From Chryseobacterium indicum (GTDB lineage: Bacteria; Bacteroidota; Bacteroidia; Flavobacteriales; Weeksellaceae), in assembly GCF_021504595.1 (NCBI RefSeq), contig NZ_JACSGT010000002.1, positions 496,001 to 560,000 of the forward strand: a DNA stretch of 64,000 nt, read 5' to 3'. Within the stretch, counting starts at the first letter, position 1; every line of letters begins with the position of its first letter. The position numbers and the translations under genes were made by a program. The notes under the pieces were generated by a model, which made no database searches, was not told where the DNA came from, and worked only from the letters and a program-made list of their open reading frames with translations. Positions 1-64,000 of the stretch are shown piece after piece.

Positions 1-358
1 CCACCGGATCGAAAATAATCGCTTCGTCTCCCGGATTCAGCACATATTTGGCAACCATATACATTCCCATTGCGGCACTGTTTACAGCAAGCACATTTTC
101 CGGAGTAAAGCTGCCTTTTTTTCCTGTATTAAAATGCTCTGCAACACTTTTTTTGAACTCAGGAAGTCCGGAGAACGGGCCATAACTCAAATAGCCGTCC
201 TTAATATATTCTATAATTCCGTTTTCTATTTCTTTAGACATTCTGAAGTCCGGATCTGCTGCAGTTAAAGGGATAATACCTTCTTCCAGAGTTGCCCATC
301 TTCCGTTGTAGGCTTTTCTTTTCAGCGCTTCAAAATTGATATCGTTGTTTGTGAACAT
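1..358 (-). CDS. PLP-dependent aminotransferase, class I/II (partial, N-terminus only)
   Basis: The first 119 residues of a fold-type I pyridoxal-phosphate enzyme are visible; the rest lies left of the window. The protein starts at the ATG at 358-356 and contains a TAADPDF segment, like the substrate-binding stretch near the start of MalY/PatB and AspC-like enzymes. Later come a YGPFSGLPEFKK motif (the YGPxxGxxELR region) and a VLNPGDEAIIFDPV segment, both typical of aminotransferase family I/II. The catalytic lysine is outside the window, so the substrate cannot be inferred. The start lies one base after the stop of the upstream FAD monooxygenase, so the two are almost certainly one operon. 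Confidence 0.85.
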   Translation of the reverse strand, partial: MFTNNDINFEALKRKAYNGRWATLEEGIIPLTAADPDFRMSKEIENGIIEYIKDGYLSYGPFSGLPEFKKSVAEHFNTGKKGSFTPENVLAVNSAAMGMYMVAKYVLNPGDEAIIFDPV

Positions 359-359
359 T

Positions 360-1445
360 TTATTTATATGAAATTGGTAAGGTATTTTTAGGCTGTTCGT
401 TCAGCGGTAAAAGGAATTGTTCAAGCAAAGCTCTTCCGTTTTTGATGTGGGTTTCGATTTCAGGCTTTCGGTCTTCTTCGTATTTTCTGAACGTTTCCTG
501 AAGGTCATTTCCTTCGGCTAAAAGATTTGTTAATGTGAAAGAATCTTTCAACGCAGAAGTAACACCCTGACTTGTAAAAGGAATCAGCGGATGTGCAGCA
601 TCGCCGATAAAAACGACATTCTGATGGTAAAAAGGATTTAATTTTTCAAGTTCATACACTCTCCAGATATGGGCGTTTTCATAACTTGAACCTTCAATAA
701 TAGATGAAACAAGAGTATTCCATCCGCCAAAATTATCCAGCATAAACTGTTTAATGCAGTCCGGAGTATAATCTTCGTTGATGAAATGTTTGGTAATATC
801 AAACTGGCAGTACCAAAGAATTTTTGTAGAAGAAAGTTTTAAAACACCAAAAGTAAGTCCGCCGTTTTCATGATGAAACTTTAGGAAATTACTTTCAATT
901 CGGCTTGCGAGTTCTTCATTTTCGATGATATTTACCACTTCATTTTCCAGAACGGCTCTCATGATTTCGTCCTGAAAAATGGTTCTTCTGATACGGCTTC
1001 TTGATCCGTCTGAAGCAACGACAACATCTGCTTCTAAAGTGTTATTTTCGTCCAGCGTAATTTGTGCTTTTCCCTCCGAAAATCCATTCAGTGCCACAGT
1101 TGAATTGTAAGAAATTTTATCTGATGGAATTCTCTTCGCAAGAATTTCAATCAAAGTACTTCTGGAAACGACAAAAACATCATCCAGATCCTTTTCGGAA
1201 AGAATTTCGCCGCTTTGGTTGTAATGGATGTATTTTTTCAGAAAACTTCCTCTGGCGTAAAGATCATTAATATCAATAATAGCTGAAAGATGCTCAATTC
1301 CTTCTTTGGGAATGATAAATCCATGTCCTTTCAGATCGTTTGGGGTTCTTCTTTCGTAGAGATGATAGTCGATATTATTTTTTTCCAAATAATTTGCCAT
1401 ACTCAGTCCGGATACACCGGCTCCTATGATTGCAACTTTGCCCAT
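360..1445 (-). CDS. FAD-dependent monooxygenase (PHBH/UbiH-like)
   Basis: A 361-residue flavoprotein of the class A aromatic hydroxylase type. The N-terminus carries the dinucleotide-binding GAGVSG (residues 8-13), followed by an acidic-arginine pair (YERR). GDAAHP at residue 281 with the following SQG...ALKDS segment is the second FAD-binding motif. Such enzymes hydroxylate small organic substrates with NAD(P)H and O2. The substrate is not readable. It overlaps nothing and is followed one base later by the aminotransferase, suggesting a shared pathway for an amino-acid-derived aromatic compound (inference). Stop codon TAA. Confidence 0.85.
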   Translation of the reverse strand: MGKVAIIGAGVSGLSMANYLEKNNIDYHLYERRTPNDLKGHGFIIPKEGIEHLSAIIDINDLYARGSFLKKYIHYNQSGEILSEKDLDDVFVVSRSTLIEILAKRIPSDKISYNSTVALNGFSEGKAQITLDENNTLEADVVVASDGSRSRIRRTIFQDEIMRAVLENEVVNIIENEELASRIESNFLKFHHENGGLTFGVLKLSSTKILWYCQFDITKHFINEDYTPDCIKQFMLDNFGGWNTLVSSIIEGSSYENAHIWRVYELEKLNPFYHQNVVFIGDAAHPLIPFTSQGVTSALKDSFTLTNLLAEGNDLQETFRKYEEDRKPEIETHIKNGRALLEQFLLPLNEQPKNTLPISYK

Positions 1446-1652
1446 CTTTTTATTGTTGTTAGTTTTGTTTTTTTAATTTGTAAAATTTTCATTAAAACAG
1501 AATAATCTGCGTAAATTTTTTATTTGTGAAAACAGGATTATCCGTTAATGAATATGAAAAGAATGTTTCCTTACTGCTAAAATTCAGCCCTTTGAAGGAA
1601 ATGTGAAATAGATAATATCTTCTGTGATATTATTTCAGAATAAAAAGAAAGA

Positions 1653-2270
1653 CTATTCCGGTGCCTTGAAAATATTATCATCGGAATGGAACCCGGCAAC
1701 ACCGCCACTTACCGCAAATTTCATTGCCGAAGCAGCCGTCATCCCTACAACAGGTTTGATGTTTTTTTCTTCTGTGACGATTACCCAGCCCGAAATGGCA
1801 TAAGAATGGGGTAGATAAACCGCAACATAATTGTGCTTTTCAACATCAGCCATTTCTTTTTGCGTTAAAAACCCGATTCTCCATATTTCAGGATTTTCGT
1901 TGGTCTTTACCCAGACCGGATCGTTGAATTTTTTTTTGTCTCCTACGAAGGAGGACATTACATCTTTTGTGGGGGTGTAGATATGTTTTACACCGGGTGT
2001 TTTTTCAAGAAGCCGATCCATGGAATCGAAAAAGAATCTTCCGACAACGAATTTATTTCCCAAAAAGCCTAAAAGTGCGGTAAATAAAATGGTCGAGATA
2101 AAAACAAGACCGGGAATTTCCTTTGCAACGGAAGGAATAATGTTATCAATAGACGTTACAATATACCAGATAACAAAAATTGTCAGTCCGATGGGGCCGA
2201 TAATCACTAGTCCCTGAAAGAAATTTTTCAGGAAAAAATTGGCAATATTTTCAAACGTCAGTTTTTTCAA
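1653..2270 (-). CDS. DUF502 family membrane protein
   Basis: A 205-residue inner-membrane protein. Two hydrophobic helices (about residues 17-37 and 52-70) flank a short loop, followed by the family signature region FDSMDRLLEKTPGVKHIY, then T-K-D and a soluble C-terminal domain with VAVYLPHSYA. This is the DUF502 architecture; no biochemical role is established. It lies 12 bases downstream of miaE on the same strand and is probably co-transcribed with it. Confidence 0.85.
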   Translation of the reverse strand: MKKLTFENIANFFLKNFFQGLVIIGPIGLTIFVIWYIVTSIDNIIPSVAKEIPGLVFISTILFTALLGFLGNKFVVGRFFFDSMDRLLEKTPGVKHIYTPTKDVMSSFVGDKKKFNDPVWVKTNENPEIWRIGFLTQKEMADVEKHNYVAVYLPHSYAISGWVIVTEEKNIKPVVGMTAASAMKFAVSGGVAGFHSDDNIFKAPE

Positions 2271-2282
2271 TCTATATACTAT

Positions 2283-2864
2283 TTATCCGTGGATGGTTTC
2301 GCCTTTTCCGTAAGACTGTATAACTTTTGCTTCATATTCCAGCCATTCTTCCCATCGTTTATTTACTTTTTCTTCGTCTCCAAGCTGTCTTGCAAACCCG
2401 ATGAAGGTGGTGTAATGGTTGGCTTCTGAAATCATCAGTTCTCTGTAGAAGGTTTTAAGCTCCTCATCTTTGATATTTTCAGTCAGAACTTTAAATCTTT
2501 CACAGCTTCTGGCTTCAATCATAGCTGCGAAAAGCATCTTATCTACAATAAGATCGTCTCTGTTGCCGCCCTTCTGGATAAAATTCACCAGTTCATTCAC
2601 ATAGTCGTCTTTTCGGGTACGTCCGAAAGTATATCCTCTTTTTTTTATAATTTCATGAACCTGACGAAAATGCTCCAGTTCTTCCTGTGCGATGGCAAGA
2701 AGTTCCGTCACGATTTCCGGATATTCAGGAAGCATTGTGATTAATCCGATGGCATTGGTAGCTGCTTTTTGCTCGCACCATGCATGATCCGTTAAAATTT
2801 CTTCAATGTTTCCTTCTGCAATATTTGCCCACCTTGGATCGGTAGGAAGTTTCAACTTAAACAT
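2283..2864 (-). CDS. miaE: tRNA-(ms2io6A)-hydroxylase MiaE
   Basis: A 193-residue non-haem di-iron monooxygenase of the MiaE family, which hydroxylates the isopentenyl group of 2-methylthio-N6-isopentenyladenosine at tRNA position 37. A four-helix-bundle ferritin-like pattern is visible: Glu31 (WCEQKA), EELEHF at 61-66, Glu117 (IEARSCERF) and EANHYTTF at 147-154 supply the carboxylate/histidine ligands. Length matches the family. It heads a two-gene unit with the DUF502 gene. Start is the only ATG preceding the conserved LPTDPRW motif. Confidence 0.92.
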   Translation of the reverse strand: MFKLKLPTDPRWANIAEGNIEEILTDHAWCEQKAATNAIGLITMLPEYPEIVTELLAIAQEELEHFRQVHEIIKKRGYTFGRTRKDDYVNELVNFIQKGGNRDDLIVDKMLFAAMIEARSCERFKVLTENIKDEELKTFYRELMISEANHYTTFIGFARQLGDEEKVNKRWEEWLEYEAKVIQSYGKGETIHG

Positions 2865-3015
2865 ATTTTAAAATTTTCTGTAAAATTAAAATAATTTGCA
2901 ATACGATTAAAGTTTATTTAAAGATTCAGAACGTTGAAAAAATATTTTTCTTAATAATTTAAAAATCTTGGTATTTAATTTGTTTTCAATTAAAAACCAA
3001 ATTAAAATATAAACA

Positions 3016-3258
3016 ATGGAAACTATTACAACTTTAAAATCTAAAGCAGGGGCTTTACTTTCAGCAATTTTTGTTCTTTTTATGTCAGCTTTCAGCTTCG
3101 CACAGGAAACTAAAACGGGAGGCGGAACCGTAACAACAGAACAAACTACAACAACAACGACAGAATGGTATGCAAATCCTACTTACATTATCATCGGAGC
3201 TGTTGTTTTAATTGTAATCATCGCACTTATTGCAAGAGGAGGAAGAGAAAGGGATTAA
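3016..3258 (+). CDS. Small exported protein with C-terminal membrane anchor
   Basis: An 80-residue protein with a signal-peptide-like hydrophobic segment (about residues 11-30, ending SFAQ), a short Thr-rich linker and a second hydrophobic helix (about 54-73), ending in RGGRERD. No catalytic motif. Proteins of this layout are common in Chryseobacterium and unassigned. The gene converges with the acyltransferase on the other strand and the two stop regions overlap by four bases. Confidence 0.75.
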   Translation: METITTLKSKAGALLSAIFVLFMSAFSFAQETKTGGGTVTTEQTTTTTTEWYANPTYIIIGAVVLIVIIALIARGGRERD

Positions 3259-4346
3259 TGAGATGCCGTTTTGCTTCTTAAAAGCTCTAAAACTTTCCAA
3301 CCCCATTCATCAACTTTTTTCAAGCCGGCTGAAATGATGAATGCCAAAATAATATTGATTCCATAAATTATAATCATTAAAATCCACCAAGGCATATTTT
3401 CTTTCATGGGAACGACTAAAAAGTAAACCAGTGAAGAGCTTATTCCCTGTGCAAAATAAAAAAATATCGCATTTTTCCCAATATAGGTCACCACATTTTC
3501 TTTTGTGATCTTTAATCTGTTATAAAAAACAAAAAGTGTTACCAGAGAAAACAGCGTCCAGATAATATAAGGAATCTGAGGCGGAAATTTATTTTTATTG
3601 ATTTTGTAAAATATTTCCGGTCCGTAAAATCCGAAGAGTCCGGCTAACGCAATCGCAACAAATCCGTATAATACAGGAACCATCCTGTCCGGAATTTTTT
3701 TACCTTTCATTCTATTTCCAATCAGAAAAACAGTCAGGTAAAAAGCAACATATCCTACCTGTCCGGAAGGATAAATTTCCGGAAAAATATTAAATAATAA
3801 GGTCAATCCTGCACAAAGCCCAATGAACCAGTTAACATGTTTCGGAAAAAATTTTAATATTAAGACACCAAAAACGGTTAAAATATAGTAGACTTTTAAA
3901 TACCAAAAACTTCCCATTACCACAGGAAAAGTATCTACATTGATGTATTGGTGAAGATACCAGTTTCCTAAATTTTCCCATTGCGGAGTGGTAGAAATAC
4001 TTGTGGTAGCATACTTTGATCCGAAGGTCGAATAAAAATTCTGCAGCCATTCCAGAGAAAAGAAAGTGAGCCCGAAAACTTTAAAGAAATAATCCAGAAA
4101 GAACAGAAGGGTTACAAAAATCATATATGTGATCTGCAGTTTCAGCAGTCTGTACAATGTTTTTTCGATATTGGAACCGGATGTTATCCCACTTAATGCG
4201 TAAAACAATGCAACATCAAATACCAAAGAGAAAACTCTCACTTCAGGATGGATATAAAATTGTCCCGACCAGAAAGCGGTATGGATGAAAATGATGGAAA
4301 TGGTAGCCAGTCCTTTTGCAAAGTCAATATAGAGGTCTCTGTTCAT
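3255..4346 (-). CDS. Acyltransferase family 3 membrane protein
   Basis: A 363-residue polytopic inner-membrane protein with about ten hydrophobic helices. The N-terminus reads IDFAKGLATISIIFIHTAFW, the hallmark of the acyltransferase-3 (OatA/NodX-like) family, with the expected catalytic His at residue 22. Such enzymes O-acylate cell-surface polysaccharides; the acceptor cannot be predicted because no glycan genes are nearby. The 3' end overlaps the convergent small membrane-protein gene by four bases. Confidence 0.87.
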   Translation of the reverse strand: MNRDLYIDFAKGLATISIIFIHTAFWSGQFYIHPEVRVFSLVFDVALFYALSGITSGSNIEKTLYRLLKLQITYMIFVTLLFFLDYFFKVFGLTFFSLEWLQNFYSTFGSKYATTSISTTPQWENLGNWYLHQYINVDTFPVVMGSFWYLKVYYILTVFGVLILKFFPKHVNWFIGLCAGLTLLFNIFPEIYPSGQVGYVAFYLTVFLIGNRMKGKKIPDRMVPVLYGFVAIALAGLFGFYGPEIFYKINKNKFPPQIPYIIWTLFSLVTLFVFYNRLKITKENVVTYIGKNAIFFYFAQGISSSLVYFLVVPMKENMPWWILMIIIYGINIILAFIISAGLKKVDEWGWKVLELLRSKTASH

Positions 4347-4461
4347 TTTTTTTGATATGATGTTTCAAAAGTAATAAACTTTAAGAATATGCATACAAAT
4401 AAAAAGAGACAGGAATCGTGTCCCTGCCTCTTCGAGAAAGATATTTCCAAAAAATGATAAT

Positions 4462-5349
4462 CTATTTCAGGTTTTTAAATTCTTCGGCAGAGATTTCTCC
4501 GGTCTGAATTTGTTTTAGCTCCTCAAGATACTGCTGCATATAAGCATCAAGTTCAGGATATTGGGTATTTTTTGCCATTTTGTAAGTTCCGTTCAGGACT
4601 CCCTGATAATAATAGAAGAAGTTGTAGTCGAAATCTGCAGCAGTAAGGCTGTACTGTCCCAGTAAAAATCCTAAACGGACAGCAGATCTTCTCTGTGCAG
4701 GAGTTCCGTGGTGACCCGGGCTTGTAGTCTGGTAATCGCCAATGCTCTGTGCAAATTCGTAAGCGGCTGCAATCTGCGTAAAGCTTGTCTGGTTGTATCC
4801 GTTTGGTCTTCTCAGATAGTATCCTGCAAAACCATCTGCTTCCAGCTCGTTTGGTCTTGCTGTGGATTCTGTTACCGTAGGCAGTCCAAAAATATACTGA
4901 AGCTGATGTCCGTACTCATGAGCAAGAATCATCGCGTTTACAATGTCTCCGCCTTTTGCTTTTGCATCGTAATAAATAGCGTAGCCGTAATAGATTTTTC
5001 CTGTAGAATAAGAAATTGCATTGTAGGTAGAATTAAAATTCGAAGGATCGTTCACGAATCTCAATGTAGGATTACTCCTTCCCCACATGCTTGCAATTTT
5101 TGTCATCTGAGAATTCATAAAATTGGTGTCTGTAGAATTCTGTAATGAAGTAAGCAGTACAGATGAAGAACTCCAGTTGTTATCTACATAATAGCATACT
5201 TTCTCCAGACCATTCGGTTGTTCCGGTTTTAAGCTTTCTGCCTTTTGCTCCTGTTGTACAGGTGTTTCCATGGTGTCGTCGTTACATGCTGACAGAGAAA
5301 GTGCAGCAATGGCTCCCAAAAGAATCGGGAATTGGATTTTTCTTTTCAT
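4462..5349 (-). CDS. Putative lipoprotein zinc metallopeptidase (HExxH)
   Basis: A 295-residue lipoprotein: hydrophobic leader and lipobox LSLSAC with Cys22. A clear zinc-binding HEYGHQ lies at residues 144-149, followed 22 residues later by the NELEADGFAGYYL segment with the third ligand Glu170. This is the layout of the putative neutral zinc metallopeptidase group (YpfJ-like), displayed at the outer membrane or periplasm. Monocistronic; substrate unknown. Stop codon TAG. Confidence 0.82.
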   Translation of the reverse strand: MKRKIQFPILLGAIAALSLSACNDDTMETPVQQEQKAESLKPEQPNGLEKVCYYVDNNWSSSSVLLTSLQNSTDTNFMNSQMTKIASMWGRSNPTLRFVNDPSNFNSTYNAISYSTGKIYYGYAIYYDAKAKGGDIVNAMILAHEYGHQLQYIFGLPTVTESTARPNELEADGFAGYYLRRPNGYNQTSFTQIAAAYEFAQSIGDYQTTSPGHHGTPAQRRSAVRLGFLLGQYSLTAADFDYNFFYYYQGVLNGTYKMAKNTQYPELDAYMQQYLEELKQIQTGEISAEEFKNLK

Positions 5350-5469
5350 ATATACAAATATTTTGGTGAAAACGAAGATATAAAATTAAACGGAATTTCA
5401 TATCACTTTATTGTGAAAAAATATTCAAAACATAGTTAAAATTTTATTTTAAAAAAGATTGAATTGAAT

Positions 5470-5501
5470 TTGAAGAGATTAGAAAATATTTCTTATATTT
5501 G
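5470..5501 (+). promoter_or_regulatory. Bacteroidota-type promoter of rplU-rpmA
   Basis: TTG at 5470-5472 and TATATTTG at 5494-5501 are separated by 21 bases and match the primary-sigma consensus of Bacteroidota (TTG, then TAnnTTTG). The rplU start lies 31 bases downstream. Confidence 0.75.
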
Positions 5502-5531
5502 CACCTCGAAATAACTAAAAATTTATAAACA

Positions 5532-5921
5532 ATGTTTGCAATTGTAGAAATAGCAGGGCTTCAATACAAAGTTGAGCAAGACCAGAAGTTGTTTGTAAAC
5601 CGTTTAAAAGGAGATAAAGGAGGAAAAGTATCTTTTGATAAAGTACTTCTTACTGTAAACGGAGCAATCACGGTAGGCGCCCCAGCTGTAAGCGGAATCA
5701 CTGTAGAGGCAGAGATCCTGGATCATGTAAAAGCTGATAAAGTAATCGTTTTCAAAAAGAAAAGAAGAAAAGGTTACAAAGTTAAAAATGGTCACAGACA
5801 ATCATTAACTCAAATTCAGATTACTGGTATTACAGGATTTGAAGGAGCTAAAAAAGCAGAAAAACCTGCTAAAAAGACAACTAAAAAAGCTGACGCTGAA
5901 GCAACTGAAGGCGCAGAATAA
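5532..5921 (+). CDS. rplU: 50S ribosomal protein L21
   Basis: The first about 100 residues are a canonical bL21 beta-barrel protein (starts MFAIVEIAGLQYKVE; ends with the YKVKNGHRQSLTQIQI segment), which binds 23S rRNA domain VI. Total length is 129 residues; a Lys/Ala/Thr/Glu-rich tail of about 27 residues extends the usual length, as often seen in Flavobacteriia. It is followed by rpmA, the conserved rplU-rpmA operon, behind a consensus promoter. Stop TAA. Confidence 0.97.
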   Translation: MFAIVEIAGLQYKVEQDQKLFVNRLKGDKGGKVSFDKVLLTVNGAITVGAPAVSGITVEAEILDHVKADKVIVFKKKRRKGYKVKNGHRQSLTQIQITGITGFEGAKKAEKPAKKTTKKADAEATEGAE

Positions 5922-5950
5922 TTTTTTAAACCAAAAAACCTTAAAATAAA

Positions 5951-6208
5951 ATGGCACACAAGAAAGGAGTTGGTAGTTCCAAAAACGGTAGAGAATCTCA
6001 CTCTAAAAGATTAGGTGTAAAGATTTTCGGTGGTCAAGATGCTATTGCGGGTAACATCATCGTTAGACAAAGAGGTACTCAGCATCATCCAGGTGCAAAC
6101 GTGGGTATCGGTAAAGATCACACTTTGTTCGCATTAGTTGACGGAAAAGTAGTTTTCAGAAAGAAAGCAAACAACAGATCTTTCGTATCTGTAGAAGCAA
6201 ACGCATAA
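5951..6208 (+). CDS. rpmA: 50S ribosomal protein L27
   Basis: An 85-residue bL27 with the classic sequence [16 protein letters not shown] and the [19 protein letters not shown] core. The N-terminal tail reaches the peptidyl-transferase centre. There is no cleavable extension like that in Firmicutes. It sits 29 bases after rplU and is followed by a strong hairpin terminator. Confidence 0.97.
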
Positions 6209-6231
6209 TATATAAGCGTTTTATAAAAATT

Positions 6232-6263
6232 AAAAGCCTTGGCAATTTTGCTGAGGCTTTTTT
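6232..6263 (+). terminator. Rho-independent terminator after rpmA
   Basis: An eight-base stem (AAAAGCCT at 6232-6239 with AGGCTTTT at 6254-6261) closes a 14-base loop and runs into a T tract. It ends the rplU-rpmA operon. Confidence 0.85.
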
Positions 6264-6411
6264 CTTGTGTCCTGAAGTGAGGAAAAGTTAAAGTTTTTAT
6301 ATTTATTCAATTTAACGGGAAATATTTATATATTTGGTAACTATCAAATAACTAATATATTGCGTAAGCCGAAAAGCATACAGAGTAGGCGACAAATTAA
6401 ATCAAACTAAT

Positions 6412-6573
6412 ATGAAAAATCTAAAAAAATTAACAAAAAGACAGCTTAAAACAATTGCTGGAGGAGAAAAATGTCCTGCCTTAGCCAGTTGGTGTTCTGA
6501 ATGGTGTACTTGGACGGCATGGCAAAAAGCACATTGTCTGAATGCGGTAATTGATACTCCTTGTGATTGCTAA
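6412..6573 (+). CDS. Double-glycine-leader peptide, Cys/Trp-rich (bacteriocin-like)
   Basis: A 53-residue peptide. The leader (MKNLKKLTKRQLKTIAGG) is a textbook double-glycine leader of the type cut by C39 peptidase-ABC exporters, so the mature part would be 35 residues starting after Gly18. It has five Cys and three Trp in a short stretch (WCSEWCTWTAW) and ends CDC. Chryseobacterium genomes encode many such bacteriocin-like peptides without neighbouring maturation genes; function is not established. The nearest candidate exporter in the window is the C39-ABC protein at 25.8 kb. No modification enzyme is adjacent. Confidence 0.8.
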   Translation: MKNLKKLTKRQLKTIAGGEKCPALASWCSEWCTWTAWQKAHCLNAVIDTPCDC

Positions 6574-6634
6574 ACTTAAGAATTCAGGTCTCTTTTTTGA
6601 GGCTGTTTTACCAACTTTATAAAAATCTATAACT

Positions 6635-6820
6635 ATGAAAAATTTAAAAAAAATCCAAAGACAGGATCTTAAAAATGTAATGGGAGGAGCATCTCCGGAT
6701 CAGGGATGCTTACCTTGCGATGTGTATTGTAGACTTCCGGAAGGGCAGAGACCGCCATGTAAAATTGTGTACATTGTAGCGCATTGCAATAGCTGCAAAG
6801 GTTATGGTGAAGAATCTTAA
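6635..6820 (+). CDS. Second double-glycine-leader peptide, Cys/Pro-rich
   Basis: A 61-residue paralogue of the preceding peptide. The leader (MKNLKKIQRQDLKNVMGG) is nearly the same, with the cleavage Gly-Gly at residues 17-18. The mature part of 43 residues has six Cys (CLPCDVYC, C, CNSC) but little sequence in common with its neighbour, so the leader is conserved and the core diversified, as expected for exported peptide families. A bidirectional hairpin terminator follows. Confidence 0.8.
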   Translation: MKNLKKIQRQDLKNVMGGASPDQGCLPCDVYCRLPEGQRPPCKIVYIVAHCNSCKGYGEES

Positions 6821-6830
6821 GAAATAAAAA

Positions 6831-6856
6831 AAACTCCTTCGCGCTGAAGGAGTTTT
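6831..6856. terminator. Bidirectional terminator between convergent genes
   Basis: AAAACTCCTTC and GAAGGAGTTTT form an almost perfect stem flanked by A on the left and T on the right. It can serve both the peptide gene on the + strand and the DUF5686 gene ending at 6862 on the other strand. Confidence 0.8.
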
Positions 6857-6861
6857 GTATT

Positions 6862-9387
6862 TTAAAAGCCGACCTGAAAACCTGCTTTAATTCCGAAAGT
6901 TGAAATATCCGGTCTGTTGAGGTAATTTCCGCGCCAGTTGAAATCTACTCTGAAAATTCGAAGGTTTCCGAAGCCGATATTTTCGATACCGAAACCGTAT
7001 TCATAATAAATATGCTCACTTGGGGCAGAATATTTGAATCCTTCCACATTAATCGCTTTAGAAGCGTCGCTTAATGTTCCGTAAGCTCCTCTGATGAAGG
7101 CAATCTCTCTTAATTTTAATTTTTTGATCAAAGGAATATAAGAAAGGATTTTCCCGTTGAAATGATGCTCTAAATGAAGCGTTGTATAGGTGTCTGCAAC
7201 AAATTCATAGTAATTAAGCTGTGCAAATGTATTCTGAGCGAGACTATATGACTGGTTTCCCGGAATTACGTTCTGTAAAGCCAAGGGAACAGTATTGAAA
7301 TTCTTTCCAGCCTCAAAGCTGACTACTGTTTTTCCCCAGCTTCCGATCAGAAAAGGCTTATAAAACAGGAACTGCAATTTGTTATAATTAAAATCCGACC
7401 CGAATAAACCTTCAACACCTTTTGTGTATTTCAAGACAATAGTGGGGGCAAGAGTTCCGTGTTCGTGTCTGTCGATTCCGGTCTGGGAAAATTTTGCACC
7501 CGGTCTTGCGATTAAGCTTAACGTAAAATGTGAATCATTGGTTGTTTTTCTCAAATCTCCGTTTTTGTAATACATGAGATTAAATCCTTCAGGATTTGCC
7601 GATTTAATGCTTTGCATGGTTCCGTCTAGTCTGATCTGAAAATTTTTCCAGGGCTCTATAGAAGTAAATACATTTGTCTGGTTTATCGAGCTTAGTGAAG
7701 CGTTTTCTCCTCTTGCAAAAATCGTTGAAGAAGCAAACGTTCTTGCCATAATTCCGTCATCATTGGTCAGCCGAACGCCAAGCTGTAAAATGTCTCTTCT
7801 TGTTCCTGCTCCTACCGTAAAACGGTTTACTCTGTTAAACATAAATCTTCCTTCAACACCATATTTCACCTGTTGGTCTTTGAATCCATAGGCGGTGTAA
7901 AACTGAACTCTCCAGGGATCGTTCCGTGTGAAATAGGTTCTTGCTCCAATTCGTATCCTGTCGCCTTCTACCTGGTTTTTTCCATACACAGAAAAAATAG
8001 GACCTAAATCAATACCTTTTGTAATGTTATAATATCCGGAACCCAGTGTTTCGTAAAGTTTTACAATACGGTTAAATTTCGGAGTCTGCTCAAGCTTATC
8101 AAGCATATCATAAATGCCCTGCTCACTTTTTGACAGGGAATCAGGTCTTGCTTTTACCCAATACGCATCATCTTTTTCTACAAATTTGTCATTGTATTCC
8201 TCTTCCGTTCTTTTAAAAATTTTGTCTTCAAGCGGTTTATTAAACTGGTATTCCGAATAATCTACAGATCTTTTGGCAATAATGCTTTTTGAAGTTTTCT
8301 TTTTTGAAAAAGGAGTCATTTCAATTTCTGTAACAAATTTCCTCGGCAAAAAAGTATTTTCATCAGGATTGTCATATTCCAGTTCTGTAGAAATTCCGTT
8401 AATAAAATTTACATTAATTTTTTGAGTGGATTTTAAGGTTGCACCCAAAACCGCATAACTGTCTGTATCAATATAAAGATATCCCTGAAATGCTAAAACT
8501 TCTGTCCTTTTCGGCTGATAGCGAATTTTGAAAGCATTTTCTCCACGTATGGAAATAGTGTCTACCAAATTATAATCGTACGTACTGAAGCCTGTTTCTC
8601 CGGCAGGACTTGGGAATCCGATGTCGAAATAATTTAAAGTATTGTCATAAATGTTGATGTCGCGGTAAAGATTTTTAGCCATCAGAGTAATGATCTGGTT
8701 ATCCTGAAAACCTGATGTTTTTTGTGCTGTGAGAAGCCTTTTTGTACGTTTGGAAGGTCTGTTTTCTCCGTAATTTTCATAAACGGCTTCATTGAGGAAA
8801 ATAGGAAGTGCTATTTTTCCGCTTGCCGTGGAATCTTTATAATTAAAAATGAATTCAAGTTTATTGAAGATTTTTCTCTTCATGAATGCACTGTCCAGAT
8901 TGTTGGCATCAAACTGAATTTTTTCGTACTCTTTATAGGTATAGGTATCGAATTTATCTAAACCGTTGTTTCTCTTCCGTTCCCAGACTTTCTGCATGAT
9001 CGCGTAAGCGGGATTTTCCTTTTTGTTTTTATATTTCGGTTTTTCGTTATGAATAACAACTTCCTGTATACTTCCGACTTTTTCCTGAGCCAGTTTCACA
9101 AAAATATTGCTGGCATTCTGTGGAGTTACATCAACACTTTCTAAAGAATAATTTTTTCTTAAAAATCTGAGTTTATAAATCAGGCTGTCTGACTGTACGG
9201 TAAATTTTCCGGAAGTGGTTGTAAGAGAGGGTTTTTGATTTTCATTAATGAAAATATCTACTCCCGATACCTCCTTATTGGTCTTTGCGTCTACAATTCT
9301 GCCGTTTGCCGAATTTTGTGAGTATACGAGATCTGCAAAAAATAGAAATAAAAAGAGGGAATAATATTTGGAATTGTTAATTAACAT
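6862..9387 (-). CDS. DUF5686 family outer-membrane protein with carboxypeptidase-regulatory-like domain
   Basis: I place the start at the ATG at 9387, giving an 841-residue protein that opens directly with a signal peptide (MLINNSKYYSLF..., cleavage after VYSQ); an upstream ATG at 9435 would add 16 residues before it. After the signal comes a carboxypeptidase-D regulatory-like beta domain (NGRIVDAKTNKEVSGVDIFI), then the long DUF5686 region and a beta-strand-rich C-terminus ending in aromatic IKAGFQVGF, as in outer-membrane barrels. Its role is unknown. It converges with the peptide genes and its own terminator is the shared hairpin. Confidence 0.85.
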   Translation of the reverse strand: MLINNSKYYSLFLFLFFADLVYSQNSANGRIVDAKTNKEVSGVDIFINENQKPSLTTTSGKFTVQSDSLIYKLRFLRKNYSLESVDVTPQNASNIFVKLAQEKVGSIQEVVIHNEKPKYKNKKENPAYAIMQKVWERKRNNGLDKFDTYTYKEYEKIQFDANNLDSAFMKRKIFNKLEFIFNYKDSTASGKIALPIFLNEAVYENYGENRPSKRTKRLLTAQKTSGFQDNQIITLMAKNLYRDINIYDNTLNYFDIGFPSPAGETGFSTYDYNLVDTISIRGENAFKIRYQPKRTEVLAFQGYLYIDTDSYAVLGATLKSTQKINVNFINGISTELEYDNPDENTFLPRKFVTEIEMTPFSKKKTSKSIIAKRSVDYSEYQFNKPLEDKIFKRTEEEYNDKFVEKDDAYWVKARPDSLSKSEQGIYDMLDKLEQTPKFNRIVKLYETLGSGYYNITKGIDLGPIFSVYGKNQVEGDRIRIGARTYFTRNDPWRVQFYTAYGFKDQQVKYGVEGRFMFNRVNRFTVGAGTRRDILQLGVRLTNDDGIMARTFASSTIFARGENASLSSINQTNVFTSIEPWKNFQIRLDGTMQSIKSANPEGFNLMYYKNGDLRKTTNDSHFTLSLIARPGAKFSQTGIDRHEHGTLAPTIVLKYTKGVEGLFGSDFNYNKLQFLFYKPFLIGSWGKTVVSFEAGKNFNTVPLALQNVIPGNQSYSLAQNTFAQLNYYEFVADTYTTLHLEHHFNGKILSYIPLIKKLKLREIAFIRGAYGTLSDASKAINVEGFKYSAPSEHIYYEYGFGIENIGFGNLRIFRVDFNWRGNYLNRPDISTFGIKAGFQVGF

Positions 9388-9600
9388 TTGTTGTTTCTTC
9401 AAGCTATTTGCATAACAAAAAGTATGCACTTTCATTATAAAAAAATAAATATTATTTAAACTTTTAATGGTTTAAATACAAAACTGCAAATGTAATGAAA
9501 ATAACATCATCGTTTTGACGGTGTTATAGTTATTGTTTTGTTAAAATATGATGATTTTTAAAAAATTATTTTTTAATGATATGATTCCAAATCGCAGAAA

Positions 9601-9638
9601 TAAAAAAGACCTACATTTCTGTAAGTCTTTTTTGCTCC
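9601..9638. repeat. Attachment-site-like direct repeat, copy 1 (tRNA-Asn terminator)
   Basis: This stretch holds a stem-loop (AAAAAAGAC at 9602-9610 paired with GTCTTTTTT ending 9633) followed by GCTCC. The same run occurs at 13650-13686 with a single T missing. Copy 1 continues into a recognisable tRNA-Asn 3' half. On the minus strand it is the natural terminator behind that tRNA. Confidence 0.7.
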
Positions 9639-9681
9639 TCCTGCTGGGCTCGAACCAGCGACCCTCTGATTAACAGTCAGA
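9635..9681 (-). pseudogene. 3' half of tRNA-Asn(GTT), island attachment remnant
   Basis: On the minus strand the sequence shows an anticodon arm with stem TCTGA/TCAGA and loop CTGTTAA (anticodon GTT), variable loop GGGTC, T arm GCTGG-TTCGAGC-CCAGC, and the 3' acceptor strand AGGAGGAG. The 5' acceptor strand, D arm and D loop are missing: upstream is AT-rich unrelated DNA. A 3' half ending at the anticodon arm is what a tyrosine-recombinase element leaves at the end distal to the intact tRNA. The intact tRNA-Asn would be expected at the other boundary, possibly beyond this window. Confidence 0.75.
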
Positions 9682-9881
9682 ATACATTATTTGCTTTTAA
9701 TTATTTTTAATTTCTAAATGTCTTAAATAGAATTATTTAAAGCTATTTAACTTATATTCTTTTATTTTTATTTATTGTTAATTGCAAATTATTGTTGTAA
9801 ATTGATTTAATATGAATCAGGATTTTACAATAAATTACTATTTTGACAAGCGTTTCAAAAATAAAGAAGGTAAAAACAATA

Positions 9882-10436
9882 TCAGAATTTTTTAGTAGGT
9901 TCGATTTTATTAGGAAAGAGGTTCTTAATTACGGTCAAATAAAATATCAAAATAGAAGCTGTTAATGTGCCACATACAAACATAAATTCGGTCTCTGAAA
10001 TTAAAAAGTCGTATTCTATAAGTGGTAGAAATGGCAACAACGGTAGTTTGAGACACTTTAATCCATGCAACATTATAAAAAAACCTATAAATACCGCCCA
10101 TATTGCAGAAAACCAAAATGCTTTTTTAGCATTTTCTTTTCTTAGCTGTCTCTCATTTTTACGATCTTTAAATGTTGAATGCGCTTCTCTGAGAAGAGTT
10201 GTTTTTTTTAATTTGAATTCTAAAAATTTAAGTCTAATTTCCTCATGTTTTAGAAAAGCCTCAATATCAGTTAGATCACCACCAAACAGTGCCATTTTCT
10301 CTTTTTTTGAGTTCTCTTTTGAAGCCTCCGTTTCTTCACTTTCTGGATTATATTCATTGAAAAAACCATCGATGTCTATATCATCAAAATTTAGGGATTC
10401 TATATCCTCGTCATTAGGATTGTTTACGTCGCTCAT
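9882..10436 (-). CDS. Membrane protein partnered with Panacea antitoxin (candidate toxin)
   Basis: A 184-residue protein: acidic N-terminus (about residues 1-45, many D/E), a charged helix (about 60-110), then two long hydrophobic segments (about 108-125 and 155-172) that should insert in the membrane. No known domain recognised. It overlaps the end of the Panacea gene by 23 bases, so the two are translationally linked. Panacea (DUF4065) antitoxins neutralise very diverse toxins including membrane-active ones, so a toxin role is reasonable but unproven. Stop codon is TGA; this gene lies outside the recoded block. Confidence 0.55.
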   Translation of the reverse strand: MSDVNNPNDEDIESLNFDDIDIDGFFNEYNPESEETEASKENSKKEKMALFGGDLTDIEAFLKHEEIRLKFLEFKLKKTTLLREAHSTFKDRKNERQLRKENAKKAFWFSAIWAVFIGFFIMLHGLKCLKLPLLPFLPLIEYDFLISETEFMFVCGTLTASILIFYLTVIKNLFPNKIEPTKKF

Positions 10437-10881
10437 TGATCAGTTTTTTATAATGCTCTTTTATTACATTATTACTAATAATTGTATGATATTGATGTGG
10501 ATCAAAAGCTTCATCCCAAGGAGTGTCCTTTACATGAGTCATGCTTGACAAGTCTAAGCCCGAAAAATTTTTATAAGTATTCCAAATTGCTTTAATAAAA
10601 TGCTGATCTGAATCGCTTAATTTATTATCAGAGTAAAGTTCGATTGTTTCCAAATCTACGCTTCTAGATCCGAAACGTTTCGTGACATGATATAATTCCG
10701 GTATAACTGGACCATATTTCCATGCCTGAACGCTATTTTTAATAAGCGGTTTATCATAAAAGCCCAAATACCATCCATGCGCAATGTAAGTAAGCTTTAG
10801 AAGTTTCATTGGTTCTATCCCCTGACCCTCTTCGTTAGCAAACTTTAGAAATTGTTTTGCAATATCAAAGCAGTTATACAT
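10414..10881 (-). CDS. Panacea-domain (DUF4065 / SocA-like) antitoxin-type protein
   Basis: A 155-residue protein from the ATG at 10881; an ORF extension upstream to 10971 is non-conserved and crosses the promoter. The sequence MYNCFDIAKQFLKFA, the KLLKLTYIAHGWYLG segment and AWKYGPVIPELYH are the signature of the Panacea fold (DUF4065, formerly the GepA/SocA family), used as a broad antitoxin domain. A consensus promoter and a small palindrome lie just upstream, fitting autoregulation. The downstream overlapping membrane-protein gene is the likely partner. Confidence 0.8.
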   Translation of the reverse strand: MYNCFDIAKQFLKFANEEGQGIEPMKLLKLTYIAHGWYLGFYDKPLIKNSVQAWKYGPVIPELYHVTKRFGSRSVDLETIELYSDNKLSDSDQHFIKAIWNTYKNFSGLDLSSMTHVKDTPWDEAFDPHQYHTIISNNVIKEHYKKLINERRKQS

Positions 10882-10909
10882 ATTTAGTTTTTTAATCTTT
10901 TGGAAAGTT

Positions 10910-10971
10910 ACACATTTTGTGTGAAATAAAAAAAAGTTTGCAAAATTAGATATTACAATTATTATTTGCAA
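10910..10971 (-). promoter_or_regulatory. Promoter and candidate operator of the Panacea module
   Basis: On the minus strand TTG (10971-10969) is followed after 20 bases by TAATTTTG (10948-10941), a perfect match to the Bacteroidota consensus. Between it and the start codon lies the palindrome ACACATTTTGTGT (10910-10922), positioned as a repressor site. Confidence 0.6.
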
Positions 10972-11078
10972 TACCTTTTTTTATAAGTTTTCAACAAATA
11001 TCATACCTCACAACGTCAGATCGTGACGTATTATTTTTTTTTTAACTTTAAGTTCTCTAATAATTTAGGTTTTACACG

Positions 11079-11696
11079 ATGCCACGGATTAAACAGTATT
11101 TAGATTATGTTGAAGATTTAAGAAGTCTTTCAATAAAAGATATAAAGAGATATTTAAAACCAAATACTTTCTCTGATAATGGCGTATTAACCTATTACCG
11201 AGGTGGTAAGCGTACCGGCTCAATTTCAATTGAATCTCAGATATTTGATACCGAGGGTACTATCACGCTATCTTATAAATACCGACAGGAATTAAACATC
11301 AGATATGAGATACAGCTCATTTCTAAGCCTTCGAATCTCGGAAAAGCTATTGTTTGGTATTTCGTATGTCCTAAAACTGAAAAGATCAGCAGAACCTTAC
11401 ATTTGAAAGGTGGTTATTGTTATCACAGATCTGCATTTCCTGAGCTTTATTATGAAAATCAGGTTTTATCTAATAACTGGCGCAAAGTTCAAAAAGCCAT
11501 GGAAATAGAACTGTCTGAAAAGGTTTTTGAGGAATACTTTAAGAAACATCGTAAAAAAACTTATCGAGGAATATCAACAAAGAAAGAATCTAAATTAAAA
11601 CAATTGATAAAAATTAAAGAGGAATACATTCCGGATCTAAGTGTTCTGAATTTTCGGACTCCATACGCGCTGAAGATTTTGTATAGAATTGGATAA
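11079..11696 (+). CDS. Hypothetical protein with CP-containing knuckle
   Basis: A 205-residue protein I cannot name. It is basic, with a central WYFVCPKTEKISRTLHL stretch followed by YCYHRSAFPELYY. That arrangement resembles the W-x-F-x-CP...R-x-LYL...R pattern of proteins often carried on plasmids and phages, but only one CxxC-like half is present, so metal binding is doubtful. It is divergent from the Panacea gene across a 200-base spacer and lies inside the region bounded by the two attachment-like repeats. Confidence 0.6.
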   Translation: MPRIKQYLDYVEDLRSLSIKDIKRYLKPNTFSDNGVLTYYRGGKRTGSISIESQIFDTEGTITLSYKYRQELNIRYEIQLISKPSNLGKAIVWYFVCPKTEKISRTLHLKGGYCYHRSAFPELYYENQVLSNNWRKVQKAMEIELSEKVFEEYFKKHRKKTYRGISTKKESKLKQLIKIKEEYIPDLSVLNFRTPYALKILYRIG

Positions 11697-12012
11697 TGAA
11701 ACATAATGAAATATTTATGCATAAATTGATTTTACACGCACAGAATTCCGTGTATGTAAATATCCTACTCAAATATGGCTGTATCAAATATTGAAAAAGC
11801 TTTATCTAAATAATTTTTGTATTCATCATAGTTCGCCATTGATAAGCAATTATGGCCAAACAAAGATTTAAATAGGCAGAATTCTCCCAGTTTAAATATC
11901 ATGAAATACGGGTATTTAAAAGTCCGTAAGGAACCTTTCTAATTTAATAACATTAAATTGGAATCATACCAGAAAACAATTAAATTTGAGATAACCAAAA
12001 AAAATCAAAGCC

Positions 12013-12252
12013 ATGTCAAAAACAATTATTATTAAGCATGTTACGGGAGATTATAAACTTCCTATTATGGATCAGTATTTTGATAAATTTAAAAAAGGTA
12101 TCGAAGAATGCATCAAAGGTAAAGTTCCTGCGATAGTATTTTATGATGGATCTGGAAATGAACAGCATTTCCCTGCAGATGTTCTACGTAGCAGTGTTAT
12201 CACTTTTGAGATTGTAAAAAAGAATGTCAGATTGAAGGGAGGTGCTGTTTAG
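12013..12252 (+). CDS. Hypothetical small protein
   Basis: A 79-residue acidic/basic mixed protein with a predicted beta-alpha-beta content (IIIKHVTGDYKLP, then an amphipathic helix, then VPAIVFYDG). No family recognised. A purine-rich leader precedes the ATG and a strong terminator follows. Small proteins of this kind are frequent in accessory regions of Flavobacteriia. Confidence 0.6.
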   Translation: MSKTIIIKHVTGDYKLPIMDQYFDKFKKGIEECIKGKVPAIVFYDGSGNEQHFPADVLRSSVITFEIVKKNVRLKGGAV

Positions 12253-12258
12253 TTTGAA

Positions 12259-12284
12259 AGAATAAAAGCCCCATCTAGGGGCTT
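12259..12284. terminator. Convergent terminator
   Basis: AAAAGCCCC and GGGGCTTT pair around the loop ATCTA and are followed by T-rich sequence. It separates the two small convergent genes ending at 12252 and 12291. Confidence 0.8.
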
Positions 12285-12290
12285 TCATAT

Positions 12291-12479
12291 TTACTTACTC
12301 TGAAGTATTGTTGTTAGTTTATTTAAAACTGTTGAAATATTATCGTACGACACATACTTTTGCTGGTCCGACGTGTATACAGCGCACATATCACCTCCGT
12401 ATGGTGTTATTGCGGTTATTTGATTTACATTAATGTACACGTAGTCGTGTTCTGCTGAAATTCTAATTTCTATAAACAT
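12291..12479 (-). CDS. Hypothetical 62-residue protein
   Basis: A short soluble protein with alternating beta-strand pattern (FIEIRISAEHDYVYINVNQITAITPYG) and a C-terminal amphipathic helix. The INVNQITAI...VYTSDQQKY layout is reminiscent of small FlbD-like folds, but this is only a resemblance. Convergent with the upstream small gene; no operon partner. Confidence 0.55.
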   Translation of the reverse strand: MFIEIRISAEHDYVYINVNQITAITPYGGDMCAVYTSDQQKYVSYDNISTVLNKLTTILQSK

Positions 12480-13649
12480 AATTCTTGGATATTAATTTTC
12501 GTAAAGATAAAAAATGTTTTGATAATAGAATCAGATACTTCTAAAAACTACTATTATAAGCAAGCTACAGCTTACCAAATATAGAAAGGTCACATCTACA
12601 AATTTATTGAGGACCAATGAAAGTTAAAATTGAAAATAAAGGGTGGCGGAACATTAATCTAAGACATCTAAAAATCCTGCTATCCTCAGTCTCTTTTCGG
12701 AGAAATTATCAGAAGCAATTGCTTTGGTTAATACTGTCTTTTTTCTCATTTTCCTATTAACTGCGGGAAATATTTCCTTCAGAGAAATCACTCAAATCAA
12801 ATTTACTTTCAGTTAGTATTATCTGAGTGTAATACCCCTACTCAAAGTTGAGCATCCCCATTTCGGTCTAAGAATACACTTCCACTTTTTTGGAAGTCAC
12901 ACGCACAAGCGTATGATATGGAAAAAACCTTGCTATGCTTCACAAGTTAAACTCATGTACCCTCCTCAATTTTGAGGAAGCCTTCCAAATATTATTTTAA
13001 ACTGTTGTGATTACTGATCCTATCCGCTTTCATACCCGAAATACCGTGTGTCTAAAATTATAATCCGGTTGGGAAAGCGAACAAAGTTATTGCCCAAAAT
13101 GGCAAAAAGTAAATATGATAATTGTCGTTTTGATAAATCCATGAATTCGTGGTTTCATAAATGTAAAGAAACTTACTTTTATCGTTTGGTCAAAAACAAG
13201 AAAATTAAACTCTCTATTCATAGTACATTGAAGATTTTTTTTGCTTTTGAAAATGAAGATTATGAGGGGTTCACCCTTATGGTGAACGGTTGTAAGTTTA
13301 CCTGGTGTTACCGATATTGCTGTCGGAAACTTAGCAAAAAAAATTATTTAATTGCATATAAACCAGTGTTTTAATTAAATATGATATTTACAATAAAGAC
13401 AACATTAGTTACAACATACATAACAAATGATATATTTTAGCATTTTTGAAGTTTTAAAATGTGCTTTGAACTCACATCATAGTTTAATTCTAAACCTTTT
13501 GAACTTATCTGAACTTTTCAAGGGGATAAGATTCCGCCTATTTAAAATACTTTCAAGCGAAAACAGGCCAAAGGTTCAAAAAGGTCAAATAATAAATTGT
13601 AGTAATATAAAAGACCGGATAAAATACTATTTGTTGTAAGTAGTAAAAA
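12480..13649. other. 1.2 kb with no convincing gene
   Basis: Two open frames here (13048-13374 starting with GTG, 13427-13639) show no domain, no ribosome-binding site and odd composition, so I leave them out. Around 12830-13000 the sequence is comparatively C-rich and contains stretches such as CCCCTACTCAAAGTTGAG that could be remnants of a decayed mobile gene. No repeats or tRNA are evident until the attachment-like repeat at 13650. Confidence 0.5.
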
Positions 13650-13686
13650 TAAAAAAGACCTACATTTCTGTAAGTCTTTTTGCTCC
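13650..13686. repeat. Attachment-site-like direct repeat, copy 2
   Basis: Identical, apart from one T, to the terminator block at 9601-9638. The following bases (CCCCTACTGTGCGATTATCG) look like a badly degenerated version of the tRNA-Asn 3' end seen behind copy 1. The two copies bracket 4.0 kb that contains the Panacea module. Confidence 0.65.
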
Positions 13687-14243
13687 CCCTACTGTGCGAT
13701 TATCGAACCGTTTGTATTTGATTATCAATTTGTTGTGTTGAAAAATAACCCTTCGTGAGCATCGAACCATCAGTTATCTCTAAAATGTAAATTTCATTTT
13801 TAATTTTGAGTAACCGTACAATTAAGATTTAATTGACCTTTGCTTTCTCAGTGGTACAAGTACTTTTTGGAAATCAAATCATTGTATAATTGGTAATAAA
13901 TTCAACCCGAAAAGTTGTTCGATACTATTGTTTTTGCGCATGTATAATAAAAATTTGATAGGGATGGCATTTCTGTATGCAGCTTCCTAAGAATTAGCAG
14001 GCAGTAATAAATAAAAAAAGAGGCTGTCTCAAAAGGCAGTCTCTTTAAAAAACACAAATGATGAAAAAAAATTAATTATCGATGCAGTCTTGCATCTCAA
14101 AACACTAAGCTACTAATTTTTTTGTAAAGTTTACAATTTTTGAAAAGAATATAATAAGTAGAACAAAGATTTCCGTTTTTATAAAATTTCACCCTCATCC
14201 GTATGGTTGTCTGGAAATAGAAATTCTGCTCTTTCTGAAATTT
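13687..14243. other. Gap with tRNA-like debris and a hairpin
   Basis: On the minus strand two segments read GGTTCGATAATCG and GGTTCGATGCTC, both T-loop-like, but neither folds into a complete tRNA. At 14017-14046 AAAGAGGCTG and CAGTCTCTTT form a ten-pair hairpin (one G-T) that could terminate transcription from either side. No gene is convincing. Confidence 0.45.
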
Positions 14244-14492
14244 TCACCAGTAAAAAGAAGTTTTTCCTTTTTTACCTATTGGATCATTATTGCCTGCATG
14301 GATTTCACATACAAAAATACTTTCCCGGTTAAAGTCTTTTATCCGAAGGGATATCCTTCCTATTGTTCCCCATTCTTCGTGTTCGAAAATAAAAAACCAC
14401 CGCTTATAGATAAACTCCTGTCTGATCTTAATTTCACTGGGAGCAATTAAAAGAAGTTCTTTATTCAGTTTGTCAAAATCTTCCTGTTTCAT
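14244..14492 (-). CDS. Hypothetical 82-residue protein
   Basis: A small soluble protein with several aromatic residues (YKRWFFIFEHEEWG) and no recognisable domain. The frame ends at a TGA and stays open for a further fifty codons, but the extension looks non-coding, so I treat the TGA as a real stop. It sits upstream of nothing and downstream of the lanthipeptide operon; possibly truncated. Confidence 0.4.
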   Translation of the reverse strand: MKQEDFDKLNKELLLIAPSEIKIRQEFIYKRWFFIFEHEEWGTIGRISLRIKDFNRESIFVCEIHAGNNDPIGKKGKTSFYW

Positions 14493-14731
14493 TTGTGATA
14501 TTTAAACAAAAATAACAAGTTGTATAATTACAAACAATGGGTAAGTAGTTGAAAATATGGTCTGTGTGTTTTTTAAAACATCACAACAAATTTGGTTCTT
14601 AATTAGACCCCAAATTGCAAAATTTTATGTTATAAGATTAAGCTTTATAGTCATAATGTTTTAAGCATGGTATAATTTGAGCCACATTTTGTAAAATCCT
14701 TTAACCAACTGTATTTATATATTCGGATCTA

Positions 14732-15589
14732 TTATGATGTTTGATGAAGATTGTAAAAGGTTTCTGATTTATAATATCTCACCAAATAATCATAAATAAT
14801 CATCTCAAATACTCTTTGATTGGAAACAAAAAGCCTGTTAATATTCATGTGGAATATACTTTGAAAGAAATTCTGCAAAGACATTCCTTTGGATTGATTT
14901 TCATTGTGACAAAGTACATTTTCTAAAGCCGCATTGTTTTCTTCAATATGAGATAAAAAAGCACTCCTCTCTTCCGAAAATTCGTCTGAAGTTATAAAAT
15001 CCAAATATTTGGGTTTGAATTCCCTGTACTTTTTATCCAATTGAGAATTAAGTTTTTTATCGGCATTGAATTCCTTTTTAAAAGAATTATTGAAATCTTT
15101 CATCCATTCCAACTTTTCCTGAACTGAAAGATTTAATTTCCTGAGCATCTGATCAATCAAAAAAAGGCTGACAATAATCTTTTCCTCATCGTCATAATGT
15201 AGACATTGCAGAGTAAACTCACTGTTTATGTAAAAGAAAGTTTCTGCATATTCTATTGTATTTTCACCATAACGTTCAATTTCACGGTTATACGTATCTA
15301 TTACAATATTTGAAATTTCACCACTATCTGTAAAATTTTGAAGAGAAGCGTTAATGCTTTTTAAAACTTCAGTGTAGTTTTGGATATCAGTCAGCCTAAA
15401 CCTTACTCTCAGGTGAGGTTTTGGATCATTGTAACGGATGAAAAACCATTTGGAAATATAATTTTCTTTCTGAAAATATTTTACCAAGGGCTCTATCGAC
15501 TCTTCTAAAATAAGGTCTGCCGTTTTTATTCCGGTATAAATTTTAAGATATAACCATTCACTTCCCGGAGCAAATTTTCTTTTCATCAT
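14732..15589 (-). CDS. Thiopeptide-type bacteriocin biosynthesis protein (LanB C-terminal elimination domain)
   Basis: A 285-residue stand-alone SpaB_C-type protein. The N-terminal region has APGSEWLYLKIYTG and IRYNDPKPHLRVRFR, hallmarks of the lantibiotic dehydratase C-terminal domain, which removes glutamate from glutamylated Ser/Thr to give dehydroalanine or dehydrobutyrine. Two adjacent Met codons (15589 and 15586) are possible starts. It lies 14 bases behind the LanB N-terminal enzyme, so the two parts of a normal fused LanB act as separate proteins here. AT-rich, stop TAA. About 240 bases without a gene follow. Confidence 0.88.
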   Translation of the reverse strand: MMKRKFAPGSEWLYLKIYTGIKTADLILEESIEPLVKYFQKENYISKWFFIRYNDPKPHLRVRFRLTDIQNYTEVLKSINASLQNFTDSGEISNIVIDTYNREIERYGENTIEYAETFFYINSEFTLQCLHYDDEEKIIVSLFLIDQMLRKLNLSVQEKLEWMKDFNNSFKKEFNADKKLNSQLDKKYREFKPKYLDFITSDEFSEERSAFLSHIEENNAALENVLCHNENQSKGMSLQNFFQSIFHMNINRLFVSNQRVFEMIIYDYLVRYYKSETFYNLHQTS

Positions 15590-15603
15590 TTATGTTGTGT
15601 TTA

Positions 15604-17844
15604 TTATTTTACTTTGTGCATGGGAAAGATGAATTCCCGCCTGTAATCATCATACTGATTGTGTAAAAATTCTTCAATAACAACCGTCTTTTCTGTTTTT
15701 ACCGTTTGTAAAAGAACTGTTACCATATCATCGTTTTCCAAATTAATAGATAAGGTATTGTCGGATTTTATCAATTGAATCCATTGAGGAATTTTTCTTT
15801 TCAGTCTCCAGTATTTCAGTTCCGAAATAATCTGATCATTACTTACATGCTTTTCAGATAAAAAAGCGAGATCTTTTTCTGTGATTTTCCATTGTGCTTT
15901 TGAAAGAATGATATTGTTGTATTCAACCCGTGGGAGAAATTTATAGATCTGTTCCAATCCACCCCAATTAAAGTACAGTCCGGATCTGATGTCCTGAGAC
16001 TGGAGATCACACAAAAAATGATATACTGGTAAAGTATTGTTATAGTAATTGTGGGCATTAGTGAGATAGGGTTTAACCTCTTTGTTCAACTTCCCTGAAC
16101 GTAAAATAATTCTGTTATTTTTTACAGAGATAAAAAGATCTTCTACCGAAATTTGGCAATCAGCAGATAAAACCGATTGTGCAAGAAAAGGAATTTCATA
16201 TTCCCTTAAAGTTGGTCTTCTTACAATATTTCCTATTCTTGCTTCCGGAAGATGAATAATTTCTGCAGGAATATAATCATTATACAACGCATCTTCTTTC
16301 TTAGCAATATTTTTTGTTAAATCTCTTACTTCCGATTTTTCTGAACAGAATCTCCCTAAAAGATTGGCTGCACTTTTTCCAGTACTGCCGTTCAGTATCA
16401 TTTTTTCCTGATCTCCTTCTGAAAAAATTTCAGCCATAAAAGAAATTGTTGCCGGAAGATCATCCCAGTTCTCCTCTCCGATGTCTTTGAAGTCGTTATC
16501 TGAAAGTTCAATTTTATATTGTTGTTCTAATAAAGCTTCCTGCAGCTTTTCATTTAGAATTCTGTGAATAGAATTAAGTGTCAACTGTAAATCCTGCTTT
16601 TTTCCGGAAGCCTGAAACTTCAGGTCTTCCAGATAAGGATGAATTCCCTTTGCCGAATTATTTTGAATATATCCGACTCCAATCTCAGTATCAAGAACAT
16701 TTAACAAAGGGACTTCCTGAGTTTCAAACCTTTCAAAAAATGCTTTTTTAAATTGCTCAAGATGAGTTTCTTTTTGTGGCAACGTTATTTTATTCAGAAA
16801 GCAGATACCTTTCTTTAATTCTTTTTTCCAGACTGGTGGTAATGTAAACTCAGCTCCATGATAGAGATCTGTCTGAAACAAATATTTCTGCTCATAATCT
16901 ATTGTAAAAGAACGGATCAGTTCTTCAATTTCTGTATAAATAGAAATGGGATTTCCTACAGTACGATCCAGCTTTTCAAGCTTTTTCTTAATTGATGTTA
17001 AAATCTGTACTTCATGTTCTGCATTTATTTTATTCAGAACTGAAAGAATAGTGTCGAAGAAATCATCTCCGGAAACATTCGGCTCAAGCTCACTTACAAG
17101 AACCTGATTATCTATAAGTTCTTCAATAAATTCTTCAGCCTCTTCTTTTGTTATTTGTTTCTGCGAGGTCTGAGAATCTTCGATCTCTTCGCCAATTAAT
17201 ATTTCGGCAATCTGCTGTATCGTTTTTCCCTGTCTGGAAAAATTTATTATTTGCTCCAGTTCTTCAGAAAGCGGAGCAGAGGAAATAATATATTCTCTTT
17301 TTCCCGACATGTACTGATATTCTATGTAGCGAATTTTGTTGCTTACCCTATAAATACTGTTGTTAGGATAAAACGAAAGCCTGTTTCTTATCTCCGGGCT
17401 TTTTTCAAAATATTGAGCAAGCGAAACAAGAAAATGCATATCCAGCTTGGTATCGCGGATCAGGTCATCTGCTGATTCTTTAGCATCATCTTTATTAAAA
17501 GACATTAATTCTTCTGAAAACTTTCCTAAGCCTACTGAGGAAAATAAGCCGAACGGCGTACAGCGAGTACTCGTTCGGCTGTAATATTTGAGTATTGTGT
17601 TTTTTAATTTTTCAAAGTCTCTTGGTATAAGTTCTCTTTCAGAATTGAGCCATTTTATAACTTCAAGATGAAGATGGGGTGAAGCCAGATAAAGCGCTTC
17701 CTGGAATATGGGATCAGAACAAATTTCTCTGATCTTATTTCCTGGAATTTGAGATTTACTGATTGTTTTCTGAAAATCTCTGCATGAAAATAAAGGAGTG
17801 CGAACAACGAACTCGTCAAAAAATTGATAAGGGAACCGGGACAT
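15604..17844 (-). CDS. Lantibiotic dehydratase, N-terminal glutamylation part (LanB)
   Basis: A 746-residue protein with the start of a LanB: RTPLFSCRDF, then SPHLHLEVIKWL and YYSRTSTRCTPFGLFSSVGLG, the most conserved block of the family. LanB uses glutamyl-tRNA to activate Ser and Thr of a precursor peptide. A fused LanB is about 1,000 residues; here the elimination domain is encoded by the following gene. The start overlaps nothing, with the S9 peptidase stop two bases upstream, so tight coupling is likely. Confidence 0.9.
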   Translation of the reverse strand: MSRFPYQFFDEFVVRTPLFSCRDFQKTISKSQIPGNKIREICSDPIFQEALYLASPHLHLEVIKWLNSERELIPRDFEKLKNTILKYYSRTSTRCTPFGLFSSVGLGKFSEELMSFNKDDAKESADDLIRDTKLDMHFLVSLAQYFEKSPEIRNRLSFYPNNSIYRVSNKIRYIEYQYMSGKREYIISSAPLSEELEQIINFSRQGKTIQQIAEILIGEEIEDSQTSQKQITKEEAEEFIEELIDNQVLVSELEPNVSGDDFFDTILSVLNKINAEHEVQILTSIKKKLEKLDRTVGNPISIYTEIEELIRSFTIDYEQKYLFQTDLYHGAEFTLPPVWKKELKKGICFLNKITLPQKETHLEQFKKAFFERFETQEVPLLNVLDTEIGVGYIQNNSAKGIHPYLEDLKFQASGKKQDLQLTLNSIHRILNEKLQEALLEQQYKIELSDNDFKDIGEENWDDLPATISFMAEIFSEGDQEKMILNGSTGKSAANLLGRFCSEKSEVRDLTKNIAKKEDALYNDYIPAEIIHLPEARIGNIVRRPTLREYEIPFLAQSVLSADCQISVEDLFISVKNNRIILRSGKLNKEVKPYLTNAHNYYNNTLPVYHFLCDLQSQDIRSGLYFNWGGLEQIYKFLPRVEYNNIILSKAQWKITEKDLAFLSEKHVSNDQIISELKYWRLKRKIPQWIQLIKSDNTLSINLENDDMVTVLLQTVKTEKTVVIEEFLHNQYDDYRREFIFPMHKVK

Positions 17845-17846
17845 TT

Positions 17847-20024
17847 TTAATCTTTTGTGTTCTTAGGTTGATAATCAGGATGTCCTAACTGCCAGAAAGC
17901 AAAAGCAAAGATATCTGACAAATTGGAATAGAACTGATTTGTAGGAATATTAGCTCCATGTCCTCCATCAAAATCTATTTTTAATAATATCGGATTAGAA
18001 GAAGCATCATTCGCCATAAGCTTAGCCGCAAACTTTACAGGTTCCCAAACGATTACTCTATCATCATTTATTCCTCCGGTTATATATGTTGCAGGATATT
18101 TTACTCCTTTTTTAATATGATGATAAGAATCCATTTCTAAAAGTATTTTAAATTCTTTTGGATCCTTAACTGTTCCAAATTCTTTTGGTTGTGCATTTGG
18201 TGTTACTTCATCTCTAAGAGGATTCATTACTCCTACTTCCGCAATAACAACTTTAAATAAATCTGGTCTTTCTGTCATCGCTCTGCCGACTGTAATTCCT
18301 CCAGCACTTCCTCCCCAAATAGCCACTTTATCTTTTGATGTATAGTTTTCTTTTATTAAATATTCTGTACAATCTATAAGATCCTTCCATGAATTAGACT
18401 TTGTTTCTTTATATCCCCCTAATCGCCATTTTTCTCCTTTTTCTCCTCCTCCTCTAACATGAGCAATTGCCATTATGCCTCCCTGATTTGCCCATAATAG
18501 ATAACTCTTGGCAAAATATGGATTGTAAGATACTCCATATGATCCATAGCTTTCTACTAACAAAGGGTTTTTTCCATTCATTTTGATATTTTTATTATAA
18601 ATTAAAGATAATGGAATTTCTTCTCCGTCTCTGGCTTTTACAATTAACTCTTTTGCTATTATATCCCTAAACTCAGGGTACTCAATTAAAGGAACTAGAT
18701 TTTCAGGCTTGAAAGTATTATTTTTTGGATCATACTTAAACCTCTGCCTGTCATTTGCCCAACCTGAACAAGTTATCCAAATGTCAGAATAATTTTCGCC
18801 TTTAGATTCTAAATCAATATTTCCAGATTGATAAGGGAGTTTTATAAAATTATCTTTACCGTGGCTATATAAATACAATTTAGCTTCTATACCGTTTTTA
18901 GTTGTAGTATAATAAATACCATCTTTTGTAATTCTAAAGCTTTTGATGATTTCATTTTTTTTTTCGGGAACTAAAACTATTGCATTTTTAAAATCGGGTT
19001 TGTTAAGATCTACTTTACATAATTTATTAAAGTAAGTATTATAACTTGATAAAAAAACACCATTGCCTTTTACCAATTCTAAATTTTTCACTTTATCATC
19101 TGGTTCTGAAAGAAGTTTCCAATTTTTTTTTCCTGCCAGCAAATCCTTTTTTTTAATTATAAATGTTTTTCTATAAAATCCTAAGTCTACAAGCATTCCT
19201 AAATAATATTCATCATTTAAATCAAAATCCAATATCATTGGAAACTGATCCTCTGTAATATTTAGTTCCGGATTGTTTTGGGAAGAAAACACATCCAATT
19301 TTACATCAGGATTGTCACCAATTTTATATAAAACGGTTTTTGTATTTTTATAGAAATCCGGAGATGATGAATCAATAGTAGAAAATGAAACAAAAAAGAA
19401 GCCGCTGTTATCATCTAGCCATTTTACGCCATCTAAAGTGGCAGGGGCTACATTCTTTATAACTTCAGGATGGATATAGCTTGTTTTTACATCCATTATA
19501 ATTATGTCCGACAATTCTTTACCTTTTTCAGTTATAGAAATAGCAATTTTATTACCATTCCAACTTGGACTTATATAATTTATTATAAAACTGTGATTCT
19601 GTTCACTACTTCTATAGTTAGTAGGATCATATAATAATTCTTCTTTTCCAAAGAAACCATGCTTATGATATAGTTTTGCTATTTTCTCATTAGCATTTCT
19701 TTTCAAATAAAAATATTTATCATTATCAGTAATTTTTAAATTTGAAATAGAATATCCCTGTCTTTTATCAAACTCCATTCGTTTTTGCATATAATAATCC
19801 CTTAAAGGAATTTTATTCAATACAGAGTTAGAATAATTTGTTTGAGACTTCATCCAGTCAATGGTTTGAGGGTTCTTTAAATCTTCCAAGTTTCGATATT
19901 CATCGACAATTTCAACACCAAAATAGTTTTCTGCTATAGATTGTGAAGCAGCTAAATTTGTTTTTTGACCAAAAACCTTAAAAATAATTAATTGACAGAT
20001 AATGATAAATATTATTTTTCTCAT
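17847..20024 (-). CDS. Prolyl-oligopeptidase family serine peptidase (S9), exported
   Basis: A 725-residue enzyme: signal peptide (ends KVFG), an N-terminal beta-propeller half, then the alpha/beta-hydrolase catalytic half. Visible catalytic residues: GGSAGG with Ser573, the acidic residue in GINDDRV (654/655) and His689 in DGGHG; HVRGGGEKG upstream is also typical. It lies between the precursor peptide and LanB in one operon, three bases after the precursor. Prolyl oligopeptidases are known leader peptidases for some lanthipeptides, and the precursor has a PTPP run, so maturation of the peptide is the likely job. A signal peptide implies cutting outside the cytoplasm. Confidence 0.85.
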   Translation of the reverse strand: MRKIIFIIICQLIIFKVFGQKTNLAASQSIAENYFGVEIVDEYRNLEDLKNPQTIDWMKSQTNYSNSVLNKIPLRDYYMQKRMEFDKRQGYSISNLKITDNDKYFYLKRNANEKIAKLYHKHGFFGKEELLYDPTNYRSSEQNHSFIINYISPSWNGNKIAISITEKGKELSDIIIMDVKTSYIHPEVIKNVAPATLDGVKWLDDNSGFFFVSFSTIDSSSPDFYKNTKTVLYKIGDNPDVKLDVFSSQNNPELNITEDQFPMILDFDLNDEYYLGMLVDLGFYRKTFIIKKKDLLAGKKNWKLLSEPDDKVKNLELVKGNGVFLSSYNTYFNKLCKVDLNKPDFKNAIVLVPEKKNEIIKSFRITKDGIYYTTTKNGIEAKLYLYSHGKDNFIKLPYQSGNIDLESKGENYSDIWITCSGWANDRQRFKYDPKNNTFKPENLVPLIEYPEFRDIIAKELIVKARDGEEIPLSLIYNKNIKMNGKNPLLVESYGSYGVSYNPYFAKSYLLWANQGGIMAIAHVRGGGEKGEKWRLGGYKETKSNSWKDLIDCTEYLIKENYTSKDKVAIWGGSAGGITVGRAMTERPDLFKVVIAEVGVMNPLRDEVTPNAQPKEFGTVKDPKEFKILLEMDSYHHIKKGVKYPATYITGGINDDRVIVWEPVKFAAKLMANDASSNPILLKIDFDGGHGANIPTNQFYSNLSDIFAFAFWQLGHPDYQPKNTKD

Positions 20025-20027
20025 TTC

Positions 20028-20210
20028 TTATTTGTCATTACATTGAGAACTGGGATTTTGTCTTATTGGAGGAGTGGGTTCACCATCACCATAAAGTTCT
20101 AATCCTTGACCACCATAACCGCCATTAATTGCTTTCATATTACTAATTTTAATTACTTGCAATTTTTTTAAAGACAATTTCTTTTCTGGTTGTTTTTTTG
20201 CGTTTTTCAT
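20028..20210 (-). CDS. Class I lanthipeptide-like precursor peptide
   Basis: A 60-residue peptide at the head of the operon. The leader contains KKLSLKKLQVIKISNMKAINGG, the pattern of Bacteroidota class I lanthipeptide leaders that end in Gly-Gly. The core after it (YGGQGLELYGDG, then PTPP and PSSQC) has only one Cys, one Thr and two Ser, so at most one thioether could form. No LanC cyclase is in the window, so the product may carry dehydro residues only or one ring. Predicted from leader and context. Confidence 0.78.
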   Translation of the reverse strand: MKNAKKQPEKKLSLKKLQVIKISNMKAINGGYGGQGLELYGDGEPTPPIRQNPSSQCNDK

Positions 20211-20236
20211 TTGATATTTATTTTAAAAATTCATGA

Positions 20237-20266
20237 CAAATAAAGTGATATTTTTTAGATTAACAA
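20237..20266 (-). promoter_or_regulatory. Probable promoter of the lanthipeptide-like operon
   Basis: On the minus strand TTG (20266-20264) is followed after 19 bases by TTTATTTG (20244-20237), one mismatch from TAnnTTTG. The first gene starts 27 bases later. Confidence 0.45.
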
Positions 20267-20380
20267 TAATTGTAGAATATAGATTTATAAATTTATAATA
20301 CTAAGGTATTGAAATTCAATTTTTTCCATGTTTTTTAATTATATCAATTAAAATTATACTTTTGTAAAATATATTAACAA

Positions 20381-22186
20381 ATGATGAGACTTAAATTTTG
20401 GATTCTTTTATTTTTATCACTTGGGTTTGATTATATATTCGCACAAAATACATTAAATGAGGATGTTTTAAGAAAGTATAATTATACAGAATTGAGAGAC
20501 AGCTTTTACGATTATTATAATAGCGATAAAGTTGTTGAATCTAAAGCTATTGCTAGTTTCTACATAAAAAAAGCTAAGCACGAAAGGAATGATGAACAAA
20601 TTACACAAGGTTATATAATTGCACATCTTAGTGAGAACTTTAATAATGCTATAAGATACCTAGACAGTATGATTATAATGTCTAAAAAGTCTTCAAATAA
20701 TATTTCAATGGCTAAGGTATATTTACTGAAAGGTAATCTCTACTACAAATATGATAAGCTTAAATTTTCCTTGGACAATTACATATTAGGATTAAAGTAC
20801 GCAAAAATTAATAAGAATCAAGAATTGATTGACGCTACAAATATGAATATTGCATATTTAAATTGTTATATAGGTAAGAATTTAGAGGCAGCAAGAACAT
20901 TTAGATATTATTTATATAATGGAAAATTTACCGCAGACAAATATCAGCAAGATCAAACTCGTGTAAGTTTAGTAAATTGTTACTTAGAAATCAACAAACT
21001 TGACTCGGCAGCCATTTTCATTAACGAAGGATTAAAATCGCTTCGTCTTAATAAAAATCAATATACTCTTAATCAATATTTGTACTTATCTGGGGTGCTA
21101 GATCTTAAACGAGGCAAATATGAAGATGCTAAAGAGAACCTGCTAAAGTCTTATAATTATTTTTCGAATATCAACGATACCAATGTCAATTATATTTTGT
21201 ACAGTTTAGGGAAGGTTTACTGTAGATTAGGGGAAAACAATAAAGCATTTGAGTATTTTACTTTATTAGATTCTAATGTTAAAAAAAATAGCGTTACATT
21301 TCTTGAACTTCGAGAAGTTTATATGTATCTTATCAACTATTCAAAACAAAAGGATGATAAAGAAAAACAATTATATTTTATCGATCGCTTTTTTAAAGTT
21401 GATAAAAAACTTGATGAACAATTCAGATATTTATCAATGGAATTGCCAAGAAAATATGATACTCCCAAGCTTTTAGAAGAAAAAGAAAGTATTATTAGTG
21501 ATTTAGAAAATAGGAAAATTATTTTATATTCATCTATTAGTATTCTATTATTATTACTTTTACTAGTACTCTATTTATATTATAAATCAAAAAAAACAGA
21601 AAAAAGGCAAATAAAAATTGCTCAAGATTTAATTAATAGTATTGCAAAAAGAAATTTAGAAATCCCTGATATAGTTGTAGATGTAGCTTCATTCCAGAAA
21701 AATGAACTAATCGAACCGAAGTTGTCTTTTAATAAATTAGAAAAACAATTTATTGATGATGATCAAACTAAAATAATAAAGCTTCCAAAAGAAATAGAAG
21801 ATAAAACAATTAAAACTATTCCGGAAGATGTAATACAATCTATTCTAAAAGAATTGGAAAATTTTGAATCTAATAACCTTTTTTTAAAGAAAGGTATCAC
21901 ATTAGTCAGTTTGGCAAAGGGGATGAAAACCAACACGACCTATTTATCAGAGATAATCAACACTCATAAAGGAAAAAACTTTGCCCGTTACTTGAACGAT
22001 CTTCGTATAGAGTATGCTTTGAACAAATTGATAATGGATAAAAGATTCCGCTCTTATAAACTATCTGTTATTGCAGAAGAGTTAGGCTACAATAATGAAC
22101 AGGCTTTTTCTTTAGCTTTTAAGAAAAAAACAGGCACTTCTCTCTCTATATATCTAAAAGAGATTGAAAAGGCTAATAATTTTTGA
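20381..22186 (+). CDS. TPR-transmembrane-AraC family regulator
   Basis: A 601-residue membrane-anchored transcription factor typical of Bacteroidota. After a signal peptide (ends IFAQ) come tetratricopeptide repeats (about residues 100-330), a hydrophobic helix (about 381-402) and a C-terminal AraC-type double helix-turn-helix (about 495-600, with LRIEYALNKLI and SVIAEELGYNNEQAFSLAFKKKTG). The sensor half probably faces the periplasm. It is divergent from the lanthipeptide-like operon and lies upstream of the grasp-with-spasm cluster, so it may control either or both. A TACTTTTG -7 box lies at 20357-20364. It ends in TGA. Confidence 0.88.
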   Translation: MMRLKFWILLFLSLGFDYIFAQNTLNEDVLRKYNYTELRDSFYDYYNSDKVVESKAIASFYIKKAKHERNDEQITQGYIIAHLSENFNNAIRYLDSMIIMSKKSSNNISMAKVYLLKGNLYYKYDKLKFSLDNYILGLKYAKINKNQELIDATNMNIAYLNCYIGKNLEAARTFRYYLYNGKFTADKYQQDQTRVSLVNCYLEINKLDSAAIFINEGLKSLRLNKNQYTLNQYLYLSGVLDLKRGKYEDAKENLLKSYNYFSNINDTNVNYILYSLGKVYCRLGENNKAFEYFTLLDSNVKKNSVTFLELREVYMYLINYSKQKDDKEKQLYFIDRFFKVDKKLDEQFRYLSMELPRKYDTPKLLEEKESIISDLENRKIILYSSISILLLLLLLVLYLYYKSKKTEKRQIKIAQDLINSIAKRNLEIPDIVVDVASFQKNELIEPKLSFNKLEKQFIDDDQTKIIKLPKEIEDKTIKTIPEDVIQSILKELENFESNNLFLKKGITLVSLAKGMKTNTTYLSEIINTHKGKNFARYLNDLRIEYALNKLIMDKRFRSYKLSVIAEELGYNNEQAFSLAFKKKTGTSLSIYLKEIEKANNF

Positions 22187-22439
22187 TTTGGCGTTTAAAA
22201 AATTCATTTTCAATTATTTAAATGCTATATATTTATAAATTTATGGCTATAAATTTATAAATATATGATTCAAATGTTTTTTTTGTGAAATGTTCCTCTG
22301 CATCTTTGCTTCAACAAAAAACATAAATATTGGATTTTGTATGTGCGCAGTATAAAGTTTTCAATATGAAATGTTAGTTGTTAGACCCACGTCAGGGATT
22401 ATATGACAAAATATTTATTAATTTAAAAATTTTAACAAC
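22187..22439. other. Intergenic leader of the RiPP precursor
   Basis: AT-rich spacer without an ORF. It presumably holds the promoter of the precursor gene; no exact TAnnTTTG match with a TTG at the right distance was found by eye. Confidence 0.4.
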
Positions 22440-22658
22440 ATGAAAAAGTTGAAAGGAATGAAGAAAGATTTTTCTTCATTAGAAAACAAAAAGCTAGCTG
22501 ACTTGAAATCAATTGAAGGAGGTCTTTTACCTGGTGGTAGTTCCTATGCGATTAAATGTAATTTTGTAAATAGTGAAGGGTGTACAGATACAGATTATTA
22601 CAATGATGATGGGTCTTACAAAAGAAGAGGTTGGCTTTGTGTAGGTGACCTTACCTAA
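22440..22658 (+). CDS. Grasp-with-spasm RiPP precursor peptide
   Basis: A 72-residue peptide. The leader MKKLKGMKKDFSSLENKKL is the pattern found in front of grasp-with-spasm systems in Chryseobacterium, ending in Gly-Gly at residues 27-28 (KSIEGG). The core is rich in Asp/Glu, Ser/Thr and Lys with three Cys (KCNF, EGCT, WLCV). A graspetide-type side-chain ester or amide is plausible from the ATP-grasp partner. It precedes GLPGLI, gwsG, gwsS and the exporter on the same strand. Confidence 0.82.
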   Translation: MKKLKGMKKDFSSLENKKLADLKSIEGGLLPGGSSYAIKCNFVNSEGCTDTDYYNDDGSYKRRGWLCVGDLT

Positions 22659-22663
22659 TACGG

Positions 22664-22695
22664 AGAGAGAGAGAGAATATTCTCTCTCTTTTTGA
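22664..22695 (+). terminator. Hairpin with T tract behind the RiPP precursor
   Basis: Alternating GA repeats pair with the following TC repeats to form a long stem with a minimal loop, ending in a T tract. It may attenuate rather than stop transcription into the maturation genes, giving more precursor than enzyme mRNA. Confidence 0.7.
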
Positions 22696-22758
22696 TAGAT
22701 TTATATAAATTATTTCAATACTCAAACCGCTACCATATCTCAATCCAAAATTTTAATT

Positions 22759-23577
22759 ATGAAAATATTTAATTTTTTTTGTTGTATTTTATTACATGTA
22801 ATAGCTCCGGCTTTTTTACAAGCACAAAAATCTAGTTTTATTTATGAGCTCAATTATAGGCCTCTATCTGATAGTGTAAAAAAAGAGAAAATCACTTTCT
22901 ATTTAGATATTAAGGACAATGAGTCGTTATTTCGTTCCGATAAATTTCGTTATTCAGATTCATTAAGAGTAAAAAAAGGGTTTGGAAATGGGTTCGATAT
23001 GGAGTATAACAATAAGCAACTATATATATACAAAAAAGCACAAAGTAATGAGGTTTTAAAATATGTATTTGTTCCCTTAATTTCTACCACATATGCAATT
23101 CCAATTGATGAAAAACTTAATTGGATAGTTTTAGAAGAGAAAGACAAAATAGGTAATTATAATTGTCAAAAGGCGGAAGTATATTATGGTGGTAGAAAAT
23201 GGATAGCCTGGTTTACAAGTGAAATCCCCCTGCAAGAAGGACCATATGTTTTTAAAGGATTACCTGGTCTTGTAGTAAAAATATTTGACGACAAATTTAA
23301 TTATGATTTTGAATTAAATCAAATAATAGATTTCAAATGGGATGGACTTTATGCTGAAAAATTTCAAAAAAAAATTAGTTGGAAAGAATTTCAAAAACTT
23401 CAAAAAAATTTTTATGACGACCCATTCTCTATGATTAATAAATCTGAAATAACAAGTTATGATGAGGGTGGAAATACTATAAAAACAAATTTTAAAGAAA
23501 TGAAAGAAAATACTCAAAAAAGAATCAAGGCGAAGAACAACCCCATTGAATTGAATTACAAAGTAGAATTTAAATAG
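22759..23577 (+). CDS. GLPGLI family protein
   Basis: A 272-residue exported protein with a signal peptide (ends LQAQ) and the diagnostic EGPYVFKGLPGLVVKI motif. The GLPGLI family (TIGR01200) is found next to Bacteroidota peptide-maturation systems with unknown function. Its stop is three bases before gwsG. It may protect against or handle the exported peptide outside the cell (inference). Confidence 0.87.
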   Translation: MKIFNFFCCILLHVIAPAFLQAQKSSFIYELNYRPLSDSVKKEKITFYLDIKDNESLFRSDKFRYSDSLRVKKGFGNGFDMEYNNKQLYIYKKAQSNEVLKYVFVPLISTTYAIPIDEKLNWIVLEEKDKIGNYNCQKAEVYYGGRKWIAWFTSEIPLQEGPYVFKGLPGLVVKIFDDKFNYDFELNQIIDFKWDGLYAEKFQKKISWKEFQKLQKNFYDDPFSMINKSEITSYDEGGNTIKTNFKEMKENTQKRIKAKNNPIELNYKVEFK

Positions 23578-23579
23578 TA

Positions 23580-24482
23580 ATGATACTAATTATCTCAAAT
23601 AATAATGATAGAACCACGATACAAGTTATGAGATGGCTATCAAGAATTAATAAAAAATTTATTTGTATCAGAGAAGACAACACTTTCCAAGTTAAAGTTC
23701 AAAACAAAAGAATATATCTTGAAAGTCATAATTCTCAATTTTTTCTTGATGAAATTACTAGTATTTGGTATAGAAGAGGAGGATTAAGATTTAAACGTCA
23801 TAAATACGAAAATCCCTCAGTAAATATGCATATGAATGAAGCACAGCATTGGCTTGAGGATTATGTAATGCAAACATTAGAATCCAAAAAACATATTAAC
23901 AAGCAAAGCAACTGTCATGTTAATAAACTTCTCGTATTAGAGCAAGCTCAGAACGTTGGTTTAGATGTACCTGAATTTTATTTAGCAGAAAATACTGATA
24001 ATGTAATTTTAGGAAAAACTATTACAAAATCCATTACTGGAAATGTTATAATAGAATCTTTGGATGAAGACTTAGGTGGTATTATGTATACTAAAGTAAT
24101 AGAAGTAGCAGAAAAGGAAGATTTTTTTATTACATTTTTTCAGGAAAAAATTGATAAAGATTTCGAAATCCGAAGTTTTTATCTCAATGGAAAAATATTT
24201 TCTATGGCAATTTTTTCACAAAATGATGATCAAACCAAGATCGATTTCCGCAAATACAATATTGAAAAACCAAATAGAAATGTGCGTTATAATCTTCCAA
24301 AAGAAATAGAAGAAAAAATACGCAGACTGATGGAAAATTTAGATCTCAATTGTGGTTCGCTTGATTTTATGAAAAGTGGCAATAATTATTATTTTTTGGA
24401 AGTTAATCCTATCGGGCAATTCGGAAATGTATCATTAGATTGTAATTACTACTTAGAAAAAGAAATAGCAGATTATCTATAA
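23580..24482 (+). CDS. gwsG: ATP-grasp peptide maturase, grasp-with-spasm system
   Basis: A 300-residue ATP-grasp ligase. Early residues give SIWYRRGGLRF, typical of the RimK-like maturases; a central ESLDEDLGGIMYTK region provides nucleotide contacts; the C-terminal NCGSLDFMKS and EVNPIGQFG carry the magnesium-binding acidic residue and the last conserved loop. These enzymes make macrocyclic esters or amides in peptide precursors at the cost of ATP. Three bases separate it from GLPGLI. Confidence 0.88.
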   Translation: MILIISNNNDRTTIQVMRWLSRINKKFICIREDNTFQVKVQNKRIYLESHNSQFFLDEITSIWYRRGGLRFKRHKYENPSVNMHMNEAQHWLEDYVMQTLESKKHINKQSNCHVNKLLVLEQAQNVGLDVPEFYLAENTDNVILGKTITKSITGNVIIESLDEDLGGIMYTKVIEVAEKEDFFITFFQEKIDKDFEIRSFYLNGKIFSMAIFSQNDDQTKIDFRKYNIEKPNRNVRYNLPKEIEEKIRRLMENLDLNCGSLDFMKSGNNYYFLEVNPIGQFGNVSLDCNYYLEKEIADYL

Positions 24483-24533
24483 AATTTGTGACTTCATCAC
24501 TTTCATTTTTTAAATTAAACTAACACATGAATA

Positions 24534-24719
24534 ATGGAAAATTTTATTAAAGAAAAACATAAGTTACCACTTACATTCAAATATATTGAGACAGTTATTA
24601 AAAAAAGTTCGGATAAGATTGAAGAAGAAAACATTATCTATTTTATAAGATGTACAAAATATCAGACTGATTACTATGTTCGGGAAAAACCTGTAAAACC
24701 TCTCACCAGAATGTTATGA
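24534..24719 (+). CDS. Small accessory protein between gwsG and gwsS
   Basis: A 61-residue basic protein (MENFIKEKHKLPLTFKYIE...). Its stop overlaps the gwsS start in an ATGA motif, so translation is coupled and it is a real gene. No homology recognised. Its size would suit a recognition-element-like partner or an immunity peptide, but there is no double-glycine leader. Confidence 0.6.
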   Translation: MENFIKEKHKLPLTFKYIETVIKKSSDKIEEENIIYFIRCTKYQTDYYVREKPVKPLTRML

Positions 24720-25804
24720 AATATTTTAATCTATTTAGCAATATTTTGCTCACAAAAGGAGCCAAAAGGATTCTTATTTCTGATCTGCAACGAAATATAT
24801 CAGAGTTACTTCCTTTAGAATTATATAATCTAATAGAAGAATTAAAAATCAGTTCTATTGAAGATATTCTTGATAATTACGATACAGAATCTAAAGAGAT
24901 TATTCAGGATTATTTGGACTTTTTGCTGGAAAAAGAATATGGTTTTATATCTTTAGATAGTTGGGATAAAAATTTTCCAGCTCTTTCTTATGATTATCAA
25001 GATTACAATGTTTTATCTAACCTATTTATAGAGCTTGATGACATTGCAATCTTAAAAAAGATAAAATCATCCTTAGAAAATCTAGAAATAAAGCATTTGG
25101 TAATATATTGTAAAAGAAGCCTTACTATAGATGAGTTATTGAAGATTGATAATACCTTTGAAAATTCTACATTAGAGGGAATTGAAATCTTTTCTCAATT
25201 TTACGTTTCAATAGATGAAACCTTTATTCAAAATCTTAATCAAGAAACAACAAGAATTTATAATCTGATATTTTACAATTGTGAGGAAGCCCCTTTTAAA
25301 GTAAAAGATAATTTTAGATTCTCTCTCAAATTTACTTCTCTGAATTTAAAAACATCTTCTTGTGGAAAAGTAAGTTTAGATTATTTTAACACCAATATTA
25401 CGAAAGTATTGGAAGCGGTAAATCATAACTCCTGTCTTCACAAGAAAATTTCCATAGATTCCGAAGGAAACATTAAAAATTGTCCTTCCATGCCACAAAG
25501 CTTTGGTAATATTAAAAATACGACTTTAGAAAAAGCATTAGCGCATCCAGATTTCAAAAAATATTGGAACCTTACCAAAGATGAAATAGAAGTCTGTAAA
25601 GATTGTGAATTCCGATACATTTGTACAGATTGCAGAGCTTATACCGAAAGAACCCATACCAATGCAGAAGGATTGGATATATCAAAACCTTTAAAATGCG
25701 GTTACAACCCTTATACCGGAGAATGGCAAGAATGGAGTACCAATCCGTTAAAAGAAAAAGCCATTAAATATTACGGAATGGAAGAATTGGTAAAGAAAAA
25801 TTAA
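24716..25804 (+). CDS. gwsS: SPASM-domain peptide maturase, grasp-with-spasm system
   Basis: A 362-residue partner of gwsG. The C-terminal SPASM region has clustered Cys: NCPSMPQSFGN, then CKDCEFRYICTDC and LKCGYNP, ligands for auxiliary iron-sulfur clusters. I see no CX3CX2C radical-SAM motif in the N-terminal half, so classical radical chemistry may be absent. It overlaps the small upstream gene and is followed 12 bases later by the exporter. Confidence 0.85.
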   Translation: MKYFNLFSNILLTKGAKRILISDLQRNISELLPLELYNLIEELKISSIEDILDNYDTESKEIIQDYLDFLLEKEYGFISLDSWDKNFPALSYDYQDYNVLSNLFIELDDIAILKKIKSSLENLEIKHLVIYCKRSLTIDELLKIDNTFENSTLEGIEIFSQFYVSIDETFIQNLNQETTRIYNLIFYNCEEAPFKVKDNFRFSLKFTSLNLKTSSCGKVSLDYFNTNITKVLEAVNHNSCLHKKISIDSEGNIKNCPSMPQSFGNIKNTTLEKALAHPDFKKYWNLTKDEIEVCKDCEFRYICTDCRAYTERTHTNAEGLDISKPLKCGYNPYTGEWQEWSTNPLKEKAIKYYGMEELVKKN

Positions 25805-25816
25805 AAACACATTTAA

Positions 25817-28012
25817 TTGAAAAAAAAATTTCCCTTCTATTTACAGCCCGATACCAAAGACTGCGGTCCCACCTGTTTACGGATAGTTAGCAAATACTAC
25901 GGCAAAAGTATATCACTCCAACAAATCCGTATCCTTTCAGAAACAACAAGGGAAGGAAGCAGTCTAATGGGCTTAAGTGATGCCGCAGAAAATTTGGGTT
26001 TCCGTTCCATGGGCGTTCAGATAGATTTCAACACCTTAGCAGAAGAAGTTCCGTTCCCCTGTATTGTCCACTGGAATAAAAATCACTTTGTGGTTGTTTA
26101 TAAAATAGACAACAACAACAAAGTTTATGTTTCCGATCCGGGCTATGGACTGATTACTTATACCAGAGAAGAATTCATCAAGTTATGGATCGGTGAAAAT
26201 GCCAATGAAAAAACAGAAGAAGGTATTGTTCTTATTTTAGAAACAACTCCTGCTTTTTTTCAAACAGAATTTGATGATCAGGAAAGTAAAGCCAGTTTTT
26301 CTTTTCTTTCAAAATATGTACTGAAATATAAATCGTTGGTTATCCAGCTCGCAGTAGGACTTTTGGCAGGAAGTTTACTTTCTCTGATTTTTCCTTTCCT
26401 TACCCAGAGTATTGTCGATGTCGGTATTCAGAATCAGGATCTTAATTTCATTTATCTTGTTCTCTTAGCACAGGTGATGCTTTTTATGGGAAGAATGGGA
26501 ATTGAAATGATCCGAAGCTGGATTTTACTACACCTTTCGGCAAGGATTAATATTTCTATTATTTCCGATTTCTTTATCAAACTCATGAAGCTTCCGATCA
26601 GTTTTTTCGATACGAGAATGACCGGAGATATCATGCAGAGAATTAATGACCATCACAGAATCGAGCAGCTTCTCACAAGTTCTTCGCTGAACACCCTGTT
26701 TTCATTAGTCAATCTTATTATTTTCAGTATTGTACTGTTGTTTTATGATTACAGGCTGTTTATCGTCTATCTTATCGGAGCGGCGGCATACATCGGATGG
26801 ATCAGTTTTTTCCTGAGTAAAAGAAAAGAACTCGATTACAAAAGATTTTCACAGGTTTCTCAGGAACAGAGTAAAGTGATTGAGCTGATTAACGGGATGC
26901 AGGAAATTAAAATGCATAATGCCGAGAAACAGAAAAGATGGGACTGGGAATTTCTTCAGGTTAAATTATTCAAGCTGAGAATAAAGTCTTTGTCTTTGGA
27001 ACAATGGCAGTCCGTAGGAGGAAACTTCATCAATCAGATGAAAGATATTTTGGTCAGCTTTCTTTCTGCAAAACTGGTGCTTGACGGAAATCTTACTTTA
27101 GGAATGATGCTTTCTGTTCAGTATATCATCGGGCAGTTAAACAGTCCATTGCTTCAGTTAATTGATTTCATTAAACAGTTTCAGGATGCCAAAATTTCTT
27201 TGGAAAGGCTGGGTGAAATTCATGATAAGGATGATGAGGAGAATAAGGAAGAGCAATATTCCCACGAAATTCCGGAAAAAGATATTCTGGTGGAAAACGT
27301 TTCATTTAGATATACTGGTTCAGATGTTCCCGTATTTGAAAATCTTACCCTCTGCATTCCCTTTCAGAAAACGACGGCCATTGTTGGAGCCAGCGGAAGC
27401 GGAAAAACGACACTTTTAAAACTTTTAATGAAATTCTACGAACCTTCTCAGGGAGAAATTCGATTAGGAAATACAAAACTCAATAATATTTCCCCAAGAT
27501 TCTGGAGAGATCATTGCGGAGTGGTGATGCAGGAAGGATATGTTTTTAATGACACTATTGCCAATAATATTGCCGTTGGGGAAGATTATGTAGATAAGCA
27601 AAAATTGAGGAGATCCGTGGAAATTGCCAACATTAAAGAATTTATTGAAGAATTGCCATTAAGCTACAACACAAAAATCGGAAATGAAGGTTTGGGAGTG
27701 AGTGGAGGTCAGAAACAGAGACTTTTCATTGCAAGAGCGGTTTATAAATCTCCTGATTATATTTTATTCGATGAAGCAACTTCAGCTTTGGATGCAAACA
27801 ATGAGAAAGTGATCATGGAAAATCTCGAACAGTTCTTCAAAGGAAAAACAGCAGTTGTTATCGCCCACCGGCTTTCCACCGTAAAACATGCCGATAAAAT
27901 CATTGTTTTGGATAAAGGAAAAGTGGTGGAAGAAGGAAATCATGCAGAATTGGTTGCTCTGAGAGGAGAATATTACCGATTGGTGAAGAATCAGTTAGAA
28001 CTTGGAAATTAA
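25817..28012 (+). CDS. C39 peptidase-containing ABC exporter (PCAT)
   Basis: A 731-residue exporter that cuts double-glycine leaders and pumps the core peptide out. The N-terminal C39 domain shows KDCGPTC (catalytic Cys16), His90 in HWNKNHF and Asp107 in SDPGYG. Five or six membrane helices follow, then an ABC ATPase with GASGSGKT, LGVSGGQKQR and ILFDEATSALD. The start is a TTG at 25817: an in-frame TAA sits directly in front of it and no ATG precedes the C39 motif. It probably serves the precursor at 22.4 kb and perhaps the orphan peptides at 6.4-6.8 kb. Confidence 0.93.
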   Translation: MKKKFPFYLQPDTKDCGPTCLRIVSKYYGKSISLQQIRILSETTREGSSLMGLSDAAENLGFRSMGVQIDFNTLAEEVPFPCIVHWNKNHFVVVYKIDNNNKVYVSDPGYGLITYTREEFIKLWIGENANEKTEEGIVLILETTPAFFQTEFDDQESKASFSFLSKYVLKYKSLVIQLAVGLLAGSLLSLIFPFLTQSIVDVGIQNQDLNFIYLVLLAQVMLFMGRMGIEMIRSWILLHLSARINISIISDFFIKLMKLPISFFDTRMTGDIMQRINDHHRIEQLLTSSSLNTLFSLVNLIIFSIVLLFYDYRLFIVYLIGAAAYIGWISFFLSKRKELDYKRFSQVSQEQSKVIELINGMQEIKMHNAEKQKRWDWEFLQVKLFKLRIKSLSLEQWQSVGGNFINQMKDILVSFLSAKLVLDGNLTLGMMLSVQYIIGQLNSPLLQLIDFIKQFQDAKISLERLGEIHDKDDEENKEEQYSHEIPEKDILVENVSFRYTGSDVPVFENLTLCIPFQKTTAIVGASGSGKTTLLKLLMKFYEPSQGEIRLGNTKLNNISPRFWRDHCGVVMQEGYVFNDTIANNIAVGEDYVDKQKLRRSVEIANIKEFIEELPLSYNTKIGNEGLGVSGGQKQRLFIARAVYKSPDYILFDEATSALDANNEKVIMENLEQFFKGKTAVVIAHRLSTVKHADKIIVLDKGKVVEEGNHAELVALRGEYYRLVKNQLELGN

Positions 28013-28022
28013 GAAATACGTA

Positions 28023-29324
28023 ATGGCAGAAAAAGACATTTTAGATAATATTGAGCTTCGTTCTGAAAGTGTTCAGGATATTCTTACCCAGCCTCCTCAT
28101 TGGATGATCCGGTGGGGAAATACCATTATATTTTTAATTTTAGTGCTTATTTTAATAATGAGCTACATTATTAAGTACCCTGAATTTGTTCCGGCTCCTA
28201 TTGTGGTCACTTCCCAGAACCCTCCTGAGAAATTACAGGCAACTATCAATTCTAAAATCGAAAAAATCTTTATTAAAAACCATCAGGAAGTTAAAAAAGA
28301 TCAGGTATTGATGGTCATGCAATCCACCGCTGATTATAAAGATGTCTTAGCATTAAAAAAGCTGATGGATTCCATTACTCCGGATCAGCTACACTCTTTT
28401 CCCTTGCATGAGGCTTCGCGATTTAAATTAGGAGAATTGCAGGGAGACTATAATCAATTTGCAAAAGCCTTTCAGGATGAAGCTTTGTTCACAAGATTAC
28501 AGCCTTATGCCCCGGAAAATTTAGCAGCCAATCAAAGTATCTCTGAGTATAAAAGCCGTATAGCAACACTAAGGCAACAGAAAAGTCTGGAACTTGCCAA
28601 ATATGAACTGACCAAGAAAAACTATCAGCGTTCACAGGAATTGTTTAATCAAGGCGTAATTGCTTCCGTAGAACTGGAAAACGAAAAAATAAAATATCTT
28701 CAGGCACAGCAAAACCTTCAAAACCTGAACATTTCCATATCTCAAATAGAAGAAGGAATTTCTAATTTAAACAAAACGAAAAGTGGGGCGTCCATCAGTA
28801 CAGAAAAAGACAAGATCACGTATTCTTCTCAAACCTTACAATTATTTGAACAATTAAGAAAATCGCTCAAGCAGTGGGAACAAAGCTATCTGGTGATATC
28901 CAATACGGAAGGTGTAGCAAGTTTTCAGCAGTTTTTCGGCGAAAACCAGTTTATTAAAGCGGGTGATCCTATTTTATCTATTTTACCTAAAAACAAAGAA
29001 GCACTAGTAGGAAGAATGCAGGTTCCGGCTACCAACTCAGGTAAGATTGCTTCAGGTGAAAAGGTTTTAATTAAGCTCGATAATTACCGTTATCAGGAAT
29101 ATGGGATTGTAGAAGGAAAGGTTCAGAATATTTCTATTGCTCCTGATGACAAAGGGAATTATTATGTGGATGTACTTCTTCCGAAGGGATTGAAAACTTC
29201 TTACAATAAAAATCTTACTTTCGATAAAGAACTGAAAGGTAATGCAGAAATTGTCACTCAGGATTTGAGGTTAATCGAACGCTTTTTCTACCAGATGAGA
29301 AAATTGTTAGGATATCAAACCTAA
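28023..29324 (+). CDS. HlyD-family periplasmic adaptor
   Basis: A 433-residue membrane-fusion protein from the ATG at 28023, ten bases behind the PCAT stop; an earlier TTG at 28002 is in frame but lies inside the PCAT gene. There is one N-terminal membrane helix (about 27-47), a lipoyl/barrel-sandwich region (NSKIEKIFIKNHQEVKKDQVL), a long coiled coil (about 165-260), and a beta-barrel domain near the end. It links the ABC exporter to an outer-membrane channel. The channel gene is not here. Confidence 0.9.
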   Translation: MAEKDILDNIELRSESVQDILTQPPHWMIRWGNTIIFLILVLILIMSYIIKYPEFVPAPIVVTSQNPPEKLQATINSKIEKIFIKNHQEVKKDQVLMVMQSTADYKDVLALKKLMDSITPDQLHSFPLHEASRFKLGELQGDYNQFAKAFQDEALFTRLQPYAPENLAANQSISEYKSRIATLRQQKSLELAKYELTKKNYQRSQELFNQGVIASVELENEKIKYLQAQQNLQNLNISISQIEEGISNLNKTKSGASISTEKDKITYSSQTLQLFEQLRKSLKQWEQSYLVISNTEGVASFQQFFGENQFIKAGDPILSILPKNKEALVGRMQVPATNSGKIASGEKVLIKLDNYRYQEYGIVEGKVQNISIAPDDKGNYYVDVLLPKGLKTSYNKNLTFDKELKGNAEIVTQDLRLIERFFYQMRKLLGYQT

Positions 29325-29380
29325 AAAATAGATTAATTAAAAAATTAATATTCTATAACTTTAAAATAAAAACATATTAT

Positions 29381-29449
29381 ATGATCGAATTAGTTTTTGC
29401 TGTTGCTTTATTTATAATAGAATTGATGTATTCTGTCTTTCGTATATAA
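29381..29449 (+). CDS. Possible 22-residue membrane peptide
   Basis: ATG to TAA in 23 codons, almost entirely hydrophobic (MIELVFAVALFIIELMYSVF). It follows the exporter operon by 56 bases and precedes a terminator. No strong ribosome-binding site is expected in this phylum, so coding is uncertain. Confidence 0.3.
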   Translation: MIELVFAVALFIIELMYSVFRI

Positions 29450-29462
29450 TAAAATTCAAACA

Positions 29463-29492
29463 AAAAAAGCAGGCATGACATACCTGCTTTTT
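29463..29492 (+). terminator. Terminator of the RiPP exporter operon
   Basis: AGCAGG (29468-29473) and CCTGCT (29483-29488), extended by A and T tracts on both sides, form a hairpin ending the operon that began at 22.4 kb. Confidence 0.8.
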
Positions 29493-29759
29493 GTATATCA
29501 CAAAAACATAATATACCGTATATCTTGTAGGTTTAATGGCGATGAAACATTACAAATTGACTACTTTCGTTTTCTTCCCATTGAAAGCAATACGTGTATA
29601 TACAGCAAGGGTTATATTAGCTTTTTACCTCCGAAAAGCAAGGTCTGTTTTCAGTTTAAGATTGACAATACCTCGTAATTTTGTATTGTTCAGGACAAAC
29701 ATAAAAGAGGTTCAATTTTTTCAAAAACTCCGCTGGTCAAAACCAAGCGAAGTTTGTTT
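29493..29759. other. Gap at the left edge of the plasmid-like region
   Basis: A 255-base open frame on the + strand (29536-29790) overlaps the next gene and lacks coding features. On the minus strand a stretch near 29570-29640 reads like the arm-type N-terminus of a Bacteroidota integrase (AVYTRIAFNGKKTK) but contains a TAA and is too short to call. No tRNA. Confidence 0.4.
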
Positions 29760-30158
29760 TCATTCTTTTTTACAGAATTCATGGAGGTAATACGAAACCG
29801 TATCCCAATTAATGCCTTCTTCACGGTTGTGGTTCCTGATCATTTCGTACAGGGCTTTCAGAAAATTTTTCCTTTCAAACAAAACATGACCTGCAATGTC
29901 TTCCAGTTCTTTCGCTTTCTGTTCAAAATGCTCCTCTTTCCAGATAACTGCCGTTTCCAAATTAGAAATTCTTTCGATAATTTCCTGATGTTCCAAATTC
30001 GGAAATACGGGGGTTCCTATATTTTGGGATACAAGAACTAATACCTGACTTTCCTTCGGGATAAAAGGATTAACAATAAACGCCGAAGCCTCTTTTCCGT
30101 TTTCTGCTTCTACCGATCCGAATTCATACTTCACAAAATGAAATTTTCCATTACTCAT
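29760..30158 (-). CDS. Hypothetical plasmid-type protein
   Basis: A 132-residue soluble protein with a predicted coiled-coil centre (ISNLETAVIWKEEHFEQKAKEL) and a Trp/Tyr-containing C-terminus. Nothing recognised. The frame ends in TGA with three further TGAs in the following non-coding-looking stretch, so the first TGA is taken as the true stop. It is the leftmost gene of the plasmid-like region. Confidence 0.55.
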   Translation of the reverse strand: MSNGKFHFVKYEFGSVEAENGKEASAFIVNPFIPKESQVLVLVSQNIGTPVFPNLEHQEIIERISNLETAVIWKEEHFEQKAKELEDIAGHVLFERKNFLKALYEMIRNHNREEGINWDTVSYYLHEFCKKE

Positions 30159-30311
30159 AACTTTTTTGTTTTTATTTTGGTTAAGAGAAAGTTATACGGA
30201 TTAGAAGGTCTTTTTCAATAGTATTTTAGGTTAAAAAAATCCCTTTACAACAACAAAAGGATCAATAATTTTCGGGTCATCAGAACATCAGAAAACAAAG
30301 AATACTTTGCC

Positions 30312-30617
30312 CTAATATTCCGAAGCAAACATAAGGGTACAGTAATTGTCATGGGGAAGATACTTTCCGCTTTCAATCATGCTTTTGTCTATCTGGTCAA
30401 TAAAGAACAGTTTTTCGCCTGTTTCAAGATTCAGGAAAACCTGCAAATAATCCAGATTTTGCTCTTGCGTCAGTTTTCTGGTGTATATATAAATGTCACT
30501 TATTTCCTGTGCACTGAGTTTTTCGCTTACGCCACTCGTAACATAAAACGAACCTGAAAACAGGTAATTCCCCTCTTGTTCCTGTGGCAGATGCTGCCAT
30601 ACTTCAAATGTATTCAT
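30312..30617 (-). CDS. Hypothetical small protein
   Basis: A 101-residue protein (MNTFEVWQHLPQEQEG...). A central LNLETGEKLFFIDQ stretch suggests a beta-sheet domain. I recognise no family. Stop TAG. It is separated by 150 bases of non-coding DNA from its neighbour. Confidence 0.55.
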   Translation of the reverse strand: MNTFEVWQHLPQEQEGNYLFSGSFYVTSGVSEKLSAQEISDIYIYTRKLTQEQNLDYLQVFLNLETGEKLFFIDQIDKSMIESGKYLPHDNYCTLMFASEY

Positions 30618-30790
30618 TGTGTATAAAGTTTAATAATAGGGGATAAGCATATCTATATCTAAGAAAATTGCAAGGGATTTATAGTTTTTAGTCTGATTGT
30701 ATCTTGTTATCTATTGGATTTATTTCCTCTTGCAATCTGTTTTTCATTTGATTAGTATAAATGGTTGTTTTATCTGTTTTCACTAATTGT

Positions 30791-31048
30791 ATGAAATCTT
30801 ATACTTTAAAATCATTCAACAGCGGTCAGGTCACTTTGCCGAAAAAGTGGAGAGACCAATTCGATACCGACCTTTTTATAGCGGAAGAAACAAAGGAAGG
30901 TTTACTCATAAAGCCGATTCTTTGAAACTCCTCCGCCCAGACTTCCGAAAAGGTTATTGCCGATTTTATCGAGAATTTTAAAATCCAGGCACAAAAACAA
31001 GGTTTTTCAGGAAAAGAAATTGAGGAAATGATTGAAAAAATAATGTAA
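30791..31048 (+). CDS. AbrB/MazE-like antitoxin-type protein with one in-frame TGA (recoded)
   Basis: An 85-residue SpoVT-AbrB swapped-hairpin protein. Residues 8-21 read SFNSGQVTLPKKWR, the core of the fold. Codon 45 is TGA (30923-30925); the same frame continues through ADFIENFKIQAQ to TAA at 31046. With TGA read as Gly the protein is complete and ends in a normal helix. Such proteins are usually DNA-binding antitoxins or repressors; no partner toxin is adjacent. No conserved motif lies at the TGA, so this gene supports, but does not prove, the Gly reading. Confidence 0.65.
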
Positions 31049-31314
31049 CAACGGAGCAATGGAACGATGTAAAAATGGAAAAATTTAACATTGTGACAAT
31101 GGAAAGTTAACGGCTAAAAAACAAAAATATAATCCGATATTTTTAGAAAATGTAAAGCCGATTTTTTAGGCAAAGTAAAGAAAACCTAGTTCAGGGCTTC
31201 GTTTTTCTCTTTTCTAAAAAAATGAAAATTCTCTTGCATTCACTAATTTAATGAATACTATCATTTTAGTTGATTTGATGAATAGAGATTTTTATTTCCT
31301 ATCCCCGCACCCCT

Positions 31315-31668
31315 ATGAATACAAAAAACATCGTCAAAAAACTAAAGGCAATTGTTAACGAACCTGCCGACAGCATTAGAAAGGAAGTAGCAAAAGAATG
31401 CTTCAATCACGACAGTATAGAATGTTTCTTTTCTGATTTGCTCCATTACGGTTGTGCTTCTTGAATGATAAAAAAGCTTATGTATTATCACGATACTCAT
31501 TCTTTCTATGATAAGTATTATAATGAAATTGAAGAATTAAGGGAAGAATATGAACAAAATACAGGAACACCCATCAAAATAGAAGGTGATTTAAAAAACT
31601 TCTTTGCGTGGTTTGCCTTTGAAGAAACAGCGTATCAGTTAGCCGGTGAATTAGGATTAAATCAATAA
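31315..31668 (+). CDS. Plasmid/phage conserved protein with in-frame TGA at a Gly site (recoded)
   Basis: A 117-residue acidic protein in one frame from ATG at 31315 to TAA at 31668, interrupted only by TGA at 31462. Around it the protein reads HYGCAS-[TGA]-MIKKLMYYHDTHSFYDKYYNEIEELR. I recall a plasmid/phage family with GCxSGM followed by LIYYxDTxxFYDxxYxEIE, in which this position is Gly. The first ATG after the TGA would give a truncated 67-residue product lacking the first third. Function unknown. A C-rich stretch (CCCCGCACCCC) directly precedes the start. Confidence 0.62.
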
Positions 31669-31772
31669 ATGTCAAGGCGTAATTAAAAAAAGGACTTGAA
31701 TTAATCAATTTAATCAATACAACTAATTTAGTCAATTTGACTAATCCTTTTATTTCTTTCCCCACACCTCTC

Positions 31773-32120
31773 ATGAACGAACAAAAAGTAATGAAAAAAT
31801 TACAGGAAATGGCTTCAAGTCCTGAAAACACGCTGAAAAAATTACTCTCTGAGATCATCTTGGAGCAGGATGATTCTTTGGAATTTATAACAGATGCTAA
31901 AAAATTTGGAATAAGTACCCTATACCGGTACGAAGCCGAAGATGATGAATTGGAAGATTTGTACACTGAATACCAACAAGAAATAGAATCACTTATACAA
32001 AATCATATTGGGCAAATGGAGGAAATCCTATCCCGCAGTCCTAACCAAATACACAGCATGGTATGGTGGGCAATGGATTATACTCTATCAGGCATTTACA
32101 ATATTGTTAAAGAGGGCTAA
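31773..32120 (+). CDS. Hypothetical acidic protein
   Basis: A 115-residue protein from the ATG at 31773, which follows a CCCCACACCTC leader resembling that of the preceding gene; an upstream ATG at 31737 would add 12 residues without conservation. It is rich in Glu and helical (LEDLYTEYQQEIESLIQNHIGQ). No family recognised. No in-frame TGA. A terminator covers the end. Confidence 0.6.
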   Translation: MNEQKVMKKLQEMASSPENTLKKLLSEIILEQDDSLEFITDAKKFGISTLYRYEAEDDELEDLYTEYQQEIESLIQNHIGQMEEILSRSPNQIHSMVWWAMDYTLSGIYNIVKEG

Positions 32121-32133
32121 TCCTCTTTTTTTG
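32109..32133. terminator. Convergent hairpin terminator
   Basis: AAAGAGG and CCTCTTT pair around GCTAAT with a T tract. It overlaps the last codons of the + strand gene and faces the end of repB. Confidence 0.75.
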
Positions 32134-32155
32134 TACCATTTTTCATTCTAAATTT

Positions 32156-33382
32156 TTAATTATTTCCAAACTCTTTTTCCAATCTAATATCAATGGCGAT
32201 GTTTAAATATTTGTTGACGATTCCATTTTCGTAATCTTTTTCCACCAGTTTGTACATAAAGGTATTATTCTGCTGAAGCTCCTCTACTACGGACTGGGTA
32301 AACTCGGGGGTTAAGAACTCCCCTCTTAAGATTTTAAGTTTTTGTTCTCTTTCCAAACGCAATTGTTCTGTCTGCTGTTCCTCCGATTGTTGCAGTACTT
32401 TGGCTTGTGCTTTTTTTACTTTTTTAGTAGCTTGCTCGTTAATTTCTTTTTTGTAATAGCCTTCTTTTAAGGCTTTGAGAAAAAATCCGCTTTTCTGTTT
32501 GACGGCAGTAGTTTTAAAATATTCTTTACAGTATTTGAGGGTTTGTATAATAAACTCTTCTTCATAATTTCAGATAATCTGTGATTCTATCGTTGCTTTC
32601 GATACGCCGAAAGCCTTGATTTCATCGTACCAAGAAACCGTTTCAGAGGGATTGTCGCTTTTTGGCAGATATTCTTCATCATCATTTTCAATAACTACTT
32701 TCTTATTTGTGTAGATATTGAAAATGAGTTTTTCTACGCTTCTTGAAGTTTCGGAGATTTCCTCAAAGGTAAAACGGATGTCGGTGTGCTTTCCGATATC
32801 TTCCTGTGCTTTGAGCAGAATCCTCTTTTTAAAATTGGCATATTTTGCGTATTTATCTTCTACACAGAGAATTTCTTTGAGTTCCTGAACTTCAAAAACC
32901 CTTCTTCCAATTCCTTCATAGGACTTTAAAAGTTCATAAAAGCGGATGCTGTGTCAGGATGATATTTTTAAAATGTTCTTTAAATCGTAGAGCAGGAACT
33001 TTGATTTCAGTTGCAGAAGATAAGGCTTTAAAACTGGATGAAAGCTGGCTTCAAGTACTCCTCTTCCGTCTACTTCATACTTGAAAGAGGAAACAAGGGC
33101 GGTTTTAATTTCCTTGTCTTTGCCTTCTTCCTTTATGGGAATTACAATAATCTTTTTAAGCATCGAAGTCGTCAGCTGATTAATTTCAGCGTAAATATTT
33201 TTATTTTTGATCCCGAAGGTCTGGATAATGTTTTTTATGGGAATCGTATAGGTTTTGAAGTCTTTGTCCTTATCCTGTATCATGCTGACAATAAGGGTAA
33301 ACAATCTCATCTCCATGAGATTAAATGAATATCTTGCAGTGACCAGTTCGTGGGACTTTTTGACGGTAAGTTGGTGGATCAT
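32156..33382 (-). CDS. repB: RepB-family plasmid replication initiator with two in-frame TGAs (recoded)
   Basis: A 408-residue initiator of the Rep_3/RepB type in one frame from ATG 33382 to TAA 32156. Residues 1-140 contain KKSHELVTARYSFNLMEMRLF and the FHPVLKPYLLQL region; after the first TGA (32954-32956) comes HSIRFYELLKSYEGIG, the second winged-helix signature that must belong to the same protein. A second TGA is at 32570-32572. No TAA, TAG or frameshift interrupts the gene. RepB binds iterons and opens the plasmid origin; five iterons lie 200 bases upstream. If the TGAs stop translation the protein loses its DNA-binding second half. Confidence 0.82.
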
Positions 33383-33583
33383 GTGTGGATGTACGATGTA
33401 AAGTTGATGGCTGTTGCTGACAGCTGTTGGTTTTTAGTCTTTTTTCTCGTGTCTTTATTCTTTCATTTGATGTTTAAAGCTACATTGACAAGCTACGGTA
33501 TGATTTCAATGGTATATTTCAAAAATATTTTTAATTTTCATTATTGGATTTTGGTTCTTGCTTCTTTTTCCTTGTTTGTTTTG

Positions 33584-33740
33584 CACCCTGAATGTGTTAT
33601 ACTTGATGACAGACCCCAAATAAGTAGCTAATATACCTTGCTTTAGTAGCCTTTCCACCCTGAAAATGGTATACTTCGCCCCGAATTGGTTATGCTTTAC
33701 CTTGTTTTTGGTATACTTTACCCTGAATTTGATACCAAAT
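33584..33740. repeat. Iteron array of a plasmid origin
   Basis: Imperfect 21-22 base direct repeats with consensus CACCCTGAAAATGGTATACTT start at 33584, 33656, 33678, 33699 and 33720; the last four are in tandem. The block lies upstream of repB on its promoter side, and AT-rich DNA follows up to about 33840. This is the layout of an iteron-controlled plasmid origin. Confidence 0.75.
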
Positions 33741-34094
33741 GCTTCGCAAATCCTTTGTCATAAACAAACTTTCAGGCTATAAACAATATAAGAACTTAAA
33801 ATATATAACATCTTATAACAGGGATAAATAGAACTTTTGTTGTGTGATTTTTAAGATTTGTTTTTTATAGGGAAAGTGTAAAAGCAAATATGGAAACCCG
33901 TTTTCATCAGCTTATAGCTTTCTGCTTACGGCTTTTAGCTATGAACGGCTACATTTTTAGGGTGATTCTGTTATAACTGTTTTATATTTAAAAATTGGCT
34001 TTTTGCTTGGTCTTTATCATTTTCACCATTTAAAACCTATTATTGTGATGTTGTCAACGGCTACATTTTCAGGGCGGTCTTTCACTCCTCTGCT
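33741..34094. other. AT-rich origin flank without genes
   Basis: Low-GC DNA, with the phrase CGGCTACATTTTxAGGG occurring twice (near 33951 and 34062) as a direct repeat. I see no ORF in either strand, even with TGA read as sense. Confidence 0.5.
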
Positions 34095-34643
34095 TTAAAA
34101 TTTCAGGTTTCCTGTGGCAACAAGAACAACAAACAGTAATAATACGATAGATACAGCAATAGAAATAATATAGTAGGTCGTGGCTTTTTTGGAGATTCCA
34201 AGCATTTCTCAGTACATCGCAGTGATCTGGTTTTTAGCTTCCTGTTGGTTCATCAGCAGTTGCGAATTGTTTTCTTTATAAAACTCGATGATCTGATTGT
34301 TGGATTTGATTTCTTCTTCCTGTTCCTTGATTTTGAGTTGTAGCATAAATTTTTCCTGTACAAATTCTTGGGCTTCTCACTCCTCTGCTTCGGGATTTGT
34401 TTTTGAGGCATGGGAATTAAATGGAGTTGATGGTTGATTATAGTGGGAATTCTGAATAAGATCTTCTTTGGTTTTCCCAAGTGCCTGCATAATCTTTTCA
34501 AAATCCTCTGCCCTGATGTAGGAAATTTTTCATTTGTCGTTAATTTTGGTACGCATCTGAATGTTGAGCGATTTCACATACTTGTAAAAGCTGGTGTTTC
34601 CGATACCGAGCATGGCTTGTGCTTCTAATTTGGTATATTCCAT
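34095..34643 (-). CDS. Helix-turn-helix protein with membrane anchor and three in-frame TGAs (recoded)
   Basis: A 182-residue protein in one frame from ATG 34643 to TAA 34095. The N-terminus (TKLEAQAMLGIGNTSFYKYVKSL) is a MerR/excisionase-like helix-turn-helix, followed after TGA 34530 by ISYIRAEDFEKIMQALG. A Glu-rich coiled coil with TGA 34377 comes next, then TGA 34209 and a single C-terminal membrane helix (TYYIISIAVSIVLLLF). Read with the standard code it would fall into four fragments, two without a start. The design suggests a plasmid partition or segregation protein tethered to the membrane (inference). Confidence 0.65.
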
Positions 34644-35216
34644 TATTTTTTCTTCTATGAGATAAAATACAGCCCTCTAACTAAAAGTTATCACTCCCCT
34701 GAAAGCGTTTATCATAAAGCGTTTTCATCTTTATCCGCTATAGAATATTCGGGATCGTTCATTTCTAAACGAAGCAGGGATCATCCGTGATCCGTGCTGA
34801 ATACCGAAGGATTCAGGGATGGAATACGGGCTGAACCATGTCCGAATGAAGGGGAGCGTGGCACTGGTTAAAGTATGAGTAAATAAAACAGAAAATCAAG
34901 TGAATTTTAGGGTATCCACCCGAATAAGGATTGAATTCACAGGACATTACCACGAATACAACCTTATTTGTGCGTGTTCACACTGAATGCACCCACGAAC
35001 CACGAAGGATAAAGTAAGTGAATACAGCCAATATTATTGTATCGCAAAACATAGGTATTAACATATAAAAGAGAGGAGTGGATACTTGGATTTTGGAGTA
35101 TCCACTATGGACGATGCCGTATTCAGTCGTAATGTAAAGAAGTTCTTCTTTTAATTAATGATAATTAAACTGCAAATAGATAATTGTCAAGTCAATTTTG
35201 AAATTAATGCAACAAT
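34644..35216. other. Structured non-coding region
   Basis: No ORF. Several hairpins: GATCA-TCCG-TGATC near 34780, CTGAAT-8 nt-ATTCAG near 34798, and a nine-pair AGTGGATAC...GTATCCACT near 35075-35107. GTATCCAC occurs a second time near 34912. CACGAA repeats lie around 34960-35000. Candidates are a single-strand origin, a transfer origin or an antisense RNA; no tRNA fold was found. Confidence 0.5.
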
Positions 35217-36293
35217 TTATCAATGTAACAGCTTAAGAAACCGCTGTTTCTTCATTTCGAGAGCTATTCCAGCCGTCATCAATGGAGGAACACTCATTCC
35301 GCAGACATAACGGGTGGATATGTTACAGAAATCGAAATCTCCCGGAAAACTGCTCATGCGGATATATTCGGTATCATTCAGATTGCGGGCTTCGTTGTAG
35401 TACAACGTAGCTCAGGAAGAGGTTAAGGTTCAGGGAACGGTATTGTCATAGAGGATGTAGGTGCTGAAGAATGCATTATGGGTATTCAGGTTCCTGTATC
35501 TGGCATCGGCAAACTTTAAATTCTGATCTCCGTATTCTACAAACGGTCGTCTTTTTTCGATGGAGGGTCGCAGAGGAGCATGGGTAGTAGAATTTCTGTC
35601 GGCAATGGCTCCAAAATATATAGGAGATTCATTGAAATTTAATATTAATTGGGGGAGTTTCAGTTTCTCTTTTCTTGCAATAAAGAAGATGCGTTCACGA
35701 GCTTGTGGAACTCCCATCGTGGCGGAATTCAATCTGAAGATTTGTACTTCATATCCTAAATTTTCCAATCTTCCATATACTTCAATGGCATATTTATTGG
35801 CTCTTCACGAAATCAATCAAGGCACATTTTCCATCACAACTACTTTGGGTTGGAGTTTGGCAACGGTCTCGCAGAAAACAAATACCAGTTCGTCCAATAT
35901 TTGTTTTTTCTGACCTTCCTTAAATACCTTCTCTTTTCCCCGACATTCTTCACGCTTTCATGACATGGAAAAGGCACTGCAAGGAGGAGAACCGTCCAAA
36001 ATATCCAATTCGTAGAGTTCTTTAGGCAGGTCGTTTCTCCTGTTAAAGTCTCTGATATCCTCATGGTAGAAGTATTCGGGGGAGTGGTTGGTTTGGTAAA
36101 TTTTTGTCATTTTGTTGTCGATTTCTACACCACCCAAATGATGAAACCCTGCGAGTTTGTATCCCATAGTAGAACCACCTCCACCTACAAAGGTTCAGAA
36201 TACCTTTAAAGTTCAGGTTTTATGGTGCAGATTGTTCTTGCAAGGTTTGGGATAATCTTTTGCTAAAGTTCGGTTGTAGGATAAATTTTTCAT
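35217..36293 (-). CDS. DNA (cytosine-5-)-methyltransferase with eight in-frame TGAs (recoded)
   Basis: A complete C5 methyltransferase in one frame from ATG 36293 to TAA 35217. Motif I is GGGGSTMGYKLAGF, motif IV LDGSPPCSAFS with the catalytic Cys, motif VI ENV, then ATMGVPQARERIFFIA (motif VIII) and YVCGMSVPP near the end. TGAs sit at 36213, 36195, 35958, 35817, 35805, 35430, 35412 and 35220 (last one directly before TAA). Family patterns expect Gly in ENVxGLIxG (35817, 35805), in SMSG (35958) and in TLTSSG (35412). Two CGG codons (35940, 35241) stand where I expect Trp. No TAA, TAG or frameshift occurs. It probably modifies the plasmid against restriction. Confidence 0.85.
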
Positions 36294-36390
36294 AGTTTTT
36301 TTTGATTTTGTTAATGGATAATTCTTCGTTTTTGAAGGCTTTTTGTTTTTTTCTTGGTTTGATAATTCTGCGGAGATTTCTTTTATTCAT
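36220..36390 (-). CDS. Possible 56-residue basic peptide overlapping the C5 gene start
   Basis: An open frame (MNKRNLRRIIKPRKKQ...) ends 74 bases inside the methyltransferase gene in another frame. It is Lys/Arg-rich with no known motif. It could be a leader whose translation is coupled to the methyltransferase, or chance. Confidence 0.25.
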   Translation of the reverse strand: MNKRNLRRIIKPRKKQKAFKNEELSINKIKKNYEKFILQPNFSKRLSQTLQEQSAP

Positions 36391-36489
36391 TATTTAAAAA
36401 TTAAAGGATTAAAAAATTTATTTGCTGTAGGCAGAAAGCTATAAGCAATAGGCAATAGGCTTACCGCTTATTGCCTAAAGTCTATGGCT

Positions 36490-37341
36490 TTAAATCGGAT
36501 AATTTGCCACCAAGACTTCGGTCTTTCTTTTGGAAGTTCCTGATTGGCTTTTATGGGAAGCTGACAAAGGCTGGTTAAAGGTTTTTACATACCATCCGTA
36601 CTCTTTAATAAAGATATCCAGTATTTTAGAAGGGTAGTTACTGAGCAGGAATTTTCCTTTGACCTGTGATAGCACCGTAAGATCACGGATAAAATCGTCT
36701 TCATGATAACCGCCATAGTGTCCTTGATTGGTATCAATATACGGCGGATCTGCATAAATAAAGGCATCTTCCCTGTCCCTCGACTGGATCACACGATGGG
36801 CGTGGTTCTGCTCGATCTGAGTAAAGCGGAGACGTTCGGTCATCTTTTCTTTGAAGTTTTCAATTTTATTTTGGAATACAGAGGCACATTTTTGTGATTT
36901 ATCATAACCCCGACTTCCGACTTTTGAGCAGAATCATTGGTTACAGGAAACATAAAACGCCCAGGCCCTGATGACAGGATTTTCGGCAAACAATCGTGGA
37001 GTCTCATAGATAAACAAGGCTTTTTTGTAGGTCTCCCTGCTGTGCAAAGTGGATTCTATTTTTTCGTGGAGTGCCTCGTATTGGGTCTTCAAAACTTCAT
37101 AAAAATTAACGACATTCATATTTACATCGTTGATGATTTCAGAAGGAGCTGGTTCTTTAGCCCGAAAAAGTGCACCGCCTCAAAAGTAAGGCTCTATGTA
37201 GATTTTATGCTCCGGTATGAGTGGAAGGATTTCTTTGAGCATATTCTGTTTGCCTCAGTAGTAGGAGATCGGAGTTTTTAATTTGGGTTTTAGTTGTTGG
37301 TTTTTAGTTTCTGGTTCTTGCTGTTCATTTATTGTGTTCAT
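36490..37341 (-). CDS. DNA adenine methylase (Dam-like) with three in-frame TGAs (recoded)
   Basis: A 283-residue N6-adenine methyltransferase, one frame from ATG 37341 to TAA 36490. TISYY-[TGA]-GKQNML is the YxGGK AdoMet motif, with TGA 37255 as its first Gly; IEPYF-[TGA]-GGALF is ExxFGGGA with TGA 37180 as Gly. The catalytic motif is ADPPYIDT. A third TGA (36934) follows SCNQ. Both CGG codons (37162, 36910) stand in LF-x-AKEP and GS-x-GYDK, where I expect Trp. Without readthrough none of the pieces is an enzyme: the AdoMet and DPPY motifs lie in different fragments. This gene is the strongest evidence for UGA as glycine. Confidence 0.88.
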
Positions 37342-37504
37342 TTTTGCTTTTTGTTTAGGAAATAAATGTTCTAATCATCGCAAAATCAAAATCCAAAATT
37401 CCATCGGAGAAATAATCACCGATATTTTTAGGTTGCGTTTTTCCGACAGAATGATTTTTGCGATGGTATTACACGAATAAAAATTATAATGGTTCTAAAA
37501 GCAA

Positions 37505-37531
37505 AATAGCCCAAGCAAGAACTGGGGCTAT
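37505..37531. terminator. Hairpin terminator
   Basis: AAATAGCCC and GGGGCTATTT pair around a ten-base loop. A second hairpin, GGAATG-AAAAA-CATTCC, follows at about 37548. They separate the recoded block from the standard-code plasmid genes to the right. Confidence 0.7.
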
Positions 37532-37590
37532 TTCATACTTCATGAGTGGAATGAAAAACATTCCGTGCCTTTGAATACCAAAGGCGTTGT

Positions 37591-38127
37591 TTACTTTTTT
37601 TCCGGTTTTTTATCATCCTGTTTCTTCTCTTCAGGCTTTTTGTCTTCGGGTTTCTGACCTGAAGGTTTCGGAGATTCCGAAACTTTAGCTTGGGGAGTTG
37701 TAAGGATGTTTTCTGTTTTGGGAGCAGATTCTGATTTTTTCTCCGTATTTTCAGCTGGTTTCTGTTCTGTGTCTGTCTTGGTAGAAGATTCAGAAATATT
37801 TTCAGCAGAGGAGTGTACCTTGGAATCCATCCATTCCTGAAGGGTGGGAAGCTGTAAGGCTTCTTTGCTCCATTTACCCATCACATAGAAAATAATACTG
37901 TAGTCGTCCCCAATTAACTGGAGGAGTTCTTCGTTCTCAAGTTCTACGAGACTGTATTCTTCTGGGACTTCCCCATCGAAGTTGTGGGTAATAATTTCAA
38001 TCAGTTCTTTCCTTGAAAAGAATTTTACCATTTCAGGGCTGATTAACTGATACTGTGGCTCTGTTTTAGAGCGGTCTTTGAGCACCGATGAAAAGATTTT
38101 CAAGAGTGCCGTTTTGTTTTCGTTCAT
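37591..38127 (-). CDS. Hypothetical plasmid protein with Lys/Glu/Pro-rich tail
   Basis: A 178-residue protein. The first 110 residues carry SRKELIEIITHNFDGEVPEEYSL and GDDYSIIFYVMGKW, shared with the gene at 39688-40284, so the two are paralogues. The rest is a low-complexity tail (EDKKPEEKKQDDKKPEKK). No function recognised. No in-frame TGA, stop TAA. Confidence 0.6.
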   Translation of the reverse strand: MNENKTALLKIFSSVLKDRSKTEPQYQLISPEMVKFFSRKELIEIITHNFDGEVPEEYSLVELENEELLQLIGDDYSIIFYVMGKWSKEALQLPTLQEWMDSKVHSSAENISESSTKTDTEQKPAENTEKKSESAPKTENILTTPQAKVSESPKPSGQKPEDKKPEEKKQDDKKPEKK

Positions 38128-38159
38128 AAATTAAAATTTTTGTTGTTAGACTTTTTGTT

Positions 38160-38459
38160 TTAGATTTTATTTTCTTTCGATTGTTCATACGAGAATATAA
38201 ACTTCGGATTCACTACTTCGTAGGTTTCCGTTGCATTCTTTTCATTGATCCATCCGTCAAAAGCGTTATAAGGCTTAAGCCATAAATGGGTAACAATACG
38301 TTCTTCAGCTTCTACGAGCTTGCATTGTGGAAGTTCTTTTTCTCTTTCGTATCCTTCGGGATCATTCCGTGAATAGTTGAGAATTTTAACCTTCCCTTCG
38401 GATACTTTCTTGTATTCGACAGTCCATACGGAGTCGATAAGCCTTTGGGTTGCCTTCAT
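38160..38459 (-). CDS. Hypothetical plasmid protein
   Basis: A 99-residue basic protein (MKATQRLIDSVWTVEYKKVSEGK...) with a beta-rich middle. It lies 32 bases upstream of its paralogue-containing neighbour and is probably co-transcribed. Nothing recognised. Confidence 0.55.
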   Translation of the reverse strand: MKATQRLIDSVWTVEYKKVSEGKVKILNYSRNDPEGYEREKELPQCKLVEAEERIVTHLWLKPYNAFDGWINEKNATETYEVVNPKFIFSYEQSKENKI

Positions 38460-38628
38460 AAGATTTTGTTTTAAATTTTTAGTTGAGTTTGTAGTACAGA
38501 GGATAACAAACTGCCGAAAGCCAGATTTTTGGAGTCAGATGTACCGACCATCATTAACAGAATTTCGACAGCTTTTAATGATTGATTAAGTAATAATTGA
38601 TGAATGATCAATAATCGATGATCATTGA

Positions 38629-38883
38629 TTATTCAACCAAGTGATCAAAGCCTAATCTTTTGTAGATTTCCATGTTGTGGTCAAAAGCTCCTTTGCAACG
38701 GTGGTTGGGTTCTCTGTTTTCGCCTTCCGTTCCGTGACAGATCTGGTGGGCTTGAAACAGTGTTCTTTTGATGACTTCATTCGCAAGTTTCATATCCTGA
38801 TACAGCCCTTTTTCATTGAGCTTAAACGGACACGTACTGCAATGTTTTTTCATCACGGGAACTTTCTTTGGGTCGATTTCCAT
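38629..38883 (-). CDS. Small Cys-rich protein, possible metal site
   Basis: An 84-residue protein with CSTCPF near residue 15, then HQICHGTEG and RCKGAF. Two Cys pairs plus His suggest a zinc or iron-sulfur site. Proteins with a CxxCPF start are frequent on Bacteroidota plasmids; function unknown. The palindrome AATGATCA/TGATCATT (38603-38626) lies behind it. Confidence 0.6.
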   Translation of the reverse strand: MEIDPKKVPVMKKHCSTCPFKLNEKGLYQDMKLANEVIKRTLFQAHQICHGTEGENREPNHRCKGAFDHNMEIYKRLGFDHLVE

Positions 38884-38931
38884 AGGATTGATAATTTGAT
38901 ACGTAGTAAATGACTGTTGATGAATGACAGG

Positions 38932-39108
38932 CTACTTGATAGGAATTCGGTAAATGATAATAAAGGCTTTTCCATCTTGGATGGGGATTATTTCCTCTAC
39001 CGATTTATTATCATCAAACAGGCTTCCGAGCATAAGGTTGATGAAGTCTTCAAATTCCAAAGGTTCTTCTACAAAGGTTTCCAAGGTAGCTTTTATGTTT
39101 GGCTTCAT
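38932..39108 (-). CDS. Hypothetical 58-residue protein
   Basis: ATG 39108 to TAG 38932, acidic, with a well-formed alternation of helix and strand (LEFEDFINLMLGSLFDDNK, AFIIIYRIPIK). It sits between two hypothetical genes in the same orientation and its length is standard for this region. Confidence 0.6.
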   Translation of the reverse strand: MKPNIKATLETFVEEPLEFEDFINLMLGSLFDDNKSVEEIIPIQDGKAFIIIYRIPIK

Positions 39109-39152
39109 CAAGAATCATAATCTGTTTTACGTAGGTTACAGATGCCACAGTT

Positions 39153-39599
39153 TCATTCTTTTAACCAAATTTCTCTCGCTTTATCAAACCCTACCCATTG
39201 GTGGTTTTCATCATGCCCTCTTGAAGCGAGTTCGTAACGGATGAGTTTTTTTAACGGAATTTTATGCTTCAAAATAAAGCGTAAAATTTCCCCGTCTGTT
39301 ACCGAAATCATGCCCATAATACTTTCCCAATGAGACAAAGGGTCTTCGTCCGAACGGATCTTTTGGATCTGTTCGTAACTTATTTGGGTATAATCTTCAG
39401 GCAGAGGATAGTGAAATTCCATTTCCAAATCTTTCAGCATAGGTTGGTTGGCTACGGCAAACTGATCTTCGGGAGCATCCAGTACGCCAAAGTGTTGGTT
39501 CTGGATTCTGTGTTTAAAGTTCAGCCAGACCGCCCTATCGATGGCTTTTTGCTGGTCTTCATAATATTCAATGAAGGGTTCAATTTTTTTGTGATTCAT
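39153..39599 (-). CDS. Hypothetical plasmid protein
   Basis: A 148-residue protein with an amphipathic helix at the start and the segment YELASRGHDENHQWVGFDKAREIW near the end. It ends at TGA 39153. If TGA is sense, the frame runs 20 codons further through a CGIC pair and a double TGA to TAA at 39093, overlapping the next gene. It is the only gene of the plasmid core (30.3-45.5 kb) that terminates on TGA under the standard code. Confidence 0.6.
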   Translation of the reverse strand: MNHKKIEPFIEYYEDQQKAIDRAVWLNFKHRIQNQHFGVLDAPEDQFAVANQPMLKDLEMEFHYPLPEDYTQISYEQIQKIRSDEDPLSHWESIMGMISVTDGEILRFILKHKIPLKKLIRYELASRGHDENHQWVGFDKAREIWLKE

Positions 39600-39687
39600 A
39601 ACTTAGTTGTTGGGTAATTGTTGTTGGTGTAAACTTGAAGATAGGATTTGTAATCCATCAACTGACAACGGGCAACTGACAACCGAT

Positions 39688-40284
39688 TTACAAGATCATC
39701 AATTTCAGTTCACTTGCCTGAATTTCATCTTGTGAAATCATGTCCGCCAGTTCTTCCTGTGCTTCCCACTCCGTTTTGTAATATCTGGATAAAGGCGGTG
39801 TGGTGTATTTGTCCTCTTCTTTTACAGAAGATTCAAATACGGCATAGAGAGACTGCTCAGTTCCTGCCTTACAGGATAATGCCCTGAAGTTGCTGTAATC
39901 GTACTCGTCCCAGTCTGCCAATATTTTTGTCATCAGATAATGGGTTTCGAGTTGGAGCTGGCACAGAACGTCATATACTTTCTGCGGAGTGATTTTATCT
40001 TCAATCTCCTGTTTCCATTTTTCGATGGTATAGGACAGAATATGGAAATCGTCTCCAATAGCTTCGTGAAGCTCCTGCTTGTCCATCGTCTCCAAATCGT
40101 AATGTTCGGGTACTTTATCCAGATAAAGCCACTTCAGAATACTCCGAAGTTCTTCTTTACTTAAGATATGGATGAATACAGGGCTGAGATTTTCGACCTT
40201 GTCCCTTTCCATTCTTTGCTGAAGCATTTTCAGAAAACATTGGATCAGGAGACGGTGCCTGTCTTGAGGTTTGAGTTTTTGCAT
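39688..40284 (-). CDS. Hypothetical plasmid protein, paralogue of 37591-38127
   Basis: A 198-residue protein. SKEELRSILKWLYLDKVPEHYDL and GDDFHILSYTIEKW align with the paralogue, defining a shared domain of about 70 residues. It has no charged tail; instead it has a Glu-rich C-terminus. Function unknown. Standard code, stop TAA. Confidence 0.6.
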   Translation of the reverse strand: MQKLKPQDRHRLLIQCFLKMLQQRMERDKVENLSPVFIHILSKEELRSILKWLYLDKVPEHYDLETMDKQELHEAIGDDFHILSYTIEKWKQEIEDKITPQKVYDVLCQLQLETHYLMTKILADWDEYDYSNFRALSCKAGTEQSLYAVFESSVKEEDKYTTPPLSRYYKTEWEAQEELADMISQDEIQASELKLMIL

Positions 40285-40325
40285 TTTGTTTTAGATATTA
40301 GAAGTTAGATTTTAGAAATAAAAGC

Positions 40326-40934
40326 CTATGGCTTTTTGCAGAGGAATACAAATTCGTCTTCATCGGGCAGGTTATCCAGCGGAAAGCGTTGTTTAATTTT
40401 GACAGGGTAATAATCGCTGTTCCCGTCATAAAGAGAGAAAAAGCGGTCTTCTTCTGAAATCCCCAAAGTGTTGAGACCTTTGTACACTTCAAAAGCATTC
40501 TTATCAAAATCAATCACATACGCCCATTCGCAGAATAAACTGTCTTTTGCAAATTCATAATCATTGTCGGTGACAATTTCTTCCTCGTTTCGGAATTCCA
40601 ATAGCAGTTCGAGTAGTTGTCCTTCTTTCAATTTTCCGAATCGTTCACGATAGCGGAAAGGATACTGCTTTTGAAATTCTTGTTTCTGTTTTGCATTGAG
40701 GATTCCGTTTTCGCATCCGATGGAGTGCAGGAATTCGTCCTGCTGTTTCTGGTCTTCCTGATTCCAAAGACGGACTTTGGGCAGGGTTTCCTGTAAGATT
40801 TCAACACAGGTTGGTTCTTTCAGGAAGCGGAGGAGTGTGACTCCCAATGCTTCGGGATAACCATCCGATTGTTCATATCTTGCTACTTTCACTTCGTGGT
40901 TCTGTACCACTACTGTTAAACTTCTTGTTCCCAT
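40326..40934 (-). CDS. Plasmid/phage protein of the MGTRSLT type
   Basis: A 202-residue protein with the N-terminus MGTRSLTVVVQN and QSDGYPEALGVTLLRFL, matching a widespread phage and plasmid family that starts MGTR and has YRQxDGYPxGxG. Its function is not known. Stop TAG. It lies in the run of small plasmid genes between the methylases and the ATPase. Confidence 0.65.
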   Translation of the reverse strand: MGTRSLTVVVQNHEVKVARYEQSDGYPEALGVTLLRFLKEPTCVEILQETLPKVRLWNQEDQKQQDEFLHSIGCENGILNAKQKQEFQKQYPFRYRERFGKLKEGQLLELLLEFRNEEEIVTDNDYEFAKDSLFCEWAYVIDFDKNAFEVYKGLNTLGISEEDRFFSLYDGNSDYYPVKIKQRFPLDNLPDEDEFVFLCKKP

Positions 40935-41002
40935 AATTTTTTAGTGTTAATTGTTGATTTTTGTTCGTGTTGGATTAAGGAATTAATGATTGGATTCTCA
41001 GT

Positions 41003-41381
41003 CTATTTTACCATGTGAATGGTAAAGCATTCTCCGTCAAACATTTCTTTGAGCTCTTCTTTTAAAAGATCTTGGAAATCTCCTTTAAGCTCATCCTTAA
41101 GTTCTTTCAGATCACTTTCCAAATCATCATTGATCTCGTCTTTGACGCTGTCTTTGAAATCATTGTTAATTTCTTCCAAGACTTCTTTTTTGATGTCCAT
41201 CAGTAAGGTCATTTTTCAGTTCATCTCCGAGTCCCTCTTTAATGCTTTCTTTGAACTCTTCAGTCATTTCATTTTTAACGTAATCCTTCACTTCCTGCAT
41301 GAATTCATTTTTAATCTCATTTCTGAAATTTTCTATAAATTCTTCCTTAACTTCTTTTTTGATCTTCTTTTTTAATTTCAT
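41003..41381 (-). pseudogene. Lys/Glu-rich coiled-coil protein split by a frameshift
   Basis: Two overlapping frames: 41166-41381 (MKLKKKIKKEVKEEFIENF...) and 41003-41212 (LLMDIKKEVLEEINNDFKD...). Both consist of the same K/E heptad-like pattern, so they were one gene; the frame must change by +1 near the GATGGACATC stretch around 41170-41190. The cause could be a real indel, a sequencing error, or slippage. There is no TGA in the first frame. Likely function: unknown, all-helical. Confidence 0.6.
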
Positions 41382-41511
41382 TGTTTACAATTTTTGACGT
41401 TGGTCTTGTTCTTTCTTCCCCCGCACCCCAATAATGAAGATAGCCTGGGCTTTTCTTTCTCGGGTTTATTTTCTATTCATTGGTACATTGTTCCATTGGT
41501 AGCTTATTCCA

Positions 41512-41814
41512 CTATTCTTCTTGTTCGTCTTTTGGTTCGCAGTAATCGGAGATGGTAGCGATGGCATGATTGTAATCGTGTTTTTTGGCTTCTTCAAGCA
41601 CAAAGTCGATCTCTTCCTGTGTCCACTTCTCTCTTCTTGCCTGACGTCTGAAGGCTCCCATGATATAGAAGATATTGGCGTCTACGGTGGTCAGGTCCAG
41701 ATTGATGGTTTTGTCCACTTTTAGGACTTCCTTTTCAGAGGATGTCTTTTCAGAGTTTTGCGGATTCTGATCTTTGGTTTCCATTTTTTGGTTGTTTTCG
41801 TTGTTGATACTCAT
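41512..41814 (-). CDS. Small conserved phage/plasmid protein
   Basis: A 100-residue protein. A Gln/Lys/Glu-rich first part is followed by DANIFYIMGAFRRQARREKW and KKHDYNHAIATISDY, the layout of a widely distributed small family on phages and plasmids (N-A-F-x-I-M-G...DYxxxL). Function unknown. Stop TAG. Confidence 0.6.
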   Translation of the reverse strand: MSINNENNQKMETKDQNPQNSEKTSSEKEVLKVDKTINLDLTTVDANIFYIMGAFRRQARREKWTQEEIDFVLEEAKKHDYNHAIATISDYCEPKDEQEE

Positions 41815-42762
41815 TGGTTTTACATTTTTAAATCGTTATACATTTTTACATTTCACTTTTTACTACTTTCTTGTTATTCCTTTTTCGTGATTGCATTTTT
41901 TCTTTACACATTCCTTTTTCACTTTTTAATTTTTGCATTCATTTTGGGGTTTCTGATTTTTACTTTCCTTAGTTTTACTTTTTTCATCTTACTTATTAAT
42001 TCTGACTTTTGATGTTGTACTATAATTTTTACTTTTTCTTACGTTGTTACTTTTCAAATTTTCAGTCTTTTCATTTTTCCTCATTTTTACATCGTTCATT
42101 TTCTTAGATTTTCTTGGTTTTTCAGTTTTCTAATTTTCACTTGTCATGTTTTATTTCCTTTTTTTTTCATTATTCACTTTTATACATTCAATTTTTTACT
42201 ACTTTTCACTTTTTACTGATTCTTAGTTTTGTTTTTTTTCATTTTTTAATTCCTGTTTTTGGGTTCTTGGTTTCGTTGTACTTTCTTACATTTTACCTGT
42301 TGCATTTTTTTACATCTTACTTTTTTTGGTACTTTTTTCGTTCTTTGGGTTAAGAGATAAAGCATTTTTGTCGACAGTATTTCTTTACGGATATGCCTGT
42401 TTTAATTCAAGGGCTTCTGGTTGTTTTGGGCTTGACGAAGTTTTTTTTACAGGAGGAAAGAACAGACAACTTATTTTATCCCTGTGGGGATATACTGGCA
42501 CGGAATTTGTCGCTCTATCCCTTGTAAACACGGGAGTTTTCAAAACTCTTTAGAGGCAACCATACAGGCGATAATAGAGGCAATCAAAAAGGCGATTCCA
42601 AATCGCTTGACTTCTTGCCTTTCTCCGTCCACTTCTCTTCAATTGACTTGATTTTTTTGGGTACATCCTTAAGTACATAATTGAAGCGGAACGATATTCA
42701 TAAATAAACCACTCCACTCCGATAAACCATACCCTTTTGGTTTACCAAGCATCCGAAACGAT
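41815..42762. other. Strand-asymmetric low-complexity region
   Basis: From 41820 to about 42350 the + strand is almost pure pyrimidine plus A, built of variations of CACTTTTTAC and CATTTTTAC; the complement is a purine tract. Open frames on the + strand are compositional artefacts. The remainder to 42762 is more normal, with AAACC (42724-42728) and GGTTT (42739-42743) forming a small hairpin just ahead of the ATPase gene. Confidence 0.55.
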
Positions 42763-44526
42763 ATGAAGACACACCTTAAAAACTGGAACAACGAGTCCCT
42801 TCTTTGGAAAATTGACAGCTTCGACAATTTTTGGGCAGGGGAATATCTCTTAGCCGAAAATTCTAACGCAAGAGACAAGCGTATCAAACACCACACAATC
42901 AGTATCGACAGGCTTTTACTTTCGTATCCACCTGAGTCGACTTCTTTTTTAGCAAATCTTAAAAGGCGGTTTATCACTTTTGAGGAATATCTCGCTTTAA
43001 TTTCAGGTAAAGGTCAAGGTTCAGGTTTAGGTAAAGGCTCAGCCTCAACCTTTGCCTTGCAATACTGGAAACTGATCAACCAACCTCAATTCAAACTTTT
43101 ACTTCCTGCTTCCGATGACCATGAAACCAATTATCTCGAACTTCTTCAAAAGGCTCTACCTCAGACGAAATCTCTATTTTTTAGTCCACAGCCTGTTCCT
43201 GTTCCGATGGGAGCTTTAAAAAGACATCTCCTTATTACAGGTCGCTCAGGTTCAGGCAAAACGGAATTTTTAAAATCGTTATTCTATCAGTTGCAACACC
43301 GCACCCACCTCAAACAACAAGCTTCTTTAATATTGCTCGATCCTCACGGAGATTTATCCGAGCATCTGTTTTCTCTTGCCCTCAATATTCAAAAACCCGA
43401 AAGGTTATGGTATATTGACCCGACTTGGGACAGTAAAAAGATTCCGTGCATCAATCCATTTTGGCAGGCGGTCAGAGATCCAGTTTTAATAGATCTGATG
43501 GCACAGCAATGGGCGAAGGCGTTTGCGGAACTGATTCCCGAAACAGGAATGACGCTTCAGATGGAGACGATACTCAAGCCCTGTTTGGCGGTAATGTTTG
43601 AAAAAGGGGAATGCGGATTATCGGATTTGCAGCTGTTTATGGACGATACATTGAACGGAGATTGGGTGGAACTGGGCAAAAAATCTTCGAATCCCGTATT
43701 CCGTCAGTTCTTTGAATCGGCATTCCTAAATAAGAAATACAGCCTGACTAAAATGGCAGTCTACACAAGGCTTCAGCATCTGCTCAACAATTACGTTTTT
43801 TACCAAGTAATGAACGGAAAGAGCAGTCTGGATTTAAAGAGAGGGATGCAGGAAGGAAAAGTGATTTTGTTTAATCTCTCGAAAGGAAAATTGGGTGAGG
43901 ATACGTCAAGGGCTCTGGCAAGGTTTGTTTCGGCTACGCTGTTAAGTATTGCCTTGCAGAGAGCCTTCGAGTCGGAGAAAAACAGAAAGTCCTGTTATCT
44001 GTTTATCGATGAATTTCAAAATGTAGCATCCAGTTCTACGGAAGTGATCTTTAGCGAAGCGAGGAAGTACCACCTGCATCTGATTGTGGGAACGCAGACG
44101 GTGGGACAGCTCCCGACTTCGCTCAAGGATATGGTACTGAATAATACGGCAGTAAAATTGGTGGGACTCAATGGTCTTCCTGCTTTAAAAAGTCAGGCTG
44201 GAGATATTGGAGTTTCGTATGCACAGCTGCAGCATCTTCCTCCTTATCATTTTTATCTCAAGTACGATCATTATCCTGCCTTAAAAGTAAAAAGTCCGGA
44301 TGCTTTACTCAGGAACAGTAACAAATATTTTGCTTCGGAAAAACAGAAAGAGCTTCTTACAAAACATTGTCTTGAAAAAAGTGGATTGTATAGGGAACGT
44401 TCCGTTGTGGGAAATCCGCCAGCCCCAAATGATTCTACTGCTCCAACTAATAATGCTGATCCTGATTCCAATACTTCTTCCAGCAATGCTTCCGATTCCG
44501 ATTTTACCCCCGAATTTGGTTTATAG
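42763..44526 (+). CDS. VirD4/TraG-like conjugation ATPase (DUF87/TraM-recognition type)
   Basis: A 587-residue soluble P-loop ATPase. Walker A is GRSGSGKTEF (about residue 164), LLDPHGDL follows, and Walker B is CYLFIDEFQN with the catalytic Asp-Glu. These match the coupling-protein type ATPases that move DNA during conjugation. Unlike classical VirD4 it has no N-terminal membrane helices. The C-terminus is a Ser/Asn/Asp/Pro-rich tail. The gene has about 35 Gly codons, all GGN, so it is not recoded, in contrast to its neighbours to the left. It precedes the replication-relaxation gene by 84 bases. Confidence 0.82.
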   Translation: MKTHLKNWNNESLLWKIDSFDNFWAGEYLLAENSNARDKRIKHHTISIDRLLLSYPPESTSFLANLKRRFITFEEYLALISGKGQGSGLGKGSASTFALQYWKLINQPQFKLLLPASDDHETNYLELLQKALPQTKSLFFSPQPVPVPMGALKRHLLITGRSGSGKTEFLKSLFYQLQHRTHLKQQASLILLDPHGDLSEHLFSLALNIQKPERLWYIDPTWDSKKIPCINPFWQAVRDPVLIDLMAQQWAKAFAELIPETGMTLQMETILKPCLAVMFEKGECGLSDLQLFMDDTLNGDWVELGKKSSNPVFRQFFESAFLNKKYSLTKMAVYTRLQHLLNNYVFYQVMNGKSSLDLKRGMQEGKVILFNLSKGKLGEDTSRALARFVSATLLSIALQRAFESEKNRKSCYLFIDEFQNVASSSTEVIFSEARKYHLHLIVGTQTVGQLPTSLKDMVLNNTAVKLVGLNGLPALKSQAGDIGVSYAQLQHLPPYHFYLKYDHYPALKVKSPDALLRNSNKYFASEKQKELLTKHCLEKSGLYRERSVVGNPPAPNDSTAPTNNADPDSNTSSSNASDSDFTPEFGL

Positions 44527-44610
44527 GTTTTTATCTCTTCTTCTGCAAAAACAAAAATGAAAATCCCCAATCATTGACAACCACCTGCCAACAATAAAAA
44601 AAACAGCAAT

Positions 44611-45462
44611 ATGAATGCTTCAAAATTATCTTTTTACCGTTTGAGTCCTTTGCAGGAAAAAATACTGACCTCACTGGCGTGTTATAAGTTTTTAACGACA
44701 GGACAGTTGTTGGAGTTAAGCTGTGTATCGGAAAGGACATATCTCAACAAACTGCTCGTGAATTTAAAGAACCGTTCCCAGCCTCTGGTCGGATCTATTA
44801 CTTTCGGGGTGCATCCCAAGTTTGGGAAGCTGCAATCGGTACATTATATTACTGCTCACAGTGTGGAGTTGTTGCGGGAGTTGTTTGGGGAGGAGTATCC
44901 TGTGAGGCATCCGAAAGGAAAACACGGCTTGTTCCAGCAGGATTACTTCCACAGGGTGCATACTATTGAGGTGCATATTGCGATGATGAGATGGGCGGAG
45001 CAAAACGGAATTGAGGTGGGATATTTTTGTACCTATTTCGATAAATTGTCTTCGGGGAAAGATAAGGGTTACAAGGCGGAATCGGCAATTCGTTTAAGTG
45101 ACAACGAGTATCTGATTGCGGATGCAATATGTTTATTGAAAACTCCTGCAAGAGAGGAGTTATACGCTATTGAAATGTACAACGGGAACGATACCCACCG
45201 TGTTCACGGTTCACTCTTTCAGCATCTGCAGGCTTTAAAGAAAGGGCAACCTTCGAGGCAGTTTGAATTGGAATACGGTTCACGTGTGCTGTGTGTGTTT
45301 GAATTCGATGCATATAAGGTTCAGGCAATGAAAAGACTGGCGGAGGATGAGCGTTTTGCCAACGCTAAAAAACATTTTCTGTTTAAATCATTGGAGGAAT
45401 TGAAAACACAGGACTTTTTTGAGTGGCGATTGTTTGATGGAGAGAAAACGGGATTGTTTTAG
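44611..45462 (+). CDS. Replication-relaxation family protein
   Basis: A 283-residue protein with an N-terminal winged helix (LQEKILTSLACYKFLTTGQLLEL) and the downstream pattern of the Replic_Relax family (HYITAHSVELLRELFG, FQQDYFHRVHTIEVHIAMM, IADAICLLK, AIEMYNG). Members are linked to plasmid transfer and replication. It follows the ATPase in the same direction. Its 3' end has a decayed copy at 47.9 kb. Standard code, stop TAG. Confidence 0.8.
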   Translation: MNASKLSFYRLSPLQEKILTSLACYKFLTTGQLLELSCVSERTYLNKLLVNLKNRSQPLVGSITFGVHPKFGKLQSVHYITAHSVELLRELFGEEYPVRHPKGKHGLFQQDYFHRVHTIEVHIAMMRWAEQNGIEVGYFCTYFDKLSSGKDKGYKAESAIRLSDNEYLIADAICLLKTPAREELYAIEMYNGNDTHRVHGSLFQHLQALKKGQPSRQFELEYGSRVLCVFEFDAYKVQAMKRLAEDERFANAKKHFLFKSLEELKTQDFFEWRLFDGEKTGLF

Positions 45463-45500
45463 CTTCTTTTTATTAAATTAGCTGTTGAATTAACAAATGA

Positions 45501-46526
45501 ATGAAAAAAATAAGCCTTATTATATTATTGCTCTCTATTAATACCGGATTTGCACAAAATACCGACCTCAAGAATCTCCATAGTAAAGGAGAATATAATA
45601 AAGCCATTGAACTCGCCCGGGCTATGCTTAAATCTACCCCGGATGATTTTGAGACTCAATTGATTCTTCTAAAAATCTACAATTCAAGAGGTGACTATCA
45701 ATCTGCCGGATTACTAGTAAGAGAAATGAAAAGCACAGACGAAAAATTTTTGACAGAATCCCTAAAAACCAATTATGGATCAGGAAATATAAAAGAGGCA
45801 AAAAGAATATATGATCATCTGATTAAGAATTCCAACAACGAAACACTGAAAAATGAACTGCTAAAATTCGGATTGATTGCCGGATTAGATCCTTTATATA
45901 ACGACTGGAAAATACATGAAACAGAAAGTATCGTCTTTCATTTTCAACCGTCTATTGCTCAAGAAAAAATAAAGCATCTTGTTACATCAAGACAAAAAGC
46001 TTTTGACAACATCAATAATTTTTTCAATGCAACGCTTCCCAAAAAAATAGATTTTTTTGTCTGGGACACTGAAGAAAGCTATAATTCTTCTTTGAAAACA
46101 AACTTAGGCTTTACAGTTGCCCAATTCTGTGTCTCCCACAACAGGATCAATCAATCTCCCGGACATGAAATTGCCCATAACATAAGCTTTTGGAAAAATC
46201 CTCAGCTTAAAAAAGCCAGGTTTATCAATGAAGGAATCGGTGTTTGTTTTGACGGGCAGGAAAACAACAGACTGGAAGCTGCCGGAAAGGTGTACCGTAA
46301 AAATTCGGTCAATATCAAAGAGATCTGGACCAGTCAAACAAAAATAGAAGAGAACATCCTATATCCTATTGCGGGAACATTTGTAGATTACTTGATACAG
46401 TATGATAAAGAAAAATTTCTTCGTCTTGCAGAGGATCAGACCTTTGAAAGCGCACAACAAATTTATGCAGGTAATCTCAATGAGCTGATAAACAATTTTA
46501 TAAAAACTTTAGAACAGCCTAAATAA
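45501..46526 (+). CDS. Exported TPR-type protein with HExxH peptidase motif
   Basis: A 341-residue secreted protein: signal peptide (ends GFAQ), TPR-like helices (about 20-110) and a C-terminal domain with PGHEIAHNISFW, a HExxH zinc motif, then a downstream RFINEGIGVCFDG glutamate that can be the third ligand. This is the gluzincin layout. First of three genes inserted behind the replication-relaxation gene; the spacing is eight bases to the next. Target unknown. Confidence 0.7.
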   Translation: MKKISLIILLLSINTGFAQNTDLKNLHSKGEYNKAIELARAMLKSTPDDFETQLILLKIYNSRGDYQSAGLLVREMKSTDEKFLTESLKTNYGSGNIKEAKRIYDHLIKNSNNETLKNELLKFGLIAGLDPLYNDWKIHETESIVFHFQPSIAQEKIKHLVTSRQKAFDNINNFFNATLPKKIDFFVWDTEESYNSSLKTNLGFTVAQFCVSHNRINQSPGHEIAHNISFWKNPQLKKARFINEGIGVCFDGQENNRLEAAGKVYRKNSVNIKEIWTSQTKIEENILYPIAGTFVDYLIQYDKEKFLRLAEDQTFESAQQIYAGNLNELINNFIKTLEQPK

Positions 46527-46533
46527 TTTTCAA

Positions 46534-47046
46534 ATGAAAATAAAAATATTCATGTTGATAGTTTTGCTGAATTCGTTGCTATTCAGCTGCCAGGCTGAAA
46601 AGCAAGCCTCAAAATATCCTGATAATATCGGAGATACCCAATTTAATCCCGCCACGGATAAGAAAGATTTTAATCTCTGTGCCGAAAAGTATATCTTTCA
46701 GTATTTCAATGACTCAAACGGATTACAGTATAAAGGCGAAAAGCCGGAAATTGAAAGGCTGTTTTTCAGTCAGTATAAAAACCAGAATATTCCCGACGAA
46801 ACGGGACTGATACGAATCCGTTTTGTAGTGAATTGTAAAGGAGAAACAGACCGTTTCAGGATGATGGGAATGGATAATCAATACCTGCCCAAAACTTTTA
46901 GCAATAAGATTACAGACCAACTGATGCAGATCACCAAAAGCCTGAATGGATGGAATCCTAAAAAGATACAGAATCATGAAGTTGACTATTACCAGTATCT
47001 GATCTTCAAGATTGAAAACGGAAATTTAATCGAAATAATGCCTTAG
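46534..47046 (+). CDS. Lipoprotein with TonB-C-like fold
   Basis: A 170-residue lipoprotein (lipobox LLFSC with Cys20). The second half reads GLIRIRFVVNCKGETDRFRM and later YYQYLIFKIENGNLIEIMP, the strand pattern of TonB-C-terminal-like domains. It is the middle gene of a three-gene unit (8 and 2 bases to the neighbours). Confidence 0.6.
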   Translation: MKIKIFMLIVLLNSLLFSCQAEKQASKYPDNIGDTQFNPATDKKDFNLCAEKYIFQYFNDSNGLQYKGEKPEIERLFFSQYKNQNIPDETGLIRIRFVVNCKGETDRFRMMGMDNQYLPKTFSNKITDQLMQITKSLNGWNPKKIQNHEVDYYQYLIFKIENGNLIEIMP

Positions 47047-47047
47047 T

Positions 47048-47881
47048 ATGAAACCTTTCTTTTTTATAATAATAGTCCTGTTTTTTTCAAAACTGAATGC
47101 CCAGCCTAACTGCTATGCCTTTAAATACTATGGCGACACACTGCAATATAAAGCCTGCAAAATGGTTGAAAAAATTGATGATAAATATTATCAGTTCAGC
47201 AGAGAGTTTCAGGAGGCATATGATAAGGCTCTTGAAGTTTGTCCTTATTTTGCATACGGTTACAAAGAGAAGTCTGTAGCCTATCTAAAAAGCGGGGATT
47301 TTGTCTCTTGGAAAAGCCTTATGGATAAAGCAATTTATTACAACAAGAAAGATAATTTGGGTTATCGTGGCTGGTGCAGGTATCAGTTTTTCAAGGATTA
47401 TAAAGGCGCTATTGAAGATTTTGAAGAACTGGAAAAACTGGTTGACGACATAGGGTATTCTGTTAACGGAGATTATCATCTGCAAATTGCAAAAGCGATT
47501 TGTTACAGTGCTTTAGGGGAAAAGCAAAGAGCTGTTGCCATTATCAATCGTCAGCTCTCTCAAAAAGATTATCCTCCCGGTTGGTTTGATTATTACCAGT
47601 TAGGTGTTACGTATTTTGAACTGAAAGAGTATACCAATGCAATGAAAGCTTTTCAAAAGCAGTCCGAAATACATCCTCTTGCTGAAAATCTTTATTATAT
47701 CTCTAAAATATACAAGGTTCAGAATAATTCTGAAGATTCAGAGAAAAACAGAAAGCAGGCAATTGCCTTATACAAAGAAGGAAAGTATATGAAAGACGGA
47801 TATACCCATCATTTCAATAAGGTATATCTTGCGGAGATGGAGCAGGATGGTACTGATCATGAAAAGACTTTCGGAAGGTGA
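47048..47881 (+). CDS. Exported tetratricopeptide-repeat protein
   Basis: A 277-residue protein: signal peptide (ends LNAQ) and TPR units (KALEVCPYFAYGYKEKSVAYL; YYQLGVTYFELKEYTNAMKAF). TPR proteins mediate protein contacts. It starts two bases behind the lipoprotein gene. Stop TGA, standard reading since the following sequence is a decayed gene. Confidence 0.7.
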   Translation: MKPFFFIIIVLFFSKLNAQPNCYAFKYYGDTLQYKACKMVEKIDDKYYQFSREFQEAYDKALEVCPYFAYGYKEKSVAYLKSGDFVSWKSLMDKAIYYNKKDNLGYRGWCRYQFFKDYKGAIEDFEELEKLVDDIGYSVNGDYHLQIAKAICYSALGEKQRAVAIINRQLSQKDYPPGWFDYYQLGVTYFELKEYTNAMKAFQKQSEIHPLAENLYYISKIYKVQNNSEDSEKNRKQAIALYKEGKYMKDGYTHHFNKVYLAEMEQDGTDHEKTFGR

Positions 47882-47995
47882 GCAATTTACCGATACTAGA
47901 AAATATTTTTTGCTCAGGTCGCTGGAGGAACTAAAACAGAGAATATCTTAAGGTGGCGGTTGTTTGATAGAGAAAACGAGGTTGTTTTTAGAAAG
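47882..47995 (+). pseudogene. Decayed copy of the replication-relaxation gene 3' end
   Basis: The frame starting at 47879 reads EQFTDTRKYFLLRSLEELK, matching ERFANAKKHFLFKSLEELK of the gene at 44611-45462; after a frameshift RWRLFDRENEVVF matches EWRLFDGEKTGLF. Stops and frame changes show decay. The three-gene cargo at 45.5-47.9 kb is thus bracketed by two versions of the same gene end. Confidence 0.75.
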
Positions 47996-48004
47996 ATTCA
48001 TAAT

Positions 48005-48799
48005 CTATTTTTTTTCCTTATAGGTAAAGCTAATACTTTGAATACTGGAAGATGGATATATATTTATCTTATTCGCATGCCTGTCCATTATAAAAATGTA
48101 TTCGTTTGTTTTTTTGATGAGATATTTAGTATTATCCGTTTCGGATAGTATTTTAATTGACTGGTCTCCGTCTTTAATTACAATGTCAAATTTTGGTTGC
48201 CTTTGTTCGGTATTTTTTGCATCTGCTTTGGCGTATATAGCACAAAACAGTACAAAAAACGTCATAAATAATAATGCTCCTTTGTCTCTGTTTTTGAAAA
48301 AAAACAGGTATACTGAAAAAATAAAAAAAATGATCAGAATTATGAATGAACTTAGATCATGAATGGAGATATGTAAATAAATTCCTACAAACAGAATAAT
48401 TGCTAAACTTAAAGATAATATACCTAAGTTTTTGATACTTTTTGATTTTAATATAAAAAAGAATAAAGGTATTATACCTCCTATAGATATTAACACAATG
48501 TATATTAATAAAACTGATTTCTCATAAAGAACCGAGGTGCAGTCATTAAGATTAAAATAAAGTACTTCATATGCAATACCAAAGTGCTCCATATAAAATG
48601 TAAGATATATGAACCCTCCAAAAGTAAGCGACGCCAATGATAATAACCATTTAGCCAAGAAGAAATTCCCGTAACTGTTTTCTGAAGAATCTTCATCCTC
48701 CGGTTTTCTCTCAGATCTATTTTCTAAATTCGTACTTGGCTTTGTATAGTCATTTTTCAACCAAGATATAAAGCTATTCAATGTATTTCTTATTTTCAT
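48005..48799 (-). CDS. Membrane protein of unknown function
   Basis: A 264-residue polytopic protein (an ORF extension to 48829 adds ten residues before MKIRN). Four to five hydrophobic helices in the middle, a soluble C-terminal domain with FDIVIKDGDQSIKILSET. No family recognised. A convergent position to the decayed gene end on the + strand. Confidence 0.6.
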   Translation of the reverse strand: MKIRNTLNSFISWLKNDYTKPSTNLENRSERKPEDEDSSENSYGNFFLAKWLLSLASLTFGGFIYLTFYMEHFGIAYEVLYFNLNDCTSVLYEKSVLLIYIVLISIGGIIPLFFFILKSKSIKNLGILSLSLAIILFVGIYLHISIHDLSSFIILIIFFIFSVYLFFFKNRDKGALLFMTFFVLFCAIYAKADAKNTEQRQPKFDIVIKDGDQSIKILSETDNTKYLIKKTNEYIFIMDRHANKINIYPSSSIQSISFTYKEKK

Positions 48800-48964
48800 A
48801 ATTCTAAAAGTACAAAAAGAAGAGCCCATAAAGCTCTTCGAATTTTAGTTGTTTTTCATTTTTTCAGATTCATCTTTCACAATGTTCTCAAAATGAAAAG
48901 CTTTTAATGATAATTTTAATTTCTATATCTATCCCTGTAAACTTTAATATACTCTGGTTAGTTT

Positions 48965-50815
48965 TTAATTTTTCGGAAATTTTACACTACCATTTGAATT
49001 TACTTTTGTTCCGCCTCCCTGTATTGTTGTTCCAATGAATATACTTGATGAACAATTACCTAGTCCTGTCCATTTTGCTTCAAATTCAACAATAAAGTGA
49101 TTTACTTGTGTTGGCAATGAGGCAATTATTTGATTGGGATGCGAAAAATTATGTATAGAGCCTATTATGGTAAATTGACTTCTATCTGTTGCAAATACCT
49201 GTTCTATTTGCTGTTGTCCGATTGAGTTGCTCGTATTATTGTATCTGTACACATTTAAAGATGGAGTAAATGTTACTTCCGGGCAACTATATCCTCTTGC
49301 TTCAATATTTACGGTATTAATATGACTATTCATTAAATCTAAAAAATCTTGTCTAACTATATAATCAAAAGCAGCAGTCGCATTTACCGGATTATTCTGA
49401 AAATTAAAGATTCTGGTATTTCTATTTTCTAAAAGCATTTGTTTATTTGAAAAAGTAATAGGTAAGCAGCATTTTACTTCACAGGAAGAGCTGCCTCCAC
49501 AGCCTTGAAGGTTTCTTACAATGGTTGGTAAACCAAAAACAGTATTTCCTGATATATTAACACTTCCTTTATTATTTAGCCTTATGGATTGTAAATTTGG
49601 ATTATCTAAATCACTTATCCACATTAAGCTGGTTTCATAGTTACTAAAAGTAGAATTGTATGGATCCTGCCAGTTTCCACTTCCATTTTTCCCAACATCA
49701 ATAGAACAGTACAACACATTATTGGGACCTAATTGCAGCCCCATATAATAATCATCAGGATCCTCTTCAAAACGATCATTCCAAATAGTGTTTTCAGTGA
49801 TTTCTACAGCATTTGTCTGCAAATCAATTCTTCTGACACCGCTTAAATCAGCTTTAGGGTCTGACACAATAACCCCATCTGGTCTTCGTCTTCGAGTGTT
49901 CGGTTCATTTCTTCCATAAAAAGTATAATATAGATAATTATTACGCGGAGAAAACTCAATGCCGTAATTATATCCATTAAGATTAAAAGTATTTCTTGAT
50001 GTAATGGCTACGGTATTACCCGTATCTGTAAAATTCAGGACATCTATAAAATTTTTTCCCCCTAAAGCAATCATACTGCCATTGTGAGAAAATTTCATCT
50101 GACCAATTGCACTATAAAACAGGTCATCATTATGGTTACTTCCTGCATTGTGGATACTAAAATCAGGCAATGTATTAACTGTTAAATTAGCATTTATGTC
50201 AAAAACATAAAAAGTATTAGCATCAGAATTATTTTGAGAATAATCATGGGCAACTAACCAATAACCGTTATTATTCTTTTTTCTGATAGCTGCTAATTTT
50301 TCAGAAAAAACAATATTCGGATTGTTATTTTGAAGATGATACGCTATCTGAACAGAATTATTCTGCATTTCAAAGCGTGGATTATTGTGGTCAGAAATAT
50401 TGACAATAGAATAGAATAATGAATTTCTCTGGAGGGTTGTATCATTAGATAAGAATGATCTGACAGTAAAAATTGCATATCTGTCACATGTTATTGGTAT
50501 AATAATAGCCGCATGAGTACTACTTGATGATCCTAAAAGTTTAGAAACACTGTTTGATGTTAAATGAATATGCTGGTTTGAATTATTAATGAAGTAAACT
50601 TCTGTCCCGTCGGTATATAAAATTAGTTTTCCGTTTTCATCATATGCATTAGCACATCCTTCGCCAGTTCTTAATCTGTTTCCAGTAAGAGGAATTGTTG
50701 AATTACCCTGAAATTCGAGACCCGCATTTAGACCAAAATACCATTGATTTTGGGAAAATGCATTTGTGCTTATTGCCACAAATAAGCAAAGAAAAAATAG
50801 TTTTATTGTTTTCAT
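48965..50815 (-). CDS. Large exported protein of the Bacteroidota WYFGxNAGLxF type
   Basis: A 616-residue secreted protein. After the signal peptide (ends AFSQ) it reads QWYFGLNAGLEFQG and GCANAYDENGKLILYTDGTEVY, typical of Bacteroidota beta-propeller-like surface proteins often carrying type IX secretion signals. The remainder is repetitive in strands. A C-rich PSSCEVKCCLPIT stretch near 430 and no clear T9SS C-terminal domain at the end, so a truncated or alternative anchor is possible. Confidence 0.65.
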   Translation of the reverse strand: MKTIKLFFLCLFVAISTNAFSQNQWYFGLNAGLEFQGNSTIPLTGNRLRTGEGCANAYDENGKLILYTDGTEVYFINNSNQHIHLTSNSVSKLLGSSSSTHAAIIIPITCDRYAIFTVRSFLSNDTTLQRNSLFYSIVNISDHNNPRFEMQNNSVQIAYHLQNNNPNIVFSEKLAAIRKKNNNGYWLVAHDYSQNNSDANTFYVFDINANLTVNTLPDFSIHNAGSNHNDDLFYSAIGQMKFSHNGSMIALGGKNFIDVLNFTDTGNTVAITSRNTFNLNGYNYGIEFSPRNNYLYYTFYGRNEPNTRRRRPDGVIVSDPKADLSGVRRIDLQTNAVEITENTIWNDRFEEDPDDYYMGLQLGPNNVLYCSIDVGKNGSGNWQDPYNSTFSNYETSLMWISDLDNPNLQSIRLNNKGSVNISGNTVFGLPTIVRNLQGCGGSSSCEVKCCLPITFSNKQMLLENRNTRIFNFQNNPVNATAAFDYIVRQDFLDLMNSHINTVNIEARGYSCPEVTFTPSLNVYRYNNTSNSIGQQQIEQVFATDRSQFTIIGSIHNFSHPNQIIASLPTQVNHFIVEFEAKWTGLGNCSSSIFIGTTIQGGGTKVNSNGSVKFPKN

Positions 50816-50932
50816 AATTATTGTTTTTAAGTTGAATGCTTGCGGGCTTGATAGTTTAAAAAACGCTTTCTGATAATCGATAATCTTAAAAGCGTTTTTA
50901 TAATATAATAACTGTTTGATTTTGATGATTTA

Positions 50933-51271
50933 CTATTTATTTAATACATTATTTCTTTTGTTATTCGTTTTTAAATCGGATGGATTAAAAAATTTAACTT
51001 TTTTCAAATCCTGTTTTGGATCATTTTTTAAAATCCACTTCCCCAATTCAGATTTTGGATTTATTTCTATAATTTGGTTTTGTCCTGGCTTGGGATTCAC
51101 AGGAGTACTTAAGCAATTATCCTGGCAAGTATGTAGAAAACTTCCATTATCATCATAAACGGCAAATTGACAACCATTACCATCAGCTCTTTTGCCTATT
51201 AAAACATATTTATACGCAAATGCATTTTGTATAAGCACAAAGAATACAAAAATTGAAATTATTTTTTTCAT
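50933..51271 (-). CDS. Small exported protein
   Basis: I place the start at the ATG at 51271 (MKKIISIFVFF), giving 112 residues with a signal peptide ending NAFA; the open frame to 51343 adds 24 non-conserved residues. The mature part is Asn/Lys-rich with three Cys. No family recognised. Possibly a partner of the large exported protein. Confidence 0.55.
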   Translation of the reverse strand: MKKIISIFVFFVLIQNAFAYKYVLIGKRADGNGCQFAVYDDNGSFLHTCQDNCLSTPVNPKPGQNQIIEINPKSELGKWILKNDPKQDLKKVKFFNPSDLKTNNKRNNVLNK

Positions 51272-51401
51272 AATACTATATTTAAAAACGCTTACTCTAT
51301 ACCGTTTTCGGCTTCCCGGATTCAACCACAAACCAACGTACAAAAAAAACGCCTCCCAAAAATTTTGAGAAAGCGGTATGTTTTTTTGAGGAAACGGTAA
51401 A

Positions 51402-54275
51402 TCAGACTAAGGTAATGGTGAGAATTACCAAGTGTCCTTTTCTTATTTCATTAATGGCAAAAGGTTTCTCCCGTAACTGAAAAATCTTATCAGGATATAA
51501 GTGCGAAAGAGCCTTGAGACGCTGTTTAATAATAGCTACTCCTTTAGAGATATGATTGGAAATATTCTGGTTCTCCTGTAAACCGAACCCGTTATCAGAA
51601 ATTTCAATGGTTAACTGTTCACCTGTGAGCTTAACATTTAAGGCTATCTGTCCGTCCTTTTCCTGCAAATGAGAAATTCCGTGAATGATGGCATTTTCTA
51701 TAAAGGGCTGTATCATCATATTGGGAATCCTGATTTTTTCAGGATCCGGAATGTTGTTCAATTCAATATTAAATTCAAAGGGATAAAAACGCAGCTGTTC
51801 CAGTTCCACATACATTTTCAGACGGGAAATCTCATCTTTTAAAGAAATATAAGGTTCTGAAGACTGATTCAGAAATAAACGCACCAGGCGAGCGAGTTTT
51901 GCTAAATATTCTCCCGAAAGTTCATTCTGACGGGTATTTACAAAGTATTGAATAGCATTCAAAGAATTGAATACAAAATGAGGATTCATCATTGCAGAAA
52001 GGGCACTTTGCCGAAGTTCCACCATTTTATTATTGATGGCGATATCTTCTTCTGTTTTCTTTCGGATTCTTTTTATTTTTTGATTAAAGAAATAGTAAGT
52101 AAGCAGTACAGCAATACTCAAAATTAAAATCCAAAACCCAAATGTCATGTAAAAGGGATATTCCTTTTGGACTTTTACACTAAAATAATTCCAATCTGAA
52201 TTCACATCCCTGATTCTTGTAGTAATGGAGTGGTTTCCGTACGGAAAAGACAACAATTCTATATTATTTGTACGTTGCCATTCTCCTTCATCCAGACAAA
52301 AATCCAAAATCTGATTTTTTGCAGATTGGTAGTTGATGATTTCCGGAATTAATTTGATGGTATTGTCTCCGGATTTCATTTCAATTAAGTTACTATTCAG
52401 CCGGATATCTCTTCCGTCTACCAATGCTTTTCGGATTTTGATAAAAGGGGTTTCGGATTTTCTATGGATTAATGCTTCGGGGATTTTTGCCAATCCGTTT
52501 TTAGTAGTTACAAATAGAAAATTATTCTGAAAATGAATAGATTGTACATCATTATCGGGCAGTAAGTTGTATTTATTCAGAAGCATACTTTTTTGTTTAG
52601 ACCATCGGAATAGTCCATTCACAGTTGCGATCCAAACATCATTTTTCAGAAAAGAAATCTTATTGACAATATCCAATTTTATCCCCTTGATTTCGGAAAC
52701 AGTTTGGATTAATTTTTCATTTTTATAAAGGTAAATTTTATTGCCGGCAGCAATGTATAAGGTATCATTTTTTTGTACCACTTCAGAAATGAATTCTTTG
52801 GGCTTCAAAGGAAAGCTTCTTTTTTCAAAAAGCGTGTCGTTTTTTATTGTTGCAAAAAAAAGCCTGTTACCTACGTTGCAAAGCCATTCGTTGGGATATT
52901 CTATAATGTGATAATATTTTTCTTGTTTAGGATCTTTTAGAGAAATATACTTCGTTTTTCCGTTTTCTAAAACTCGGATTTCCTTGCCCCCGAACGTTAC
53001 TATTTTTCCGTCTTTCAGCCTGATAGCTTTTTTATCCAAATAGCCTTTGATGTCTTCAAAAATAAACGCATTGTTCAAATCGGGAGATACTCCATTAAAA
53101 ACAGGGGTATGTTCTATTGTTCCCAGACTAAATTCATTCTTAATGGGAACGTTTTTCTTTATCAGACCATTTTTAGTAATTTTTAGAAACTCAAATCTAT
53201 TACAGGTATATAAATTATTGTTATAGATGAAGAAAGAGTTAAAAAAATTTTCATAACTATTCGTAAAAAACAAACGAAGATTTGCATTGGGAATGCAGTA
53301 CATCCCATTTTCGTGGGTTCCAATCCACATTCTGTTTTTGCTGTCACAATATAGATTATTGATATTTTGGGAATCCTTCAGACCAAGCCACTCATTCACT
53401 TTTATCCAGCGGTTTTCCTCCAGAATAAACAAACCTTTTTTTTGCAGATTGAGCCAGATTCTATTGCTGTGGTCTAAATTAATATGAAAACGGTGGGAGC
53501 TGTTGATGATGGGATACGGCAGTTGTATCTTAGAAACAATTTTGCCAGAAGAATTGATCTCAAAGCAAAAGAGATTGGTAAAAAGCAGAAGGTTTTGGTT
53601 TTTCAAAATTACCTTAAAGACAGAAGGAATCTCATCAGGTATTTTCACAGAATAGTTTTTGGTTCTTACCACCCGATGGGTAATCGTTATCGGTTCATCA
53701 TTGTTATTAGCAGATATGGGAACATCTGCAATATAACCATTGAAACTCGGGTTCAAATGTTTGTATAGGTTATTATAATCCAGCACCAAGTTTTCTACTG
53801 AATGGACACCGTAAATTTTTCTGAAGATAATACCAAGTGTGGTTCCTTTCGTATGCAGATTATAGTTGGCATCATAGCTTTTAATGAAAAATTGTTGGTT
53901 GTGAAAAATAACTTCGTCTACGGTTTCACAGTCGGTGGGCAGATTGGTGATTTTCCCTCTGCTCAATTTCTGTAGCTTGCCAATATAGTTGCCTATTAAC
54001 AAATCTCCATTTTTAAGGTATCTTAATGCAATAATGAAAGGTTTATCCAGACCATCTTGAATATTTAAGCTCTTAAAATTTTGACCGTTAAAAAACGTCA
54101 AACCATTATCTGTGCCCAATGCAATGATTCCGTCGGGAGATTCCTTGATGTCATAAATGGTATTATTAGGCAGTCCATCGTCAGTTGTAAAACGATGGTA
54201 AAAGAATTTATTCTGCGCTGTTACAAAAACGTAGCATAAAGATAAGAGCCAAACCAAAAATTTTCTCATTAACAA
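51402..54275 (-). CDS. LytS/YYY-type sensor histidine kinase with two-component propeller
   Basis: A 957-residue membrane sensor. The N-terminal signal (ends FVTAQ) is followed by a regulator-propeller of about fourteen blades (WIGTHENGMYCIPN, NRMWIGT) that senses polysaccharide-type ligands in Bacteroidota, a Y_Y_Y domain, one membrane helix (about 715-735) and a LytS-type kinase with SALSAMMNPHFVFNSLNAI, ENAIIHG and DNGFGL. Stop TGA. It overlaps the upstream response regulator by seven bases. Confidence 0.85.
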   Translation of the reverse strand: MLMRKFLVWLLSLCYVFVTAQNKFFYHRFTTDDGLPNNTIYDIKESPDGIIALGTDNGLTFFNGQNFKSLNIQDGLDKPFIIALRYLKNGDLLIGNYIGKLQKLSRGKITNLPTDCETVDEVIFHNQQFFIKSYDANYNLHTKGTTLGIIFRKIYGVHSVENLVLDYNNLYKHLNPSFNGYIADVPISANNNDEPITITHRVVRTKNYSVKIPDEIPSVFKVILKNQNLLLFTNLFCFEINSSGKIVSKIQLPYPIINSSHRFHINLDHSNRIWLNLQKKGLFILEENRWIKVNEWLGLKDSQNINNLYCDSKNRMWIGTHENGMYCIPNANLRLFFTNSYENFFNSFFIYNNNLYTCNRFEFLKITKNGLIKKNVPIKNEFSLGTIEHTPVFNGVSPDLNNAFIFEDIKGYLDKKAIRLKDGKIVTFGGKEIRVLENGKTKYISLKDPKQEKYYHIIEYPNEWLCNVGNRLFFATIKNDTLFEKRSFPLKPKEFISEVVQKNDTLYIAAGNKIYLYKNEKLIQTVSEIKGIKLDIVNKISFLKNDVWIATVNGLFRWSKQKSMLLNKYNLLPDNDVQSIHFQNNFLFVTTKNGLAKIPEALIHRKSETPFIKIRKALVDGRDIRLNSNLIEMKSGDNTIKLIPEIINYQSAKNQILDFCLDEGEWQRTNNIELLSFPYGNHSITTRIRDVNSDWNYFSVKVQKEYPFYMTFGFWILILSIAVLLTYYFFNQKIKRIRKKTEEDIAINNKMVELRQSALSAMMNPHFVFNSLNAIQYFVNTRQNELSGEYLAKLARLVRLFLNQSSEPYISLKDEISRLKMYVELEQLRFYPFEFNIELNNIPDPEKIRIPNMMIQPFIENAIIHGISHLQEKDGQIALNVKLTGEQLTIEISDNGFGLQENQNISNHISKGVAIIKQRLKALSHLYPDKIFQLREKPFAINEIRKGHLVILTITLV

Positions 54276-54967
54276 GCATTTAGTTTTTCTTTGAAATTTT
54301 TAAAATTTCTTCTTGATATGGGTAGCTTTATATCATTGCTCAAAGAAAGCAGCAAACGTGAAGTGTCTATATGTTTGCATTCCCGAACATTGACAAGGTA
54401 AGATTTATGAATCCTGAAAAAATCATTTTCAAGAGTTTCTTCAAAATGTTTCAAAGATTTAGACAAAATTATTTTTCTGTTTCGGGTAAGAAACACCTTG
54501 GAAATATTGTCTATACCTTGTATGTACAATATTTCTTCTGGCTCAACAAAAAACTTTCCTTCAGCATTTTGTAAGCAGATTTTTGCAGACTTTTTAAATT
54601 GATTGTTTTGCTGATAGATTTTTTTTGCTTTTTCTACCGCAGCAAGAAGTTCTGATTTGAGAAGTGGTTTTAGAATATAATCCGTAGCTCCAGCTTTGAT
54701 AGCTTTTAAAGCGTACTCCTCAAAAGCGGTAACAAAAATAACCTGAAAAGAACGCTCCGGAAACATCTCTAAAAAATCAAAACCGCTTCCTAAAGGCATC
54801 TGAATGTCTAAAAAAATAAGATCAATACAATTTTTTGTTATAAAATCGCTTGCGCTCTGTATGTTGGTGAAAGAATTTAATAATTCTAAATCAGGGAAAT
54901 TTTCCGAAATATACCATTCCAGATTTTTAATATTCAGAATTTCGTCATCAATAATTATTGATTTCAT
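54269..54967 (-). CDS. LytTR response regulator
   Basis: A 232-residue response regulator: receiver domain with Asp54 in FLDIQMPLGSGFDF, the KPL near residue 103, and a C-terminal LytTR DNA-binding domain (EPEEILYIQGIDN, FFRIHKSYLVN). It partners the overlapping kinase. Targets are probably the exported genes on either side (inference). Confidence 0.9.
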   Translation of the reverse strand: MKSIIIDDEILNIKNLEWYISENFPDLELLNSFTNIQSASDFITKNCIDLIFLDIQMPLGSGFDFLEMFPERSFQVIFVTAFEEYALKAIKAGATDYILKPLLKSELLAAVEKAKKIYQQNNQFKKSAKICLQNAEGKFFVEPEEILYIQGIDNISKVFLTRNRKIILSKSLKHFEETLENDFFRIHKSYLVNVRECKHIDTSRLLLSLSNDIKLPISRRNFKNFKEKLNAC

Positions 54968-55126
54968 CTTCTATGTTTTGTGTAGATCAAATCTATATAA
55001 AAACTACGGAAGTAAAAAATGGCTGAATGGTGAAAATATTGTAGGTTTTGATTAACCTATAGAAATCAAGCAAATTAATAGGATTCATGATAAACATGAT
55101 AAGGGTATCAAACAAAAAGAGAGCTA

Positions 55127-55522
55127 TTAAAGCTCTCCGTATTTTGATCTGTATTTTTCAAGTTCTTTATCTTTTTGTTTCATCAGTTCTTCCATCAAAG
55201 CGAATTTATCCTCGTACAATTTTTTGATGAGTTCGATTTCCTCAGTTCCCATGCCAATAACGATGCTTTCATTATAACTATTGCTGTTGTCGCCTTCTAC
55301 ATTTCCTACATTATTAAAATATTTTTTACTGTCAAATGATTTAATATCTTCAGGAGTTACTTCCAAAGCCTCGGCAATTTGAGCCAACTTTTCTTTTGAA
55401 ACTTTAGTTTCTCCACTTTCTAACTTACTATATGCAGCTTGAGAAATATCCAATTTTTCAGCTACGTATTCTTGTGTCAGATTTTTAAGTTCTCTGATAT
55501 TTTTGATTTTGTTTCCAATCAT
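55127..55522 (-). CDS. XRE family transcriptional regulator
   Basis: A 131-residue protein with a classical helix-turn-helix (LTQEYVAEKLDISQAAYSKLE; residues 15-45) and an acidic C-terminal dimerisation part. Divergent from the 55616 gene. Two palindromes (55526-55561) lie between, so it may repress both itself and the neighbour. Stop TAA. Confidence 0.85.
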   Translation of the reverse strand: MIGNKIKNIRELKNLTQEYVAEKLDISQAAYSKLESGETKVSKEKLAQIAEALEVTPEDIKSFDSKKYFNNVGNVEGDNSNSYNESIVIGMGTEEIELIKKLYEDKFALMEELMKQKDKELEKYRSKYGEL

Positions 55523-55525
55523 AAG

Positions 55526-55573
55526 GTTATAAATTATAACGTTTTGGTTATATATTATAATCTCACAAAGGTA
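55526..55573. promoter_or_regulatory. XRE operator pair and promoter
   Basis: GTTATAAATTATAAC (55526-55540) is a perfect palindrome; GTTATATATTATAAT (55547-55561) is a second, imperfect copy, centre-to-centre 21 bases or two helical turns. On the minus strand TACCTTTG (55573-55566) matches the -7 box. The layout suggests autoregulation by the XRE protein. Confidence 0.6.
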
Positions 55574-55615
55574 ATAAAATCAGTGAGATGTAGCGATTTT
55601 TGTTCATAAAAATTT

Positions 55616-56089
55616 ATGAACATGAAAAAGCTACTCCTACTTGTATTCTGCTTTCTGGCATTAGGATTATCCGCCCAAAAGAAGAAATCGGAACCATCGA
55701 AACCCAAAACTACATTAACCCAGAAAAAAGAAAATTCTTCTGCATCAGGCTATAAAACCTGCGGACTTTGCAAGGGAACAGGAAAAGATCCCAGATGTAA
55801 TGGGACAACCCGATGCCAAAACCATCATGTTTATTCAAGGATAGACAATGACTGTTTTAAAAATTGTCAATGCTATGAAGCTGATGATGAAGAATGGTTT
55901 GATGAGGATGAAACTTCAGAAGAGTGTAGATCGCGATGTAAAGATAAATGCAAAATACAAGAACCCTGTGACTATTGTAAATCAATAGACGGAACGTGCA
56001 GTGTGATGTGGTGCAATAATGGAGTGTGCAGAAACTGTGACGGCAAAGGCATTGCCTACTACGGAAATCAAAAGAAACCTAAAAAATAA
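55616..56089 (+). CDS. Exported Cys-rich protein, DnaJ zinc-finger-like
   Basis: A 157-residue secreted protein. After the signal peptide (ends LSAQ) it carries CGLCKGTGKDPRC and CDYCKSIDGTCS and CRNCDGKGIAYY, the CxxCxGxG type repeats of the DnaJ zinc-binding domain but in an extracellular protein. Role unknown. First of a three-gene set with 56096 and 56472. Confidence 0.65.
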   Translation: MNMKKLLLLVFCFLALGLSAQKKKSEPSKPKTTLTQKKENSSASGYKTCGLCKGTGKDPRCNGTTRCQNHHVYSRIDNDCFKNCQCYEADDEEWFDEDETSEECRSRCKDKCKIQEPCDYCKSIDGTCSVMWCNNGVCRNCDGKGIAYYGNQKKPKK

Positions 56090-56095
56090 TAAATT

Positions 56096-56446
56096 ATGAA
56101 AATTTTATTACCATTCTTATTTGCATTCTTTACCATTACTGTTTTTGGACAGTCCCGAACACCGAGTAATGAAGAAAAACAAGCCATTAATCCAATCATT
56201 GATGAAGGTTTTAAAAACTGGAGTGAGAATTGGAGCTACGATACCTATATCCTTAGAAGTGCCAAAATTAATTCTATTACGGTGGATGAAGATTATGGGG
56301 ACATCAAAGTATATGGCACTTTTAGTTATAAAAGAGTTTTTCAAAATTTCTCGGGAACTTTTTCTGCAAAACTTACTTCTTCAGGAAAATTAGTCAGTAT
56401 TTCCTATACCGATGCCAATGGCTTGCGGGATACAAAAGCCTTTTAA
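56096..56446 (+). CDS. Small exported protein
   Basis: A 116-residue protein with a signal peptide (ends VFGQ) and alternating beta strands (INSITVDEDYGDIKVYGTFSY). No family. Six bases downstream of the Cys-rich gene. Confidence 0.55.
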   Translation: MKILLPFLFAFFTITVFGQSRTPSNEEKQAINPIIDEGFKNWSENWSYDTYILRSAKINSITVDEDYGDIKVYGTFSYKRVFQNFSGTFSAKLTSSGKLVSISYTDANGLRDTKAF

Positions 56447-56471
56447 AAACTAAAAAAAAACAGTAAACAGA

Positions 56472-58415
56472 ATGAATAAATATTTACCCCAACGAAGACC
56501 AAGTTTTATCTTGTTGGTGCTATTTTCCTTATTGTTACTTTCCTGTTCAAGTCAGGAAGATGAAGTTCCGACAGATAATCAGCCCAATGCTTCTGAAAAG
56601 TCGGTCAGGGCCTATTCTCATACTCTTACCGGAAGCAGTATCAAAATGACGCAGGATGCCATCTTTGTGAAAAGCGATTTGAATGATAAACTAATCTCTG
56701 TCAATGCATCACAAATCAAATTCAATTACATTCCACAGTTTGATACGATTAAAAACGGAGATATTTTGTATTCCCTGCCTACAGGAAACTATAAAGACGG
56801 TTATGCTGTAAAGTTATCCAACAAAAATATCAGCGGAGGAGTGGTCTCCTATTCCGTAACCGCACCCAAAATAGAAGAAATTTTCAAAGAGTTTCATTCC
56901 AATAACACCTACCTTCCCAATTTTGACAATCAGGATTTTAAGGTTTTTGTTCCCAATAGCTCTACTATTCAGATGAGAACCGTAAACCAAGTGCCCGGAT
57001 TCCAGTTATTGGATCTTTCAAGAATCAGAAGCAAATCCATTACAGGAAATACGCTTACTTTGGAATATATCTTTTGGGATTATGACAACAACTATTCAAC
57101 CACTTGGGATCAGGTCACCGCAAAAATGGTGGTCAAAGCAGACGGAAATGTCGTTCAGGCAGATTTTACCAAATTACTTTCGGTAAACCCACAGTTCAGC
57201 ATCAGCGGAAAACCAAGAATTTCTTTGGAAGTTACTCTGGAGTATAACTTTGATGCCAATATTGATAAAACTCTTGCGGAAAATTGCAAGAATGCTTACA
57301 ATATAGAGATGGTCAACCGCAGGATTCCTTTGGCTCAGATTTCCATGACGGGAAATTCTCCAACGGATATTCTGATAAAACCCACTTTAGTTCCTTATAT
57401 TAAAATTGGTCTGAGTGCTTCCACCAAGTTCAAGTTTACCACCAAGTACGAAAACTTCGGAGCGGATTATGCGTTAAGTTCTTTGAATGTTCTGAACGCA
57501 GGAAGCTGGACGAGAAGTCTGCAAATTGTTGCAGGAACACCTTCTTATGATTTTAATACCAATATAAAGGCTCATTTTGATTTGGGAGTGGGCGTTGGTA
57601 TTGAGGATCAGATTTTACCGAATCTGAATGTAATTTTTGGAGAAGATACGAAAGCCACCATCGGAGAATATTTTGAAATTAACGGAGCTTTGGATATGAA
57701 TTTTGTGGGAGGAAGCAATAATAATGGTTTGTACTGCAATACATTTTCTGTGGTTCCTTCTTTCCTGATGGACGTATATTCCGAAGGAAAGATAAGTCTT
57801 TTTGGGAATACTGTTCTTGATTTGCCCAAGCAGAGTATTTGGACAAACCATTTTTTACAAGGGCTTCAGAGTTTAAATCTGAACATCTGCTCGAGTAGTC
57901 CTATGCTTACTGATACCTCAGGGAATAATTATGCGGTGGTCAGTCTTAACAATAGATGGTGGTCTGCGGAGAACTGGAAAGCGGGAGATCTTTTATGGCA
58001 GAATAATATGCAGTACGGTGGTTACTCCCTATCGGGTTCTGGCTTAGGAACGCTTCCTGCCAATTGGAGACTGCCTACAAAAACCGAATTTGAAGATTTG
58101 GTTAACAGTTTAGGAGCCAATGCGTATTCTGTACTGACTTCTCCGGGTGGTTTCAATGCCAAATCTTATGGTAATATTTATGAGCAAAATACCTCGAACC
58201 CTATCTATCAGAATAATACCTTTAACCAAAAGGCTGTATTTCTGTCATCTACGGTAGATGTCTATCAGGGAGGTAATGGTCCGATATATTATACGCACTG
58301 TCTTGTCATAGATTTTGCTGCGCAAACGGTATCGGTTCAGAGCTTGCTTACGAGTGTTACCGGTGCTTCCAATTATCAGAAAAATTATTATAACGCCAGG
58401 CTGATCAGGGATTAA
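56472..58415 (+). CDS. Large lipoprotein with Fibrobacter-succinogenes-paralogue-like C-terminal domain
   Basis: A 647-residue lipoprotein (lipobox LLLLSC). The first two thirds are beta-rich with no recognised family. The last 170 residues match the major paralogous domain (NNYAVVSLNNRWWSAENWK... PANWRLPTKTEFEDL... NYYNARLIRD), a C-type-lectin-like fold used for surface recognition. Third gene of the exported set. Confidence 0.7.
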   Translation: MNKYLPQRRPSFILLVLFSLLLLSCSSQEDEVPTDNQPNASEKSVRAYSHTLTGSSIKMTQDAIFVKSDLNDKLISVNASQIKFNYIPQFDTIKNGDILYSLPTGNYKDGYAVKLSNKNISGGVVSYSVTAPKIEEIFKEFHSNNTYLPNFDNQDFKVFVPNSSTIQMRTVNQVPGFQLLDLSRIRSKSITGNTLTLEYIFWDYDNNYSTTWDQVTAKMVVKADGNVVQADFTKLLSVNPQFSISGKPRISLEVTLEYNFDANIDKTLAENCKNAYNIEMVNRRIPLAQISMTGNSPTDILIKPTLVPYIKIGLSASTKFKFTTKYENFGADYALSSLNVLNAGSWTRSLQIVAGTPSYDFNTNIKAHFDLGVGVGIEDQILPNLNVIFGEDTKATIGEYFEINGALDMNFVGGSNNNGLYCNTFSVVPSFLMDVYSEGKISLFGNTVLDLPKQSIWTNHFLQGLQSLNLNICSSSPMLTDTSGNNYAVVSLNNRWWSAENWKAGDLLWQNNMQYGGYSLSGSGLGTLPANWRLPTKTEFEDLVNSLGANAYSVLTSPGGFNAKSYGNIYEQNTSNPIYQNNTFNQKAVFLSSTVDVYQGGNGPIYYTHCLVIDFAAQTVSVQSLLTSVTGASNYQKNYYNARLIRD

Positions 58416-58428
58416 TCATATTACAATA

Positions 58429-58464
58429 AAAAGGGCTGAAAGAAAGATATTCAGTCCTTTTTTA
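58429..58464. terminator. Hairpin terminator
   Basis: AAAAGGGCTGA pairs with TCAGTCCTTTT around a short loop with a T tract. Serves the lipoprotein gene and the convergent toxin gene. Confidence 0.7.
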
Positions 58465-58470
58465 TTGAAA

Positions 58471-58743
58471 TTAGCTTTTATAGATTCAGCCTCTGCTGTC
58501 AGCTTTAAAGAAGAACACGATAGTTTTATCAGGTAAAATGGTATAGACAAACCTATACTTTCCAATCCTTAATCTAAAATTATTTTTTGTTCACGACATA
58601 CGTGTGCTATCAATAAGATTTCTTGACTGGTACGGATTTTCAGCAATGATTTTTGATTTTTTGTGAAAATCAATTGCAATACGCTTGTCACAATGTTCTA
58701 AAAATTTTGTTACATCTTTATTCAACTCTATGCTATAATTCAT
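58471..58743 (-). CDS. RelE/ParE-type toxin with two in-frame TGAs (recoded)
   Basis: A 90-residue RelE-fold protein in one frame from ATG 58743 to TAA 58471. TGA 58591 falls in STRMS-[TGA]-TKNNFRLRIGKYRFVYTI, where RelE proteins have the Gly of the LxG...FRLRxGxYR motif; TGA 58486 falls in ADSRG-[TGA]-IYK near the end. Standard-code reading would truncate before the active-site strands and leave the toxin dead. RelE toxins cut mRNA in the ribosomal A site. The start overlaps the antitoxin end. Confidence 0.72.
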
Positions 58744-59000
58744 CTTTTTTTCATAACAGTATCTAAACTGGTGGTTTCTCAACGATAGTATTCTTCAAGT
58801 GCCTCTTGACGTGCTTGTTCCAGTTCGGGTGTTCGCCTATCATCATCACGAAAAAGTTGAGGCTTTAACTTTTCATTGATAATCATCTCCATAAACATTA
58901 CAAAAAGTCAATTCATAGACAAGCCATAGCCTTTTGCCTTCTGTTCAAACATCTTTTTAAGTTCTGGTTTAACTCTTGCTGATATTTGTACTTCCCCCAT
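58740..59000 (-). CDS. RelB-type antitoxin with in-frame TGAs (recoded)
   Basis: An 86-residue antitoxin, ATG 59000 to TGA 58740, or 90 residues to TAG 58728 if that TGA too is sense. The N-terminus EVQISARVKPELKKMFEQKA is the ribbon-helix-helix type; TGA 58908 follows GLSMN; TGA 58779 falls in EEYYR-[TGA]-ETTSLDTV, where RelB tails typically carry Gly before the E-T-x-x-L-D motif. The final TGA overlaps the toxin ATG in an ATGA arrangement and could be a true stop. A consensus E. coli-type promoter and an operator precede it. Confidence 0.72.
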
Positions 59001-59021
59001 CGTAATAGTTATTAAAATATA

Positions 59022-59061
59022 AATGCTAACTTCAGTATAGCATTTTGTTCACAAATTGCAA
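59022..59061 (-). promoter_or_regulatory. Sigma70-like promoter and operator of the toxin-antitoxin module
   Basis: On the minus strand TTGCAA (59061-59056) is followed after 16 bases by TATACT (59039-59034), an enterobacterial-type promoter that is unusual in this phylum. AATGCTA (59022-59028) and TAGCATT (59038-59044) form a palindrome over the -10 box, the natural place for antitoxin binding. Confidence 0.55.
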
Positions 59062-59254
59062 GAGAAAGTTGTCAGTTTTTATTGGTAATCAAAATCAGAT
59101 GGTTTTTCAATTTTTTCAGCAATTTTAACTTACATAATTTCAGTAAAATTACGAGATAACCCAATTGAAAACTTGTATTTCTCATCTTCGCACAATGCTA
59201 GTTGTGTAAAGACGAAGAGATTTTTGCATTTTGAAGAGTGCTTTTTTATGGATT

Positions 59255-61603
59255 TTAATTTGAACGTTTGGTTGGAAATTTTCTAAAATTTTCCAAATCT
59301 CCCTTTATTTTTTTTTCAAACAGAAAAGCATTTTTCAAATATGTCTTTATTTCTTCATCATTATTCTTTTCACAAATTTTACTGAATAGATCAATGGCTT
59401 TGTATAATTGTTGTAGTGCTATTTCAAAGTCTCCGGCATTATAGTAACAGCAACTGAGAAGATAATGTATCTCTCCTATATGCTCAGTTTCATCAAAGTA
59501 TTTTTGAGATAAAAGCAGTTTTTTTCTATGGTAATCAATCGCTAAACTCCAGTTTTCGTATTTCATACATAGATTAGCAATGGTATAATAGTATCCATTC
59601 AAAATAATATAATGAATCTTTGTTTTATAAAACTCTCTATATTGAGATTCTGTGAGTTCACTTGTTGCATTGCTTACTACGCTATCGTATTCTTTCAAAA
59701 ATGAATCTAATTCATTTTCAGTTTTTTCTATAAATGGATATTTTAGATCTGGTACATTAAATAAAAATGCAAATATTTTTTCTGTGGAAAGCAATAAATA
59801 ATTTTTTGAAGGTTGAGTTGAGAAAAGTGAAAAAAACTGATTTGCTAATATTTTCAACTCCTGACTTATTATAAGAATCGCCATCGGCATATAGTTGCAT
59901 TGCAATGCATTTGCTGTAATAAGATATCTAAATTTAGAAAGCTGAAGTTCCATTTCTCGTTTGTTTACATACTCTTTTTGACATAATTTGAATATTTCCT
60001 TTTCAATAGTTAACGCATTATCAAACTCTTTTAATTGAATATAACATATGCCTAATTTTATGTTTAGATCTAAAACTTGTCTAAAATCTGTATCGGGTTG
60101 ATTTAAATAAATTTCTATTTCCTTCTGCAAGTATTCTTTTGCGCTTTCATAAATTTCATGTTCAAAATACAAGGAAGACATTCTTCTGTAAATTTCGGAA
60201 TCTGAGAGATTTGGATTCAGTAAATCTAACCATAGTACTGTGTTTCTCTTTACATTTATGGTGTTTTTTAACTTTTCAATCGATTCCGCGTCACTTTTGC
60301 ATAAAGATAGAAATCTATTGTTTGGTGGTAACTTAGAACAAAGTTCTGTGTTTTTTTCCAAAAAGAATTCTGCTTTTTCTATGTTTTCCCATTTGATATA
60401 TAGGAACGTAAGTTTATGATAAGTTTGAGATAATAAAATGTGCCCACTTTCTAATGCTCTCTCTTGGATACTTAAAGCTTTTAAATAATAAATTTCTGTC
60501 TTAGTCAATTCTGTTAATGTAAAATAACATTTGCCAATATTGAGCAGGTAAGCAGATTGATCTAACAATAAATTCTTATATAATTCTACAGAAATAATAT
60601 CCTTTTTAGGTATGTTTTTTTCTAAAATATCTATAATGTTTTGTTTTTTTGAAACAATTTCATGTAATTGATCAATAATTTTATGAAAATCTTTCTCTTC
60701 ATTCTTAAATAATATTATATTTGAAGAAGCTGAAAATACTATTTTAATCAGACAGATAAGATTTTCTAAGGTAAACTTGTTTTCAAAGTCCGATTTATTC
60801 TCAATTCTATTCACTTTAAAAAATAGCATTAGTTCATTCATTAAATCAGAATAAATCATATCTACTGTGGTGTTACCTAGAAGACTAAATATTTTTTCAC
60901 TATATGATAAACTTTTCTGCCAATTCCCTTGAGAACTCGATATAATTGACAAATTATGCAACTTACTTATTGCTTCGAAATTGCCCTCTTTTAATCCAAA
61001 TCCCTCAATGCTTTTAGCTTTTTCGAACAAACCCATGTGAACCAAGAAAGAAGCAACGCCTCGTTTCAAATTGTCTAAATCTTCACTTTCTTCTTTGATT
61101 TTTCCAAATAAAGACTCAGCTAATTCTATATATTTTCTATTTCCAAATATATTATTTGTAGGATCTGTATATAACTTATCTTTTAAATATTTTATAATAG
61201 ATTCAAAAAAACCGCCTCTATCAGAAAACCTTTTAATAACAATGTTTTTTACCAAACTATGTAGTCGTACTTTATCATCTTCAATTTGAATCCATCCTTT
61301 TTTAGCAAGAGCGTTAATATTGTAGATGAAAATATCGATAACTTCTTGTTCGGAAGAATTATTAAGATACACTTCCTCAAATAAATCCATTGGAATGGAA
61401 TCCTCCTGCATTAAAGCAATATTCAGGAGAATTTTACGTTGTTCTTCTTTTAGGTAGGATGTATCAAAAATAATATTGAGATACTCTTCAACACTTTCAA
61501 TACTGATAATATCTCTTTCTATGCCATGATCCACAAGTACTTCTGCTCTTTCAACTACATTAACACCTTTTTCACTAAGTACATGACAAAAATTGTAATA
61601 CAT
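59255..61603 (-). CDS. C-terminal TPR part of a STAND NTPase interrupted by IS insertion
   Basis: A 782-residue open frame whose first ten or so codons are the end of the insertion sequence. The true gene continues at SEKGVNVVERAEVL with a winged-helix region (HGIERDIISIESVEEYLN), followed by a long array of TPR-like helices (LGICYIQLKEFDNALTIEKEI; LLSCCYYNAGDFEIALQQLYKAID). Without the insertion it joins the NTPase part at 62723 in the same frame to give one protein of about 1,156 residues. TPR arrays in STAND proteins sense the trigger. Confidence 0.8.
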   Translation of the reverse strand: MYYNFCHVLSEKGVNVVERAEVLVDHGIERDIISIESVEEYLNIIFDTSYLKEEQRKILLNIALMQEDSIPMDLFEEVYLNNSSEQEVIDIFIYNINALAKKGWIQIEDDKVRLHSLVKNIVIKRFSDRGGFFESIIKYLKDKLYTDPTNNIFGNRKYIELAESLFGKIKEESEDLDNLKRGVASFLVHMGLFEKAKSIEGFGLKEGNFEAISKLHNLSIISSSQGNWQKSLSYSEKIFSLLGNTTVDMIYSDLMNELMLFFKVNRIENKSDFENKFTLENLICLIKIVFSASSNIILFKNEEKDFHKIIDQLHEIVSKKQNIIDILEKNIPKKDIISVELYKNLLLDQSAYLLNIGKCYFTLTELTKTEIYYLKALSIQERALESGHILLSQTYHKLTFLYIKWENIEKAEFFLEKNTELCSKLPPNNRFLSLCKSDAESIEKLKNTINVKRNTVLWLDLLNPNLSDSEIYRRMSSLYFEHEIYESAKEYLQKEIEIYLNQPDTDFRQVLDLNIKLGICYIQLKEFDNALTIEKEIFKLCQKEYVNKREMELQLSKFRYLITANALQCNYMPMAILIISQELKILANQFFSLFSTQPSKNYLLLSTEKIFAFLFNVPDLKYPFIEKTENELDSFLKEYDSVVSNATSELTESQYREFYKTKIHYIILNGYYYTIANLCMKYENWSLAIDYHRKKLLLSQKYFDETEHIGEIHYLLSCCYYNAGDFEIALQQLYKAIDLFSKICEKNNDEEIKTYLKNAFLFEKKIKGDLENFRKFPTKRSN
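61565..61574. repeat. 10-bp target duplication, copy 1
   Basis: ACCTTTTTCA directly outside the left end of the insertion sequence; identical copy at 62789-62798. Confidence 0.8.
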
Positions 61604-62696
61604 TGATATTCATTTTATTTAACCTATTCATAAGTATGTTGTTGAGATGATTTAACCCATATTTAAAAACACTTAAGGCTTTTCTTTGGTGTTTTTTTAT
61701 TTTTATGGCTTTAATATTCTGATCTACAAAATCACCAATCTTGTAACACCAAACTAAGGCTATCATTACGATCATAAATAATTTTTCTAATCTCTTCTGG
61801 TCAGTCACATGTGTGCTTTCAATATTAAATCCGCTGCTTTTAAAAGCTTTAAAAAGAGTTTCTATCTGCCATCTTTTTTTATAATACTCCCAAGATTCTT
61901 CTGGTTTATTAAAGGAAACCAGAATTAAAGTATCTAATTTACCCTCTTTGTCAAACCCCTTCACACCAGATACATAGCATAGAACATCGTTGATTTTCAC
62001 TATTTTCGGATGATGATAAAACTCGCCTTTCTTTAATTTGTTAAACAGCCAAAACACAGGTTTTTCCTGATTTCTATCAAAGCAAAATACCTTGAAGTTT
62101 TTCCTTAGCCGAATATAATACCTTATGTTGTTTTTGTTTAAAAACTCCAGCCAGTGATGCCCTACAAATTCTCTGTCCGCCAGTAAGCAATTAATACAAT
62201 CCCTGCCAAACCAGGTGATGAACTGTCTTATTAATTCTATTCTTTCTGTGGTATCAGAATTACCTCTTTTATCTAATGTTCTGAACATGATTGGAATAGC
62301 AATATTTTTATAGCAGATTCCAAGCATCAGGATATTGATATTGGAACTTCCAAACTTCCAGTTAGTACGATCCAGCACCAAAACCAGATTTTCCTTTTCA
62401 GGCAAAATATTAAATATAAAACCGGAAATCAACTTCATGGGCAAATCAAAATTTGCCATAAACCTTTGTATTCTCCGGAAGGAACTTTCCGCTGTGGCAT
62501 TACTGTCAAAAGCATTAGCCAAAGACAGATAATTAACTGTTTTTACTTTACATAAAGCTAAAATCAAAAGTGAAATAAATTTCAATCGGGCTTTATTGAT
62601 TTTTGTTTCAAAATTATGCTCTAAAACTGAATCTAATTCTATAATTTTATAATCTTGACTGGTATTGGTATACTTAGTTGAATGCCTGAGAAACAT
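61575..62696 (-). CDS. IS4-family transposase
   Basis: A 373-residue DDE transposase. VLVLDRTNW and CLLADREFVG supply two catalytic Asp; the YREK-like segment YYKKRWQIETLFKAFKSSGF supplies the Glu. Length and layout match the IS4 family, DUF4372/ISPepr type. Complete and probably active: inverted repeats and target duplication are intact. Confidence 0.88.
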   Translation of the reverse strand: MFLRHSTKYTNTSQDYKIIELDSVLEHNFETKINKARLKFISLLILALCKVKTVNYLSLANAFDSNATAESSFRRIQRFMANFDLPMKLISGFIFNILPEKENLVLVLDRTNWKFGSSNINILMLGICYKNIAIPIMFRTLDKRGNSDTTERIELIRQFITWFGRDCINCLLADREFVGHHWLEFLNKNNIRYYIRLRKNFKVFCFDRNQEKPVFWLFNKLKKGEFYHHPKIVKINDVLCYVSGVKGFDKEGKLDTLILVSFNKPEESWEYYKKRWQIETLFKAFKSSGFNIESTHVTDQKRLEKLFMIVMIALVWCYKIGDFVDQNIKAIKIKKHQRKALSVFKYGLNHLNNILMNRLNKMNINVLQFLSCT

Positions 62697-62788
62697 CTTC
62701 TAATTTACTAAATATCAGTCATTTAAACAAATATTAAACATTTTATCTTGTTGATTTTCAATATTTTGAAACTTTTGTCATGTACTAA
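61575..62788. mobile_element. IS4-family insertion sequence, 1.21 kb
   Basis: Terminal inverted repeats AGTACATGACAAAA at the left (61578-61591) and TTTTGTCATGTACT at the right (62773-62786) bracket one transposase gene. A 10-bp duplication outside both ends identifies the target site. The element lies in a STAND gene; the transposase reading frame ends within its own left inverted repeat. Confidence 0.85.
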
Positions 62789-63949
62789 ACCTTTTTCATT
62801 AAACCGATTGATGAGTTTAATAATACTGAGTTGTCTTTCCTGAGCCGTTTTTGCTAACAACTCGATGGTTAAAGTATGGTAATCAATAGCTGAAAGTAAG
62901 TAGACTAAACGCTCATCGTATCTTTCTATTGTGTAAAATGTATAAAATAATTCTAATGCTTCCTTTTTAAAGTTGGGAGCGATAAAATTTTCAAAACCAA
63001 TCAAGTTTTGCTGTGAAGTTCCCAGAATATTCCAGTTTTCAGAAAGAAATTTGATTTCATCTTTATGGCTGTATATTTTTTCCTCTATATTATCCAGTAT
63101 CAATAAATTATTTCCTCTTATCTTTCCTAAATGCCTTACCACTAAATTTAAAAGACCCTTTTCATTTTCCGAATAAGAACGATATTCCTGTGCGAGTCCC
63201 AAACTCTCAAGAAGCTCGATTCCTTTTGCTTGAGTTAAAGCCTTTGGCAGACCTTCAGCACAATTTAGCCAAACTATATTAGAAAATTTATCAGCAAAAT
63301 GTTCAGCAAAATGTTTTGCTAAAAATGTCTTCCCGATACCCGAAATTCCAGTAATGGAAAGTTTTTTGTTTTTTTTGAAAAGATTGAAAATGTTTTCAAG
63401 AAGATCAATTCTTAATACAGATGTTTCGGTCTCAATAGAAGGGATAATGTTGAGTTTTTTATCAATAATATCAATTTCCAAACGTTCTGTTTCTTGACGC
63501 TTTACAGCGACTTTTTTTTCTTTTTTTTTATCGAAATCTTGAAGGGAAAAGTCTTTCCAACTTTTAAATTCTAATGCAATAGAATAAAAATCTCTCTTTT
63601 CATAGTCCGTACCTATTAATTCTATGGAATTAATAAAATCATTAACGGTTCTTTTTTGTGGAATTAATTCGCTTATAATATCATCCAATACGTGTTCCTC
63701 GTATTCAACCCCTGTAAATATTTCTTTAAAATCTTTTGAGTATTGTTTTTGTTTAGAAGACACATATTCTCCCTTTTGTTTTTGTTGGGTTTCCAGATTA
63801 TAGGCTTTACACTTTTCTATAAATGAATTATATAAAGCCAATACATTTGATTTAAAATCCTTTACAATAGAATGATAATTATCCTTTCCATAAGTTTTTT
63901 GGAGAGATTTCTTCAAATAAAGTAACGGAATATTGGGTTTAGAATTCAT
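62723..63949 (-). CDS. N-terminal part of a STAND (NB-ARC-like) NTPase
   Basis: A 408-residue frame; residues 1-387 belong to the host gene, the rest is read from the IS end. An N-terminal all-helical domain of about 200 residues of unknown type is followed by a P-loop (LSITGISGIGKTFLAKHFAEHF), a Walker B (NNLLILDNIE) and the GTSQQN sensor pattern of STAND NTPases. The gene probably served antiphage defence in the manner of Avs/STAND systems with a TPR sensor. It reaches the right window edge, so upstream genes are unseen. Confidence 0.8.
   Translation of the reverse strand: MNSKPNIPLLYLKKSLQKTYGKDNYHSIVKDFKSNVLALYNSFIEKCKAYNLETQQKQKGEYVSSKQKQYSKDFKEIFTGVEYEEHVLDDIISELIPQKRTVNDFINSIELIGTDYEKRDFYSIALEFKSWKDFSLQDFDKKKEKKVAVKRQETERLEIDIIDKKLNIIPSIETETSVLRIDLLENIFNLFKKNKKLSITGISGIGKTFLAKHFAEHFADKFSNIVWLNCAEGLPKALTQAKGIELLESLGLAQEYRSYSENEKGLLNLVVRHLGKIRGNNLLILDNIEEKIYSHKDEIKFLSENWNILGTSQQNLIGFENFIAPNFKKEALELFYTFYTIERYDERLVYLLSAIDYHTLTIELLAKTAQERQLSIIKLINRFNEKGLVHDKSFKILKINKIKCLIFV
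62789..62798. repeat. 10-bp target duplication, copy 2
   Basis: ACCTTTTTCA at the right outer end of the insertion sequence. Removing the IS and one copy restores an open frame (1161 + 2310 nt = 1157 codons). Confidence 0.8.
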
Positions 63950-64000
63950 AATTCACACAATAAAAGTAATTGCAAAATACAAAAAATAGAATTGTAATTC

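Follow-up and report, generated by a model that had tools for sequence, protein, structure and literature searches.

Alternative genetic codes are regarded as a barrier to gene exchange. Some phages recode a stop codon in their late genes and use suppressor tRNAs; we know of no Bacteroidota genome with a recoding. In the Absconditabacteria (SR1), UGA is reported to encode Gly, and CGA and CGG to encode Trp (PMC8629427, available text). Phages of Absconditabacteria or Gracilibacteria and of standard-coded bacteria have also been described (Liu et al. 2023, PMC10746230, available text). The window analysed here, a 64,000-nucleotide stretch of Chryseobacterium indicum, covers part of a mobile island in which plasmid-replication genes and their neighbours are written in different codes, suggesting an element adapted to two very different hosts. 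No report of a comparable mobile element with mixed codes was found in the open PMC literature.

The recoded block and the surrounding island

The block and its neighbours contain the following features (window positions).

9630..9676: attL, a 47-bp copy of the tRNA-Asn 3' end; left end of the island (direct repeats and synteny break)
29760..30158, minus strand: island gene, standard-coded, ends in TGA (L030, L007 and L033 relatives stop-free where aligned)
30791..31048, plus strand: AbrB/MazE-like protein, recoded, 1 TGA (PF04014, E=7.5e-6)
31315..31668, plus strand: DUF7222 protein, recoded, 1 TGA at GCxSGM (PF23864, E=4e-23 with code 25)
31773..32120, plus strand: DUF7222-like protein, seventh gene of the block; no TGA, one CGG
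32156..33382, minus strand: Rep3-type replication initiator (RepB), recoded, 2 TGA (Pfam match with code 25)
33580..33734, strand not given: iteron-like direct repeats of ~25 bp; putative origin
34095..34643, minus strand: HTH/C-terminal membrane-anchor protein, recoded, 3 TGA (sequence features)
35217..36293, minus strand: C5-cytosine DNA methyltransferase, recoded, 8 TGA (PF00145, E=1.3e-43)
36490..37341, minus strand: D12-class adenine-N6 DNA methyltransferase (Dam-like), recoded, 3 TGA (PF02086, E=2.4e-27)
37591..38127, minus strand: island gene, standard-coded
38629..38883, minus strand: island gene, standard-coded
39153..39599, minus strand: island gene, standard-coded, TGA terminator
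39688..40284, minus strand: island gene, standard-coded
40326..40934, minus strand: island gene, standard-coded
42763..44526, plus strand: HerA/VirD4-like DNA-translocating (coupling) ATPase; in the standard code here but in the altered code in islands H, J and I
44611..45462, plus strand: conserved gene adjoining the ATPase; in the standard code here, with three in-frame TGA in H and three in J

A first-pass annotation had described single-frame genes with 18 TGA codons and no other stop, and the recount agreed: across 1,432 codons, the six recoded genes at 30791–37341 hold 18 in-frame TGA, 0 TAA and 0 TAG. The TGA at 35222, directly before the TAA of the C5 gene, is possibly half of an ordinary double stop. 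When each codon position was shuffled among the same codons (500 shuffles), means of 41 TAA, 21 TAG and 11.5 TGA were obtained, indicating that TGA without TAA or TAG is far from chance. The remaining two frames of the six genes gave TGA/TAA/TAG counts of 30/30/23 and 43/45/2. Read with code 25, RepB matched PF01051 (E=9.6e-37) and PF21205 (E=1.7e-13), with the Rep3 WH1 and WH2 domains present, and the degenerate 25–26 bp repeats nearby (3 and 2 copies) are probably the replication origin. The product of 34095–34643 gave no family match above the cut-off and appears from its sequence to combine an HTH with a C-terminal membrane anchor. Trp is encoded by five CGR and no TGG codons in the C5 gene, and three CGR codons serve as Trp in Dam.

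The block, which had been called plasmid-like, is a module within an 82-kb chromosomal island with standard-coded conserved neighbours. Three direct repeats delimit two islands in tandem, 82 and 85 kb long. Beyond attL, a copy at G000:C2:587739-587785 (window-equivalent 91739, beyond the window) marks the right island end and a third (672811-672853) lies in an intact tRNA-Asn; synteny with a same-species genome (G050) stops at window position 9679. As in an ICE/IME, integration is at a specific site (tRNA-Asn) with flanking repeats, and a serine recombinase is encoded at window-equivalent 69903-71420 (L088:5903-7420). No relaxase or T4SS was recognised in the scanned subset of island proteins, which yielded just the HerA/VirD4-like ATPase. 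In the standard-coded island families, CGR aligned mostly with Arg (Trp was not among the seven commonest residues) and TGG with Trp; a single TGA occurred in 10,567 codons, the island ORFs in this comparison and in that of dN/dS terminating by construction at the first TAA or TAG. On this codon evidence, the conserved flanking genes are shown to use the standard code.

Codon meanings and related islands

RepB, C5 and Dam of the island family were compared at conserved columns with 319 standard-like homologues, obtained from 360 database proteins (the best 120 of each search) after 41 had been set aside. Homologues were sorted into recoded-like and standard according to whether they have W at mostly-Gly columns, a criterion that gives Gly a slight advantage for TGA and leaves the CGR result untouched; RepB has only five such columns, so some recoded RepB remain in its standard set. 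TGA fell at Gly columns in 71 of 75 cases, the exceptions being three Pro columns and one Ser column, which strongly supports the proposal that UGA is Gly in these genes. Trp columns accounted for all CGA (16/16), CGG (24/24) and TGG (14/14) codons, and Arg columns for CGT (47/48), CGC (13/13), AGA (49/50) and AGG (27/27); for every other codon, the commonest aligned residue was the standard one. The alignments show that these three genes use UGA for Gly and CGA and CGG for Trp, with RepB bearing mainly on UGA. UGA is therefore not the sole change, as had been supposed, and the code matches the published Absconditabacteria variant, with three codon changes, CGA and CGG narrowing it from table 25. 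That TGG still encodes Trp was also correct, but it is a minority choice, with 21 TGG against 36 CGG and 26 CGA in 26 recoded island-family genes. Module CGG use (36 in 7,996 codons, ~45 per 10,000) greatly exceeds the level in Absconditabacteria (<7 per 10,000) with the exception of one species, whereas CGA use (~33 per 10,000) is within their range (<37; PMC8629427, available text).

Nine related islands in seven genomes and three genera contain recoded genes beside standard-coded ones. Among the matches listed, recoded Dam occurred in eight islands and RepB, HTH and C5 in seven each, and relatives of the HTH protein in six other islands had 1–2 TGA each. The DUF7222 protein has two TGA in its island E copy and none in those of H and J. 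In 296 family genomes, all seven C5 genes at ≥75 % identity among the matches listed had 4–8 TGA; long C5 relatives at 70, 68 and 47 % identity, again among the matches listed, had none. In the closest island pair (C/D), dN/dS was 0.05–0.11 for four recoded genes and 0.10–0.24 for eight standard families, with overlapping dS, and both gene sets are under purifying selection. The second pair, A2/E, was used for recoded genes; dS exceeded 1.3 and dN/dS was undefined for Dam. The same island groups were recovered from recoded and from standard genes. The recoded signature was also observed in the assembly of C. limigenitum strain SUR2 and in metagenome proteins.

The coupling ATPase is standard in six islands and recoded in three (H, J and I). 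TGA in the recoded ATPases fell at all-Gly columns in 4/8 (H) and 4/9 (J) cases, the Walker A region included, with one further TGA each at a five-of-six-Gly column and some at variable, Gln or Ser columns. Their CGR codons fell at Trp columns of the standard islands in 3/6 (H) and 2/3 (J) cases, and none at an all-Arg column. A serine recombinase is recoded in one sister island, and a YafQ/Phd pair has in-frame TGA in four islands among the matches listed. Read with code 25, YafQ gave a Pfam E-value of about 1e-23 (the pair was Pfam-checked for D and J), and the antitoxin scored below the Pfam cut-off. One C5 remnant (G074:C24) is decayed, with three TGA and one TAG; extra TAA codons counted for the second Dam of G000 and the C5 gene of G063:C17 are accounted for by positions upstream of the start and by the gene's own terminator.

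tRNAs of the carrier cells

No tRNA for UGA (anticodon UCA) was found in the seven carrier genomes. ARAGORN detected no suppressor tRNA(UCA) in the element when applied to the window, loci and island regions, nor did a permissive-E Rfam search of the window and L030-L032 or a custom cloverleaf scan. Near the islands, ARAGORN called ordinary tRNAs only: Met (C region), Leu, Gly(GCC) and Leu (D region), Leu(CAA) (I region) and Asn at the end of A2. The cloverleaf scan gave two UCG-like places in the island D region (D 63324 and 80694; score 22.6, on a scale where two real tRNAs reach 24–25), neither called by ARAGORN. A whole-genome search for tRNA-Gly(UCA), which the first-pass annotation had proposed as a check, was negative in C. 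indicum (150 of 382 first-look candidates scored): tRNA(UCA) was absent from all 86 Rfam matches at E≤0.001 and from nine of ten more at E≤10 (all but C1:3148943). Weak tRNA-like matches in this genome resembled att remnants or degenerate copies. A UCA pattern returned 20 rows from six handles, representing five genomes (G561 equals G063), of which none folds; the best (L173) paired 4/5, 4/5 and 5/7, without an ARAGORN call. A second pattern, in which base 37 was free and the T arm stricter, gave 14 places in seven genomes and no tRNA(UCA): three already seen, eight at ARAGORN tRNA-Met or tRNA-Glu loci and three uncalled. G572 and G897 were screened with this second pattern only.

A tRNA(UCG) was present in 5/5 tested genomes, with A20 and A73 as read from sequence. 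The rule for a CGR-reading Trp acceptor is G73 and not A20 (PMC8629427, available text), so this tRNA is not expected to accept Trp; it is Arg-type by these features, the ARAGORN label resting on the anticodon. A CGR-reading tRNA predicted from positions 20 and 73 to be charged with Trp was thus found in none of the five; the CCG anticodon search covered the regions around islands. With no tRNA-Gly(UCA) found, the carrier does not appear to use the module's code, and the Arg-type tRNA(UCG) adds to making correct reading there unlikely. The suggestion that C. indicum itself reads UGA as Gly is left unsupported.

Where the module may be read, and comparison with known systems

Among relatives in the standard code, those closest to the module belong to Flavobacteriia, indicating that it is recoded flavobacterial DNA and not Absconditabacteria DNA by descent. 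A GTDB-wide C5 scan with exact peptide patterns gave five loci, none in Absconditabacteria. A phage origin was rejected: among 23 C5 and 74 Dam loci in IMG/VR, no match had more than one stop (ten had one), and there was none for RepB. A DNA search of plasmids was without match, and protein searches gave relatives below 60 % only. Shine-Dalgarno use was uninformative as a host test because Flavobacteriia and SR1 are both listed as SD-scarce.

We give a probability of roughly two-thirds to a bilingual integrative element whose plasmid module is made only in an Absconditabacteria-coded cell. In a Chryseobacterium-type host, the element would sit in the chromosome at tRNA-Asn with its standard-coded genes in use; that the module would not be correctly translatable there is supported by the tRNA results. 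The block would serve as a plasmid-maintenance module, comprising the Rep3 initiator, iteron-like repeats, two methylases and the AbrB/MazE-like, DUF7222 and HTH membrane proteins. DNA transfer to an Absconditabacteria-coded cell would probably be aided by the HerA/VirD4-like ATPase. There the module would be translated, Rep3 could initiate replication and the methylases could shield the DNA from restriction; in sister islands, YafQ/Phd may provide addiction and the recoded serine recombinase integration. It is on balance probable that one DNA holds two gene sets in two codes, each readable in one of two hosts from different phyla, and since each set would be readable in one host only, the code would act as a host-identity switch. 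We infer that the second host is Absconditabacteria-coded, the pair being a flavobacterium and an Absconditabacteria-type epibiont. Single genes, such as the coupling ATPase, may have switched code during evolution. A moderate Absconditabacteria–Bacteroidetes coverage correlation is reported in mats; published suggestions for the partner name Fusobacteria, Firmicutes or a gammaproteobacterium (PMC8406219, available text).

The flavobacterial ancestry and the high CGG use, exceeding all but one Absconditabacteria species, would also suit a second host from another, little-known lineage with the same triple code, such as a CGR=Trp Gracilibacterium or a flavobacterial symbiont not yet described. 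A Trp reading of CGG is predicted for some Gracilibacteria, but CGA and CGG as Trp together with UGA as Gly is reported for Absconditabacteria (PMC8629427, available text), and such a lineage is an unlikely second host. Somewhat more doubtful is translation in the Chryseobacterium-type cell under special conditions, with unrecognised or helper-supplied tRNAs. Purifying selection implies that the proteins are made somewhere, and mixed-code phages with suppressor tRNAs exist. However, both reassignments would need switching on, the searches of island regions and carriers gave no tRNA(UCA), CGR would face competition from the Arg-type tRNA(UCG) in 5/5 genomes tested, neighbouring island genes put CGR mostly where relatives have Arg, and the window genes at 29760–30158 and 39153–39599 terminate in TGA.

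Carriers without a detected translation route and the decayed C5 remnant are what would be expected if the module had evolved in a recoded host and Bacteroidota now carried it as a silent passenger. This is very improbable, given that nine islands retain recoded genes, mostly full-length, with a dN/dS of 0.05–0.11 in the closest pair and island groups shared with the standard genes. Pseudogenes or sequencing or assembly error, the usual reading of stops in genes of one genome, have a negligible probability. The six genes have no TAA or TAG, the TGA–Gly and CGR–Trp correspondence recurs in independent assemblies, that of C. limigenitum strain SUR2 among them, and the signature extends to metagenome proteins. 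The argument against decay made from this sequence is borne out by the relatives, whose codon table and C5 copies rule out decay and sequencing error: TGA lies on Gly columns, selection is purifying, and the mixed stops, indels and relaxed selection of a pseudogene block are not seen in the module.

In this island family, selection maintains mobile genes whose code the carrier apparently cannot read, next to genes in a readable one. An element kept in two hosts would point, at the molecular level, to an Absconditabacteria-type partner among Flavobacteriia. It would offer a possible natural route for DNA into code-25 bacteria that are uncultured, and would allow the crossing of code boundaries to be tested directly. 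In public protein sets, module genes occur as fragments (apparently, for example, P0259, Chryseobacterium sp. EO14, 241 aa) or with Trp at Gly sites, as table 4 would yield, and may have been overlooked.

The element resembles stop-recoded phages in being part recoded and part standard, but two sense codons are also changed and searches of the island gave no suppressor tRNA. With Rep3 iteron plasmids of Bacteroidota it shares a Rep3_N/Rep3_C initiator and iteron-like repeats; unlike theirs, the initiator is apparently unreadable in its carrier and the replicon lies within an integrated island. Its tRNA-Asn att repeats, tandem copies, recombinase and coupling-type ATPase are those of an ICE/IME at tRNA genes, from which it differs in having no relaxase or T4SS recognised among the scanned proteins and a foreign-coded replicon inside. 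The phages of PMC10746230 are likewise mobile DNA thought to meet code-25 and standard-code hosts; in the available text they typically avoid TGA, so that one gene set serves both, whereas the element here keeps separate gene sets, one code each. The Absconditabacteria code reassigns these three codons in the same way and is otherwise standard (PMC8629427, available text). Here, in contrast, that code is confined to a module of flavobacterial ancestry within a standard-coded flavobacterial chromosome, in a cell where no cognate tRNA was found, and CGR codons together outnumber TGG.

The recoded block and its relatives

Six adjacent genes with 18 in-frame TGA codons and no TAA or TAG had been claimed for positions 30791-37341 of the window (G000:C2:496001-560000, in its own 4.84 Mb genome, G000), and a recount over 1,432 codons gave the same figures, one of the 18 TGA codons lying immediately 5' of a TAA. 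Translated with code 25 (UGA as Gly), five products were identified by Pfam as an AbrB/MazE-like protein, a DUF7222 protein, a Rep3 initiator (RepB), a C5 methylase (C5) and a D12 adenine methylase (Dam). The sixth, in our reading of its sequence, appears to be an HTH protein with a C-terminal membrane stretch. Iteron-like repeats adjoin RepB.

In 173 same-genus genomes, TGA was present at each of the five places closest to RepB (100, 73, 72, 55 and 52 % identity); of the other 20 among the matches listed (at most 40 %, mostly 25-31 % identity), 19 had none and one had a single TGA. A search of 395 genomes of the order added G572, from another family, with four TGA. When C5 was sought in 296 genomes of the family, every one of the seven places of at least 75 % identity among the matches listed had 4-8 TGA, long relatives at 70, 68 and 47 % had none, and stops also occurred in some short or remote matches. 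A Dam search of 395 genomes of the phylum gave three places of at least 60 % identity (G000 twice, G029), with 3-6 TGA; the next-best (57 %, G200) had none. A partial C5 relative (52 %) at G074:C24:3751-4290, with three TGA and one TAG, is a decaying recoded remnant.

Nine islands were studied: A1 (that of the window) and its tandem neighbour A2 in G000, C and H in G063, D in G004, E in G074, F in G897, I in G572 and J in G029. G063, listed in the same genus as G000, corresponds position for position to C. limigenitum SUR2 (L007), which points to Chryseobacterium as the genus of G000. The gene inventory of islands F to J covers parts of each region. Island F is located as follows:

JAFDZI010000031.1 (L005): MAG contig of G897 carrying island F

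Recoded RepB and HTH genes were present in A1, A2, C, D, E, F and I, recoded C5 in A1, A2, C, D, E, F and H, and recoded Dam in every island except I. To read the code, TGA, CGA and CGG were masked in 20 island genes (six RepB, seven C5, seven Dam), and 319 standard-like homologues served for comparison, in columns with a conservation of 80 % or more. The first-pass annotation had named glycine as the missing residue, and this was borne out for 71 of the 75 TGA tabulated (Gly 71, Pro 3, Ser 1). Trp columns accounted for CGA (16/16), CGG (24/24) and TGG (14/14), and Arg columns for CGT (47/48), CGC (13/13), AGA (49/50) and AGG (27/27); for all remaining codons the commonest residue was the standard one. 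From island to island, a given Trp column is written as TGG, CGG or CGA. This reading of RepB, C5 and Dam agrees with the code reported for Absconditabacteria, in which UGA is read as Gly and CGA and CGG as Trp (PMC8629427). Some metagenome proteins share the signature, with Arg at conserved Trp columns and with Trp at conserved Gly columns, the residue that table 4 assigns to TGA.

Standard-coded and recoded genes in one element

A 47-bp fragment of tRNA-Asn (window 9630-9676) marks one end of the island, and an element-free genome of the same species, G050, is syntenic as far as 9679. Further copies of the fragment at C2:587739 and 672811 delimit two islands in tandem, 82 and 85 kb long. G050 has another att repeat (84 % similar) about 15 kb farther (C1:3200982-3216012); the tRNA-Asn site may therefore also be used by a different island there.

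Both gene sets reside in the same islands. Conserved genes flanking the recoded block had no stops in the aligned parts of relatives, and eight standard-coded flanking families had one TGA in 10,567 codons, with CGA or CGG aligned most often with Arg and TGG with Trp. Between islands C and D, dN/dS was 0.083 for RepB, 0.052 for HTH, 0.105 for C5 and 0.092 for Dam (dS 0.23-0.53), and 0.10-0.24 for the eight standard-coded families (dS 0.06-0.60); constraint acts on both sets in these islands. Trees of Dam and of the island HerA/VirD4-like ATPase (42763..44526) had the groups A2+E, H+J and C+D+F in common, although the ATPase tree left deeper forks without resolution. This suggests that recoded and standard-coded genes have travelled together.

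Single genes differ in code between islands. The ATPase had no TGA in A1, A2, C, D, E and F, eight in H, nine in J and five in I. All-Gly columns held 4/8 of these in H, 4/9 in J and 3/5 in I, with one more at a 5/6-Gly column in both H and J; the rest fell at variable or unaligned columns or at Gln (J), Ser (J, I) or Leu-like (I) positions. CGA or CGG occupied Trp columns of the standard islands in 3/6 (H) and 2/3 (J) cases and all-Arg columns in none. These ORFs of H, J and I may be incomplete, as their N-terminal parts are short or diverged. In the neighbouring conserved family (44611..45462), H and J had three TGA each, one in each at an all-Gly column, and one CGA of H aligned with Arg in three of the standard islands and with TGG in J. 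Island J also encodes a recoded serine recombinase of 636 aa, which contains 15 TGA and matches Pfam Resolvase at E=5.9e-25. In C, D, F and J, in-frame TGA also occurs in a gene pair for a YafQ toxin and a Phd/YefM-like antitoxin; when the pairs of D and J were read in code 25, both toxins matched YafQ in Pfam (E ~1e-23), and the antitoxins fell under the Pfam cut-off.

Other features of the islands were noted. Cargo of the window island comprises:

Window 14732-20024 and 25817-29324: lanthipeptide dehydratase, prolyl oligopeptidase and C39-peptidase ABC exporter/HlyD genes

Window 13946-17870 has 94 % DNA identity in A2, the backbone genes being less alike (64-80 %). A DDE transposase element (61560-62790) has a 99.7 % identical copy at G000:C2:586218-587446, near the same island's right end. 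The stretch at 40935-42760, between standard-coded genes and the ATPase, is strongly skewed (AT skew -0.42 at 41001-42000) and is a possible transfer origin or regulatory region. Two DUF805b RNA motifs (Rfam RF02914; 6359-6391 and 51289-51321) scored one above and one slightly below the gathering score. Cargo of the island C region (L031:3056-4147) matched the Lamassu-type defence protein LmuA (PADLOC, E=1.4e-68).

tRNAs of the carrier

Reading of UGA as Gly in the carrier, a Chryseobacterium-type cell holding the island, found no backing, as no tRNA-Gly(UCA) was detected. In G000, 150 of 382 candidates were scored, giving 86 Rfam tRNA matches at E <=0.001 and 96 at E <=10. None of the stretches holding these matches had a tRNA call with anticodon UCA, weak matches being judged by eye. 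A tRNA(UCA) pattern gave no place that folds in five genomes; a second gave 14 places in seven genomes, and those called by ARAGORN were tRNA-Met or tRNA-Glu. With the corresponding pattern for UCG, each of the five genomes tested (5/5) yielded a tRNA labelled Arg(UCG), which indicates that the method works. By our reading this tRNA has A20 and A73, unlike the Trp features given in PMC8629427. A1 yielded no tRNA gene, and the one in A2 is the tRNA-Asn at its border. These results support a carrier without a suitable tRNA and make correct translation of the recoded genes there unlikely.

Unusual tRNA loci occur elsewhere in G000. Arrays of 17 and 6 tRNA genes at C3:136166-139234 (L064) and 155890-157432 (L065) include low-scoring or odd members, such as a tRNA-Asp with anticodon ATC and a degenerate tRNA at 156817, and look like part of a large phage or other mobile element. 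Two adjoining tRNA genes at C1:316909-317059 (L079) were called with the four-base anticodon CTTC. Several tRNA-Arg-like copies with unusual anticodon loops, beside tRNA-Arg(TCT) at C1:2584502-2586830 (L082, L089), are probably att scars of other integrations.

A possible second host and known systems

The most economical explanation is an integrative element that also lives in a second kind of cell, one using the Absconditabacteria code. That cell, not the flavobacterium, would make the replicon, methylases and addiction module. The code, the joint residence of the two gene sets and the selection on them are shown, whereas we infer the DNA transfer, the identity of this host and the function of each recoded protein. 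The moderate coverage correlation between Absconditabacteria and Bacteroidetes reported from mats (PMC8406219) is compatible with a two-host element but is not proof of one. Against such an element, CGG use in the module exceeds that of all but one Absconditabacteria species in PMC8629427, no relative of the module was sighted in Absconditabacteria in a GTDB-wide scan with exact C5 peptide patterns (five loci), and no relaxase was recognised among the island proteins scanned.

No element whose two genetic codes correspond to two hosts was found in the open PMC literature searched, and we know of none. Phages with recoded late genes bring suppressor tRNAs, whereas none was found in the island element. 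Phages possibly infecting both code-25 and standard-code hosts are described as typically not relying on TGA as a stop codon (Liu et al. 2023, PMC10746230); compared with the phages of that account, the island element represents the opposite solution, with separate gene sets.
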